Source of the DNA: Glycine soja
Lineage: Eukaryota; Streptophyta; Magnoliopsida; Fabales; Fabaceae
Assembly (NCBI RefSeq): GCF_004193775.1
Contig: NC_041009.1
Location: forward strand, 45,625,534-45,689,533
DNA: 64,000 bases
Direction of reading: 5' to 3'
The stretch's first letter is position 1; each line of letters opens with the position of its first letter. Below are positions 1 to 64,000 of the stretch, in pieces. Under the pieces are notes generated by a model that ran no database searches, was not told where the DNA came from, and was given only the letters and a program-made list of their open reading frames with translations. The position numbers were made by a program, and so were the translations under genes.

Positions 1-322
1 AAATATACTTATTGCATTAATAATTTTTTATCCTCCAATCATTGATCTTTAGTATTAGTATATACATTAGGATAGAACAATAAACAATTGATCATAAAAA
101 TATTAAAAAAATTGCAAGAAAGTATATGTGGATCCGTACTGTTGTAACATTCCTACAAATTTGGGCTTCTAGAAGCCATTGCAAAACGCACAGCATCAGC
201 CACGTCAGCCTTTGCCATTTTTTTGTATTCTCTTACTTTAACAGACCCCACCGCACCAATACCTCGTGGCGTGTGAAAATGACTCTTCTACCCCTTAATC
301 TCTCTCTTTCTTTGACCTCTAC

Positions 323-329
323 TATATAA
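323..329 (+). promoter_or_regulatory. TATA box of the J-domain gene
   Basis: A TATATAA motif lies 114 bases upstream of the ATG at 443. This spacing suits a transcription start near 355 and a 5' leader of about 85-90 bases. A CT-rich tract just upstream (300-320) is typical of plant core promoters. Position and motif only. Confidence 0.6.
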
Positions 330-442
330 TCCCCTCCACCCCACTTCGCCCAGCACCGAAACAACGTTCTAACAATTCTCATTCAAGTTTCACCTTTCGC
401 TGGAAAAAGAAAAACTCATCGCAACGTTTAGTTCAGTTTCCG

Positions 443-913
443 ATGGCGCCAACGCTGAACCTCTCCGCCGTCGGAATTCCTCTCCGTTTCTCCTCCTCCT
501 TCGACCGCTCCGCCAGCTTTCCCCGGCGGAACTCCGTCCGCGCCGTCGCGGAGGAGGCGGTGGAGACAGGGCGGCCGGCAGCCAGCCTCTACGATGTGTT
601 GCGAGTCGAGCGAGACGCATCTCCGACGGAGATCAAGTCGGCGTACCGGAGCCTCGCGAAGCTCTTACATCCCGACGCGGCGGTGCGGCGTTCGCCAGAG
701 ACAGACGGAGGCGGCGGTTACGTCGACGGAGACTTCATTCAGCTCCGAAACGCGTACGAGACGCTGTCGGATCCGTCGGCGAAGGCGATATACGATATGA
801 CGCTGGCGGCGCCGCACGGCGGAAGACACCGCCGGTTTTCTACTCCGCTTATTCGGAACCACTCGTCGGCGTTTTACACAACGCGAAGGTGGGAAACAGA
901 CCAATGCTGGTAG
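443..913 (+). CDS. Chloroplast-targeted J-domain protein (DnaJ J11-like)
   Basis: Small single-exon DnaJ co-chaperone of 156 aa. Residues 1-45 are rich in Ser/Arg with few acidic residues, as in a chloroplast transit peptide. The J domain spans about residues 48-120: helix I begins at SLYDVL, helix II holds the basic KSAYRSLAK stretch, and the invariant HPD that stimulates Hsp70 ATPase is at 76-78. A Gly-rich insertion (88-96) separates helices II and III. There is no Gly/Phe or zinc-finger region, so it is a type III J protein, and the length fits the J11/DJC family. The ATG follows a good TATA box and leader. The coding region is far more GC-rich than its surroundings. It is convergent with VCS downstream. 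The family assignment is firm; the precise orthologue is not. Confidence 0.88.
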   Translation: MAPTLNLSAVGIPLRFSSSFDRSASFPRRNSVRAVAEEAVETGRPAASLYDVLRVERDASPTEIKSAYRSLAKLLHPDAAVRRSPETDGGGGYVDGDFIQLRNAYETLSDPSAKAIYDMTLAAPHGGRHRRFSTPLIRNHSSAFYTTRRWETDQCW

Positions 914-3852
914 AGGAATTAACATTGCTTCGGGAATTAACAAAGAAAAAATGTGGATTTGTTATTAAGAAAGAGGAATCTCCGAATCGGTGAAAACTAT
1001 GTGCAAAAGTTACTATGCAAAAACAGTGAAGCAAAGTGTTTCTCTATTAATTAATCTTCTTGGAAAACTCATGAGAGTGTGGTGATGCCAACATTTTCAC
1101 GCACTTACAATATGACTAACCATGTGTGTGTTTTGATTGTAGTTAAAAGCTTGTCAAACCGAAAATGACACATTCTAATATAATGCACCAATTGAGAAAC
1201 GAGTATTTAGTCTCATTAAGATCAAAGATTGAACGTAATTTGTATTTGTTGGGTCTGGCAACTAGGTGTTGGTATAATGGTGTTGGGATGTTTGCATAAA
1301 CTCTAACCTCAAGTAAGAATCAGAGTTTAAGGTGTTTATAAAGTTGTCATGGCGTGTCCAAAGTGGGAGGTGTCATGCATTCTACGTGAGTACTTTTTTG
1401 GTTCAAATGAGAAGTTTGTCATCCTGAATTAGGTAGGTTATGATGTTCTCGGGAGCGTTTGGTTTGGGTAAGAACAAACACCTGATCTTCATATGATTGG
1501 TGATATCCACTTCTAGAATAATCGTCCCTAACTTGTGGCTTCTTTATGAAAGCAGCTAACTTTATGCATTATTCCATTGTGATAGAATGTCTTAGTCGGT
1601 TGCTATAACTCAGTTTGGATGATTCCAAGATTCCACTTCTAGAAAAATATATCCAAACACACCTGATGTAGTTTAGTGGATAATTAACTATGTTAATCCT
1701 TAGAGTGTTACTTAGCCTCAACACAATGACAAATTCTATGGTAAACCATATAGTATGATTCATCGGTGAATCACAAATACTTAACCCTCGGATATAATTT
1801 AAATAAAAACAACAGTAAAAATTATACATGGGTGATATAAGATTTTATTAAATAAAATTTGTATATAATAAATTCAATTGTCAATTTTAAGCCTAGGTTC
1901 GTAAGCCAACACGAAAACCTATGGGGCAGATTCAAACGCGCTTGTATGCCCATTATATGTTACTGTAGGGAAGTGATGGATCGTGGATGCATATTTTGGT
2001 TGTAGGGAACTTGTCTTTTTTATTCCCTTTATTTTTGTGTAATGGTATGGGTTTTCCCTGTGTAACAAAAGCCACCAGTGAAACTAATGAAAGGGGATTT
2101 TTTTTTTTATGTGCCATTTTCATCTTCTCAATCCACGGATTTTGTAAATTGTCTTATTAATGTTCAACAAACGCAACTACTTGCGAGGTCGACACTTGGC
2201 AAAATATATAGATGCATATTCATCCCCACCTTCGTCTGCTGTGAAAATCTCTGTTTGTTGCATAATTGAGAAGGGTTTTGGTTGTGTTGTTGTGTTGGTG
2301 TTCCGAATTTAAACAAAAAAAAAATGTGGGTAATTTTTTTTAGGAATGGTAATTGTAGTGTGATGTCATACGCCCATAATTGACATTTTATAATTTTTAA
2401 TACATTTAAGTTAATTTTTTAAAATACTTTTTAGCTACCGTTCACTTATATATCATTGGACCATTTGAGTAGCAACTTCACCGTAAAATCCGTTCATATA
2501 TATATATATATATATTTCACATACGCGCACGGCACGTGGAATACTAATGCACACACATTATTCCTGGCCCTTCTTCACTGTCAAACATCCTTTTTTGTTC
2601 CTGTACCGCATGGTTGTATCACAAATATAGTATTAACTCCTTAAACCTCAACATCATGCCACTGATCAATATTCCTATTGTTAATTGATTTAATGTGTGA
2701 TCATGTAAACAACTCAAACACTTATTTAACAAATTCTGGTTACATGAAAATCTATACAATAAATTATATCATCAAATTATAAGTTTAGAGTCATAAACTT
2801 AAGATTTAATTACATATTTATCATTCAACTTTTATCATTTGGTGAAATTTACCATTTAAGATATATATAAATTTTACAACTCAAATTTTAAAATTTTAGA
2901 CATTTTATCACCAAGTTCTTTTCCAAGTGTTTTATCATCATGTAATCACATCGTTTTGCAAAACAAAACAATATTATTTTGTTTTTTTCTTTAATTTTAG
3001 TGAGATGTCACCACTAGGTGATAAAACTTGTGTGGAGGATGGAATTCAATTCATTTATTTTAAAAAATATTTAAAATCCAGTTTAATCTATTCAATTATG
3101 TTAAAAAAACACTTGAATCGAATAAAATTAATTATATAATTAAATAAGTAACAGTTCATTTTATCCTATTTTTTATATTTAATAAATTATCCAATTAACA
3201 ATTCATGGACGAAGATCAGTACAACATATTCTTTTTTCATATTTGACTTTTTAAAAAATTACAATTACTTATATATTAATTTTACATCCTCTTCAAAACA
3301 GTATAGCAATAAATCTGATTTCTTAGAATAAATATTTTAAAAAATCAATAAAACAAATACTTTTCCTTTAAAGTGAATTTATAAAAAAAATTGTAAAAAA
3401 AATTGTTGTAAGTATTTTAAAATAACCATATATAGTAGTGTGCTAAAATAACTTTATAGACATGTCCATCCATAAAAAGATATTAATGGATAAATTTTAT
3501 TAATTAGATCATAATCAGATTGAATTTTTTTAATCAAATGTGAATTATTTTTAATACATCCGTTATAATCAAAATAAATAAAAATTCAAACCATCTACTT
3601 GATAGGTCAATTATAAATCACATTTTGAAATTATTGCTTCCGTATGGAGTGGAGCATTTAAATTCAGTCAAAACTAATTTTGTTGCTGCAGAATATTTTC
3701 AAAGATGAACTACCTGTCAACACTGACTACTCGATTTCCATCCTTACAAGTTACAACGAAACTCACTGAGCTTTGTACAAAATTCCAATATCATATTATA
3801 AGTTCACAAGGCGAAGGGTTTGCACATTTCTGGAAAACGAGATGAAAAAAAA
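914..3852. other. AT-rich intergenic spacer
   Basis: This lies between the 3' ends of two convergent genes (the J-domain gene and VCS). The first few hundred bases should hold the J-domain 3'UTR, and roughly 3660-3852 the VCS 3'UTR. It contains a (TA)n microsatellite near 2493-2512 and many homopolymer runs. The short open frames inside show no recognisable domain. No RNA gene or transposon end was recognised. Confidence 0.5.
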
Positions 3853-6800
3853 TTATTTACATGTCATAAGCATGGAGTTTATGACATGCAATAAAAGACG
3901 GATACTAGAGAGATCAGCTCCAGTCATTGTAGGCAAGCTACGTTGATGATTCAGTATCTGATAGACTTGCTCAAAGATGGATCGTGTGTGCATTGCAATC
4001 GTCAGGTCTGACGGATTTATGGCAGCAGCCACATCTGTCAACCACGCAATCTTTCGCGGTGTATCGTTGTTAATATCACAGGCCAATTGCTGCAGAAGTG
4101 AAAGCAGTACACCTTGGCTTAAAGGAAGAGGAACCATTGACAAAAGTCCGTGTAAATCAACCTGCTTAACAGAAATGGAGTGATTCTGTTAATACTCAGT
4201 AGTCAATATTTATTTGATGAGAAAAATCTAACACAACTTTCAATTAATGCTTATAAAAAGCAATAAAATGTTATAAATTAAGTTAATGCTCCATCAACTC
4301 AAGTTGAATCAGGAGATTTTTATTGCAAACGGTTGTAACCTTATGCACAATTTTCCTTTCCTTAACCAATTGGAGTTAACAGTTGAAGAAGTGCATCCCA
4401 ACTGGAGATTTTACCCAAGCTGACCTACAGATTGGTTTAATTGAAAGATAAAACATCTCTGGCATACCTGAGTACATAACCAAGATACAATGGATACATC
4501 ACTTCTATGTAGAGCTCCAATGAAAGCCTCCTCATATTTCCGTTCAGAAATCAACCTAGCTAGCTCTTGTGTGGGATCTAGAGGCACCTCGACCTGATAC
4601 ACAATGCAAAATTGCAAGAGAAATTATTACCATGTATGATTGAAAGTAAAGTTTTCTATTTAACCCCTATCTACAACAACTAAGGCCCACAAGTGATTAG
4701 CAAAGTTACCCACCTTTTCATGAAGTAAAGGACCATTGTTTAGCTGGACAGGCAGAGTATTTAATGTGCCAGAGTTTGTTCTTGTAGCTGCGAGCGTCAC
4801 TAGCTTTCTCTGGCCCTCAAGCACTTCTCTACTCAAGGTTTGAGTAATTGATGATGCTGAATTAATAGAATCCTGCAAAATGCATCAAGAGGAATACTGC
4901 CATTGAGATACAAAGAGGGTGACAAGCTAAATAAGAGCAAAACTACCATGTCCAAAAGCTTTTTCTTGATAACCCATCATTTCTATTTAGCAGTGTGAAC
5001 TAAGCAAATAAGAATCTGCAAGTTTCGCTCAGTATGTTGGTGGTGTGATGACCCTAGCCCACTCAGCAAGTGGCAGTCATGCACACAGATGCAAATTGTT
5101 CTTGTAGAAAGTAGCTGCCTTTCGGTTAAAACAGAAGACCTACCAAAAAGCAATTGAAATACAAAAGGGCCTACAATACTGAACTAGAACTAATACCTTC
5201 TCATTCAAGACATTAATAACAAACAAAATACTATCATAAAAGCTTGATCTCTTAAATGTTTTGAGAGACCCAAATTAATTCATTAAGCTCTTCTTTTTAT
5301 GCATCCCACCAGTCAGATCATCTTTTCGCACAACTCATTTGATTATCCATCTCTCTCTAGTATAAAATGACTTGAGTAAGGCATTTTTTTCCAAATGAAA
5401 AGGTGAAGGTTGCTACAAAAGACCCCAAAGAAACAAATAGATTCAGTTACTCACCCTTAGTGTCATTGCCAACGAAGTGGGTGCAGATTCAAGGCGTTGC
5501 TGCACAGCAGTTGAATGTTCAACCATGCCTTTCTGAAATGTAGCGTCCACTTGCTCAAACATGGCTTTACACGACATCTCAAATGCAGGAACCACTGATG
5601 TTTCAAAACTGGATTTGAGTGCCTCCTACAGAAGAAATTAATTCACAGTAATGAGCAAATGTTCCCCAGATGAAATTACAAATACCACTAACTCACAGAA
5701 TGACAAAATATGAAGATACAGTACACTTAAGAGTGAAAGCAAGGCAAGTGACATACCTGAAGCACCTGTTTGCCAGTTGTCTGAAATTGCGCTTGGATTT
5801 GCCTAGCTACAGTAGCTTCAAGTTTTGAATTAACTGATCTATCAAGTTGGTTCACTGCCTTATCACCCACTCCTCTCTATGGCATAAAGTACCAATTAGA
5901 TCCCAGAAAGACAATTTATTAAGTTCATTCTAATTTTTATTAGATAAAAAAAATAGTGAGCAAACCTGGAAGGACTCCACAATAGAAGAAGATATTATTT
6001 TCTCCACAGCAGGAGACATTGCACGTACTACTGCTTGCCCAACTGAAGCCATTTCCTTCTTTACTGTTTTCTCCAGTATCACTGGTAGATCCTTATTCAT
6101 AAAGTTACTAATCAAACCTGTAACTTGCTGGATACGGTCTCGTAACAACTTTTCACTTTTTGCATTCTCCTCCTGAATTCGAGCCCACAAAGCATCACTG
6201 TTGGACTTGACAGCTTTTTCCATGTTTCTCCCTAGGGCAGCCTCAAGCCTTCTACCTTCTTTTGTCACTGGAACAGCAACCATCATTGTCATTTGCTTCT
6301 GCATCTCTTTTTGCATTGTCAATAACTGCCAAAATAAGAAGATCATGAATTATTAATGAGTCAAACTGCCCAAATATGAAAAAATACAATTCTTGCAATG
6401 TTACTTCAATACATTTTGTTTATAATCTTTCGATGAAGTTAAAAAGTAAACATAAGGAAATGAAAATCTCATTTGGATGGGGGTTTTCTAATGGACAAGT
6501 ACTTATAGAGACTAAAAACTCTAGCCTCAGAAGGACAGAAAAAAAAACAAAAAAACTGTTTTCAGCATTTTCTGAGAAGAAAAATTCTTGACTATTTTTA
6601 AAAAGATTACTTATAAAAAAACATTTTCAACAAAAAGTCCCTTTATACACATGCTAAATTGCTAATAAATTAAAATATAATGCATGATTAGCTATTCATC
6701 ATCTTGACCAACCAAAAACTCTTGAGAAATCACCTGATTGAGCGATTCTTGCATTGCCAGAATTTGGGGGAAAGCATTTTCAGCAGATGGGAGGCTAGAA

Positions 6801-9800
6801 TTTCCAATTGGTTCATTGAATGAATCAGTTGAATTGCACGCACTTGGAAATGAGGAAGATGGGCCTGCTGGTTGAGAATTTTTACCCTTCTGCCTTTTCC
6901 CTTTTGCATTAGGTGCAGGAGATGGTGGCACTGCCACAGATGTAGATGAGTCAGAAACCTTTTCATGGGCATCTTTTGCAAAGTCTTGGAGTCCATCCTC
7001 ACTGGCATCAAGCGGTTGAGCCAGTGAGTCCCCTCCTGTTGTTGAATCAAGTTGCCCAGGTTCCTCCATAAGGTATGTATCCTCAGATATCGAACAGCAT
7101 TCCCGGGCCATCTCAATACCAAGATCTGAAGCCTGAGAGCAAAATAATTTTTCTTTACTATCAGCAACTGAAGGTTGTTGAGACCCTTGCCCACCAAATT
7201 CATCACTTTGATTAGATCTTGTCTCACCCACCACTTTCACTTCCACTTCAGCATTACCTACATCAACAACATCCTGGATCTTTGCTTCTCCCTCATTTTT
7301 CCTATCAATTATATTAGTCTCAGAGGAGGAACCAGCTTTGGTGATCTCAGATGGTGTAATTAGATGAGTTGGTTGCTTAAACAAGACAGAAGGATTAAGT
7401 ACACTAGAAATGTCATCCTGCTTCATTTTCTTCTCATCATTCTTTGAATCACTATTCAATGGGTCAGACAAGTTCCTGTGAATTGTATCCATTTGTCTGT
7501 CTATTGAATAATCATTAACGGGATGGTCCCCAACATGATCACTCAAGTTGGATTGTGGACTTCTGATATCAGAGAGTTTCCTAGATAACCTTGGGCTCAA
7601 AGGAAGAGGTGAAGATGGAATACAAACAATATCAGCATCACTACTGGAAGGAGGTAATGTAGCAGGTTTAGCTTCAGTATTTGAACTGCTGATTCCTCTA
7701 GAAATAGGTGCCTCAACATGGCCAGAGCTTAAAGGGTATCGTGCCACAAGTCCACCCTCATTACTACTTGTTTGTAACATTGTTTTGGGAGCAGAACTGG
7801 CTAAAGACATTTCAGTTGTTCTACCTGCAGAAGAATCTAAAGAGTGGAATCCTTCAACAGTAATAGGATCGCGTGAAACACTGGAATCTGACTTCTCTAG
7901 TCCCACATTTTCATATGGCGGAGGCAAGCACTGAGCCAGATCCAAAGCATACTGCTGAATAGCCTGTGTCTGAACACAATAAACCTGAACAATATGTTCA
8001 CCATGAGGCAATATATCACTGGTCCCAGTAAAACTCAGAATGGGCATGGTCACAGTAAACTCGGCTATATAATCCATGCGTGTTGATTCTGGATTAGAAC
8101 CATATTCTAAATGCACAGCATATATAGCATTCCTCTGGGCATTTGCAAGTAAAAGCAGACCTGCATGAGACAATGCTGCAACTTGATTAAAGAATGCATC
8201 CTTAGAAGGTTGAGCTGAACTCTTCAACTCCAGTGTCTGAGTGCATTTCCATGATTCAGTGTCACTTGGGAGCAGCCAACCTTCGTCACTTGCTGAGACC
8301 CAAAGCTTTACTTCCCGATTTTGTGGTCCCTACACAAGGTATCAATTATAATATATAAACAAGTAAAAAAAATATCACTAGACTAGTCACATATGATAGT
8401 TCTGTGGAGGGTCATATGATAGAAACAATGAACCACAAACACAGACCTCTGTTAATTTTTTAAGCTTTTCAATGTAAATAAAATTGATTGATTACTGAGT
8501 ATTATCACAAAAAGTGTACTACCTCAATATTGGAAGACACAAATTCAGATAAAAGACATGATCTACTAATGTTGATGAATACACTTACTGCTGTGATAAG
8601 GACAATATGATCAGGCTGGTGAGGAGCAGTAAAAAATGTAGCAGAAAAAACCGGATTCCCATCATGTGGTCTCAAAATCGCAAGTGGTTGTGTCTTGCGA
8701 TCTTCCCAGATCTTTATCTGTCACATTTGAGATCAGAGACAAATATGATTGAGACATCTATAACAAATTAAACAAATAACAAATAAGCACAACATAGACA
8801 TGCACAAGGATGTTACACTCAATTGATACCATATTTAAATTAATAAAGCGTACAGGAGGTAATTTTCTCAGCATTTTTTCCCATGTTTCCAAATGATCCC
8901 AATCTGTTACACAACTTAAATAAAAATGATAAGGTTTAAAGTCTGTAAAATAAAACAAACTTAAAATAACTATACCACCACTTTTCCCCCAGTTTCATAA
9001 CAACACTAAGATGTTTTTTAAGTGCATTTGGTGTTATCCTCCTATCAAAATTGGAGATTCACCTCAGTATCCAACGCCAACTTTAAATGCTGACCTTTGT
9101 TGTAAAAGTTGCCAAGGTGAAGCTGTAATTTTAATTAGAGAACATCACCAAAAACCTTTAAGGAACAGCTTTATCCAAGTATTGTCAGTTTCATATTTGT
9201 TCTTCATTCTTGTCCTCACTACTTCAACGGTAACTGCATCTACTATATTGTTTTTGGGCAATACTTGCATGACCACACTGCCTATAGGAACAATTAAGAC
9301 AATATTAAAATAACTTCAGCTTCACCAAGTTTCACTGCAGACCAATGTTATCAAATAGCAGTGAAGGTGCTATGGTGTGACAAAATTTGTACAAAACACT
9401 ATGTAAGGACATTGGTGTGGCAGCTTATGAAAACCACTATTTGTTTGGCAGCCATGGCAGAAACAGTGACCACGGCAGAAAAACACTACTTTTAAAAAGT
9501 ATTTTTAAAAGGAAATGAACAGTCTCCATCATTCCGCTTGAAAATAATTATTGAAGAGAACCAAATCTTCTATAGCACGCATTCATAACTCCCTCCAGTC
9601 ACGTAAGAAAATAAATTCTGCATTGCATATTCCCCACCACCATCTCTTGCAAGAGAGTTCATGGGAGTCACCACCAAGCATCTGGTGTCTAAAACATGGA
9701 AAGAAATTTCCTTCTATAACTCTTCCTCTTTACTTTCCCTTTGTTTCTTTCTCATACCTTTTGCTTTCTAGTTTATTGTTTTTCATGTATGTCATCATTT

Positions 9801-12627
9801 TTTCTTTTATTAATCATATCTTTTCATGATTATTATTATTTTTTATTATAGCTGGCATGCTTTCGCCATGGTCTGCAATGCCATCCCCCATATTTTTATG
9901 ACAAACTTTTTAGCTTTCCATCATCCACCATTAATCATAACGCTTCAGAATTTATTATTATTGTAATTTAATAAATCTATGCTTTTTGACTGGTTGTGTA
10001 TGTAGGCATTGTGTTCATACAAGAATTGCTCATTGCTTTCTCTCTTCACTCCTATCCTTTGATGCACCCACATATTTGGGTGCTTGGTTTTATAGCAAAA
10101 ATACCAATTCAGGCTAAAAGAAAACCATAGATATTAACGAAACATTCATACGACTGCATTATTTATCCTGATCAGAAAAATGCTTTAATAAACACTGTCA
10201 TCTTTCAACAAAAAAAAAAAGAATTAATTACAACAGAAAAATACAAACCGTGCCATCTTGTGACGCAGATACCAATCGATTGGTCATCCATTGGCACATC
10301 GACAAATCAGTCACCTCCCCGTCATGTGTGCCTACCAGCTGAACCCCATCAATGAGCTTATCCACAGGACATCTCAGAGGATCATCTACCACAAAGGCTT
10401 CACCATTTCCAACTTTTGTGGTATCAATCCTTAAAACATGTTTTCCCATACCAACTATCAAAATCTCCTGTTAGAAAAGGTTGAATTAATATAAAAAGAA
10501 TACAGGGAAGAAAGGTAAACCATAGCTTCAGGTTTTTGGAAATGAGAACAATAAAACAGGAGATTATGAGGCAAATACTTGTTTGTGGCAGTGCCAGCAA
10601 ATTTGAGGATGTTCAACTTTCTCCTCCCCCACTATTTGAACAGCAATAACAATATTGGCAGTAATTTGAGGCTTATCTTCATCATCTGGGCCTTCAGTTA
10701 TCTTCCACATGTAGACACGGCCATCTGTGCCAACACTGTATAGAAAGCATGTTCCCATAATTCATAGACAAAACAAACTACGCCATTTAAAATTTTGAGG
10801 CTACAAAAACTACCTAGCCAAGAGATGAACATCTTCAGCAAAGAACGCCAAGTCTGTGACCCTCTGACAAGGGGAAAAAAAGATTAATCAAAGGATAAAT
10901 TCGTTATCCTTTAAATATTTTTGCCATTAAAAAAACATACATAACAGTATAAGTGTGAAATAGGGAAACAACTCACGAGTTGAAAGGCAACAAGCCTGCA
11001 AGCAACCTTTGAATACATACAAGAACTCTACTACAATGAATAAAAGAAAATGCTGCCTTTTCACCTAGAATTATACTATAGCAGCACCACAAAGTAAATT
11101 TCACAACGAAACAAAGCAATGCTAGTGGGGAAATCCAACATAGAATTGTTCCCATGGCCAATGTTGCTATCTGCTATTTTTGCGTCCTATGAACTTGAGT
11201 TGAGCCTCAACAAAGTAATAAAATCGCCATCAATATAACATGTTTGGACCAGGATTATTATTCAAATTTCAGATTGTCCCCCTTCCTTACAAGATTATGG
11301 ACGCAAAAACAACCTCAAATATTAAAAATAATAGTATGAAATCTTAGTCATTAAACCCATAGACAATATCATAATCTTTTATATCAGGATATTAAAATCT
11401 AACCCTTCTCAAAGTACATGATAGATCAACACTCTCTCAAGGGACCTAGAAACAAAAAATTTCTGATTTACATTAAAATAAAACATTATGGAATCATTTA
11501 ATCTACATAAAACCAACCGCCCAGTGGGAAAAGCCTTTGATGCTATCATACCATATCTGATCTTATAAACAAGCGACAATTAACCATTTCTAAAATTTAT
11601 CTCCAAAGTTTTAACTGCAGTCGCAGTACTGGTTTCCTCATGTTCCTTGATATTGTGGCAAAACGCAGACAAATGCGTCTAATGCAGAAACCATTGGGGT
11701 CACAGACACCCCAAAAAGCTCGATCTTGAGGCGAAAAAAAGTGGTCTTCCTTGTGTTCATGGACATCGCAGAAATTGCAGACAAATGCACCCGGATGCAG
11801 CCACAATTGGGGTCGCAGACACCCCAAAAAACGTTGTTTATCCCTTTTTTTTGTCTGTTTTTTGCTCACCTATCTTATTATCTAAAGCATTGCTCCATAT
11901 GATTTTTTATGTTTCTTAATTGCAAAACCAGCACAACAAGAATGTACCCAATACACTGAAAACAAACTCAGAAAGCAAAGCAAACCTGAGTGTGGCCTCT
12001 GAGCAAGGACCTGACAGCAGTGTGAATATTAAGCACCCTAATGTTCCCCTGTTTCAAGCCATAGCATATATACGACTTATTCACGGCAATCTGCCTCCCT
12101 AGAACCGGGTTAGGATCCGACCCGTATTTCGTAATCGGAGCCACCTCGAGCTGGGGCTGGACCTCGCCGGGCAGCCTCACGTCGACGTCGTAAGTCACGA
12201 GCTCCCCGGCCAAGTGTCTTCCCTTGGGGACCTTACTGCTGGGGAGGCGCGTGAGGGCCGCGGCAGCGGCGGAGGCAGCGGCGAGGACGGCAGAGGAGGA
12301 GACGGGGACGAACTCGGGCGGCGGGGGCTGCGGCGGGGCGGGGGAGGGGTTACCAAGGAGGGCCATGAGGCGGGCGCCGGCGTTGGGGTTGGAAGGGGGA
12401 GGGATGGGTTGGGTGGGGAAGGAGATGGAGCGGTGGTGGGGGTGGGGAGGGAGAGGGAGGTCGAAGTTGGGGAAGTGAAAGGGGGGAGGGTAGGAGGAGG
12501 AAGGGTTATGGTTAGGGTTTGGGTTAGGGTTAGAGGAAGGTGGTGGTGGTGGTTGGGGGTTGAAGAAGGAGTGCATGTCGAAGGGAATGGTGGGTGGAGG
12601 AGGGTTGTGGTTGTTTGGGGAAGCCAT
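3853..12627 (-). CDS. VCS: VARICOSE / enhancer of mRNA-decapping protein 4, complete gene
   Basis: Scaffold of the cytoplasmic decapping complex that links DCP1 and DCP2 in P-bodies. Twelve exons (-): 12627-11986, 10863-10814, 10735-10579, 10467-10249, 8717-8589, 8329-6734, 6325-5966, 5876-5757, 5625-5455, 4872-4714, 4593-4468, 4161-3853. All junctions have GT-AG borders and keep phase, giving 1,345 aa, close to the known length of Arabidopsis VCS. Residues 1-130 are Pro/Asn-rich. WD40-like repeats span about 200-480 (motifs [31 protein letters not shown]). A Ser-rich linker fills most of exon 6, a region phosphorylated by SnRK2 kinases in the family. A coiled coil opens exon 7 (MQKEMQKQM), and a helical C-terminal domain ends exon 12. 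The ATG at 12627 begins MASPNNHN, and GC-rich exon 1 follows. A truncated copy lies at 22.7-27.7 kb. Confidence 0.95.
8718..10248 (-). other. VCS intron 4 (1.5 kb) with a repeat-like core
   Basis: The intron lies between exon 5 (WD40) and exon 4. Around 9350-9490 and 9840-9890 are stretches with repeated 'catggcag/tcgccatgg' phrases that look like decayed transposon ends; the family was not identified. The plus-strand open frames at 9011-9313 and 9551-9829 are conserved in the duplicate only because the whole intron was copied, and they show no domain. A piece matching about 9950-10160 was copied a third time to 30889-31104. Confidence 0.45.
10864..11985 (-). other. VCS intron 1 with a degenerate direct repeat
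   Basis: 1.1 kb intron. A unit of about 53 bp that includes the near-palindrome GGGGTCRCAGACACCCC occurs twice (11696-11712 and 11809-11825, 113 bp apart). It is preserved in the duplicate copy near 26763 and 26876. The minus open frame through it (11597-11869) is a by-product. The repeat looks like a transposon remnant; no family was recognised. Confidence 0.5.
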
Positions 12628-14750
12628 TGTGAATCAATCAGATTGAATCGAGCGCCAATTCTCAACAAACAATTCAATCTGATGAGATTGTGGGATTTGA
12701 GAAGAACAGAAGAGATCGAGAGTGGTTGAGATGAGTGCAGAGAGAGATCTGAAGGATGGAAGACAATGGGAGGGAACTTGCAAGCACCACTGCTAGAATT
12801 TCTGAAACTAGTGATTATTAACACATTTTTATAATTTATTAAAATTAGTATGAAATTGAGTCATCAAATAATTAATAAGACTCATATAATTTACGATTTT
12901 CAATAAATTTTACTTGGAACTACCTCTATTTTATGATAATTATTGCATAATAAAAAATAAGTGATAAAATAATTGTTATTTTAGTTGTTTAATATAATAT
13001 AATTTTTTTAAAATTATACTCTTTATAATATTATCAATGGGTAACAAAATTTATAAAAGTATTAATAATGATAAAATTAAATCTATAAATTGATTATTCT
13101 TTTTTATTAATTTATAGGGTTTTTTTATTTATGAAAAAAATTGTAAGACAATAAATATTATGAGACTTGTAAATAATAAAAAAAATGTATCTAGAGATTG
13201 TATCGTTGGCATTTCTCTTTAATTCTAACCAAAATTGATACTATTATTTTACTAAAAATGTTGTCCGACAATCTCCAAAAGAGTTGAGCAAAATAGGTCT
13301 CAGTTTCGCATTTGATAGATTGAAAGCATTATTCCCCCCTTTAAATTTTATGTATAAGAAAAATAAATAAACAAATGTTAGATAACAACATAGTTTTTGT
13401 CATATTTTTTAATACACTTTTATTATTATATGATATTATTTGAAAATCATCATTTTTTAGTTCTCTTTAGGTCTTATTTTATTAGTCTTCCTTATTTTTT
13501 GTAATTTTTTATGGAAAAAACATTATATTTTATTTGAAAATGTGTATTAGATAATGTGTTAGTATGATTTTTCTTGTTTTTGTTTCATGTTTCTAAGTTA
13601 AACTATCATTTAATAATAAAAAATATTCTTTTTGTCCATACTAATTGAATACAACATTAAAGAATTTACAACAACACTTACACATTCCAGAACTAGACCC
13701 GCTTGTTAATAACATGGAATATGTGCATGAAGTTTTTTTTTTAAATAATACTGTATACTTAGTATAATTAGGTGTTATTATGAATTGTGAGTTGAATGTG
13801 TGTGTTTTGATGTAGCTGTGAGTGTTTTAGGTTTTGACGAGGTTAAGGTTTTGAGTAGATTTTCTCGTTTAACTTTGATTGCCTACTCTAGATTGTGTCT
13901 TTTGCAAAACTAACGACTTAATTTAAACGGCTTAAGTTTTTGTTTTTCTTTGCACATGATTCTCTTTTTTCTTTATAAGTTAGTGTTTAGCAGCGGTAGA
14001 ATAGGTGAGATGTTTCGATCAGCAAAATGTAATTTTTGTTATTAATTTTTAAGCACTGAATAAATGAATTGATCTTGGAAAGAGCTTTTTCCAACTCTGT
14101 TGGTGAGGTACAGGGTTTGGTGGTTGGAATAAAGAGTGAGAAACTGAAGGAATAACTAACTAGAAAAAACACTGTAACAGTTGAAAGTTAAAACTCTTGT
14201 ATCTGAATTGGTTTAGAGACCAATAGGGATAAGTAGAAGAAATAAAGGGGCTGTAAAGTGTAAATTGTATAATAGATGAGTTGGTGTAGAGACTGGAGAG
14301 ATGATATATGCTGGAGAAAGCCTCCAAAGAAAGGAAAACTCCTAAATCGCTGCTCAAATTTATGCTCAGAACATGATCAGTACCACCAACCAACCTAAAT
14401 TAAAGAAACATATTCCTTAAAAACAAACTCTCAGGGCCAAATTTATGGGACTCTTAAGGCATTTCTAATGCTAGATTGCAACTTTGATGTTAACTCTTAA
14501 GGCATTTATTTTATTTTTTGGAGGCAAATATCCCTAATTAAGAGTTGGTGGCCTTAAGAGACTTATCAATGATTATCAAAGTCCACATACAGTTATGTTG
14601 CTTTCTTAAAGGACTGATTTTTACATCTAGATCAGTAGATTTCCATTCCTTCCTTCTCTTTTAAATTGATTTTCCATGGGGGAGAACAAACCAAATCCTT
14701 AATGTATTGGATAGCATACAAATGCTTTCTGTATCAAGAAATTGATTTTT
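12628..14750. other. VCS upstream region and AT-rich spacer
   Basis: The first 200 bases or so (12628-12830) hold the VCS 5'UTR and core promoter, read on the minus strand. From about 13160 to 14507 the sequence is repeated nearly base for base at 27600-28945. About 620 bp containing the VCS start codon and promoter (12536-13158) are missing from that copy. No gene was recognised. Open frames at 13987-14172 and 14160-14393 lack domain features. Confidence 0.55.
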
Positions 14751-14753
14751 TCA

Positions 14754-14820
14754 GGCATTTGTTGATAGTGGAGCTCAGTCTACCATTATATCAAAAAGCT
14801 GTGCTGAGCGTCTTGGGTAT
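14754..14820 (+). pseudogene. Inverted fragment of DDI1 exon 9 (aspartic protease active-site exon)
   Basis: A pyrimidine tract and AG acceptor precede a stretch encoding AFVDSGAQSTIISKSCAERL, followed by a GTATGATAA donor. The exon and its acceptor and donor match DDI1 exon 9 at 47091-47152, but here on the opposite strand. The neighbouring DDI1 exons are absent. It is a dispersed exon-plus-intron-edge fragment, not a gene, and it carries the DSG catalytic motif of the retroviral-type protease fold without the rest of the domain. Confidence 0.85.
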
Positions 14821-15021
14821 GATAATTCTAGGAACTGATTTTTTAGCTGTTTGTTTTAACGAAAAAATTAATTACTATTGGAGTTATGTGAAGTTTAATA
14901 TTACTTGCTTCTATTTTGCTGAGTAAGAAAAAAAAAAGCCTATTGCCATAAAACTTCACCTTTTATGTATTTTGGTTCACTATTAATTTAACTTTATGTT
15001 TGCTCTTGGAACAGCTGCAGA

Positions 15022-15601
15022 ATGGAGTCAAATCTGGCAGCTTCATCCATGGAAGTTGAGACTTTCCCATCTGAAGCCAAAGTTTGAGCCTTTGAAGCCT
15101 CATGAGATGTCAGATGGTCAGGTTCAGTTCCGCAAGGAGAATGTTCCAACTCATCTCAAAAAAGCTTGGATGGATATCTATACGCCCATATATGGACAGA
15201 TGAAAATTGATGTCCGTATGAATTTGAAGGCTCGTAGAATTGAGCTGAAAACGAGGCCTGATACACCTGATATTAGTAACCTGCAAAAAATGTGCTGATT
15301 TTGTCCATTGCTCTTCTGCATTGAGTTCTTTGAGATCAAGGATGTTAAAACACTTAGAGGAGAACACTTGTCTCGTGCTATTGGAAGGTTGTCTGGTAAA
15401 GGTGGTAAAACAAAGTTTGCAATTGAGAATGCGTCCAAGACAAGAATCGTGATGGCCGACACCAAAATTCACATATTGGGATCTTTTGCCAACACAAAGA
15501 TTGCCAGGGATTCTCTTTGTAGCCTGATTCTAGGATCACCAGCAGGAAAGGTGTATTCAAAACTAAGAGCAGTTACTGCTAGATTGGCAGAAAGGTTTTG
15601 A
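15022..15601 (+). pseudogene. Decayed intronless copy of PNO1 (KH-domain ribosome assembly factor)
   Basis: PNO1 (Dim2) is an RNA-binding 40S assembly factor that partners NOB1. This copy reads without introns from an ATG at 15022 to the C-terminal ARLAERF and stop. The first frame stops after 21 codons (TGA 15085-15087), and the match continues in another frame (FEPLKPHEMSDGQVQF...). It breaks again near 15290, where family residues between ADFVHA and SFEIKDV are deleted. The C-terminal KH part ([20 protein letters not shown] to the end) is open. Loss of introns would suit retroposition, but the parental structure is not visible here. The 3' flank (15602-15817) is also copied at 31740-32012 and resembles the 3'UTR of the PNO1 gene at the right window edge. 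Confidence 0.82.
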
Positions 15602-15819
15602 TCTTAGCCCAATCATGACATTACAGGATCATTTTTTCTGTTCCCATTGGTTTTTTTTTTAATGATTTCTATGAGATTAAGTGTGATGAGGATGAGTTCT
15701 TGTGAGAAGTTGCTTCAGTTCATTCAATTTTGCCCGTGAACATGAATACATTAGTGTAGATTAGAATTATTTATGAATGATTATTGTTTGACTGTTATAG
15801 AAAATCCTAATAGGTTATG

Positions 15820-16200
15820 TCTCCCAAGAATGAGGGTAAAATATACTCCCAATCTAAAGGAAAATATATACACAAAATGGAAGTTGGAGTAAAAAATAAA
15901 ATGGACAAAATATACTGTAAGACAATGGTTATCGTTTCATCAGCAGTCATGACAGTGATCTTCATCTTCAATTCAACCGTTTTTTTTTCTGTCTGTCTCT
16001 AGATTTGTGACGATGATGTTGTTGAAGCAAAAGGTAAAAGGGAAAAAGACAAAGGCTTGGCTAATTTTCTATGGTAGCTGTGCTTAGCTGAGGTGAAAAG
16101 AGCAAAGTAAAGACTGTTGGAAGACTAGAAATCCTTTTAAGACTGTTGGTGAGGTTTGGTTCAATTGGAATGATGGATGGAGTGGTGACTTCTCGACTAA
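15820..16200 (-). pseudogene. DDI1 remnant: intron 10/exon 11 edge joined to exon 1 and promoter
   Basis: 15820-15937 matches the exon 11 acceptor region and adjoining intron of DDI1 (about 45420-45538). It runs directly into sequence matching DDI1 exon 1 and its 5'UTR/promoter (from about 50636). The copy has therefore lost roughly 5.1 kb, including exons 2-10. Only about the first ten codons (MKITVMTADE region) survive. It marks the left edge of the duplicated block that carries the second At5g43822-like copy. Confidence 0.82.
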
Positions 16201-18297
16201 CAAAATTATAAATATATTTGTAAAAAGATAAGAAATACAAAATTAAAAAGGATAAAATTTGTAATATATCTCTTTTTTCAGATTATAATTTAATAATATA
16301 TTTATTTTTTAGTTTATTATCTATTTTTTTATTTTAATATTTAACATTTTAAAATTTTTGTTTTTAATATCAATTATTAATTTTTATTTATTAAGTAATG
16401 AGATGACAAACTAATAGAATAAAATTATTATTTAAAATTAAAAATAAATAAATTACAAGTATGAAAAACATATTTAAATCAATTGAAAAATAATGAAAAA
16501 TGTAATTTTGACACTATCATCTAGTTAGATACTAGTATCATTTATGATAATGATAAAGGATTTTGAGTATTAACTCTCTATTCTTTATATATAAATCAAA
16601 ACAATTATCTTAGTTGAGAGTATTTTTTTTAAAATTATATTTTAATGATAATATTTTTAAGAATGATTTTTAGATTTTTTTAAAAAGATTATCTCTTTTA
16701 ATTTTTTATTTTGATTTTTAATTATATTTTAATACTTCTAGATTTAATTACACTTATATCTTACAAAAAAATTATTTTTTCTATCTTTGATTGAAAAAAT
16801 AAATAAGGGATGATAAAAAAAGTTAAGGATACTTTTTTATCCCTTATAAGTTCTTTTGGTATATGCCTTTTATAATTTTCTTACTTTAAAATTTATCATT
16901 ATATTTTTATTTTAGAATATTTCATTTTTATATATTATTTTATTTGATGTACTTTGTTATGTTACAAGATTTTATAGAAAGGGAAAATAGAGAAAGTGAA
17001 TATGAATAACTTTTATTACTAAAATTTTCTACCATCATAAGAAAGATTACCGGATTCTATATCGAATTTCATATAGTCAAACAATTAAAATTATAAGATA
17101 GAGATCGAATAGTTCAAATATCATTTCAGAAAATTCACATAATAATCTCAATTCATGAATACATAGTTACAAACAACCCAAATTCAAATCTCACAAGGCT
17201 ATCCACTTTTTATTTTTAACTTCTTTTTTTTATTTTTAACTTCTTTTTCTACAACAATGAAATCTTATCTCATTAAGTAAAATCAACTACATAAATTACA
17301 TGTCTTTTAACACGATTAAAAACTAAAATATCAAAAATTTCTTTACACCTAATCAAATTTGATATGCAAATTTAAAATTTAATGTATACATATTATCAAT
17401 GTAAAATACATTTTTGCAAATATGAAATGATCACATCATATTAAATAAATAAGTTCATACAGTAAAATGATCACATCATATTAAATAAATAAGTTCATAC
17501 AGTAAAATAATCAAATCTTTTGTGTAAAAATATTTAAAACTAGTAGAGTATATGAATTAAACTGCCAAATTTATCCCTCATTTTTTCATCATTGGAACAT
17601 CGTTGTCGTCATAGCTGGAGAAGAACTTTCATATTCTATTTTTAGCTGATTTTGCCTCATTGAATGATGTTGCTTTGTTGCAAGGATACTGGATAGAAAA
17701 CTTTATGCAAATTGTATTCTTGTCATAATGTATACAATCATTTTACTTATATCGTACTTGAAACCAAGCTAAAAAAGAAACACAAAGAAAATGGACGAGA
17801 GAAAGACCCGTAACTCGTACAGCAAAACCAATAATCTTGTTATCGATGTCAAAGTTTGAATAACATAATCTAAAGGCAATCGGAATTAATCCCTAATCAA
17901 ATATAAAATTTCAATTTCCAAGGATTAACTATATTTTTAGTTTCTCTAAATATACAAATACACACATTTAGTTCCTAAAAAAACTGCTCCTTAAGGTTCC
18001 TTATATTTGCAAACGTGCATCTTTAACCCAAATCCTAATGATATATTAGTTTTCTATAATATAAAATCCTAATCTATTCAAAACAAATTAAAAGTCCTAA
18101 TATGATAATCTATTTCTTACAAAAATCATTAAATAAAGATAACATTTCTAAAATAAAGTAACAATCCTTAAATAACAACAATAATCTTAACTCATTCTGC
18201 ATCAACAATCGTTCCTGGAAGATCAAAAAGCTCCCTTGATGTATAAAAGTTCAGGCATCCCCTGGTCCCAAGTCAACATCCATAGTAGAGAGAATCA
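16200..18297. other. AT-rich spacer downstream of the chimeric gene
   Basis: Copy of about 50900-53050. It holds a 37-bp tandem repeat around 17428-17510 ('atgatcacatcatattaaat' twice) and many poly-A/T runs. No gene, RNA or complete transposon was recognised. Confidence 0.5.
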
Positions 18298-21200
18298 TCA
18301 ACTCAGTTCCTCGGCAAATATCACATCAAATACAAATTGAACTGTGGCCAAAAGTCATACAACAAGAAATGACATTAACATGTGTTTAACTCAGCAATGA
18401 TTAGTGTAAATAGATTAAATGATAGTTACCCCAGAATGAAAGGAATAAAAAAGGGCAGAACTCCAAGATACTATATTATTAAGACGAAGTCAGGCCTGTA
18501 TCAAGGTGATATCAGGTCCTGTCTTTAGGAAACATCCAAGAAATGCAGAGAAAAAAAAAGGAAACCAACACTAAGTAATTTGAGAGTGCCCAAACTCTTT
18601 CCCAAATGGATCTCAGTATTTCAAGGGACTAATCTTAGGCTTTCATCCAAGGAATACCCAAATTCTTCTTTCTTCTTACCTACACCTTAGTTATCTTGGG
18701 GTCCTATCATTAAACAACACCAAAGCCAACATATCTTAAAATTGCTTTATTGTACTATATATTTCTCTCATGTAAAGACAATGTATAATAGTAGATTCTA
18801 TTCATTAACATCAAAGTAAATGTGAACTTCAAATTCAAAAAGTTAACAATACAACGACCGTGTTCTAAGGATCATATGAGAGGTCCCAGAAGCATATAAA
18901 GGTCTAATTCAAAATTAAGCATTCTTAATGATTATCATAAGTAAAACATGAAATTATTAATGGTGTGGACATGCATTATAGATTCTACCTCACACATAAT
19001 TCTAGCATACCTTCCACAGTTTGGAGATTGGGTTGATCAACCAAGAGTTGCTGAAGTGCACCAAGATCACTGTCACTGCAATGAAGTTAATGCAAAGTGA
19101 TCAATACAATGAAACATTGGACACCAACAAATGTACAAGCATTAGAAAATGAAAGGCAAGCATCATGAATAAAGTACATGATAAATCTAGGTATCTCTGT
19201 TTATATAGAAATGAATACAAGTGCAAATGAGTATACAGATCACTAGATTGCCTCTTTGCCTTTGTTTCCCTTTTCTTTTTCATCATCATTCCCTGTTATC
19301 ATTTTGACTCAAATTCTTCTAAAGATTAAAAAACCAGACTGCTTTTGGAGCAGATAGACAAAGTCCAGATGCCACTCTATTTGCAAATCAGGTAGCGGAA
19401 GATGTAACAAAAAAATAAAAGAAAATAAGGTTCTTGGAAAAGTATCTTGATAGAAATGGTTTTGATGCTAAATATATAGAAGGTGAATTTCCTGCTACTT
19501 TTTTTATGATTATGAATAACAACAAAAGTATATTATGGTTTAGGGAAAATAGAAAATAAGGAGTTAGGGAAGGGGAATGTTTTCTATTTTTGCAATTCTA
19601 TAACTGATGTGGAGAGCTCATAAAAGTATCCAAGTTGGTTTAAAGAAAGGTAAGGTTTCACACCTTTACTTCACTGATGATTCAGATCTCTTCTTGAAGG
19701 AGTATAATGATTCCTTTGTGAATGTTTTACTTCTGATTATACTAAGTCATGAAGACTGTTTATGTTTAAAGATAAGTTTGATTAAGAGAGGACCAGCAAG
19801 TTTGAATGGTGATAAAAACAATTCTTTTAAAGCTCCTGCAGCTGCTTCTCAAGTTTACAGGCTTATAGGACCCTCTCTTTTACTTTATCACACATATATA
19901 TAGTCAACGGAACAAAATGCACACAAGCACATGTGTGCACATCACACACACAATTATGACATTTGAATGGTTAAACTATAGCAATGGTATTTTCACACCT
20001 GGGCTTCAAGGCAATTTCTGATAGTGCTGAGATCACTGATGACTTTAATAAATACCTATTACAAAAGAAACAACTAGTAACTATTTTTTCTAAAAAAGTC
20101 ATTCGATCAAAATGGTGTTATCAGAAGTAAAATCAATGAAAAAAAAGGGGACTTCTGTGCAAAGCTTTCAAGCAGAAAATTGTATTCTAATATCAATAAT
20201 CATTTTGAGAGTTTAGCAGCTGTTTCACCCAACAGATAATAAAGATTGATGATTAGCAATCTTGACTATTCCTACCTAAAAAAAAAGAAAAAGAGAACAG
20301 AAGAGGTGTTGCATTTTTTTTTTAATTTTCAAGAACTTCTTGCCCAGCAATGAAACTAAATTTAATTGGTCAAAATTAAGTCAAATGTTCTTATTCAGTA
20401 TCAGTAGTAGATGCATAACAATTAAGTGAAGGAAGCAGAGAGATTGCAATCAGTTATGGGCTTCTCAGAACTTGAGAATCACACCCCTATTGAATATTGG
20501 CAACTCCATTTTAGAATATTATCCTCATGATAAAATCTCCAATTCTCCAACCCTAGAAGACTAGTAAAATATTTGGTTTGGGTAACAAGGGGAAAGCTCT
20601 CAACTATGGGCGGCCAAACTCTCCACTCCTTTTCTTTTCAGTTAAAAATCTCCTCCTATCCTTTTTTTATTATCTTAGTTCCTTCAACCAATTTATGCTA
20701 CCAACAGGTTGGAAAACTGCTATGGAACTCTATAGATCACTAAAGACATGGTGTTTCATTTGGCATTCTAGAGGACATCTTTCTTACTGAAATAGAGCTA
20801 ATTTAGATGGTTTAGGCGTTGAGTTTTCTTTTTTTCAATTTTCCTTTTTTAATTATTCTTTTGATAAAAGAAGGCACTTGCTCTTGAAAGGGAGTCAAAG
20901 TGCATGAAATATGGTGTTGAAAAAATAAGTATCTCAGCTTCAAACATAAAATGCAATTCAAAATGTTAGCATGTTCATTAGACTTCCTGCCAATCTGTCA
21001 AGTTCTTGAATCATGTCATTTGATGCATTGAAAATTAAGTTTAAGTTAATGCATTTGTGGGTTACATAAAACACAAAATAATATGTTAAAAAAAAGTCTC
21101 AATTCACAACCATTAATCCTTACTCAGAGTTGTATATCTCATGTATAAACATCAGGCTATCCAAGCAATAGATAAGACTAGGTTTGATGCCAATTTGTTG

Positions 21201-24200
21201 CTGCAATTGTTTCATGTTCAGAATACAAGAACCACCTTTCACTTGTTGTCTACTATCATGGTGAATTTTGTCAAGAGATAAGACAATACAATGAAATTCT
21301 TCCCTGAAAGTCCAAATTCAAATTTAATGAAATTAGTCACGAAAACATTAGTCATAAACTTAAAATGCCTAACAATATCATTACATATCACTTTAAATTG
21401 AAAATATTGCAGAGCTGAATAGAAACTCACAGAGTCTTTCGCATGGAAACCAAGATGTTCCTCAAAGATTCAATCTGCTTTACCAAAAGAGCATCTTTCA
21501 TGCCACTGGCACAATTTAAAACACCATAATTGTTGGAATTTTGAAGCACCTGCTTACAAAAAAATCATAATTCATACAGTTACTTACTTCAAGTCCTCCT
21601 ACCCTAGTGATTTCAGAACTACAACATTAGCAATATCAAGGTCAAAGCAGTAAATAGGGTAAAAAAAAATTGTAGACCACAAGTATCCTCCATGGAACAA
21701 TCCTGCTTGAATCAGGTAAGACCATCATAAGCGGCAATAGCTATCCGTCTAGTATTTAACGCAATTGCATACCCAATACTTGAATTCGAGACTATTACTA
21801 AGGTAAATTAAAATAAAAAAATTATAAGTATACAGTAAAAGTATAAGTGAAATTACCTGCAACCTATCAACAATATGGAAAGCATTCCTAAACTGAGAAA
21901 TTAAGCAAGATTGAAGCTTATCCCATCGACTCATTGCTTCCCTAACTTTCCTGAATTTTGACTGAAATTTTTTAACTATCGCTTTCATTGTCAATCCTGA
22001 ACTGACCAGTGATGAGCCAGCAATAAGCCTTTCACAGAGAAAAAAGTAAATCTTTAGTAACAATTCAAAATCGTGCTTTGAAGTGTAACATGTTTAAAAG
22101 TTTGTGTTTGATTTATGATTCAAAGTGTTTTGAAGCGTAAGATCATAACTCGCAGCAGAACCGGACTTTTCACGAGTGTGTAACTTTTAGATGTGTCAAA
22201 GTGAGCCAATCTCACTCAATTGGGTTGAGCAAAAAGTGGCATAATGGCCTTATATATGTTGTTAATAGTATTGTAATATTTAAATAGCTAGCCATTCAAA
22301 TGGCAATTACAGAGCTAATACAAAATTACAGTTAAAGTTATCTTGATAATTACACTGAATGCTCATTACCCAAATGCACTTAGTTAAGCTAACTAATAAT
22401 GCACCATAGTTAATCACTTAATCTTATGATGAACTTACTGAATAAGCACTTATTTAAGCTGATTGATTACCCAAAATGCGCCCAGATATACTTAGTTAAC
22501 TAACACTCTCATCAGAATTAGTGTCATTACTGTGAAAAATTGAAAACTTAAAAGAATCCGTTAGAGTTATTAAGAATGTTGAAATATGTGCGGATAGAGA
22601 TTATGAACGAATCAATTCCAGATAATTGAATTTAGAATGAACGGAAATTACAAAACACAACCGAGTTTCAGATTGGGTATTTTTTAGGAAAATAGAAGAA
22701 AAAAAGAAACGCGCGAACCTGGGTGAGAGGGAAACCGACCGTAACGTAGCAGGTTTAGCTTCAATATTTGAACTGCTGATTCCTCTAGAAATAGGTGCCT
22801 CAACATGGCCAGAGCTTAAAGGGTATCGTGCCACAAGTCCACCCTCATTACTACTTGTTTGTAACATTGTTTTGGGAGCAGAACTGGCTAAAGACATTTC
22901 AGTTGTTCTACCTGCAGAAGAATCTAAAGAGTGGAATCCTTCAACAGTAATAGGATCGCGTGAAACACTGGAATCTGAATTCTCTAGTCCCACATTTTCA
23001 TATGGCGGAGGCAAGCACTGAGCCAGATCCAAAGCATACTGCTGAATAGCCTGTGTTTGAACACAATAAACCTGAACAATATGTTCACCATGAGGCAATA
23101 TATCACTGGTCCCAGTAAAACTCAGAATGGGCATGGTCACAGTAAACTCGGCTATATAATCCATGCGTGTTGATTCTGGATTAGAACCATATTCTAAATG
23201 CACAGCATATATAGCATTCCTCTGGGCATTTGCAAGTAAAAGCAGACCTGCTGCATGAGACAATGCTGCAACTTGATTAAAGAATGCATCCATAGAAGGT
23301 TGAGCTGAACTCTTCAACTCCAATGTCTGAGTGCATTTCCATGATTCAGTGTCACTTGGGAGCACCCAACCTTTGTCACTTGCTGAGACCCAAAGCTTTA
23401 CTTCCCGATTTTGTGGTCCCTACACAAGGTATCAATTATAATATATAAACAAGTAAAACAAATATCACTAGACTAGTCACATATGATAGTTCTGTGGAGG
23501 GTCATATGATAGAAACAATGAACCACAAACACAGACCATTGTTAATTTTTTAAGCTTCTCAATGTAAATAAAATTGATTGATTACGGATTATAATCACAA
23601 AGTGTACGACCTCAATATTGGACAACACAAATTCAGATAAAAGACATGATCTACTAATGTTGATGAATACACTTACCGCTGTGATAAGGACAATATGATC
23701 AGGCTGGTGAGGAGCAGTAAAAAATGTAGCAGAAAAAACCGGATTCCCATCATGTGGTCTCAAAATCGCAAGTGGTTGGGTCTTGCGATCTTCCCAGATC
23801 TTTATCTGTCACATTTGAGATCAGAGACAAATCTGATTGAGGCATCTATAACAAATTAAACAAATAACAAATAAGCACAATATAGACATGCACAAGGTGT
23901 TACACTCAATTGATACCATATTTAAATTAATAAAGAGTACAGGAGGTAATTTTCTCAGCATTTTTTCCCATGTTTCCAAATGATCCCAATCTGTTACACA
24001 ACTTAAATAAAAATGATAAGGTTTAAAGTCTGTAAAATAAAATAAACTTAAAATAACTATACCACCACTTTTTCCCCAGTTTCATAACAACACTTAGATG
24101 TTTTTTAAGTGCATTTGGTGTTATCCTCCTATCAAAATTGGAGATTCACCTCAGTATCCAACGCCAACTTTAAATGCTGACCTTTGTTGTACAAGTTGCC

Positions 24201-27200
24201 AAGGTGAAGCAGTAATTTTAATTAGAGAACATCACCAAAAACCTTTAAGGAACAGCTTTATCCAAGTATTGTCAGTTTCATATTTGTTCTTCAATCTTGT
24301 CCTCACTACTTCATCGGTAACTGCATCTACTATATTGTTTTTGGGCAATACTTGCATGACCACACTGCCTATAGGCACAATTAAGACAATATTAAAATAA
24401 CTTCAGCTTCAGCAAGTTTCACTGCAGACCAATGTTAGTGAAGGTGCTATGGTGTGACAAAATTTGTACAAAACACTATGTAAGGAGCATGGTGTGGCAG
24501 CTTATGAAAACCACTATTTGTTTGGCAGCCATGGCAGAAACAGTGATCACGGCAGAAAAACACTACTTTTAAAAAGTATTTTTAAAAGGAAATGAACAGT
24601 CTCCATCATTCCGCTTGAAAATAATTATTGAAGAGAACCAAATCTTCTATAGCACGCATTCATAACTCCCTCCAGTCACGTAAGAAAATAAATTCTGCAT
24701 TGCACATTCCCCACCACCATCTCTCGCAAGAGAGTTCATGGGAGTCTCCGCCAAGCATCTGGTGTCTCAAACATGGAAAGAAATTTCCTTCTCTAACTCT
24801 TCCTCTTTACTTTCCCTTTGTTTCTTTCTCATACCTTTTGCTTTCTAGTTTATTGTTTTTCATGTATGTCATAATTTTTTCTTTTATTAATCATATCTTT
24901 TCATGATTTTTTTTTTATTAAAGCTGACATGCTTTCGCCATCGTCTGCAATGCCATCCCCCATATTTTTATGACAAACTTTTTGGCTTTCCATCATCCAC
25001 CATTAATCATAACGCTTCAGAATTTATTATTATTGTAATTTAATAAATCTATGCTTTTTGACTGGTTGTGTATGTAGGCATTGTGTTCATACAAGAATTG
25101 CTCATTGCTTTCTCTCTTCACTCCTATCCTTTGATGCACCCACATATTTGTGTGCTTGGTTTTATAGCAAAAATACCAATTCAAGCTAAAAGAAAAACAT
25201 AGATATTAACGAAACATTCATACCACTGCATTATTTATCCTGATCAGAAAAATGCTTTAATAAACACTGTCATCTTTCAACAAAAAAAATGAATTAATTA
25301 CAACAGAAAAATACAAACCGTGCCATCTTGTGACGCAGATACCAATCGATTGGTCATCCATTGGCACATCGACAAATCAGTCACCTCCCCGTCATGTGTG
25401 CCTACCAGCTGAACCCCATCAATGAGCTTATCCACAGGACATCTCAGAGGATCATCTACCACAAAGGCTTCACCATTTCCAACTTTTGTGGTATCAATCC
25501 TTAAAACATGTTTTCCCATACCAACTATCAATATCTCCTGTTAGAAAAGGTTGAATTAATATAAAAAAGAATACAGGGAAGAAAGGTAAACCATAGCTTC
25601 AGGTTTTTGGAAATGAGAACAATAAAACAGGAGATTATGAGGCAAATACTTGTTTGTGGCAGTGCCAGCAAATTTGAGGATGTTCAACTTTCTCCTCCCC
25701 CACTATTTGAAGAGCAATAACAATATTGGAAGTAATTTGAGGCTTATCTTCATCATCTGGGCCTTCAGTGATCTTCCACACGTAGACACGGCCATCTGTG
25801 CCAACACTGTATAGAAAGCATGTTCCCATAATTCATAGACAAAACAAACTACGCCATTTAAAATTTTGAGGCTACAAAAACTACCTAGCCAAGAGATGAA
25901 CATCTTCAGCAAAGAATGCCAAGTCTGTGACCCTCTGACAAGGGGAAAAAAAGATTAATCAAAGGATAAATTCGTAATCATTTAAATATTTTTGCCATTA
26001 AAAACACATACATAACAGTATAAGTGTGAAATAGGGAAACAACTCACGAGTTGAAAGGCAACAAGCCAGCAAGCAAACTTTGAATACATACAAGAACTCT
26101 ACTACAATGAACAAAAGAAAATGCTGCCTTTTCACCTAGAATTATAGCAGCACTACAAAGTAAATTTCACAACGAAACAAAGCAATGCTAGTGGGGAAAT
26201 CCAACATAGAATTGTTCCCATGGCCAATGTTGCTATCTGCTATTTTTGCGTCCTATGAACTTGAGTTGAGCCTCAACAAAGTAATAAAATCGCCATCAAT
26301 ATAACATGTTTGGACCAGGATTATTATTCAAATTTCAGATTGTCCCCCTTCCTTACAAGATTATGGACGCAAAAATAACCTCAAATATTAAAAATAATAG
26401 TATGAAATCTTAGTCATTAAACCCATAGACAATATCATAATCTTTTATATCAGGATATTAAAATCTAACCCTTCTCAAAGTACATGATAGATCAACACTC
26501 TCTCAAGGCACATAGAAACAAAAAATTTCTGATTTACATTAAAATAAAACATTATGGAATCATTTAATCTACATAAAACCAACCGCCCAGTGGGAAAAGC
26601 CTTTGATGCTATCATACCATATCTGATCTAATAAACAAGTGACAATTAACCATTTCTAAAATTTATCTCCAAAGTTTTAACTGCAGTCGCAGTACTGATT
26701 TCCTCATGTTCCTTGATATTGTGGGAAAACGCAGACAAATGCGTCTAATGCAGAAACCATTGGGGTCACAGACACCCCAAAAAGCTCGATCTTGAGGCGA
26801 AAAAAAGTGGTCTTCCTTGTGTTCATTGACATCACGGAAATTGAAGACAAATGCACCCGGATGCAGCCACAATTGGGGTCGCAGACACCCCAAAAAACGT
26901 TGTTTATCCCTTTTTTTTGGTCTGTTTTTTGCTCACCTATCTTATTATCTAAAGCATTGCTCCATATGATTTTTTATGTTTCTTAATTGCAAAACCAGCA
27001 CAACAAGAATGCACCCAATACACTGAAAACAAACTCAGAAAGCAAAGAAAACCTGAGTGTGGCCTCTGAGCAAGGACCTGACAGCAGTGTGAATATTAAG
27101 CACCCTAATGTTCCCCTGTTTCAAGCCATAGCATATATACGACTTATTCACGGCAATCTGCCTCCCCAGAACCGGGTTAGGATCCGACCCGTATTTCGTA

Positions 27201-27658
27201 ATCGGAGCCGCCTCGAGCTGGGGCTGGACCTCGCCGGGCAGACTCACGTCGACGTCGTAAGTCACGAGCTCCCCGGCCAAGTGTCTTCCCTTGGGGACCT
27301 TACTGCTGGGTAGGCGCGTGAGGGCCGCGGAAGCGGCGGAGGCAGCGGCGAGGACGGCAGAGGAGGAGAAGGGGACGAACTCGAGCGGCGGGGGCTGCGG
27401 CGGGGTGGGGGAGGTGTTACCAAGGAGGGTCATGAGGCGGGCGCCGGCGTTGGGGTTGGAAGGGGGAGGGATGGGTTGGGTGGGGAAGGAGATGGAGCGG
27501 TGGTGGGGGTGGGGAGGGAGAGGGAGGTCGAAGTTGGGGAAGTGAAAGGGAGGGTAGGAGGAGGAAGGGTTAGGGTTAGGGTTAGGGTTAGGGTTAGGAG
27601 ACTGTAAATAAATAAAAAAATAAAAAATTAATGTATCTAGAGATTGTATCGTTGACAT
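18298..27658 (-). CDS. Predicted chimeric gene: VCS 5' half fused in frame to the At5g43822-like protein
   Basis: Twelve predicted exons (-): 27658-27053, 25934-25885, 25806-25650, 25537-25319, 23805-23677, 23419-22719, 22028-21857, 21549-21431, 21303-21124, 20055-19999, 19075-19011, 18341-18298. They add to 2,499 nt, an unbroken 832-codon frame plus stop. Exons 1-6 copy VCS (Pro/Asn-rich N-terminus and WD40 part). Exon 6 crosses the duplication junction at 22741 into the former 5'UTR exon and ends in CCC AG before its old donor. The next exon begins with G, completing an Arg codon, reads 13 codons of former 5'UTR, then the whole 198-residue second protein (residues 635-832). The ATG at 27658 is not the VCS start; it comes from spacer DNA and adds about 19 hydrophobic residues. 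The VCS Ser-rich linker and C-terminal domain are missing. Every copied exon keeps length, phase and splice dinucleotides. Expression is unproven; it may be an open pseudogene or two separate transcription units. Confidence 0.7.
19430..19880 (+). mobile_element. Fossil reverse-transcriptase fragment in an intron
   Basis: Plus-strand open stretch, antisense to the host intron, reading [20 protein letters not shown]. It resembles the 'ISHLFFADD' active-site block of plant non-LTR reverse transcriptases, with the first Ala changed to Thr. It then follows the usual spacing to a SLKI-like motif ([10 protein letters not shown]). The same fossil is at about 54300-54680, so it predates the duplication. 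No other domain survives. Confidence 0.5.
22741..22746. other. Fusion breakpoint between the two duplicated segments
   Basis: To the left the sequence follows the 5'UTR exon of the At5g43822-like gene (native 58000-58026). To the right it follows VCS exon 6 (native from about 7654). The six bases GTAACG are compatible with both parents (GTGACG and GTAATG), so the join falls in short microhomology. This is the pattern expected of end joining or template switching. Confidence 0.85.
27567..27598. repeat. (GGGTTA)n microsatellite at the duplication's internal deletion edge
   Basis: About five perfect GGGTTA units, read on the minus strand as alternating Pro-Asn codons of VCS exon 1. In the native gene the same place (12509-12533) is an imperfect version. 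The array sits directly against the 620 bp deletion that removed the VCS start. It is coding sequence, and the hexamer differs from the plant TTTAGGG telomere unit. Confidence 0.85.
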
Positions 27659-28945
27659 TTCTCTTTAATTCTAACAAAAATTGATACTATTATTTTACTA
27701 AAAATGTTGTCCGACAATCTCCAAAAGAATTGAGCAAAATAGGTCTCAGTTTCGCATTTGATAGATTGAAAGCATTATTCCCTCCCTTTAAATTTTATGT
27801 ATAAGAAAAATAAATAAACAAATGTTAGATAACAACATAGTTTTTGTCATACTTTTTAATACATTTTTATTATTATATGATATTATTTGAAAATCATCAT
27901 TTTTTAGTTCTCTTTAGGTCTTATTTTATTAGTCTTATTTTTTTGTAATTTTTTTATGGAAAAAACATTATATTTTATTTGAAAATGTGTGTTAGATAAT
28001 GTGTTGGTATGATTTTTCTTGTTTTTGTTTCATGTTTCAAGTTAAACTAGCATTTAATAATAAAAAATACTTTTTTATCCATGCTAATTGAATACGTCAT
28101 TAAAAAATTTACAATACTTACATATTTGAGAGCTACACCCGCTTGTTAATAACGTGGTATATGTGCATGAAGTTTTTTTTTTAAAATAATATTGTATAAT
28201 AGGTGTTATTGTGAATTGTGAGTTGAATGTGTGTGTTTTGATGTAGCTTTGAGTGTTTTAGGTTTTGACAGGGTTAAGATTTTGAGTAGATTTTCTGGTT
28301 TAACTTTGATTGCCTATTCTAGATTATATCTTTTGCAAAACTGACAACTTAATTTAAATGTCTTAAGTTTTTGTTTTTCTTTGCAGATGATTCTTTTTTT
28401 TCTTTATAAGTTAGTGTTTAGCAGCTGTAGAATAAGTGACATGTATTTATATGCAAAATGCAATTTTTGTTATTAATTTTTAAGCACTAAATAAATGAAT
28501 TGACCTTGGAAAGAGTTTTTTCCAACTCGGTTGGTGGAGTAGAGGGTTTGGTGGTTGGAATAAAGGGTGAGAAACTGAAGGAATAACTAACTAGAAAAAA
28601 CATTGTAAGAGTTAAAAGTTGAAACTCTTGTATCTGAATTGGTTTAGCGATCAATAGGGGTAAGTAGAAGAAACTAAAGGGGTTGTAAAGTGTAAATTGT
28701 ATAATAGAAGAGTTGGTTTAGAGACTCGAGAGATGATATATGCTCGAGAAAGCCTCTAAAGAAAGGAAAACTCCTAAATCGCTGTCCAAATTTATACTCA
28801 GAACATGATCAGCACCACCAACCAACCTAAATCAAAGAAACATATTCCTTAAAAACAAACTCTCAGGGCCAAATTTATGGGACTCTTAAGGCATTTCTAA
28901 TGCTAGATTGCAACGTTGATGTTTACTCTTAAGGCATTTATTGAC

Positions 28946-30036
28946 AAAATGACGTAATAGGGTTGTTTTTACAAGAAATTCTGGAGGGGGTCTGTTTTAC
29001 CAAGCTTTTCACCTGCACGAATGGCGAAACACCCTATTTCGCCACGATCATCAGCGAAAGAGCAGCATTCTGCCAGTACCATGGGCGAGACAACATTGTA
29101 GTTGTGTTAGCCTTTCCACGTCTGTATGGTGGGTTTCGCCAGACCAATGGGCAAAACACACTCATGCATGGTGCCGTCAGCCCAGTTGACGAAACGGCCA
29201 TGCTTTCACGCCCCCCCTCCTATGCATGGACGCATGCCATGCATCGCACTGGCGAAACGCATGCCATGGATTCCGCCAACCCCATTGGCGAAACGCGTGC
29301 CGACATGCAATGTTCAGGAGCTTTTCTCCTTCAATGCATAGCCTGCATGCATGCAGTGTTTTAGAAGCTTTTTAGAAGCTTTTTCAGGAGGTGCAGTGCT
29401 GCCTTTATTTGTTTTGAAAGGTGGTGGGAGGGACAACGAAAGTTTAAATTTCGTCCCCACCCTGTACCTCCCCTTTATATGACCCTTCTTGACCCCTTCT
29501 ATGTTCAAGATACACACTTAAAAAAATTATTTCGTTGTTGTTTGTTGGTGGTGAAAAGCTTAAGTTCTAAGGGTTTCTACATTTTCTACCTTCAATCAAA
29601 CATATTATTCTGCTGGTGGCCAAAGGCTTCAATCAGGTAATATAACTTTAATTTTGATATTATTGTTACTCAACAATAATTTATTTAATAGTAGAATTTA
29701 TATTTAATTTTTATATTACGTAAAAGTTTCTTTTAAGTTAAAAGCAGTTACATTTGACGCAAATAATATGTGTTTAATTTTTCATACTTATTTTAGTTAG
29801 TAATTGTATTTAAAATAAAATATAATAAATTCAAAAGTTAAATCTAAATCATAAATAGTATATTAGGTAGGTGTGTTTAGTTTTTTGTAGTTATTTCTAG
29901 TGTAAAAATAAAATAATGTTGTTTGTTATAAAAAATTATAAATAATATTATTTAGGTGTGTTTAAAAAATACGCTTAAAAATTATTAATTATAAAAGTTA
30001 AAATTAGACGGAAATTTTTTCTCGTGTTATAATTTT
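28946..30036. repeat. Unassigned repetitive sequence with GGCGAAAC motifs and a TATA-like site
   Basis: Between 29020 and 29300 the motif GGCGAAAC (or its complement GTTTCGCC, with single-base variants) recurs many times on both strands, interspersed with CATGC-rich words. Then comes a GC-richer block with TTTATATGACC at about 29474-29484. This looks like the promoter part of an LTR or other repeat, but no terminal repeats, primer-binding site or reading frame were recognised. From 29640 to 30036 it is plain AT-rich DNA. Confidence 0.35.
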
Positions 30037-30412
30037 TCATTTTTTAATATTAATACTAATTTTAATTGAGGTGTTGAAATTAGCAGAACTACCAACAACA
30101 TCCTTTTCTATGTATAATTCTATAACTGACATTTGTTCTTGTTGTCGAAAACTTTTGATCATAGTTTCAACATCTTCGTCATCACAAATTTGCAACGCAA
30201 CATATTTTCCTGAAACTAAAAATCTGCAGCTTATAAAAGAGATAATTTCATTATTTTCTAACCTTACTTTATCTCCAATTTTTTTTCAAAGCATTATAAC
30301 TTATTCCACGATTAATCTGAAATGATTTTTTACTGCCTTCAAATATTACACCATCATTATCTTCATATATCCTTCCATTCAAATACATGACTGCTATAAC
30401 AGAATTCATCAT
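30037..30412 (-). pseudogene. N-terminal fragment resembling a MULE (MuDR-type) transposase
   Basis: Starting at an ATG at 30412, the minus strand reads MNSVIAVMYLNGRIYEDNDG, then a motif ending NRGISYNALK, then (after an extra A in an A8 run near 30282-30289) GDKVRLENNEIISFISCRFL and DDEDVETMIKSF. This layout matches, from memory of the family, the start of many legume Mutator-like transposases, which carry a PB1-like region there. The catalytic region is absent and the frame is shifted once, so it is a dead fragment. Family assignment is moderate. Confidence 0.42.
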
Positions 30413-30888
30413 ATACCAAAATATACCTACAAAAAAAATTCAAAATAATTAATCATAACAACAATATCTTTAAAATCAAATAATCTAATTCTAAAAAAAT
30501 ACTAGTTCAATTAAAGTTAAACTTGAGATTAAATATTAATTCTAAAAAAAATTATAAATCATGTGAGAATTTAAAAAAGAGAGATACCACTAATATTAAA
30601 ATGAGAGACATACCCACAAATAACAAATCTTGAAAGGAGGCAATTTTCGGTAAGTAATTTTTAATCAGGAAAATTTCCCGTAACCAAAATTTTCACTAAG
30701 CAAGAAAACTAGAAAATTCTTCAACGGGGGGTGTGTTTATTCTGCAATGCACCACATGCTCATATATAAAGAAAAGGGGGAGAGGATGGGGGAGTTGATT
30801 AATTTCAATGAAACAATCTAAGCCTGCAAATTCTGAGAAGGTTAGATGCTTTAATAGTAAAAGCTTCTGAAAAGTGCTCGCTACGGAC

Positions 30889-31104
30889 TTTATTATTATT
30901 GTAATTTAATAAATCTATGCGTTTTGACTGGTTGTGTATGTAGGCATTGTGTTCAATTGTTCATAGAAGAATTGCTCATTGTTTTCTCTCTTCACTCCTA
31001 TACTTTGATGCACCCACATATTTGTGTGCTTGGTTTTATAGCAAAAATACCAATGCAAGCTAAAAGAAAACCATAGATATTAACGAAACATTCATACCAC
31101 TGCA
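30889..31104. repeat. Third copy of part of VCS intron 4
   Basis: Matches about 9949-10160 of the native VCS intron and 25025-25235 of the duplicate, same orientation, with a small insertion near 30955. It ends abruptly after 'ccactgca', where a NOP2-like exon begins. No VCS exon accompanies it. Confidence 0.85.
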
Positions 31105-31337
31105 CCTTCATCGTCATTGCTTCCTTGGAGGAAATCATCGGCTAATGGATCGTCGCCATCGGAGGAGAGCTCCGACGCGGAATCGAAGTTGTCGCCGCTG
31201 AGTTCGAGTTGCTCCAGTTGTAGTTGCGGCAACATGTCTTCTTTGGATTCGGAGGTAGAATCGTGCTTGGGATGGGTCTTCCTAGGGTTCTTCGGGGATT
31301 TGCTTGGCTTAGAAGGTTTCTTCGTTGCGGGAACCAT
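31105..31337 (-). pseudogene. First-exon fragment of a nucleolar protein, probably NOP2-like rRNA methyltransferase
   Basis: The ATG at 31337 opens a Lys/Pro/Ser-rich N-terminus followed by acidic stretches and DDPLADDFLQGS. In my recollection this resembles the N-terminal acidic region of plant NOP2 (25S rRNA cytosine-C5 methyltransferase). The frame continues to the junction at 31104 and then enters VCS-intron sequence and stops, so the catalytic domain is missing. Upstream (31338-31560) is GC-richer, promoter-like DNA with 'ctagggtttagggttt' words common in plant ribosome-biogenesis promoters. It could be transcribed, but it is only an exon-1 capture. Confidence 0.5.
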
Positions 31338-31683
31338 CGGAGGAAACTAAAGAAGAAGAAGGGTGGAGTGTGGTTTGCATGCAGTATTTTTATTCTTTTC
31401 TTTAGGACAAATAAAATTCGGCTAGGGTTTAGGGTTTACCGAGACGAAGCATCGTGACATCGTTTTATGCTTTTCAAAGTATACTACATTTTTGTTCATA
31501 ATTAATGGAGATCGGATTCGGTCGTTTTATTTTAATTATATATACTAGTTGGGGTAGGGTTGGGCCATTGAGCCTTACTTCTTTTTTAAAGGAGTTGCTT
31601 TGGGCACCAGCAGAATTGCTGATACACCTAACAATTTTTTCAAATCCCCATTATACCCCTCTGTATGAGTATTTTTGAGTTGC

Positions 31684-32012
31684 TGGTGTATTCAAAACTA
31701 AGAGCAGTTACTGTTAGATTGGCAGAAAGGTTTTGATCTTAGCCTAATCATGACATTACAGGATCATTTTTTCTGTTCCCACTGGTTTTTTTTAATGATT
31801 TCTATGAGATTAAGTGTGATGAGGATGAGTTCATGTGAGAAGTTGCTTCAGTTCATTCAATTTTGCTGGTCAAGTTCAAATCAATGTTGTGACTGTAGCG
31901 TTGTAATTGAAGTTTTGCCCGTGAACATGAATACATTAGTGTAGATTAGAATTATTTATGAATGTTTATTGTTTGATTGTTATAGAAAATCCTAATAGGT
32001 TATGTCTCCCAA
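31684..32012 (+). pseudogene. PNO1 C-terminal and 3'UTR fragment
   Basis: Encodes the last residues [15 protein letters not shown] and a stop, then a 3'UTR nearly identical to 15602-15820. It contains 47 bp (about 31868-31914) that the 15.7 kb copy lacks, so it was not copied from that one in its present state. It joins unrelated DNA on both sides. Confidence 0.82.
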
Positions 32013-32864
32013 TGTGCCGAGTTCATTATCAATGACCAATAGATAATAAATCATTTTAATTTTAAATATTTTTCTTTCCTTCCTATTTCTATTCATTAAT
32101 AACATTTTTCCACTATTTTTCCCTCTTGTATTTATAATCCAAATAAAAAATAAGAGTCGTGTTTCATATATTATTACAACGAAACGTGAGAAGGGAGAGA
32201 TATTTATTAGCCGGATGATTTTAAAAAAATGAGACAAGATATGAATATCTCTTACTAACCATCTTAATTTTCATATTGTTAATTTTTAATAAGATTAGAG
32301 CTTAAAATTTTGAGGCATAAAGCCCTTAGTTGACAAAGCCGGCACAGTGGTTCTCAATATAGTTTTAGTATGCCCAAATCAGTCATCAAAGTGTGATGCA
32401 TTGAAATCAAATATCTCAATTGCAGAAAGATAGGGCCAAGGGAAGGCATAGACATGCCAGTGTCCTTCCAAAACTTTTCTTAATTAATATACCACTTTCA
32501 TATATTCAGTTGATAGTCTCATAAAATAAATCAAATTTTCACCCAACCTCGTTGGTTAGTATGATGTATATATTATATAATTTGACCCCATCTTGGAATC
32601 ACGTTCCCAATGGAGCCACATCTGTTGCGGTAATGCATATCCTAAAGTCTACTAAACTAGATTTCTTCAACCTCTATTAAAGGTTACATGATAGACATTG
32701 AGTACCAATAAGTTAGTTTTTCAATTAAATAAAAACATTCCTTACAGTATGAACAACTCACAATAAATGCCATCACGTCTGTAATTCAGAATTTGTAATG
32801 GAATTGCCTAAAAGTAAAAATAGTTTCAAGTAATAAATCCAATCAATTTCCAAAACAAATGTTT

Positions 32865-35800
32865 CTAGCCCCCAAAAAGAAACCCAGCTGCCTGTTCTTC
32901 ATTTCCATTGAATAATTGAAGAGCTTGTATAACTGCATTTCTTTCAAATCCCAATTCAACAAGCTTTGCAACTTTGGCTTCAAACTCAGAATCCTACAAC
33001 CATAAAAGACTACATCAGGAAAACCCTAAACAAGTGAAATCAGTAGCCCTCAAATACAATCACAACCTTGTACTTATAATGAATGCATAGCTATTATACA
33101 CCAACTGACAGTAATTTGAGCATGGTTTAACTTAATGTTTAAATATATTTTTGGTCCTTACAATTTAGTGCTCTTTTGCTTTTTTTTGTCCTTGCAAATT
33201 TTTTTGTTTTATCTTTAGTCCTTAAAACACCTTAGATAGCGCTTAGATCAGTAAAAAAAAATGTTATCTAAAGCATCATAAGGAAGAAAAATAACAAACA
33301 TAATTTGCAAGGACTAAAAATAAAAAGAATAATTTTGCAAGACTAAAGCAAAAATGACACTAAATTACAAGAGCTAAAAAGATATTTAAGTCTTAACACT
33401 TTTTTTTTAATCAGCAAAAGTAGAATTGTATTATATATATAGCAGTACAAGTTGTCCGGAATGATTACAGAGAGTCCAATTTAGGTAGGACTATGGTGTC
33501 CTAATACATAGGTTACAACATGAATTAAGATACCATAGTACCGACAATATACTAATCACACCATTACCCCACTCCTATTTATATCCCCCCCCCCCCATCC
33601 CCTGAAAGCCTCTTGCATATTGCTGGACCAGTGATAAAAAGGCATATCAAAACCTTTAACCAAATTTTTTAGCCAGGTCCAACAGAGGAATATGGCATCC
33701 TCCAAGATCTTAGTACCATTAAACCTTTCCTCTTCAAAAACAATCTTGTTCCTATGTTGCCAAGTACTCCATGTCAGGGAATCCACCAACACTGCCATTT
33801 TTGAAAACTAATATCATTTCCATTTCCAACCACATGCTGGAGGAAGTGCATGCGAGGGTTCTCTAGAAGTGGTATTGAAATATTTGTTCACAATAATGAT
33901 TCCCACCTGAGCAACATGATTTTGCTGCAGCTAAAAAAGAGATGTGTGGCATCCTCTTTATTTTTGCTAAATGAACATGTAGGATCATGTATTTCGACAT
34001 TCCTCCTGCGCAAATTGATTTTAGTTGGCAATCTTTCCTTGATTAGTCTCCACGCAAAGAATGCAACTTTACTGGGGACTTCGACCTTCCACAGCTCTGT
34101 AAAAGCACCATCCTAATTTTCATTAATTTGATTTGACATGAACAGCCTATACCCGTTCCTGGCCGTGTATAATCCTGATGCATCCTCTTTCCAAATCCAC
34201 TTATCTAGTCATTCCAGATGAATGCTAGTACCTTCTAGGTCTTCTAGAAACCTCACAGCCGTGTCCAACCACATGCTGGAGGAAGTGCATGCGAGGGTTC
34301 TCTAGAAGTGGTATTGAAATATTTGTTCACAATAATGATTCCCACCTGAGCAACATGATTTTGCTGCAGCTAAAAAAGAGATGTGTGGCATCCTCTTTAT
34401 TTTTGCTAAATGAACATGTAGGATCATGTATTTCGACATTCCTCCTGCGCAAATTGATTTTAGTTGGCAATCTTTCCTTGATTAGTCTCCACGCAAAGAA
34501 TGCAACTTTACTGGGGACTTCGACCTTCCACAGCTCTGTAAAAGCACCATCCTAATTTTCATTAATTTGATTTGACATGAACAGCCTATACCCGTTCCTG
34601 GCCGTGTATAATCCTGATGCATCCTCTTTCCAAATCCACTTATCTAGTCATTCCAGATGAATGCTAGTACCTTCTAGGTCTTCTAGAAACCTCACAGCCG
34701 TGTCCAACCACATGCTGGAGGAAGTGCATGCGAGGGTTCTCTAGAAGTGGTATTGAAATATTTGTTCACAATAATGATTCCCACCTGAGCAACATGATTT
34801 TGCTGCAGCTAAAAAAGAGATGTGTGGCATCCTCTTTATTTTTGCTAAATGAACATGTAGGATCATGTATTTCGACATTCCTCCTGCGCAAATTGATTTT
34901 AGTTGGCAATCTTTCCTTGATTAGTCTCCACGCAAAGAATGCAACTTTACTGGGGACTTCGACCTTCCACAGCTCTGTAAAAGCACCATCCTAATTTTCA
35001 TTAATTTGATTTGACATGAACAGCCTATACCCGTTCCTGGCCGTGTATAATCCTGATGCATCCTCTTTCCAAATCCACTTATCTAGTCATTCCAGATGAA
35101 TGCTAGTACCTTCTAGGTCTTCTAGAAACCTCACAGCCGTGTCCAACTCGCTGTCGAAAAATTGGCGTCTCCATTTGAAATCTCATTCCCACCCTACATC
35201 TAAAAAGCTGCCCATACATTGAATAACCTGATTTTGCTGCTTCGAAATTGAGAGAAGAGTAGGGTATTTCTGGTTAAATGATACTCCATCCTCCTTCCAT
35301 TCATCCTCCCAGAATTTGACCTTTGCTCCGCACCCCACTTTCCATTGTATTCCATTAGCTAAACATCTGCCTTCCTCACCAGCAATAAGTATGTTGTTTA
35401 TATCCTTCGACCAAGCTGATACTCTACTGCCTCTACATACCCCCTCCAAGTTACCACAATTACCATATTTTGAATTTAGTATTCTAGCCCACAATTCTCC
35501 TTGATTATGGAAAATGTTCCATTTCCACTTTCCTAAGATCATTAATACACCAATTCCTCCTTTGGTAAACATACCGACCCCCATTTCACCCACGCTATCT
35601 TCTTATGCTCTGCCCCTCCACCCCACAAAAACCGTCGCTGCAACCATACCAATTTATCCAGAATGCTTTTTGGAACCCTGAAAAAGGAAAAGTATATATG
35701 AATAGAATTTAGGACAACCTTTATGAGTGTTACCCTTCCCCCAAAAGATAATAGTTTTTGTTTCCATTTCACCAGTTTCCTTTCACATTTGTTGACAATA

Positions 35801-38800
35801 GGATCCCACAGCTCCGAGCCCCTTGGGTTTGCCCCAACCGGGATACCCAGGTAGAGAAAAGGTATGTCCCGTAGCTCACAGTTTAGATAACTGGCACCAG
35901 ACGCCTTCCAACTCTCCGACATCCCGATCACCCCAAATCTACTCTTTGAGAAGTTAATTTTGAGGCCTGAAACTAGCTCAAAGTTTTTTTTTTTTATCAG
36001 TAAAGATAAGTTAGATATATATAAGAGTACCAGAGGTACTAAAGTTACACGTTTGGGTTCCAAAGACCAGACTTGAAACAGTCTAAATAGGAACCAAAAG
36101 CTAGTTACATTGTAATCTATAGGCTACTGAGATCCTATATCTGCTACCCTCTCCTGGTTACAAAACCTTCTCTAAGGTTACTCGACCATTGATTAAAATG
36201 AATTACGAAATCTTTCTCCATGTTTCTGAACCATGTCCAAACTAGGAATATTGCATCATCCATCAGTTTGTCACCATTGAAGGTATCATTTGAGAAAATT
36301 ATCTTGTCCCTATGCTGCCAGATAGTCCATGTCAGTGTTACCCACCAACAGTTCCATCTATTAACCCTTATTCCAGCATCTAGCCCATGTACATGTTGAA
36401 GGAAATGTTGTCTCGGATTTTGTGGGAAAGAACCTGAGATGTTTACCCAAGACAAAGATTCCCACCATATAGGGAGGGTTTTAGTGAAGTTGAAAAATAG
36501 ATGAGTTGCGTCCTCCTCGTTCCTGCAAAATGGAAATAACAGATCATTGATCTCTACATGTCTCCTTCACAAGTTTAATTTTGTTGGCAGTCGATCTCTA
36601 ATTAACCTCCATGCAAAAAAAGATGTTTTACTTGGAATCTTTAAACTCCATAATTCCTCAAAAATTCCATCTTGATTCTCATCTATTGATTCCCCCATTA
36701 GCAGATTGTAAGCTCTTTGTGTTAAGTATTGACCATTTGGATCTGCTTTCCATACACAATCATCTCTTCTATGTGGCTGGACTACACTACCTTCTATATC
36801 TCCCAAGAAGCTATTAGCCATGTCGATCTCATTGTCAAACAGTGATCTCCTCCATATAAAATTCCACTCCCAACCTGTATCCGTGTGAATTCCCATGTGT
36901 TGAATGAGCTGTTTTTGGTGGCAGGAAATGTGATATAGCCTAGGATATCTTGTTATTAGTGGAGCATCATCAACAATCTAGCTATCCTCCCAAAACTTGT
37001 TTCTATCTCCACACCCTACCCTCCACACTATTCCTTTTTTAAAGGCATTGCCCTGTTGCGATTGGTGGAACACCATTTTTAGGTCCTGCCACCATAAAGA
37101 TTAATTGCTGCCTCTTGTTACGTCATCCATGCACCTCCAACCACCATATTTTGAATCCAATATCCTGACCCATAGTTCCCCTTGGTGCTGAAATAGATTT
37201 CATCTCCATTTTTCAAGCAGTGCTAGATTGAAGGTCTTGATGTCTTTGATGCCTAAATCCTCTTTTTCTTTTAGGAGACACACTGTATCCCACTTAAGTC
37301 ACACAATCTTCTTTTGCCCGATTCCACCACCCTATAAAAATCGGCATTGTATACTTACCAGCTTATCCACTACTCTATCAGGAACCCTGCAAAAATGAGA
37401 AGAAATAAATAGGGATAGATGTTAAGACTGACTTTATAAGGGTCACTCTTCCCCCAAAAGAAATGTGTCTTTGTTTCCATTTTGCTAGCTTTCTCTCACA
37501 CTTGTTAATGATAGGATCCCACAACTCAACGCCTTGGGTTTGCCCCAATTGGTATGCCCAAGTAGATGAACAATATGTACAACAAGCTACAGTTCAGGTA
37601 TTTTGCAGCATCCTTCTTCCAATGTTCCGGCTTTCCAATTACCTGAAAATAGTTTTTTGCAAAATTAATTTTGAGGCCTCATACGAGTTCAAAGCTCTTC
37701 AAAATGGCTTGGATTGCCTTGACGTTTTCCATTGATGCCTCACCAAAAAAATAGTGTCGTTAGCATATTGTGAGATGTTGATTTCCACATTGTTTGTTCC
37801 CACTGAGAATCCTCTGAATAGATTTTTCTCCACTAGTTTTCTCATCAGCCCGTTTAAAACTTCAGCAACAATATTAAACAAAAGAGGCGTTAGTAGATTC
37901 CCCTGTCTGAGTCCTCTTTGTGGAATGAATTCAGCCGAGGGGCTTCCATTCACTAATACCGAAATAGAAGCAGATCTAAGGCATCCCTCAACCCATTGGA
38001 TCCACTTGGGGCAAAAACCCAGCCACCACAACATGTATATCAAAAAGTCCCAAGAGACTAAGTCATATGCCTTTTTGTAGTCTACTTTGAACACCATGCA
38101 TGACTTTTAGCACCTTTTTGCTTCCTCAACCACTTCATTCGCTATAATCACGCTATGCAGCAAATGTCTGCCCCCTATGAAAGCAAACTGTCTTTCATCT
38201 ATTATGATTGGCAGCACCTTTTTCAGTCTTTTGGCTAATAACTTAGCCACAATCTTGTACATACAGCCTATTAGCAAAATAGGTTTGTATTCATTAAGGT
38301 TTTGTGGGTCAGCCACCTTAGGGATTAGGGCTATGAAAGATGCATTGCAACCCTTTGGAAAAATTCCATTGACATATGATTCATCCAAAAATCAGATAAC
38401 GTCAAGTTTAATTACTTGCCAGAACTGCTTAATAAACTTAAAATTTAGTCCATTTGGACCAGGACTTTTCTCACTCCCGCATTCCCAAACAACCTTATTT
38501 ATTTCATCCTCATGGAAGTGCCCCAACAACATATCATTTTGTTGTTGTCCAATGGTTTAAAATCTGATCCCATCCAACTTTGGTCTACATTGCTCAGATT
38601 CTTGAAATCTTTGCAAGAAGAACAAACGAACTGCCTCTTTCACTCTTTCCTCCGCCATTTGTGTAGCATTAGTCTCTGTAAGGCCCATTAGCAATACCAT
38701 ATCATCTCCGATATATTCTGGTGTTATGCCGTCGTACCCAATCCACATAAGATCATCTTCTATCCTATCAAACAGTGTGAGCTTCCTCAGTCTTCCCACC

Positions 38801-41800
38801 CATGTCCTATTTAGCCATGTATTTTCATCCACAGGTGTATTCAGTTGCACCGATGAGTGAGATACAGGTCCAACTGAACTCAAAGTTGGTTGAGTCCTCC
38901 TTGTGTCCGGTTTCTTACTTTCCATCATGAGAACATGCGCATACGATGCTGCCTCGTTCATATATTGTGGTGGTTTCAACTTTTCCTGCTGTGGTCCTCT
39001 ACTGTCTTCTCCGCGTATGATCCTCTCTCTGCCATGCTTTGATACATTAACGTGCATCTTTAGTCCTCCTACTGCCAGGCTGTCCAGTTTTCTCTCCAAT
39101 GTCATGGCATCCTTCACCCCCTTAAATCTAACAAAGCCGTATCTCTTTCCCCACTTATTACGATTTCTTGCAATGAATACCTCTCGAACATCCCCCCATT
39201 TTTTAAACACGTACCACAACTCGATTTCATTCATATCTTCAGGAAATCTTGTGAAATAGAACGAGATTACGTTAGATGCATCCCTCTAGTTTCTCCTAAT
39301 ATCACACTTCTAGCCATACCCATCTCTATTAGGATACCGTCAGGATCCTACAGTCACCCACTCTCTGTTTCTCTCACCCCCCTCCCCCCACACACCCTCT
39401 CTCTTTCTCGCTCTACTTGTCTCTCTCATCTCGACCATTCGTAACTACTACCAGCATCACAGCCTAAATAATTGCACACCATAATTTCTCCTTGCAAAAA
39501 AGGACAACTTGAAAAAAATAGAGGAATGATAAATCGAGTTAGGCAAGAAAATCACAATAATAGGCCCTCAAATCTACACAACTTTTTTAAGACTTAATGA
39601 TTAAGGAGAGATCATGAGTTTAAATTCTTTGCTAGGAAGTATAAAGCTACACCTTTTTTTCTTAACTTAACTCTTAAATCTGAATATTTAAAAGTGCTAT
39701 GCATGCACACTACATTTTCGCCTTATTGTTTATCATGTTCTTGAGGTACCTACACAATACACACTACATTCTGCATTATCGACCAATAGGTCAACAGTAT
39801 AATAAATCTTCTACTTGGTCCTCCAAAGATTAGAGAGTGTGATATGGGATCCTATTGTGAGGAAGTGTGAGAGAAAACTAGCCAGATGAAAACTAAGGCA
39901 CATATCTTTTGGTGGGAGAGTTACTCTTATAAATGCAGTCTTAACAGCGCTTCCCATTTTCTTCTTTTCTTTTTTCAGGTTCCCAACAAAATTGTGGATA
40001 AGCTGGTCAACATTCAACGCAGATTTTTAAGGGGCGGTGGAATGGAGCAAAGGAAGATCACGTGGGTAAATTGGGACACAGTATGTCTACCAAAGGACAA
40101 AGGAGGACTAGGTATAAAAGATCTCAAGACATTCAACACAGCGTTGCTTGGAAGATGGAGATGGGACCTAGTTCAACAACATGGAGCATTGTGGACCAGA
40201 GTTCTGACCTCGAAATATGGCGGATGGAGGTCCCTAGACGGGGAAATAAGTGGCAGCCACCAATCTCCTTGGTGGAAGGATTTGATGAGGATCCAGCAAC
40301 AACAAGGGACAAGTAAACTAAAAAAGCAAACAGCATGGAAGGTGGGATGTGGCGACAAAATTAGGTTTTGGGAGTACTGCTGGACAAGTGAAGATGTACC
40401 TTTAATGCTGAAATACCCCAGATTGTACCAGATCTCCAGCCAACAACAGCAGCTCATCATGCAGATGGGGAGACACTTTGATGAAGGCTGGGAATGGAAC
40501 TACAGCTGGAGGAGACCCTTATTCGACAATGAAGTTGCAACGGCTGATGAATTCTTAAGGGAGACAGCAAATCTATTAATACACCCAAATAAAGCAGATT
40601 CGTGGGTTGGGAAAGCAGATCCAAGTGGGAGTTATTCAACAAAAAGTGCGTATAAGCTACTAAGGGGAGATTCACGGGGAGAACACCAAGATGGGGCTTT
40701 TGTGGAACTATGGAAAATTAAGATATCAGCCAAAGCAGCGGTGTTTGCATGGAGGCTCATTAGAGATCGACTACCAACAAAGTCGAATTTGAGAAGGAGA
40801 CAAGTGGAAGTAAATGACATGCGGTGCCCATTTTGCAACAATGACGATGAGGATGCAGCCCATTTATTCTTTCATTGCAGTCAAGTCCTCCCTTCATGGT
40901 GGGAGTCATTGTCTTGGGTGAACATCACAGGTGCTTTTCCACAGAGTCCGAAGGACCGCTTTCTACAGCATGGCAGCGGGATTGTTCATGGGATAAAAGC
41001 CACTAGATGGAAGTGTTGGTGGGTTGCATTAACATGGACTATCTGGCAGCATAGAAACAGGATAGTCTTTTCAAATCAGACATTCAATGGAAGCAAGCTG
41101 TCGGAGGATGCAATACTTCTAATCTGGACATGGCTTAAGACTACAGAGAAAGATTTTGGAGTGCACTTTAATCAATGGTCAACTAATCCACAAAAGTATA
41201 ATATTATATATATTGAAAAGTACCAGAGGTACTAAGGCTACAAATGAGGATGAAATTATGCAGCTGGGTGGTGATATTTTAGCACCACACTGCATACATG
41301 CATATTTGTTACATGAGTATCATAAGACCCATCCCTCTTAGATACTAAAAGCTTCCTTTAGGTTAGAAGACCATTGATTGAAATGTAGTGCAAAGTCCTT
41401 CTCCGAGGATTTGAGCCACGTCCAAAGTAATAGAATTGCATCTTCCAGCAATTTCCTTCCATCAAACGTGTCATTTTGGAAAACTATTCTATTTCTATGC
41501 TTCCAGGTTGTCCATGTCATGGCAATCCACTAACATCTCCATCTTTTGAGTTTCTTTCCTTCAGCAAACCCCAATACATGCTGCAAATAATTATCCTTGG
41601 GATTTTGTGGTAGTGTTGTTACTAAGTCCACCCACGATAGAGACTCCCACCATAGAGGTAGGATATTGTTGCAGTTGAAGAATAGGTGAGCAGCCTCCTC
41701 CTCTACACGTCCACAAAAAGGGCACATCAAATCATTTACCATCACCTGGCGCCTGCTAAGGTTCAGCTTTGTCGGAAGTCTGTCCCTTATAAGCCTCCAT

Positions 41801-44800
41801 GCAAATACCGCCGATTTGGCTGGGATTTTGAGCTTCCAAATGTCCGCAAAGTCTGAATTCTGATCAGCTCCCGATTGTTCTCCCCACAACAGGTTATATC
41901 CGCTTTGTGTCGAGTAGTATCCGCTACGGTCAAGCTTCCAAATCCATTTATCCTCTTTATGGGGCTGAATCTGCAGCTGTGATAGTTCCCCCAGAAAATT
42001 ATCTGCCATCTGTACTTCACAATCAAATAAGGCCCTCCTCCAAACTAGCTTCCATTCCCATCCATTAGTGGTGATACTCCCCATCTGCCTAATGCTTTGC
42101 TTCTGTTGGCCTGCGATTTGGTATAACCTTTGGTATTTCTCCATCAATGGTACTACATTATGTGGCCACGGGTCCTCCCAAAATCTGAAGTTATCGCCAC
42201 TCCCCACCTTCCATTCCGTTTCCCTTTTGATTGCTTGATTTTGTTGTTGTTGCTGAATTAGGACTAGGTCCTTCCACCAAGTAGAGTGACGACTTCCACT
42301 TGTGCCTTGCAATTCTCAATTAAGGCAGAAAAGAAATGAAAAGTAAAGTTCTTAAGTAGTCTACTCCCCTTCGAATGCGGAATCTTCAAAAATGGATTAA
42401 TTAAATTAATTAAATAAAAGAGTATCCCGAAATTCATAAGAGATTTATTTGTCTATGTATCATTCCATTCGATCTTTTAGGTCCAAACGTCGCCGCCCTC
42501 CAACCACCATATTTTGACTCAATTATTTTTGCCCAATGATCCTCCTGCTTGTGGAATCCCATCGCCATTTCCCCATCAAAGCTGAATTAAAGGTCCTAAG
42601 GTCTTTGATGCCAAGACCCCCTTCGTCCTTCGGTTGGCAAACTGTCTTCCAGTTAACCCATGCGATCTTCCTCTGCTCCCCTCCTCCTCCCCACAGGAAC
42701 CGCCTCTAAATTGCTTCCAATCTGCCTATTATTTTTGAAGGTACCCTGAAAAATGAGAAAAAATAAATAGGAATTGTTGTTAGAGTTGCATTTATGAGAG
42801 TCACTCTCCCCCCAAAGGATATGTGTCTGTGTTTCCATGTGGCTAGTTTTCTCTCATATTTTCTGATTATGGGATCCCAGAGCACACTACGTCTTGGGTT
42901 ATCCCCAATGGGTATACCCAGGTATGAAAATGGTAAGGACAGGATTCTACAATTTGGGTATCGAGCCGCCTCAAGCTGCCACTGCTCAGTCATCCTGATT
43001 GCTCCAAAACTACTCTTTGCAAAATTAATCTTTAGCCCAGATACAATCTCAAAACTCCTCATAATAGACTTAATTGTCTTCACGTTCTGCATTGTAGCTT
43101 CACCAAAGAATATGGTGTTATCTGCATACTGTAGTATGTTAACTGGTATGTTGTTTTTGCCAACAAGGAGGCTGCTGAACATTCTTTTATCCAATGCTTC
43201 TCTCATCAAGCCAGTTAACCCTTCTACAACAATATTAAAAAGAAGAGGCGCCAGTGGATCGCCTTGCCTGAGGCCTCTATGGGGTATGAATTCGTTTGTG
43301 GGACTGCCATTAACCAACATGGAAACCGTGGCTGAGTGAAGGCATCCCTCTATCCAGCAAATCCACTTACGGCAGAAACCTAGTCTTCTCATCATGTATG
43401 AAAGAAAAGCCCAAGATACTGAGTCATATGCTCTTTCATAGTCCACTTTGAACACCAAACATGGCTTGTGGCATCTCTTTGCTTCCTCCACTGCCTCGTT
43501 AGCTATCAACACACTATGCAACAAATGTCTTTCGGTAATGAATGCTGGCTGTTTCTCATCAATGATATTTGGCATCACCTTCTTGAGTCTATTTGCTAGG
43601 TGCTTTGCCACAATCTTGTAAATACAACCTATTAATGATATAGGTCTATATTCACTGAGATTTTGTGGATCCTTCAGTTTTGGGATCAAGGTGATAAAGG
43701 ATGCATTGCTGCCCCTAGGGAACACCCCATTTGCGTGGAATTCATCGAAAAATCTTCTGAAATCAGGCTTTAGTACCTCCAAGAACTATAATTAGGAATA
43801 GATAGAAGGGGTAGTGCAGTTGTAATAGTTTTATTTGGGGCTAGCCTGGCTCTCTCAGACTTATTAGCTTGAGAATTAGAACCAGCTATCTCAACAAACT
43901 CATTATGTATTAATAGTACCTCTGGTACTCCAAATATATATATTTCTATTTTTGCTGAGCAAAAAAAAAAAACAAGAGTTAAAATACAAAGTACAAAACT
44001 GAAACATTGATACTTCAAAGCATACCTTAGCCTTATCACCAGAAGCTCCACCTGAAAAATAAGTAGAAATAAATGTTATTTTTTAAAGAAAATGTGAAAT
44101 TTGATATGGGAAGAAAAATGAAATTGATTTTATGGACAACTGCAAAATAAATTCCTCATCAACATTTCATAAAAGTAAAGAGCAAATTGTCTAGATAAAT
44201 TGCACGCATAAAACGCTTGCATTGGGTTGAAATTTGATCAAAACTAGAATTGAACCCCAAATTTGGACAAATACAAAAATAATTTTTTCTGTGTATTTTA
44301 TGCTCTAAATAAACAAAAATGATTTTCCCATAGCAGAATTTTAAACAGTCTTCAGTACTAACCAGAAGAGTGGCCTCCTGTTGATGGATTATTGCTGCCT
44401 GATGAAATCTGGGGATATAAATATTTAAGAAAAAAAACAACTGTCACTGTCCCAAAACAAAATGACTGAGCAAACCAGAAACACTATGATAATTTATGAC
44501 TATGTATCATTGTTTACACCTTTTACTTTATTCCTTTTTAAAAGAGTACATTTGTCATAGGCACTCGACAATAGCAATTGCAGATTTGAACTTTTAATGG
44601 ACCATAAGAATGTTTTCAGTTCACATTATCACCAAGTAACAATCAAAAACAATAGTCAACAATCATATCCAGGGAAATATGACTTACTTTCAATTACTCA
44701 AGAGTCAACAATCAACATAAGTGACATACTTACCTATATGTAAAAAGGAAAAGGAAAATGATAATGGCGATCAAAATCCTACTTATTAAACATCTCTCCT

Positions 44801-47800
44801 TTTAGTTGCAGGGAAAAAAAATAAGGATGCTACTTAATACCTTGGTCAGGAAAAGATATAAAAATGCGCTAAAAATACCCTGCCATGGGATATTTTCATC
44901 CCTTCATATATGCTATGAAACATTTAAATTATAATATAATTATCAAAAGATTAATAACAATGACAGCATTTGATCCTAGAAGCAGATTAAAGCATTACAG
45001 TTTCAACTCAGTTGCTTAAAGAAGCTTATAATTAAAAGTATGCTTACTTGACCACCAGAGCCTGAAGCTTCCTTAGCATACTTTTCCTCGTCTAGAAACC
45101 GAGATGGTATGTCTTTCTCTGAACATGACAACCAAGAAGCTCAATATATATTTATATACAATCAGTAAAAGATTGAATTGAAAAAATAACTATGCAAACC
45201 TTGCAAAAATGGCACAGAAACTTCTCCTCCACCAACTCGCAAAACATTTTCTTTCAAATCAATTATACACTGCAGACAAGAGCCACATCTATAAGAATAG
45301 CAGCTTAGAGTAAACACTGAAAGCAATGATATCAAAGTGTGCAACTGAGGATGGTACCTGGTGCTTTCGGAGCATATCCAGTCCGAAGAGAAACTCCATA
45401 TTGGGAGAATCCAGCACCAAGAATGAGCAAGGGTAAAATATACTCCCAATCTAAAGGAAAATATATACACAAAATAGAAGTTGGAGTAAAATATAAAATG
45501 GACAAAATATACTGTAAGAGAATGGTTATCGTTTCAATGCAAATTAGAATAAATCAATCTCAGTCTCAGAGTATTAAATTGGAATTGGAATGATTAATTC
45601 ATAAAGGGGACTCAAACATTCTCGTATTGGTGACATATGAAGACTGAGGAGAGATGTCAATAATTTACACAAGTGACCTCCGGTATACACTAGACACAAA
45701 AGAAAACCAGAAGAAATGAACACCTGCTCATGACTAAATTGCAAACTCTTTCTCCAATCATTCACCCTTGTGAAAAACACATTAAAAAGAATGGCACAAG
45801 ACAGTCGTATAGTGGAGGAAGGTAAAGGGTGAGAACTACAATAAAACAATTGTTAAAATTTATATCACAAACAATAAAGATCCTTCTCAGTAATATATCA
45901 ATACAATGTGAATAAGCAAGTAATACCAAGCAATGGTTTTATATTTCAGTTACTTTTGCTTAATGTTAAATGAAAAAATACAATACCCAAACATAATTGA
46001 TCACCAAATTAGATATCCACATAAACAAGAGTGAACATATTAACATCATCTACCAATACTAGCATGCAATAAGATACCCACAACTTCAGCAACACAAATT
46101 ATCCATAAGATCTGTTCAAACAATACCTTGATTGGAGCTACATGTATACGACCCAATATTTCTGACTGGCCAACTCCATGAGCAATTCCTCTGTAACGCT
46201 GATCTAAAAGTCTCAACAATCTGAAAGATAACATGACCATTACAAAAAATTTCACATCTTCAATCTGGCAACTTATGAAACACTAATATCTAGATATACA
46301 TGAAAATAAGAACACATCATTGATTCAAGAACCAATCAGGACAGAGAGAGTGACAGGGCCCTTAAGGCTCAGCAACTAACAACAGTTTGGAGATGAAACT
46401 TCAAAAAGGAAGGAATTTGATAGGAACTCAAAAATTTAGATAAGAAAATATGAAGGCCAAGCTCTGTACAAGAAGAGGCATCCCTCTGTTAAGACTGGAA
46501 ATGCATAAAACCATAAGGCTCACAGAAAAACTTTAATTTCTCTCTGCTATATTTTAGCAACACTAGTCTTCCCCAAAGTCATTCATGCACTTATCTTGCA
46601 CCTACTGCCAATTTTTTTTCATAATTCACAAGCTTACATCAAACTCCAAAATCATACTTCAGGCTCTTAAGCATGCAGTGTCTAGACAAATATATGATTA
46701 TATATAGTATTCCTTACATTCCTGCACTCTTTTTATTTTCATTTCTTTACCTGAACTACCTGGTTTATGTATGTGGAAAGAAAAAATTGAAAGAAGGAAA
46801 TAAATCTGAATTAATTGTGTTTTTTACTTAGGCTTTACTTAAGCAATGTACAAATACCTTTGAATATCAGTGGAAAATATTCATCTGATTCAAATATGTA
46901 TAATTTACATAAAGATCATAACATTGATACACAAGCTATTAAGATGCATTTTACTTCCTTGACAGCATATCTATCTAGACATGTACGAGTAAATTCATAG
47001 GCGAGCAAATGAGCCACCTAATAAATTTAATCATTATATGGTATTATAAATGTCTTGAAAGCCAATTCCAGTCTAATAAATTTATCATACCCAAGACGCT
47101 CAGCACAGCTTTTTGATATAATGGTAGACTGAGCTCCACTATCAACAAATGCCTGAAAAAAAGTGAGAATGGAATTTGTGCATGTTCCATTTCATAACCA
47201 GTAATAGATGGAAGCAGCAAAGCTAAAAGAAAGCAGGTTATATTCTCTATACTTAGAACCTAAACTAAAAAAAAAAGCACTTATTGTGAGAAAGCACTGA
47301 CCTTCAATGGGACACCATTAACCTCCATATCAACATACAACATGACCTGAAACATTCCATAAGAACTTAGACATCATAATGAAATTAAGAAAACCATAAA
47401 AGCTATTAGCATTGAATACAATGGTTAAAAAATCATACATACCACTCTAGCAAAAGCTTCAGGATTATGTTCTAATGCAGCAGCCCAATTTTCATCAATC
47501 CCTTTCTGTAAAATTAGTCAAAATTGAACAAATATGATACTGTCAATCAGGAAGAGGGACATTAAGACAAGATCAATTATTACAAATAGCAGCTTTTGAG
47601 GACAAGTAATAGATCGCACATAACATGATAATCTAATAGAAACTGAAAATGACTAAATATTTGTCAACTGCACTCAGCATAAACAAGTACAAACTCACAA
47701 AGTTTTCCAAATTTAAATTGACAAGCCAATGTCAGTCTTTAGCCAAGAACTTGTCATAAACAAACTGGTTAATTAAAGATTCATGGAACAAGCACCGGAG

Positions 47801-50660
47801 GGAAGAGTTGCAAGGAATATGATGGTAGGAGGAGGGGTGTAGGTGGAGTTGCAGAGAAACCAGGTGAAGAAGGGATGGAAAAGAAGGTGGGATGCAGAGG
47901 CAACAAGAAGGAAAAAATATGGAAAAGCAATAAGTGAAAAGAGATGCAGAGGTGGGAGCAAATTGGTCTTCTTCACATTTTTTTCTCTCAATGCCATATG
48001 AAAGTCTCACCTCCATTGAGAAGGAATAGCTCCAGTTGGTCCCATGTTCATTAATTTCTTTCCTTCCTCATTTCGTTGTTGAACCAAACCGGTGAAATAC
48101 TGTCTATTCTATTTCCACCCACTTTAATTCTTTCCACCCCATTTCTATTGAAACAAACATAATATTAGAGCCGGTTTGGACTTTGTGTTAGTTTATTGAG
48201 CTTAAAATATCTTCTTTGCAGCTTCCTGAGAGAGCTTCTGAAAAAGAATCTCCAAATTTAAGCTAAATCAAATGTGTACTTAAATTAAGGCATACAGTAT
48301 ATGGCAGTGCCTGGAAATTTTCTCACACTATTGCACATGTCAAAAGTCAATCTACCAGAGACTTGAGCTGTTTTTGTTTCTTAACAAAAAAAAACTGACC
48401 TGGCGGATGGCAGCTTCAATCTTCTTTTGTGCTTCAACATCAAAAGGATCAGCATAAAGAAGAGCCTAGCAAAAAGATGTCAAATAAATTTTGGAGCAAA
48501 GTATACTAACAGAGTGACAGCAAAGTACAAGGAATAAAAATGAAGAACTCCAAAGGATTAGAAGGCAAGGCATCTTGTCGTGATACAATTGAACTCAAAC
48601 TCTTGACAAATGTAAAGAAACAATAATGATCATACAGCTTACTTACAAGCTCTTCTTCCTTCTGACGCTTTAATTCATCTCTTTGGTGATGACGCAATCG
48701 TAAAACTTCCTGCAATTTGTTCAAATCATTCCCTAAAATAGCTTGTGCCAACTCTGGATCACTCTGTATGTACCATTATAAAGATGGTTATAATATAGCC
48801 AAGCACAAAAGAAAAGAACCAATATATTTAGCAAGCATAGAAAGTTATTATAATTAGAAGTTCAAAACTGTCTAAAATATATCAAATAAAATTAAACTAC
48901 ATTTACACGTAAACGATAGGGAAGTTCAATAATTTTATTTTATTAAGTATAAGAATAGCATATCATGTGCAAACATCAGATCTTGATAAGGATTAAGTAA
49001 TAAAACAAACATAACTTACCTGAAAGAGCTGACCCATCAAATTAGAATCACGTCTAATGTGCTGCTGGAAAGCACCAGGGTTGACAGCAGATCCATCAGT
49101 ATTTAAGCTCAAATCATTGGTAGATCCACTGAAATAATTTAAATTTATTACAATAAGTATATTAACATATCGATACTTTATATTTCAATAAAAAAAGTTG
49201 ATATAAAATATAAAACAGTTAAAGTCCACAGACACACATCATGTGTTAATAACCCAGCAATCCTATAGCATGCAATGGCTTATCCCTCCGTTCTTTTACT
49301 ATTTGTACACTTAATTATTCATACCATACCACAAGAATGCTGAGCAAATGAGAGAAATATATGAAATTATAGAAATAGTGTCTGATCTCAAAGACTGGTA
49401 AGTCTCCTTTCAAATGATACCCACTACACATCTTCCATACTTCCAATACCTCATTTGCAAAAGTATCACTTGATTTTCTTAGCCCCTACCTTTTACAAAT
49501 GGCACTCAATTTAGATTAATTTATTCAAAAATGCAGTAGTCAGTAAAATGTTAGGAGTATGGAGTAACCTGAGCTACAGCCCAGATTTTGTCCTATCACG
49601 GTACGAAAATTATCAGAGACTCAAAAAACTATATATCACTTGTGAAATATCAACTTATTAAACCAACATAAGTACACAATCATAGTCAAGACACAGAGAA
49701 TTTCACACTTCTTTAAATTCTAAATTTCTATCATGTATCAGTTCACTTAACACCTAAGAACAACTAGACCATGTGCACACATAATAAATAACACCTTAGT
49801 ACTTTTGGATGGCAGCATAAATGGGATGGCACAATTTACAGGTTTTCAAATAGGGGGTCCCCAGCTTATCTCATAACAGTGCAATTTAACATAAATTGAA
49901 AGGTCATACCTAGAAGCAGCAGCACCAGCGCCAGCATCAGATACCATCATCAGCAAATCATCATCCTTAACACCAAGAGCGCTCAACTTCTCAGAATTCC
50001 TAACTTCCTTCCCATTAAACAGAAGCTGCTGTTGTTGAAGAGCCACACTTGTCTTCTCATATGCACAAGTTTAGCATCAAACAAACAAACACAATAAGAA
50101 ATCCAATCACAGAAACAACACACAACAACAACCACACAAATTAAAATTAAATAAGATCCATCATCTCATGCACCTTCCATGTGCCATCTCAAATTAACAA
50201 AAGTCACATGAATCCCCTACCAAAAATCATCAAACAAAAACTCTCACATGGGGTTTGGTTTCTAGGTTGTCAAACAAAGAAAAACGCACAACCCAGAATT
50301 CCCAATGAAAAACAGTATTTCCCAAACACCCTCCATAAACATTCACAAGAAGAAAGAAAATTGAGACAAAGATAACTTTTTAAACCAAAAATTCAATTTT
50401 CAAGGAAAAAAAGGAGTTGGGTACGAAAGAAAGAAAGAAAAAGAAGAAAAAAAGAAGAAGAAAAAAAGTCACCTCAACCTCGAGCAATGCTTTGACGTTT
50501 TCCACCTACACAATGAGATAAAGGAATGAAAAACAGCGATTAGAAAAAGAGAAAGATGAAGACAAAAGGCAAAAGAAGGGTCTTTGAAGAGTACAGATTC
50601 GTGGGGATCCACATCCAACGTGATGATTTGTTCATCAGCAGTCATGACAGTGATCTTCAT
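32865..50660 (-). CDS. DDI1: DDI1: ubiquitin-like / retroviral-type aspartic protease / UBA shuttle protein
   Basis: Delivers ubiquitylated cargo to the proteasome; the protease fold can cut heavily ubiquitylated substrates in studied family members. Sixteen exons (-): 50660-50595, 50505-50473, 50052-49910, 49128-49020, 48763-48647, 48465-48400, 47505-47443, 47346-47302, 47152-47091, 46220-46127, 45450-45358, 45269-45200, 45118-45048, 44408-44363, 44051-44026, 32993-32865. All phases agree, giving 410 aa, near the size of Arabidopsis DDI1. Ubiquitin-like domain 1-76 (MKITVMTADEQIITLDV). Protease about 190-320, with catalytic Asp218 in DSGAQST. UBA 370-408 (VAKLVELGFERNAVIQAL), ending GFLFGG. 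The UBA is alone in the last exon, 11.0 kb from exon 15 across LINE insertions. The acceptor before exon 3 has a weak pyrimidine tract. The ATG at 50660 matches the family start. Confidence 0.93.
33131..33397. mobile_element. MITE with about 40-bp terminal inverted repeats
   Basis: Left end 'tttaaatatatttttggtcc...acaatttagtg' (33131-33170) is matched in inverted form by 33358-33397 'cactaaattacaagagctaa...'. The interior is AT-rich with no coding capacity. The 'tttggtccttacaatttag' type end is very common in legume genomes. The LINE A poly-A tail abuts it at about 33402, so the two insertions are adjacent. Confidence 0.75.
33402..35975 (-). mobile_element. LINE A: 5'-truncated non-LTR retrotransposon with an internal triplication
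   Basis: Minus-strand element ending in poly-A (T run at 33402-33411). From 5' to 3' it encodes the end of the reverse-transcriptase domain (SGLKINFSKS, YLGIPVGANPRGSELWDPI, FGGRVTLIK), the downstream 'WKVGCGAKVKFWED' region, and the C-terminal zf-RVT/thumb-like part (WSTWQHRNKIVFEEERFNG). It is broken by frameshifts and stops. The C-terminal part is present three times in perfect 439-bp tandem copies. It lacks ORF1, endonuclease and the RT catalytic core. Its 5' edge coincides with the poly-A tail of LINE B. Confidence 0.88.
33825..35141. repeat. Three identical 439-bp tandem copies inside LINE A
   Basis: Copies at 33825-34263, 34264-34702 and 34703-35141, followed by a last TCCAAC at 35142-35147. 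By eye they are identical. The three plus-strand 88-residue open frames within them are the same sequence and run antisense to the LINE coding strand. The units meet at the six-base word TCCAAC. Either a very recent amplification or an assembly artefact. Confidence 0.93.
35978..39450 (-). mobile_element. LINE B: RRM-type ORF1 joined to RT, endonuclease deleted
   Basis: Minus-strand element. The poly-A tail is at 35979-35996, and the 5' end is near 39450, with a CT/GA-rich leader. ORF1 (about 39270-38557) has an RRM: RNP2-like 'VISFYFTRFPED' entry and RNP1 'KRYGFVRFKGV', with linker and C-terminal part. Immediately after, the frame is an RT N-terminal linker (KSPGPNG) and RT blocks (NASFIALIPKVADPQNLNEY, VFKVDYKKAYD, GLRQGN). 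The AP-endonuclease that belongs between them is missing, so there is an internal deletion near 38560. The RT active site reads YANDT instead of ADD. Many stops in the 3' half (36144-37700). Inactive copy. Confidence 0.85.
36026..36040 (-). other. Conserved hairpin in LINE B 3' tail
   Basis: Perfect inverted repeat AGTACC-TCT-GGTACT (read on the element strand), about 30 bases before the poly-A. The same hairpin occurs near the 3' ends of LINE D (41219-41233) and LINE C (43915-43929). By analogy with other LINEs, a 3' stem-loop may be the recognition site for reverse transcription. Confidence 0.65.
39812..41195 (+). mobile_element. LINE C, 5'-truncated, long open C-terminal region
   Basis: Plus-strand element beginning inside the RT domain (ESVIWDPIVRKCERKLAR). 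After an early frame break near 39883 it reads openly for over 400 residues through FQVPNKIVDKLVNIQRRFLR, the 'WKVGCGDKIRFWEYCW' block, the Cys/His zf-RVT motif (RCPFCNNDDEDAAHLFFHCS) and WTIWQHRNRIVFSN. Its C-terminus is cut at about 41195, where the oppositely oriented LINE D begins. The remaining 3' tail appears to continue at 43786-43973. It is the least decayed LINE fragment in the window. Confidence 0.87.
41195..43785 (-). mobile_element. LINE D, 5'-truncated, inserted in LINE C
   Basis: Minus-strand element with RT (43782-42706: GSNASFITLIPKLKDPQNLS, VFKVDYERAYDSVSW, GLRQGDPLAPLLFN), the downstream 'WKVGSGDNFRFWEDPW' block, the zf-RVT motif (MCPFCGRVEEEAAHLFFNCN) and a C-terminus ending FNQWSSNLKEAFSI before a stop near 41338. 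The active-site motif reads YADNT, not YADDT. The 3' tail carries the AGTACC hairpin (41219-41233) but no clear poly-A. About 170 bp of foreign sequence interrupts it (42314-42485). It lacks ORF1 and endonuclease. Confidence 0.87.
42314..42485. other. Foreign insert within LINE D
   Basis: Between codons of a 'GGWR...GTSGSRHSTWWKDL' region conserved in the sister LINEs lies about 170 bp with no LINE homology. It is AT-rich and has words such as 'ccccttcgaatgcgg' and 'ttccattcgatcttttagg'. It looks unlike the surrounding nuclear repeats and resembles plastid non-coding DNA in style, but I could not place it. A small unclassified transposon is equally possible. Confidence 0.35.
43786..43973 (+). 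mobile_element. 3' tail of LINE C beyond the LINE D insertion
   Basis: Plus-strand sequence ending 'agtacctctggtact...tttttgctgagc' plus an A12 tract (43962-43973), which is the family's 3' end. Orientation and position fit the severed tail of the element at 39812-41195. Target-site duplications around LINE D could not be resolved; only TATAAT is shared by both edges. Confidence 0.6.
50420..50470. repeat. GA-rich microsatellite in DDI1 intron 2
   Basis: A run of GAAA/GAAG units immediately downstream of the exon 2 donor (read as a pyrimidine tract on the coding strand). Low-complexity sequence with no other feature. Confidence 0.7.
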
Positions 50661-53053
50661 CTTCAATTCAACAGTTTTTTTTTTCTCTCTCTCTCTCTGT
50701 CTCTAGATTTGTGACGACGATGTTGTTGAAGCAAAAGGAAAAAGGGAAAAAGACAGAGCCTTGGCTAGTTTTCGATGGTAGCTGTGCTGAGCCGAGGTGA
50801 AAAGAGCAAAGTAAAGACTGTTGGAAGACTAGAAATCCTTTTAAACTGTGTGACTTGTTGCCGAGGTTTGGTTCAATTGGGATGATGGATGGAGTGTGAC
50901 TTCTCGACTAAGAAAATTATAAAATATTTGTAAAAAGATAAGAAATACAAAATTAAAAAAGATTAAATATTTTTTTTTATCTTTATAATATATTTCTTTT
51001 TTTTCATTATTATCTAATAATATATTTTTTATTTTATTATTTAATTTTTTATTTTACCATTTGATATTTCAAAATTTTATTTTTATTACCCGTTGTTAAT
51101 TTCTACCTATTAACTAATGACATAATAAGCTAATAGAATAAAATCATCATTTAAAACTGAAAATAAATAAGTTATAAATATGAAAAACATTTAAACTAAT
51201 TGGAAAATAGTGAAAGGTGTTAATTTTGACACTATAATCTAGTTAGATACTAATATCATGTACAATAATAATAAAAGATTTTAGGTTTTGACTATTTATT
51301 CTTTATATATAAATGAGAATAATTATTTTCATTGAAAATATTTTAATTCTTAATTATATTTTAATACTTGTAGACTTAATTACACTTTTAGTCCCATGAT
51401 ATATTAATAAAATCTATGTTTGATTTAAAAAAAATAAGTGACGATAAAAAAAATTAAGGATACGTTTTTTATCCCTTATAAGTTGCTTATTGCTATATGC
51501 CTTTTATAATTTTCTTACTTTAAAATTTGTCATCATATTTTTATTTTGGAGTATTCCATTATTATATATTCAATTTTATTAATTGTGTTGAAGTTACAAG
51601 ATATTATAGAGAGAGAAAAGAGAGAAGGTGTATATGAACCACTGGTATGACCAAGATTTTCTACCATCATAAAAGAATTATAAGATTTTACATGAATGAA
51701 CTGGATCTCTTATAGTAAGAAAATCTAAAGTTAACATAAGAGATTAGATGATTCAAATATCATTTTAAAATTTTAATCATCTTAAATTCATCAAAGGATC
51801 CCAATTCATGAATGCATGGTTGCAAGGAACCCAAATTCAAATTAAAGGCTGTTCTTTAGCTAACAATAATTTATTGGGCTCTAGCTGCCCCTTTTTTATT
51901 CTTCTAACGGTGACAAAAAAAAATCTTTTTATAATTTTAACTTCTTTCTTTGTAATAATAAAGTCGTATCTCATTAGATGAATTGCATAAATTACTCCAT
52001 ATCTTTCAACACGATTAAAAATTAAAAATTAAAGTTCCAAACTTTTTTCTTTACACATGATAAAATTTGATATGCAAATATAAAATTTAATGTATACATG
52101 TTATGAGTGTAAAATACATTTTTCCAAGTATTCAATGATCACATCATATTAAAAAAAATAAGTTGATAAAGTAAAATAATCAAATCTTTTGTGTAAAAAT
52201 ATTTTAAACTAGTAGTGTATGAGTTAAACGGCCAAATTTATCCCTCATTTTTTCATCTCATTCAGAGACCATGTCCTACCTTTGCAAGGTTACTAGGCAA
52301 TAGACACTGCTATACAGCAAAACCACTCGCTAATTGCTATCATTGGAACACCATTGTCGTCATTGTTGGAGAAGCACTTTCTTATTCTATATTTTTAGCT
52401 TATTTTGCCTCATTGAATGAAGTTGCTTTGTTGCATGGATACTCGATAGAAAATTTTATGCAAATTGTATTCTTGTCATAATGTCTACAATCATTTTACT
52501 TATATAGTACTCGAAACCAAGCTAAAAAAGAAACACATAAAGAGAATGGATGAGAGAAAGACCCATAACTCGCAATGCAAAACCAATAATCTTGTTATCA
52601 ATGTCAAAGTTTGAATAACATAATCTAAAGGCAATCATAATTAATCCCTAATAAAATATAAAATTTCAATTTTCAAGGATTAACTATATTTTTATTTCCT
52701 CTAAATGTACAAATACTCACTTTTAGTCCCTAAAGAAACTGTCTCCTTACGGTTCCTTATATTTGGAAACGTGCATGTTTAACCCAAATCCTAATGATAT
52801 ATTAGTTTTCTATAATATAAAATCCTAATCAATTCAGAACAAATTGTAAGTCCAAATATGACAATCTATTACTTACAAAAATCATTTAATAAAGATAAAA
52901 TTTCTAAAATAAAGTAAAAGTCCTTAAATAACAACAATTATCTTAACTCATTCTGCATCAACAATCGTCCCTGGGAGATCAAAAGGCTCCCTTGATGTAT
53001 AAAAGTTCAGGCATCCCCTGGTCCCAAGTCAACATCCATAGTAGAGAGGATCA
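50661..53053. other. DDI1 promoter region and AT-rich spacer
   Basis: 50661-50830 holds the DDI1 5'UTR/promoter, with a (CT)n tract at 50683-50702. From about 50900 it is AT-rich and matches 16200-18297. The plus frame at 52215-52481 is partly conserved in the copy (about 17590-17730) but is cut there; no domain was recognised. Confidence 0.5.
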
Positions 53054-56000
53054 TCAACTCAGTTCTTCAGCAAATATCACATCAAATACAAATTGAACTA
53101 CGGCCAAAAGTCATACAGCAAGAAATGACATTAACATGTGTTTAACCAGCAATGATTACTGTAAAAACTTTTTCATACTATCATCGTATCATGTGTTTGC
53201 CACAAACAGATTAAATGATAGTTACCCCAGAAAGAAAGGAATAAAAAAGGGCAGAACTCCAAGGTACAATATTATTAAGACAAAGTCGGCTCTGCATCAA
53301 GGTGATATCAGGTCCTGTCTTTCTGAAATACGCAGGAACTACAAAGAAAGAAAAAAAACAGGAAACCAACTCTAAGTAATTTGAGAGGTGCCCAAACTCT
53401 CCCCCAAATGGATCTCAATATTTCAAGGGACTAATCTCTGGCTTTCAGCCAAGGAATACCCAAATTTTTCTTTCTTCTTACCTACACCTTAGTTATCTTT
53501 GGGTCCTATCATTAAACAACACCAACGCCAACATATCTTAAAATTGCTTTATTGTACTAGAGTATCTATATATTTCTCTCAAGTAAAGACCATGTATAAT
53601 TGTAGATTCTATTCATTAACATCAAAGTAAATGTGAACTTCAAATTCAAAAAGTTAACAATACAACAATAGTGATCTAAGGATCATATAGGAGGTCACAG
53701 AAGCATACAAAGGTCTAATTCAAAATTAAGCATTCTTAATGATTATCATAAGCATAACATGAAATTATTAATGATGTGGACATGCATTATACATTCTACC
53801 CCACACATAATTCTAGCATACCTTCCTCAGTTTGGAGATTGGGTTGATCAACCAAGAGTTGCTGAAGTGCACCAAGATCACTGTCACTGCAATGAAGTTA
53901 ATGCAAAGTGATCAATACAGCACAGAACGAAACATTGGACACCAACAGATGTACAAGCATTGGAAAATGAAAGGCAAGCATCATGAATAAAGTACATGAT
54001 AAATCTTGCTATCTCTGTGTATATAGAAATGAATACAAATGCAAATGAGTACACAGATCACTAGATTGCCTCTTTGCCTTTGTTTTCCTTTTCTTTTTCT
54101 TCATCCTTCCCTGTTATCATTTTGACTCAAATTCTTCTAAAGATTAAAAAACCAGAATGCTTTTAGAGCAGGTAGACAAAGTCCAGATGCCACTCTATTT
54201 GCAAATCAGGTAGTGGAAGATGTAACAATAAAATAGAAGAAATTGGGATTTGAGTAGGGTTCTTGGAAAAGGATATTGATAGAAAAGATTTTGATGCTAA
54301 ATATATAGAAGGTGGATTTCCTGCTACTTTTTCTATGATTATGAATAACAACAAAAGTCTATTATGGTTTAGGAAAAATAGAAAATAAGGAGTTAGGGAA
54401 GGGGAATGTTTTCTATTTTTGCAATTCTGTAACTGTGGTGGAGAGCTCATAAAGGTATCCAAGTTGGTTTAAAGGAAGGTAAGGTTTCACACCTTCACTT
54501 CACTGATGATTCAGATCTCTTCTTGGAGGAGTATAATGATCCCCTTGTGAATGTTTTACTTCTGATAATACTAAGTCATGAAGACTGTTTATGTTTAAAG
54601 ATAAGTTTGATTAAGAGAAGACCGGCGGGTTTGAATGGTGATAACAAAATTCTTCTACAGGCTCCTGCGGCTCCATATAGCACCCTCTCTTTTACTTTAT
54701 CACATACATATAGAGTCAAACGAACAAAATACACACAAGCACATCTGCGCACATGGACACGCAGTTACACACACACACAATTATGACATTTGAATGATTA
54801 AACTATAGCAATGGTATTTTCACACCTGGGCTTTAAGGCAATTTCTGATAGTGCTGAGATCACTGATGACTTTAATAAATACCTATTACAAAAGAAACAA
54901 CTAGTAACTATTTTTTCTAAAAAAGGCACTCGATCAAAATAGTGTTATCAGAAGTAAAATCAATGAAAAAAAAAGCACTTCGGCACAAAGCTTTCAAGCA
55001 GAAAATTGTATTCCAATATCAATAATCATTTTGAGAGTTTATCAGCTGTTTCACACCCAACAGATTGATGATTAGCAATCTTGAATTTTCCGACCAAAAA
55101 AAAGAAAGAGAAAGAGAAAAGAAGAGTTGTTGCATTTTTTTAATTTTCAAGAACTTTTTGCCCAGCAATGAAACTGAATTTAATTGGTCAGAAATAAGCC
55201 AAATGTTCTTATTCAGTATCAGTAGTAGATGCATAACAATTAAGTGAAGGAAGCAGAGAGATTGCAATCAGTTATGGGCTTCTCAGAACTTGAGAATCAC
55301 GCCCCTATTGGATATTGACAACTCCATTTTAGAATTTAATCCTCATGATAAAATCTCCAATTCTCCAGCCCTAAAAGACTAGTAAAATATTTGGTTTGGG
55401 GTACAAGGGGAGGCAGGGTAGAACATATTGACATGCAACTGTTTACACTGCATCATTTAAATAGTCTCAGTTAGTGACTTGAGGTTGGTCTAGTTAAAAA
55501 TTTACCATTGACATGAATGGCATAGCTCTAACTACAGAGTGTCCTTTGGTTTAGATTCCACAAACAGGAAAAAACACATAACAAGGCACTCCCAACTCAC
55601 TTTTCTCAAAGCAAAAACTTTAAAATTGACAACATCTGTGTTGTACCCAATGCCCATACCCATACAAGTTGCAAGATAGGTACACAACTATCCCTATCCA
55701 AAGAGTACAAAGTCACACTTTGGAGCTCCACTCCTTTTCAATTTTTTTTTATCTAGACCACAGGTATCTTCCACTAGAAGTAATCATATTTGAGCCGGTA
55801 GGACCACTATGGGCCGCAAAGCTCTCCACTCCTTTTCTTTTCAGTTAAAAATCTCCTCCTATCCTTTTTTTATTATGTCAGTTCCTTCAACCAATTTATG
55901 CTACCAACAGGTTGGAAAATTGCCATGGAACTCTTTATAGATCACTAAAGACATGGTGTTTCATTTGGCATTCTAGAGGACATCTTTCTTACTGAAATAG

Positions 56001-57158
56001 AGCTAATTTAGATGGTTGGAGCCTTGATTTTTTCTATTTTTTGCTTTCCTTTTTTATTTCTTCTTTTGATGAAAGAAGGCACTTGCTCTGAGTCAAAGTG
56101 CATGAAATATGGTGTTGAAAAAATAAGTATCTGAGCTCCAAAAATAAAATGCAATTCAAATGTTAGCATGTTCATTAGACTTCCTGCCAATCTGTCAAGT
56201 TCTTGAATCATGTCATTTGATGCATTGAAAATTAAGTTCACGTTAATGCATTTGTGGGTTGCCTAAAAGCATAAAATAATATGTTAAAAAAAAGTCCCAA
56301 TTCACAATCATTAATCCTTACTCAGAGTTGTATATCTCGTGTATAAACATCAGGCTATCCAAGCAATAAATAAGACTAGGTTTGATGCCAATTTGTTGCT
56401 GCAATTGTTTCATGTTCAGGTGACAAGAACCACCTTTCACTTGTTGTCTACTATCACGGTGAATTTTGTCAAGAGATAAGACAATACAATGAAATTCTTC
56501 CCTGAAAGTTCAAATTCAAATTTAATGAAATCAGTCACGAAAACATTAGTCATAAACTTAAAATGTCTGACAATATTATTGCATATCACTTTAAATTGAA
56601 AATGTTGCAGAGCTGAATAGAAACTCACAATGTCTTTCTCATGGAAACCAAGATGTTCCTCAAAGATTCAATCTGCTTTACCAAAAGAGCATCTTTCAGG
56701 CCACTGGCACAATTTAGAACACCATAATTGTTGGAATTTTGAAGCACCTGCTTACAAAACAATCACAATTCACACAGTTACTTACTTCAAGTCCCCCTAC
56801 CCTAGTGATTCCAGAACTACAACATTAGCAATATCAAGGTCAAAGCAGTAAATAGGGTAAAATAAAATTGTAGACCACAGGTATCCTCCATGGGACAATC
56901 CTACTCGAATCGGGTAAGACCACTATAGGCGGCAATAGCTTTCCATCTAGTATTTAACACAACTGCTGAGGTAAATTAAAATAAACAAAAATTATAAGTA
57001 TACAGTAAAAGTATAAGTGAAATTACCTGCAACCTATCAACAATATGAGAAGCATTCCTAAACTGTGAAATTAAGCAAGATTGAAGCTCATCCCATCGAC
57101 TCATTTCTTCCCTAACTTTCCTGAATTTTGACTGAAATTTTTTCACTATCGCTTCCAT
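53054..57158 (-). CDS. Uncharacterised conserved plant protein (At5g43822-like), native copy
   Basis: Six coding exons (-): the ATG at 57158 within exon 57198-57027, then 56747-56629, 56501-56322, 54882-54826, 53886-53822 and 53097-53054. They give 198 aa with all phases matching. A non-coding first exon lies at about 58100-57998. The protein is mostly helical: a basic N-terminus ([20 protein letters not shown]), an NYG motif, a long amphipathic segment ([20 protein letters not shown]), '[20 protein letters not shown]', and a C-terminal '[16 protein letters not shown]' and '[14 protein letters not shown]'. It resembles, from memory, the uncharacterised Arabidopsis protein At5g43822; no function is assigned. 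No signal peptide or membrane segment is seen. Its duplicate is fused to VCS at 18.3-27.7 kb. Confidence 0.85.
54300..54680 (+). mobile_element. Fossil reverse-transcriptase fragment (source copy)
   Basis: Antisense in intron 5 of the At5g43822-like gene. It reads [20 protein letters not shown], equivalent to the plant LINE active-site block, and is shared with about 19430-19880. Short, frame-shifted and without flanking domains. Confidence 0.48.
55405..55812. other. About 400-bp segment absent from the duplicate
   Basis: The two copies align on both sides (55395 with 20577; 55812 with about 20610), but this stretch is missing at 20.6 kb. Its end (about 55750-55812: 'ctagaccacaggtatcttcc', 'taggaccactatgggc') resembles a second stretch at 56868-56945 in the same intron region, which suggests a short dispersed repeat. 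Insertion in the source or deletion in the copy cannot be told apart. Confidence 0.5.
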
Positions 57159-57997
57159 CGTCAATCCTGAACTGACCAGTGATGAGCCAGCAATAAGCCT
57201 TTCACAGAGGAAAAAGTAAATCTTTAGTTACAGTTCAAAATCGTGCTTTGAAGCGTAACATGTTTACAAGATTGCGTTTGGTTTATGGTTCAAAGTGTTC
57301 ACAATCGTGCTTTAAAGCAAACATGTTTACAAGTTTGAGTTTGGTTTATGGTTCAAACTGTTTTGAAGCGTAAGATCATAACTCGCAGCAGAACCGGGCT
57401 TTTCACGAGTGTGTAACTTTTAGATGTGTCAAAGTGAGCCAACCTGGCTCAGTTGAGTTGAGCAAAAAGTGGCATAATGGCCTTATATATGTTGTTAATA
57501 GCATTGTAATATTTAAGTAGCCAGCCATTCAAATGGCAATTACAAAGCCTAATACAAAATTACGGTAAAAGTTATCTTGATAATTACACTGAATGCTCAT
57601 TACCCAAATGCACTTAGTTAAGCTAATTAATAATGAAGTTACTGAAGTTAATCACTCAATCTTATAATGAAGTTACTGAATAAGCACTTAGTTAAGTTGA
57701 TTGATTACCCAAAATGCACCATAGTCAACTAACAAACATTGACATTAAGCTCATTACCCAGATACACTTAGTTAACTAACACTCTCATCAGAATTAGCGT
57801 CTTTACTGTGAAAAATTGAAAACTTAAAAGAAGCCATTGCAGTTATTAAGAATGCTGATATATGTGCAGATAGAGATTATGAACGAATCAATTCCAGATA
57901 ATTGAATTTAGAACAAACAGAAATTACAAAACACACCTGAGTTTCAGATTGGGTATTATTTTGGAAAATAAAAGAAGAAAAAAAGAAACGCACGAAC

Positions 57998-58100
57998 CTG
58001 GGTGAGAGGGAAACCAACCGTGACGGCGCGTCGAGATATGGCTTAAGGTGTGGCAACAGTGAAACGAGCCCACGACGGCGGCGACGCTGTTGAAGCAGTG
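57998..58100 (-). other. Non-coding first exon and promoter side of the At5g43822-like gene
   Basis: A GC-rich stretch in AT-rich surroundings ends in CTCACCCAG before a GTTCGTGCG donor at 57997. Spliced to the exon at 57198, it forms a 5'UTR exon without an in-frame ATG. The reading frame through it and the first 14 codons of exon 2 is open, which allowed the copied version to become coding in the VCS fusion. The transcription start is not defined. Confidence 0.65.
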
Positions 58101-59170
58101 GCTGCCGGCTGTTTTGATTTTTGGAATATTCTATTAAAACAAACAGCTAAAAAATCAGTTCATGCAAAGTGATTCCTGGAATTATTTTCTCACTTTGCCT
58201 TCCATCAAATCAAGAAATCATGCTTAAAGGCAGACACAGGGGCACACACTACAACTCGTTTCTCACCCATCATAGATGACATGTCATGTTCATAGATTGT
58301 GTGTGTGAATCTTATTTTTGTAAAGATAGACTAAAGAAAATAACTATAAAGGTCCTTGAAACATCCGCTCTTGCTAGTTTTGTAAAGGCATGGAGCACAC
58401 TACCATATTGATTTATAGATTCAGGATTCTACAGTGAACTCTTCTTCCAAAAGCATAAATATACATCAACCAACGATATGATTTGAAAATAACAAACCAT
58501 ATCAGGCACTACCATATGGCATGATACAAAATTCTGCTGAACACCTATTTACTTTGTAAAACATTTGGGCGTATAAAATTTCACTGAACAAGTAAGCATT
58601 TTTCACTAGCCAACCGTTTTCTCTTAAACAAGTGTTTTGAGTAATCCTAAAACAGACCAACTATATTGCACACATCAACATCATGAAACCTTGGCATAGA
58701 AAAATATTGTTGAGCAAGCACATTTGTCAAAACTTAGAGAATTGCATCCTACATTAAACTTACTCCTACAATTGCAAAATCTCTCACCCAAGCAGCCAAT
58801 AGAATTAGGCCCTGTTTGGGAAAACCCTCAATAAACACTTATAAGAGGGGAAAAAAGGAAGATATAATGAATTGAGCTTCTTCTATAAGCTAAAATCAAA
58901 TTCTGCACTTAACTTTTATAAAAGCCCTCTCTCATAATCTATCTTGTGCAGAAGCTAGAGTTAACTGCATTAGGGCCTGTTTGGATACAACTACAAGTTA
59001 GAAGTGCTTTTGAGACCTCCGATAAATCAAACTCAGCTTTCAGTGAAATTCCTAGGGTACGTTCATATCCACCAAAACCTTTTTTACAATTTGCGAGGTA
59101 ATTGGTATATACACGCAAATAAAAATCGAAATCTTGTGTTGATGTGATATAGAAAAGGAGAAGGAACTCA
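58101..59170. other. Upstream spacer of the At5g43822-like gene
   Basis: AT-rich. 'ggccctgtttgg' (58809) and 'gggcctgtttgg' (58973) are near-identical words in the same orientation, about 164 bp apart, of the type found at ends of legume MITEs, but no inverted partner was found. No gene was recognised. Confidence 0.4.
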
Positions 59171-59297
59171 CGTGAAGAAAAAGGCGGTAATGACAACGCA
59201 AATGGCAACGATGTCCGGCGGAAGCGGCGGCGCGAGAAGACGAGTGGAGGCTGAGAATGATAACTAGTAAGTGTGTCTGAAAACCTAATTCCAACAA
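59171..59297 (-). other. Possible orphan 5' exon
   Basis: A GC-rich island in AT-rich DNA ends in TTCTTCAC before a consensus-like GTGAGTTCC donor (59170). One frame reads LLAPPLPPDIVAICVVITAF, a proline-rich lead into a hydrophobic helix, but without an ATG; another frame is also open. It looks like a first exon whose downstream exons are not recognisable before 58.1 kb. It may be an alternative leader of the neighbouring gene or a gene fragment. Confidence 0.3.
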
Positions 59298-61657
59298 AAA
59301 AAAATATAATTATGCACCTTTACTAAAATATTTATTAAAAATTCGCTTTGAATAAATATAAATTATGCGATAATTTTATAATATATTAGGACAAAAATAT
59401 ACGTCGTGATGCCTGGACAAAAATAATTTATCTTCACATAGAAATAATATAAATTTGCCAGAATATATTTTAATTTAATTTTATATTTTGTATTTAATTT
59501 TATATTTATATGTTTAAATTATATATTGTTAATAATAAAATATTTCGAATATAATATGATATTATGTTTATATTGATTATTTATTCTAAAACATAAGTGG
59601 TAGTATATATTTTAATTTTAGTTTTATATAAATGCACTTTAGTTTTAATTAATAATTAAAATTTGGACTGTCTATTTTAATTTAAGGGCTCTTATTTAAT
59701 CTTTTCATCTCATAATAAAATACTCATCTGGTTTGATATGTTCCCTATATATATATATATAATTTAATGTAATTGCTTTTGGAAATTAAAATAAAATATT
59801 GTGATAATTTATACTAGTTGGAATAGCATTAACTTATAAATCAAAATGTATAAGCTTATGTAAGTGATATTATATTTAATTCTTTTAAGAAATATTTTCT
59901 ATTTGAGTGTTATAAATAAAAAAATGTAATTATACTATAATAAAAAAATATAAGTTTGATTTGTAACGAATTAATTTTTAAAATCAAATTCAAAATTCAA
60001 TTTAATCTAATATTGTTTTTTAAGTAAATGCTTGATTTTTGGCTTATTCAATTTTTATTTTATTTTTTAAATAAGTTTCTAAGCGTTTGTAAATTTTTAA
60101 AAAATTATTATAAAAATCAACAAAAATATTATATGTGATAATTTTATTAGTTGATAGTATATTTTTCTACCATGTCAATACATTTAATTTTATTCTTTCT
60201 CTTTTTCTTATTCGTTATATCCAAACAATCCAACTTGCCCAATTATTTACAACCACATCAAGGTTTTTCTACTGCTGAGTATCAAGAATAGTGTCAACCT
60301 TATATGACCTCCCACAACTCGAGTATTTGTAAATTCCAGTCAATAGTTGTTTTGGTCATTAATGAAAAGTAGGTCTCAATACTGTGCACTTCTTATGTTC
60401 ATTCTCCATTTCACCCAATTTCTCATAGAGCAACAATAGAATTATAGGAAATTCTTAGAATGTGTTTGGATGATGTAATATAAGGGAGTAAGTATTGTAC
60501 TGTAAGGGGATAGTTAAAATACGTTAGAATAAAATGTTTTGTTTAGATATCAAATATGTAGAATTTAAAAATGAGGAAATTTTATGAAGTAATAGATGAC
60601 TCCTAATTCAGTATAAAAAAAAAAAAAAAAAATAGATGACTCCAAATGGATACAATCTTTCCTTTGAAACAACAACCAAAGCTTGTGTATCCGGCATTTT
60701 AACTTGTAAGTTATGTACCCCTTCAAATGCCTACAACATAAATATATGGTACTTGTTGAAAAATTTAACACTGTTCAACATAAGTAATTTAACTTCAACA
60801 CTGTTTTATTGAAAAAGTATGAAAATGGAAGAGAAAGAAGTAGTCAAACCCAAAGATCGATGTCATAAATACGACAATAAAAGCCTTATCCCACAATTTT
60901 TGTATCACTAAGTGAAAATTTATAGAAGCCATTTGGAACATCTCTCGTAGCTTGGAATTGTCCATGCCAAGATCACTCAATTGACAATCCCCTCCTTGCA
61001 TGGAGTTTCAAAATTGTTCCTTTCTAGGTATATACTCATATTCCAATTGGAAAAGGTTTAAGAATAATGGGAAGATCATAAGGTTTGACCGTCCATTAGT
61101 ATTGAACAACTGTCATAGATGAATGTAATGTAAGTGACTTTACAAGAGTGGCGGGCATTCTTCAATATTAAAGCAGAGAGATGGAAACTTATACATGTAA
61201 CTAAAATGTAGTCAAGTCAACACACTTTTTAGTAGTCAAGCTACTTGTATAGTTAGTGCATGTAAATTTTTTATAAAATGACTTTTATAGAGTTCATAGA
61301 TATCAACAATTAATAGTGCATGTGTCCAAAGCATGAGATTAAATTGCTTAAACAAGAAATCAATCTGCTTACATCTGCAGTACTTGATTACTTGCATTAG
61401 AAAATACATTAACAAAGCTTTTTTTTTGTTATTTTTTTAATCCAGATATCCTCTGGCTATTGGCTAAAAGTCGAGAACAAATTTAATAATTTATTGAGAA
61501 ATTAGTCTTTAACTCTTAGCTGGAGATACTCTGGAAAACAAAAGGCATTATTACACCAACAAAACCTATTCATAGAGAAAATTAAGAAAATATATCTGCA
61601 GAAACACAACTATATATAAACCTATCCATGAAACCAGGCTATGTTATGTCACAAATG
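59298..61657. other. AT-rich intergenic region
   Basis: Long A/T-rich stretch with a (TA)n run at about 59750-59762 and an A-run at about 60619-60632. A minus open stretch near 60990-60800 shows no domain. No RNA genes or transposon ends were recognised. Confidence 0.5.
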
Positions 61658-62059
61658 CTACACTTGAGCTTCATCATGAGATTCCATATTTGTCATCTGA
61701 TCAGCACTCGAAATCGTACTACGAAACATCTGAGTGATATTAGCAGTGTAGTTAAAGAAGAAGGAGGAGGCTAGTAGTAAAAGAAGTAGGTTAATGATAG
61801 AGTACCACAAAAACTCATTAAGGAGAATCCAAAGCAGTGCCTCACATCCAACTACTCCTGACACATGGAATGCTATGTTTGTACTCGGCAAGCTCATGTC
61901 AGCAATGAACGCAAGGACGTGGGAAAATATAGCAAGGAGGAAAAGCAATATGATTGGACTTAGTTGTTGAAAGGGATTGGTGTTGGAGACTCCATACTTA
62001 ATTCCAATACAGGTTAACTCCAAGACTATGAGAACAAAGTAGGGTTCGTGCCTATTCAT
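61658..62059 (-). CDS. Small four-helix membrane protein of unknown function
   Basis: Intronless frame of 133 aa starting MNRHEPYF. Four hydrophobic segments at about 7-24, 34-54, 62-80 and 84-103, with short polar loops, predict an integral membrane protein with a hydrophilic C-terminal tail (110-133, Ser/Met/Glu-rich). There is no cleavable signal peptide and no recognised domain. I have a vague impression of small legume-specific membrane families of this size but cannot name one. A TATTTAAA lies about 100 bases upstream of the ATG at suitable spacing for a TATA box. Length, hydropathy and an intact frame in AT-rich DNA support a real gene; a decayed or non-expressed copy cannot be excluded. 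Confidence 0.6.
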   Translation of the reverse strand: MNRHEPYFVLIVLELTCIGIKYGVSNTNPFQQLSPIILLFLLAIFSHVLAFIADMSLPSTNIAFHVSGVVGCEALLWILLNEFLWYSIINLLLLLLASSFFFNYTANITQMFRSTISSADQMTNMESHDEAQV

Positions 62060-62156
62060 AATGAAAATGATGAGAGTGAAAGCAAGAAAAAGAGATAATT
62101 ATTGTGCAGAGGAGGAGAAAGGGATATATGCTGCATAAACATGTCTTCTTCTCTTC

Positions 62157-62164
62157 TTTAAATA
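62157..62164 (-). promoter_or_regulatory. Candidate TATA box of the membrane-protein gene
   Basis: TATTTAAA on the minus strand, 98 bases upstream of the ATG at 62059, would place the start site near 62130. A second candidate, TTATAAATAG, lies about 50 bases farther upstream. Motif and spacing only. Confidence 0.35.
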
Positions 62165-63650
62165 GGCAGCTAGGTACTGTATAAACATCTTTTTGCTAAT
62201 TTCTTTTCTTCTATTTATAAATGAGGCATGCATGTCTATGATCTATCATTGGCAGATCATGCACTATATAAGTCATTACTCCAAAATTGATTGGTGTGAG
62301 ACACCATGTTGGACTGAAGCTTGGAGAGAAAGTTTAAAATAAATTAATCCATTTAAAATACGTTTTAACTCACTTTTTTAAAAAAATAAAAATTGTAAAA
62401 CTGTATTCTAATATGTTTAGGAAAGTGGTTAATCAAGAGTGTTCTTCATCTCTTGGTCTAGCAAAATTAGATGGATACTACTTTCGAGTTTTGTCGTCAG
62501 CGATATTGATGAAACAGAATCTGCATTTGTCGGCTTATAATGTTTGTCCCACTTCATGAAAGGGATATATATGTATTTTTAATCCCCTTCCCTACTACTT
62601 CATAAAGTTTTTACACAAATAACTTACACAAATTAAAGTTATAGATTCCACACACAACCTTAAGTCATAAGTACTATCACTACCACCCTCTCCACTCTCT
62701 TGATATTGGAGTTGTGGTACTAGGCCTCTGCGTTGAATTATCTCCAGCATCGGCATGAAATCTAGTACCCTCAAATTTATCAATTGTTAGGTATTTTAGC
62801 CGTGTTTCCCGGATTTGTTTAAATATGGATATAATAAGATGGGTGGCTTAGTAAAAGCATACAATGTCATTACGAGTAAGTGGTTCTCCACTCCAGCACT
62901 TCCCATTATCCTACTCAACATTTTTATTAGCAAATTTGAAAATAAATTGTCATAATCAGATTACTAATAATAAATTCATTATACAAAACAATCTGCCGAG
63001 ACCAATCATTACATTTTTAAGCAACACATCCAACGGTTAAAAACTCTTCGACACAGTATCTCACTTGTGCATGCTAGACTCCATTTATTATTAAATTTAC
63101 TCTACTCGGTCTACAAAGCTTAACTAGTTACTGCATTAGTCTTTTAAGCATTTTTTTCTCCCCAAAATAGTCTTATAAGATCTAAAGATTACTAGTTTCT
63201 GCATAAAGCTCACGTACTATCTTTCATCCTGTTCTAGGCTACCAATTATTCAAATCAATTTTACCAGAATTACTAGTATTGCTAGTTTTGGGGCAAAAAC
63301 AGGAAACAACTAAACAATCATTTGAAAGTAGCGATAATGTTTTTGGATTATCATGTCATTGATGTAGAATATCCATCAACTTTGTTGATAAATAATCTTT
63401 GTTGTATGACTAATCGTATTTAGTATAATCACTCCTTCTAACCACATTTTATCCATTCACAGGACTTAAACAAAAGATATTAAGGGAATCTAATCTAATT
63501 CCACCTGAACCAACATGTTGATGGCCATATATCAACACTGAAGATGAAAAAATAAGTAAATAATAATTGATGGTCTATTGACCCTTGAGGTCTTGATGAT
63601 GAACCAGGCAAATTGGGAGACAGAACTTAACTAGTTTTTCTGTAACAATC
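62165..63650. other. Intergenic region
   Basis: AT-rich DNA between the membrane-protein promoter and the PNO1 3'UTR. No convincing coding, RNA or repeat structure was recognised. The open frame at 62595-62783 lacks domain features. Confidence 0.45.
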
Positions 63651-63889
63651 AATCAGTAAAAATTCATAAATTACTCTAATCTATAATGACGTAATGTCCA
63701 AGGTCACAGGCAAAACTTCACTTTTACAGAGATGCTCTTACACCCACAACTTAGGTTTGAACTTAACAAATAGCTGAATTGCCGAAGCAACTTCTTCACA
63801 ATAACTTATCCTCATCATGCTTGATCTAAGAGAAATTATAGAAAACTCTATGGGAACAAAAAATGATCATGTTTATGATTAGGAGAAGA

Positions 63890-64000
63890 TCAAAACCTTT
63901 CTGCCAATCTGGCAGTAACTGCTCTTAGTTTTGAATACACCTTTCCTGCCGGAGATCCCAGGATCAGGCTACAGAGAGAGTCTCTGGCAATCTTTATGTT
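63890..64000 (-). CDS. PNO1: PNO1 3' end (KH-domain 40S assembly factor), cut by window edge
   Basis: The last 36 codons plus stop read [20 protein letters not shown], then [16 protein letters not shown], the conserved C-terminus of PNO1/Dim2, which binds pre-18S rRNA with NOB1. The frame is intact to the window edge. The 3'UTR (about 63650-63889) resembles that of the pseudogene copies at 15602-15817 and 31740-32012 but is more diverged from both than they are from each other. This is the best candidate in the window for the functional locus, though only its end is visible. Confidence 0.85.
   Translation of the reverse strand, partial: NIKIARDSLCSLILGSPAGKVYSKLRAVTARLAERF

What the first reader, a model, noticed from the sequence alone, without database searches (positions are those of the whole stretch)
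18298..27658. An 832-codon chimeric gene created by duplication: VCS WD40 half fused in frame to an unrelated helical protein
Two duplicated segments meet on the same strand so that VCS exon 6 reads through the junction into the former 5'UTR exon of the At5g43822-like gene. It keeps that exon's donor (22718) and ends in phase 2 (CCC AG). The next exon starts with one base completing the codon, and its former 5'UTR has no stop before the old ATG. Exon lengths sum to 2,499 nt with no interruption. It would pair the EDC4 WD40 region, without its regulatory and C-terminal parts, with a complete 198-residue protein. Such a product could compete with VCS for partners or localise the second protein to decapping complexes. 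The intact frame across 12 exons is seen; the function is speculation.
Basis: partly seen in the sequence, partly recalled or inferred. Interest (0 to 1): 0.92.

Follow-up and report, generated by a model that had tools for sequence, protein, structure and literature searches.

The report
Tandem-duplication chimera, probably a dying gene
When a stretch of a wild soybean chromosome was copied next to itself, the front of an mRNA-decay gene was joined to a ribosome-assembly gene in one readable frame; the copy has lost the normal start of the first gene and now looks mostly like a decaying leftover rather than a proven new protein.

Summary
Twelve exons sum to 2,499 nt and read 832 residues without a stop, joining a VCS/EDC4 WD40 half to a complete copy of OPNR (AT5G43822, plant C1ORF109 homolog needed for 60S assembly). 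The genome matches Glycine soja W05 by assembly statistics. One tandem duplication explains it: the flanks are collinear and the breakpoints lie in VCS exon 6 and an OPNR 5'UTR exon.

A working chimera is less likely. 637 bp with the native VCS ATG and 5'UTR, probably core promoter too, are missing; the ATG at 27658 is former upstream DNA. VCS-half introns differ by 2.1%, the rest by 6.4-7.0%, so gene conversion probably refreshed that half; it has since changed at an unconstrained rate. The OPNR half shows partial past constraint, but a dead OPNR copy on contig C20 shows the same signature. No VCS-OPNR fusion appeared among the listed hits of three protein searches. A G. max protein looks like a copy/native recombinant, in which the chimera would be deleted. 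Verdict: a neat duplication chimera, probably not functional; expression untested.

The parts
3853..12627 (-). native VCS/EDC4 gene (ATG at 12627, stop ending at 3853), full length
   Evidence: tblastn of P0002 finds its exons down to 3856, several 3' exons at 100% identity; start and stop read
22741..27597 (-). copy of the VCS 5' half (part of exon 1 to part of exon 6), 97.4% to 7654-12533
   Evidence: Pfam Ge1_WD40
27598..27614 (-). scar of the 637-bp deletion that removed the VCS start codon, 5'UTR and probably core promoter (native 12534-13170)
   Evidence: the promoter is inferred from position
27615..28942 (-). copied upstream flank of VCS, 92.6% to 13171-14510; holds the accidental in-frame ATG at 27658
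22741..22746 (-). tandem-duplication junction: VCS exon 6 joined to an OPNR 5'UTR exon, about 2 bp (AC) of microhomology
   Evidence: overlap of the two BLAST matches and side-by-side sequences
18298..22028 (-). OPNR copy (6 exons holding its 198-aa coding region), complete and open
   Evidence: Pfam CA109-like E 5.4e-49
15936..22746 (-). whole OPNR-side duplicated segment, collinear with 50631-58025
53054..59286 (-). native OPNR gene with two 5'UTR exons as used in protein P0122 (about 59286-59172 and 58130-57998)
   Evidence: exon limits read by eye

Best explanation
A tandem duplication on soybean chromosome 8 spanned from VCS exon 6 to the OPNR 5'UTR exon. Its junction fused VCS exon 6 in frame to the 5'UTR exon of an OPNR copy. 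At birth it would have been driven by the copied VCS promoter and could have made the fusion, or OPNR by downstream initiation. Later the VCS body was overwritten by gene conversion from native VCS, a 637-bp deletion removed the start codon, 5'UTR and probably core promoter, and constraint was lost. Today it is most likely an unprocessed pseudogene, or a weakly expressed relic, whose frame is still open because the VCS half was recently refreshed and the OPNR half was constrained for part of its life. Shown: duplication geometry, deletion, divergence steps, substitution patterns. Inferred: early function, conversion as the cause of the step, promoter loss, order of the later events, present silence.
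For: Collinear order of five paired segments with breakpoints in two same-strand genes. Copy-native divergence: VCS introns 63/2946 (2.1%), upstream flank 85/1321 (6.4%), OPNR introns 204/2908 (7.0%); Fisher p 1e-11 and 8e-20 for the step, 0.51 between flank and OPNR. VCS-half coding changes 20 in the copy against 6 in native, introns 23 against 37, p=0.0019; exons 2-6 alone 12 against 4, p=0.012. Copy changes R139S, V150A, E403K and L406V hit residues kept in 116-118 of 119 homologs, and K534N a position that is Lys or Arg in all 119 (P0002, which shares the first two, was left out of the 119). Start codon and 5'UTR deletion. No VCS-OPNR fusion among the listed database hits.
Against: No stop, frameshift or splice-site loss in 832 codons. 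For the OPNR half this has P about 0.005-0.02 under neutrality for the whole branch, and nonsynonymous changes are about half the neutral number (8 against 16, P=0.019). The C20 pseudogene of similar age has four coding or splice defects, the copy none. In exons 2-6, nonsynonymous changes alone (6 against 2) do not reach significance (p=0.065). No expression data could be consulted.
Confidence: 0.7

Rival explanations
1. A working chimeric gene: the 832-aa protein (or a shorter one from Met76) is made and links the VCS WD40 propeller to OPNR, competing with VCS or moving OPNR to decapping bodies.
For: Intact frame, all splice sites kept; both Pfam domains present; OPNR half below the neutral nonsynonymous rate.
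Against: VCS half unconstrained since conversion with changes at strongly conserved residues; start and 5'UTR, probably promoter, deleted; no such protein among listed hits; a dead OPNR copy gives the same OPNR signal.
Confidence: 0.08
2. Only the OPNR part still matters: a transcript from a cryptic start makes a second, nearly normal 198-aa OPNR; the VCS half is merely leader sequence.
For: The constraint signal is confined to the OPNR half; loss of OPNR-complex components is lethal in Arabidopsis reproduction (abstract of PMC12332008), so an extra dose could be visible to selection.
Against: Changes E2K, E18A, S37F and E183V at conserved positions; the copy lacks OPNR's own upstream region and all but the last ~27 nt of its 5'UTR exon; the C20 pseudogene has a similar nonsynonymous:synonymous ratio, 13:8 against 8:8, p=0.52; no separate protein of this copy among the 120 OPNR hits listed of 187.
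Confidence: 0.17
3. Assembly artefact: the segment order is a misjoin or false duplication.
For: Two near-identical VCS bodies 15 kb apart could confuse assembly; no reads could be checked.
Against: No N in the window; OPNR introns differ by 7.0% and flanks by 6.4%; residues of the copy's exons 1-3 recur in a G. max protein, P0002.
Confidence: 0.05

Closest known systems
Chimeric genes formed by tandem duplication (Drosophila yakuba; PMC5460883, abstract read)
   Same: Same birth mechanism: a tandem duplication whose ends fall inside two same-strand genes joins the 5' part of one to the 3' part of the other.
   Different: Here the 5' start was later lost, one half was probably gene-converted, and expression is unknown.
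VARICOSE / EDC4 / Ge-1 decapping scaffold
   Same: Ge1_WD40 domain nearly complete (profile 18-325 of 329).
   Different: Lacks the whole part after the middle of exon 6 and the native start.
OPENER (OPNR, AT5G43822), homolog of human C1ORF109
   Same: Complete 198-aa CA109-like protein, 190 of 198 residues as in native soybean OPNR.
   Different: Carries 7 private residue changes, several at conserved sites; own upstream region lost.
Unprocessed duplicate pseudogenes such as the C20 OPNR copy
   Same: Partial copy, lost 5' end, neutral-like change in the VCS half.
   Different: No disabling stop, frameshift or splice loss yet.

Membership tests
Tandem-duplication chimeric gene | breakpoints inside two same-strand genes, with collinear duplicated flanks | tested here: met
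Tandem-duplication chimeric gene | in-frame open reading frame across the junction | tested here: met
Tandem-duplication chimeric gene | expressed as a chimeric transcript or protein | not testable with these tools
   no RNA or proteomic data at hand; no VCS-OPNR fusion among listed database hits
VCS/EDC4 | Ge1 WD40 region | tested here: met
   PF16529 E 1.1e-21
VCS/EDC4 | C-terminal region after the WD40 half | tested here: not met
   the copy matches P0002 only within residues 1-532 of 1253
OPNR/C1ORF109 | full CA109-like domain | tested here: met
   PF15011 positions 1-161 of 161, E 5.4e-49
OPNR/C1ORF109 | membership of the OPNR-OAP1-OAP2-CDC48D-CIP111 complex | not testable with these tools
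   needs a bench test
Pseudogene | stop, frameshift or splice loss | tested here: not met
Pseudogene | loss of native start and promoter | tested here: met
   637-bp deletion at 27597/27615 removes ATG and 5'UTR; that the core promoter lay within it is inferred from position
Pseudogene | coding changes at the neutral rate | tested here: inconclusive
   met for the VCS half; OPNR half about half the neutral rate, but so is the dead C20 copy

The most novel reading that the evidence does not exclude
The locus is a living fusion gene, older than cultivated soybean, in which an mRNA-decapping scaffold propeller carries a 60S-assembly factor, kept open by gene conversion from native VCS; and its recombination with native VCS creates accessions that lose the fusion and carry a VCS with an altered 5' end, a structural polymorphism tying decapping to ribosome assembly.
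Probability: 0.07. Interest if true: 0.7.

Novelty: new member of a known kind. Interest (0 to 1): 0.33.

Why it matters
If the fusion is expressed it would be a new physical link between mRNA decapping and ribosome assembly in a crop relative. Even if dead, the locus shows how an open frame can mislead: gene conversion restores one half while the other coasts on past constraint. The copy/native recombinant suggested by one G. max protein points to a testable structural polymorphism at a decapping gene.

Tried and rejected
Two separate duplication events: rejected, because five paired segments are collinear and one event gives the order; 14511-15549 and 28943-31684 did not match each other, so part of the tract is unexplained. 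That the low OPNR nonsynonymous rate proves function: rejected after the C20 pseudogene control. Purifying selection on the VCS half: rejected, changes in the copy equal or exceed the intron rate. Solved structures: OPNR gave no significant chain (best E 0.42), the VCS half only generic WD40 proteins (122 sequences matched, 60 shown, none named EDC4). Rfam: nothing at the gathering score in the window. Literature: nothing on this soybean locus in what was listed: 2 papers, 7, 0, and 8 of 670 (the rest not seen); the library lacks most subscription papers. Rooting the OPNR copies with the C18 relic: near-star, 2, 1 and 1 sites for the three groupings among 269.

Full report
WHAT IS THERE. It sums to 2,499 nt, 832 residues and a stop, with GT..AG at every intron, and the exon-6 read-through, donor and linker are as described. 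Pfam finds Ge1_WD40 (residues 161-463) and CA109-like (641-804) in the one product. The second protein is not anonymous: AT5G43822 is OPENER (OPNR), a homolog of human C1ORF109, part of an AAA+ ATPase complex for 60S ribosome assembly; depletion of the complex is lethal in reproduction (PMC12332008; passages, abstract).

WHERE. The window is G000:C8:45625534-45689533 of a 1,013,641,977-base genome in 1,119 contigs. This fits Glycine soja W05: 1013.2 Mb, 1118 scaffolds, N50 50.7 Mb and N90 38.4 Mb (PMC6418295, passages), against contigs of 50,695,596 and 38,407,759 bases. The species is therefore inferred, not given.

HOW IT AROSE. Self-comparison gives native VCS 7654-12533 to 22741-27597 (97.4%); VCS upstream 13171-14510 to 27615-28942 (92.6%); 15550-15827 to 31685-32012 (81.8%); 15824-15939 to 45417-45536 (94%); and 15936-22746 to 50631-58025. 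All are in the same order and orientation. A single tandem duplication running from VCS exon 6 to the OPNR 5'UTR exon, followed by deletions in the first copy, yields this order (inference). The stretches 14511-15549 and 28943-31684 do not match each other. The junction has about 2 bp of microhomology. On contig C18 the VCS homeolog and an OPNR relic lie about 2.5 kb apart, with the block that carries the OPNR relic inverted relative to VCS, so the two genes were linked before the duplication.

THE MISSING START. Native VCS starts at 12627. The copy lacks 12534-13170, 637 bp, with 17 bp in their place: start codon, 5'UTR and about 31 codons are gone. The stretch reaches 543 bp upstream of the ATG, so the core promoter probably went too (inferred). 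The ATG at 27658 is upstream DNA that happens to be open for 20 codons; stops precede it in frame. An acceptor-like TTTACAG lies beside the scar, so splicing from a cryptic upstream exon is conceivable (seen in the sequence only).

TWO AGES. X is the copy, N the natives. X-N divergence is 63/2946 in VCS introns, 85/1321 upstream and 204/2908 in OPNR introns; JC distances 0.0217, 0.0673 and 0.0737, against 0.108 for VCS introns between N and its C18 homeolog. So the duplication is about 0.6-0.7 of the age of the C8/C18 split, and the VCS body was homogenised at about 0.2 of it (differences p about 1e-11 or less). Gene conversion from N is the simplest cause.

SELECTION, VCS HALF. Polarised with C18, over 576 codons (the first codons, where the alignment is ambiguous, gapped columns and the 3-nt copy insertion were left out), the VCS half gained 13 nonsynonymous and 7 synonymous changes in X and 3 and 3 in N; introns gained 23 in X and 37 in N. 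X coding DNA is not slower than its introns (1.16% against 0.79%, p=0.21); N is (0.35% against 1.27%, p=0.001); the contrast has p=0.0019. In exons 2-6 alone it is 12 against 4 (p=0.012), though nonsynonymous changes alone, 6 against 2, give p=0.065. Against 119 homologs (the 120 listed without P0002), R139S, V150A, E403K and L406V fall at residues kept in 116-118 of them, K534N at a position that is Lys or Arg in all, and the Ala insertion is in none.

SELECTION, OPNR HALF. Over 198 codons polarised by the C20 copy, two codons were unresolved; the two changes in codon 37 were given to X and codon 84 was left out. X then has 8 nonsynonymous and 8 synonymous changes, N 1 and 4. Under neutrality 16 nonsynonymous are expected (P=0.019), and an undamaged frame with splice sites has P 0.005-0.02, depending on the indel rate assumed. 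This looked like evidence of function. But the C20 copy, plainly dead (premature stop at codon 21, 1-nt deletions in exons 9 and 11, lost exon-11 acceptor), has 13 nonsynonymous or stop changes against 23 expected (P=0.018) and a ratio indistinguishable from X (13:8 against 8:8, p=0.52). The signature therefore shows a constrained past, not a functional present. In favour of the copy, it has no such defects although its age is similar (rooting is near-star on 269 sites).

DATABASE. The chimera's listed hits are EDC4-type proteins (829 at E<=0.001, 120 listed, none of these with PF15011; only the 7,992 candidates sharing most words were scored). Only 5 proteins of 458-1456 aa carry the OPNR part, none with the EDC4 WD40 domain. 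Of 187 OPNR-length hits, 120 were listed; the nearest is native soybean OPNR. Clustering at 90% could hide a close variant; shorter annotated fragments are not excluded.

A RECOMBINANT. P0002, a 1,253-aa Glycine max EDC4 protein, carries all 8 copy-derived residues up to position 245 of the chimera and none of 6 copy-derived features from position 403 on (five substitutions and the Ala insertion); at position 85 it has the native residue. Residues 839-999 and 1151-1253 match native VCS at 100%; the matches between them run into introns. It begins at the residue corresponding to Met76. That is what crossing-over between copy and native would give: it would delete about 15 kb with the chimera and leave VCS with the start-less 5' end (inference). 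Conversion or a collapsed assembly could give the same protein; the DNA could not be reached.

VERDICT. Most likely it is a decaying duplication chimera. An OPNR-only function remains possible.

Noticed in passing
window 57991-64000 (- strand): Protein P0122 (512 aa, listed without source, as the tool does for proteins of the window) fuses a PNO1-like KH-domain protein to native OPNR through OPNR's 5'UTR exons; it looks like a read-through annotation of two neighbouring genes (the name PNO1 is recalled).
   Followed up: partly
window 15047-15655 (+) and 31685-32037 (+): PNO1-like copies, apparently partial or decayed; 15550-15827 and 31685-32012 pair up within the same tandem duplication.
   Followed up: no
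G000:C20:26743424-26755012 (L012, L013): OPNR pseudogene whose 5' match ends at native 58075, near the chimera's breakpoint (58025), and abuts DNA matching native 48.4-48.9 kb.
   Followed up: partly
L023, L024, L025 (C19, C6, C3): An OPNR intron/exon fragment, native about 53678-54058 (on C19 and C6 joined to 56368-56439; on C3 two pieces of it), sits on three chromosomes at about 95-96% identity, suggesting capture by a mobile element.
   Followed up: no
window 33820-35147: Three head-to-tail copies of a 439-bp unit, 99-100% identical.
   Followed up: no
window 27564-27600 and 12500-12535: VCS exon 1 encodes a (Pro-Asn)n tract with telomere-like CCCTAA repeats; the 637-bp deletion ends at it.
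   Followed up: partly
P0002 (G. max protein): Hybrid EDC4 with copy-like residues in exons 1-3 and native-like residues from exon 6 on, suggesting a structural polymorphism in soybean.
   Followed up: partly
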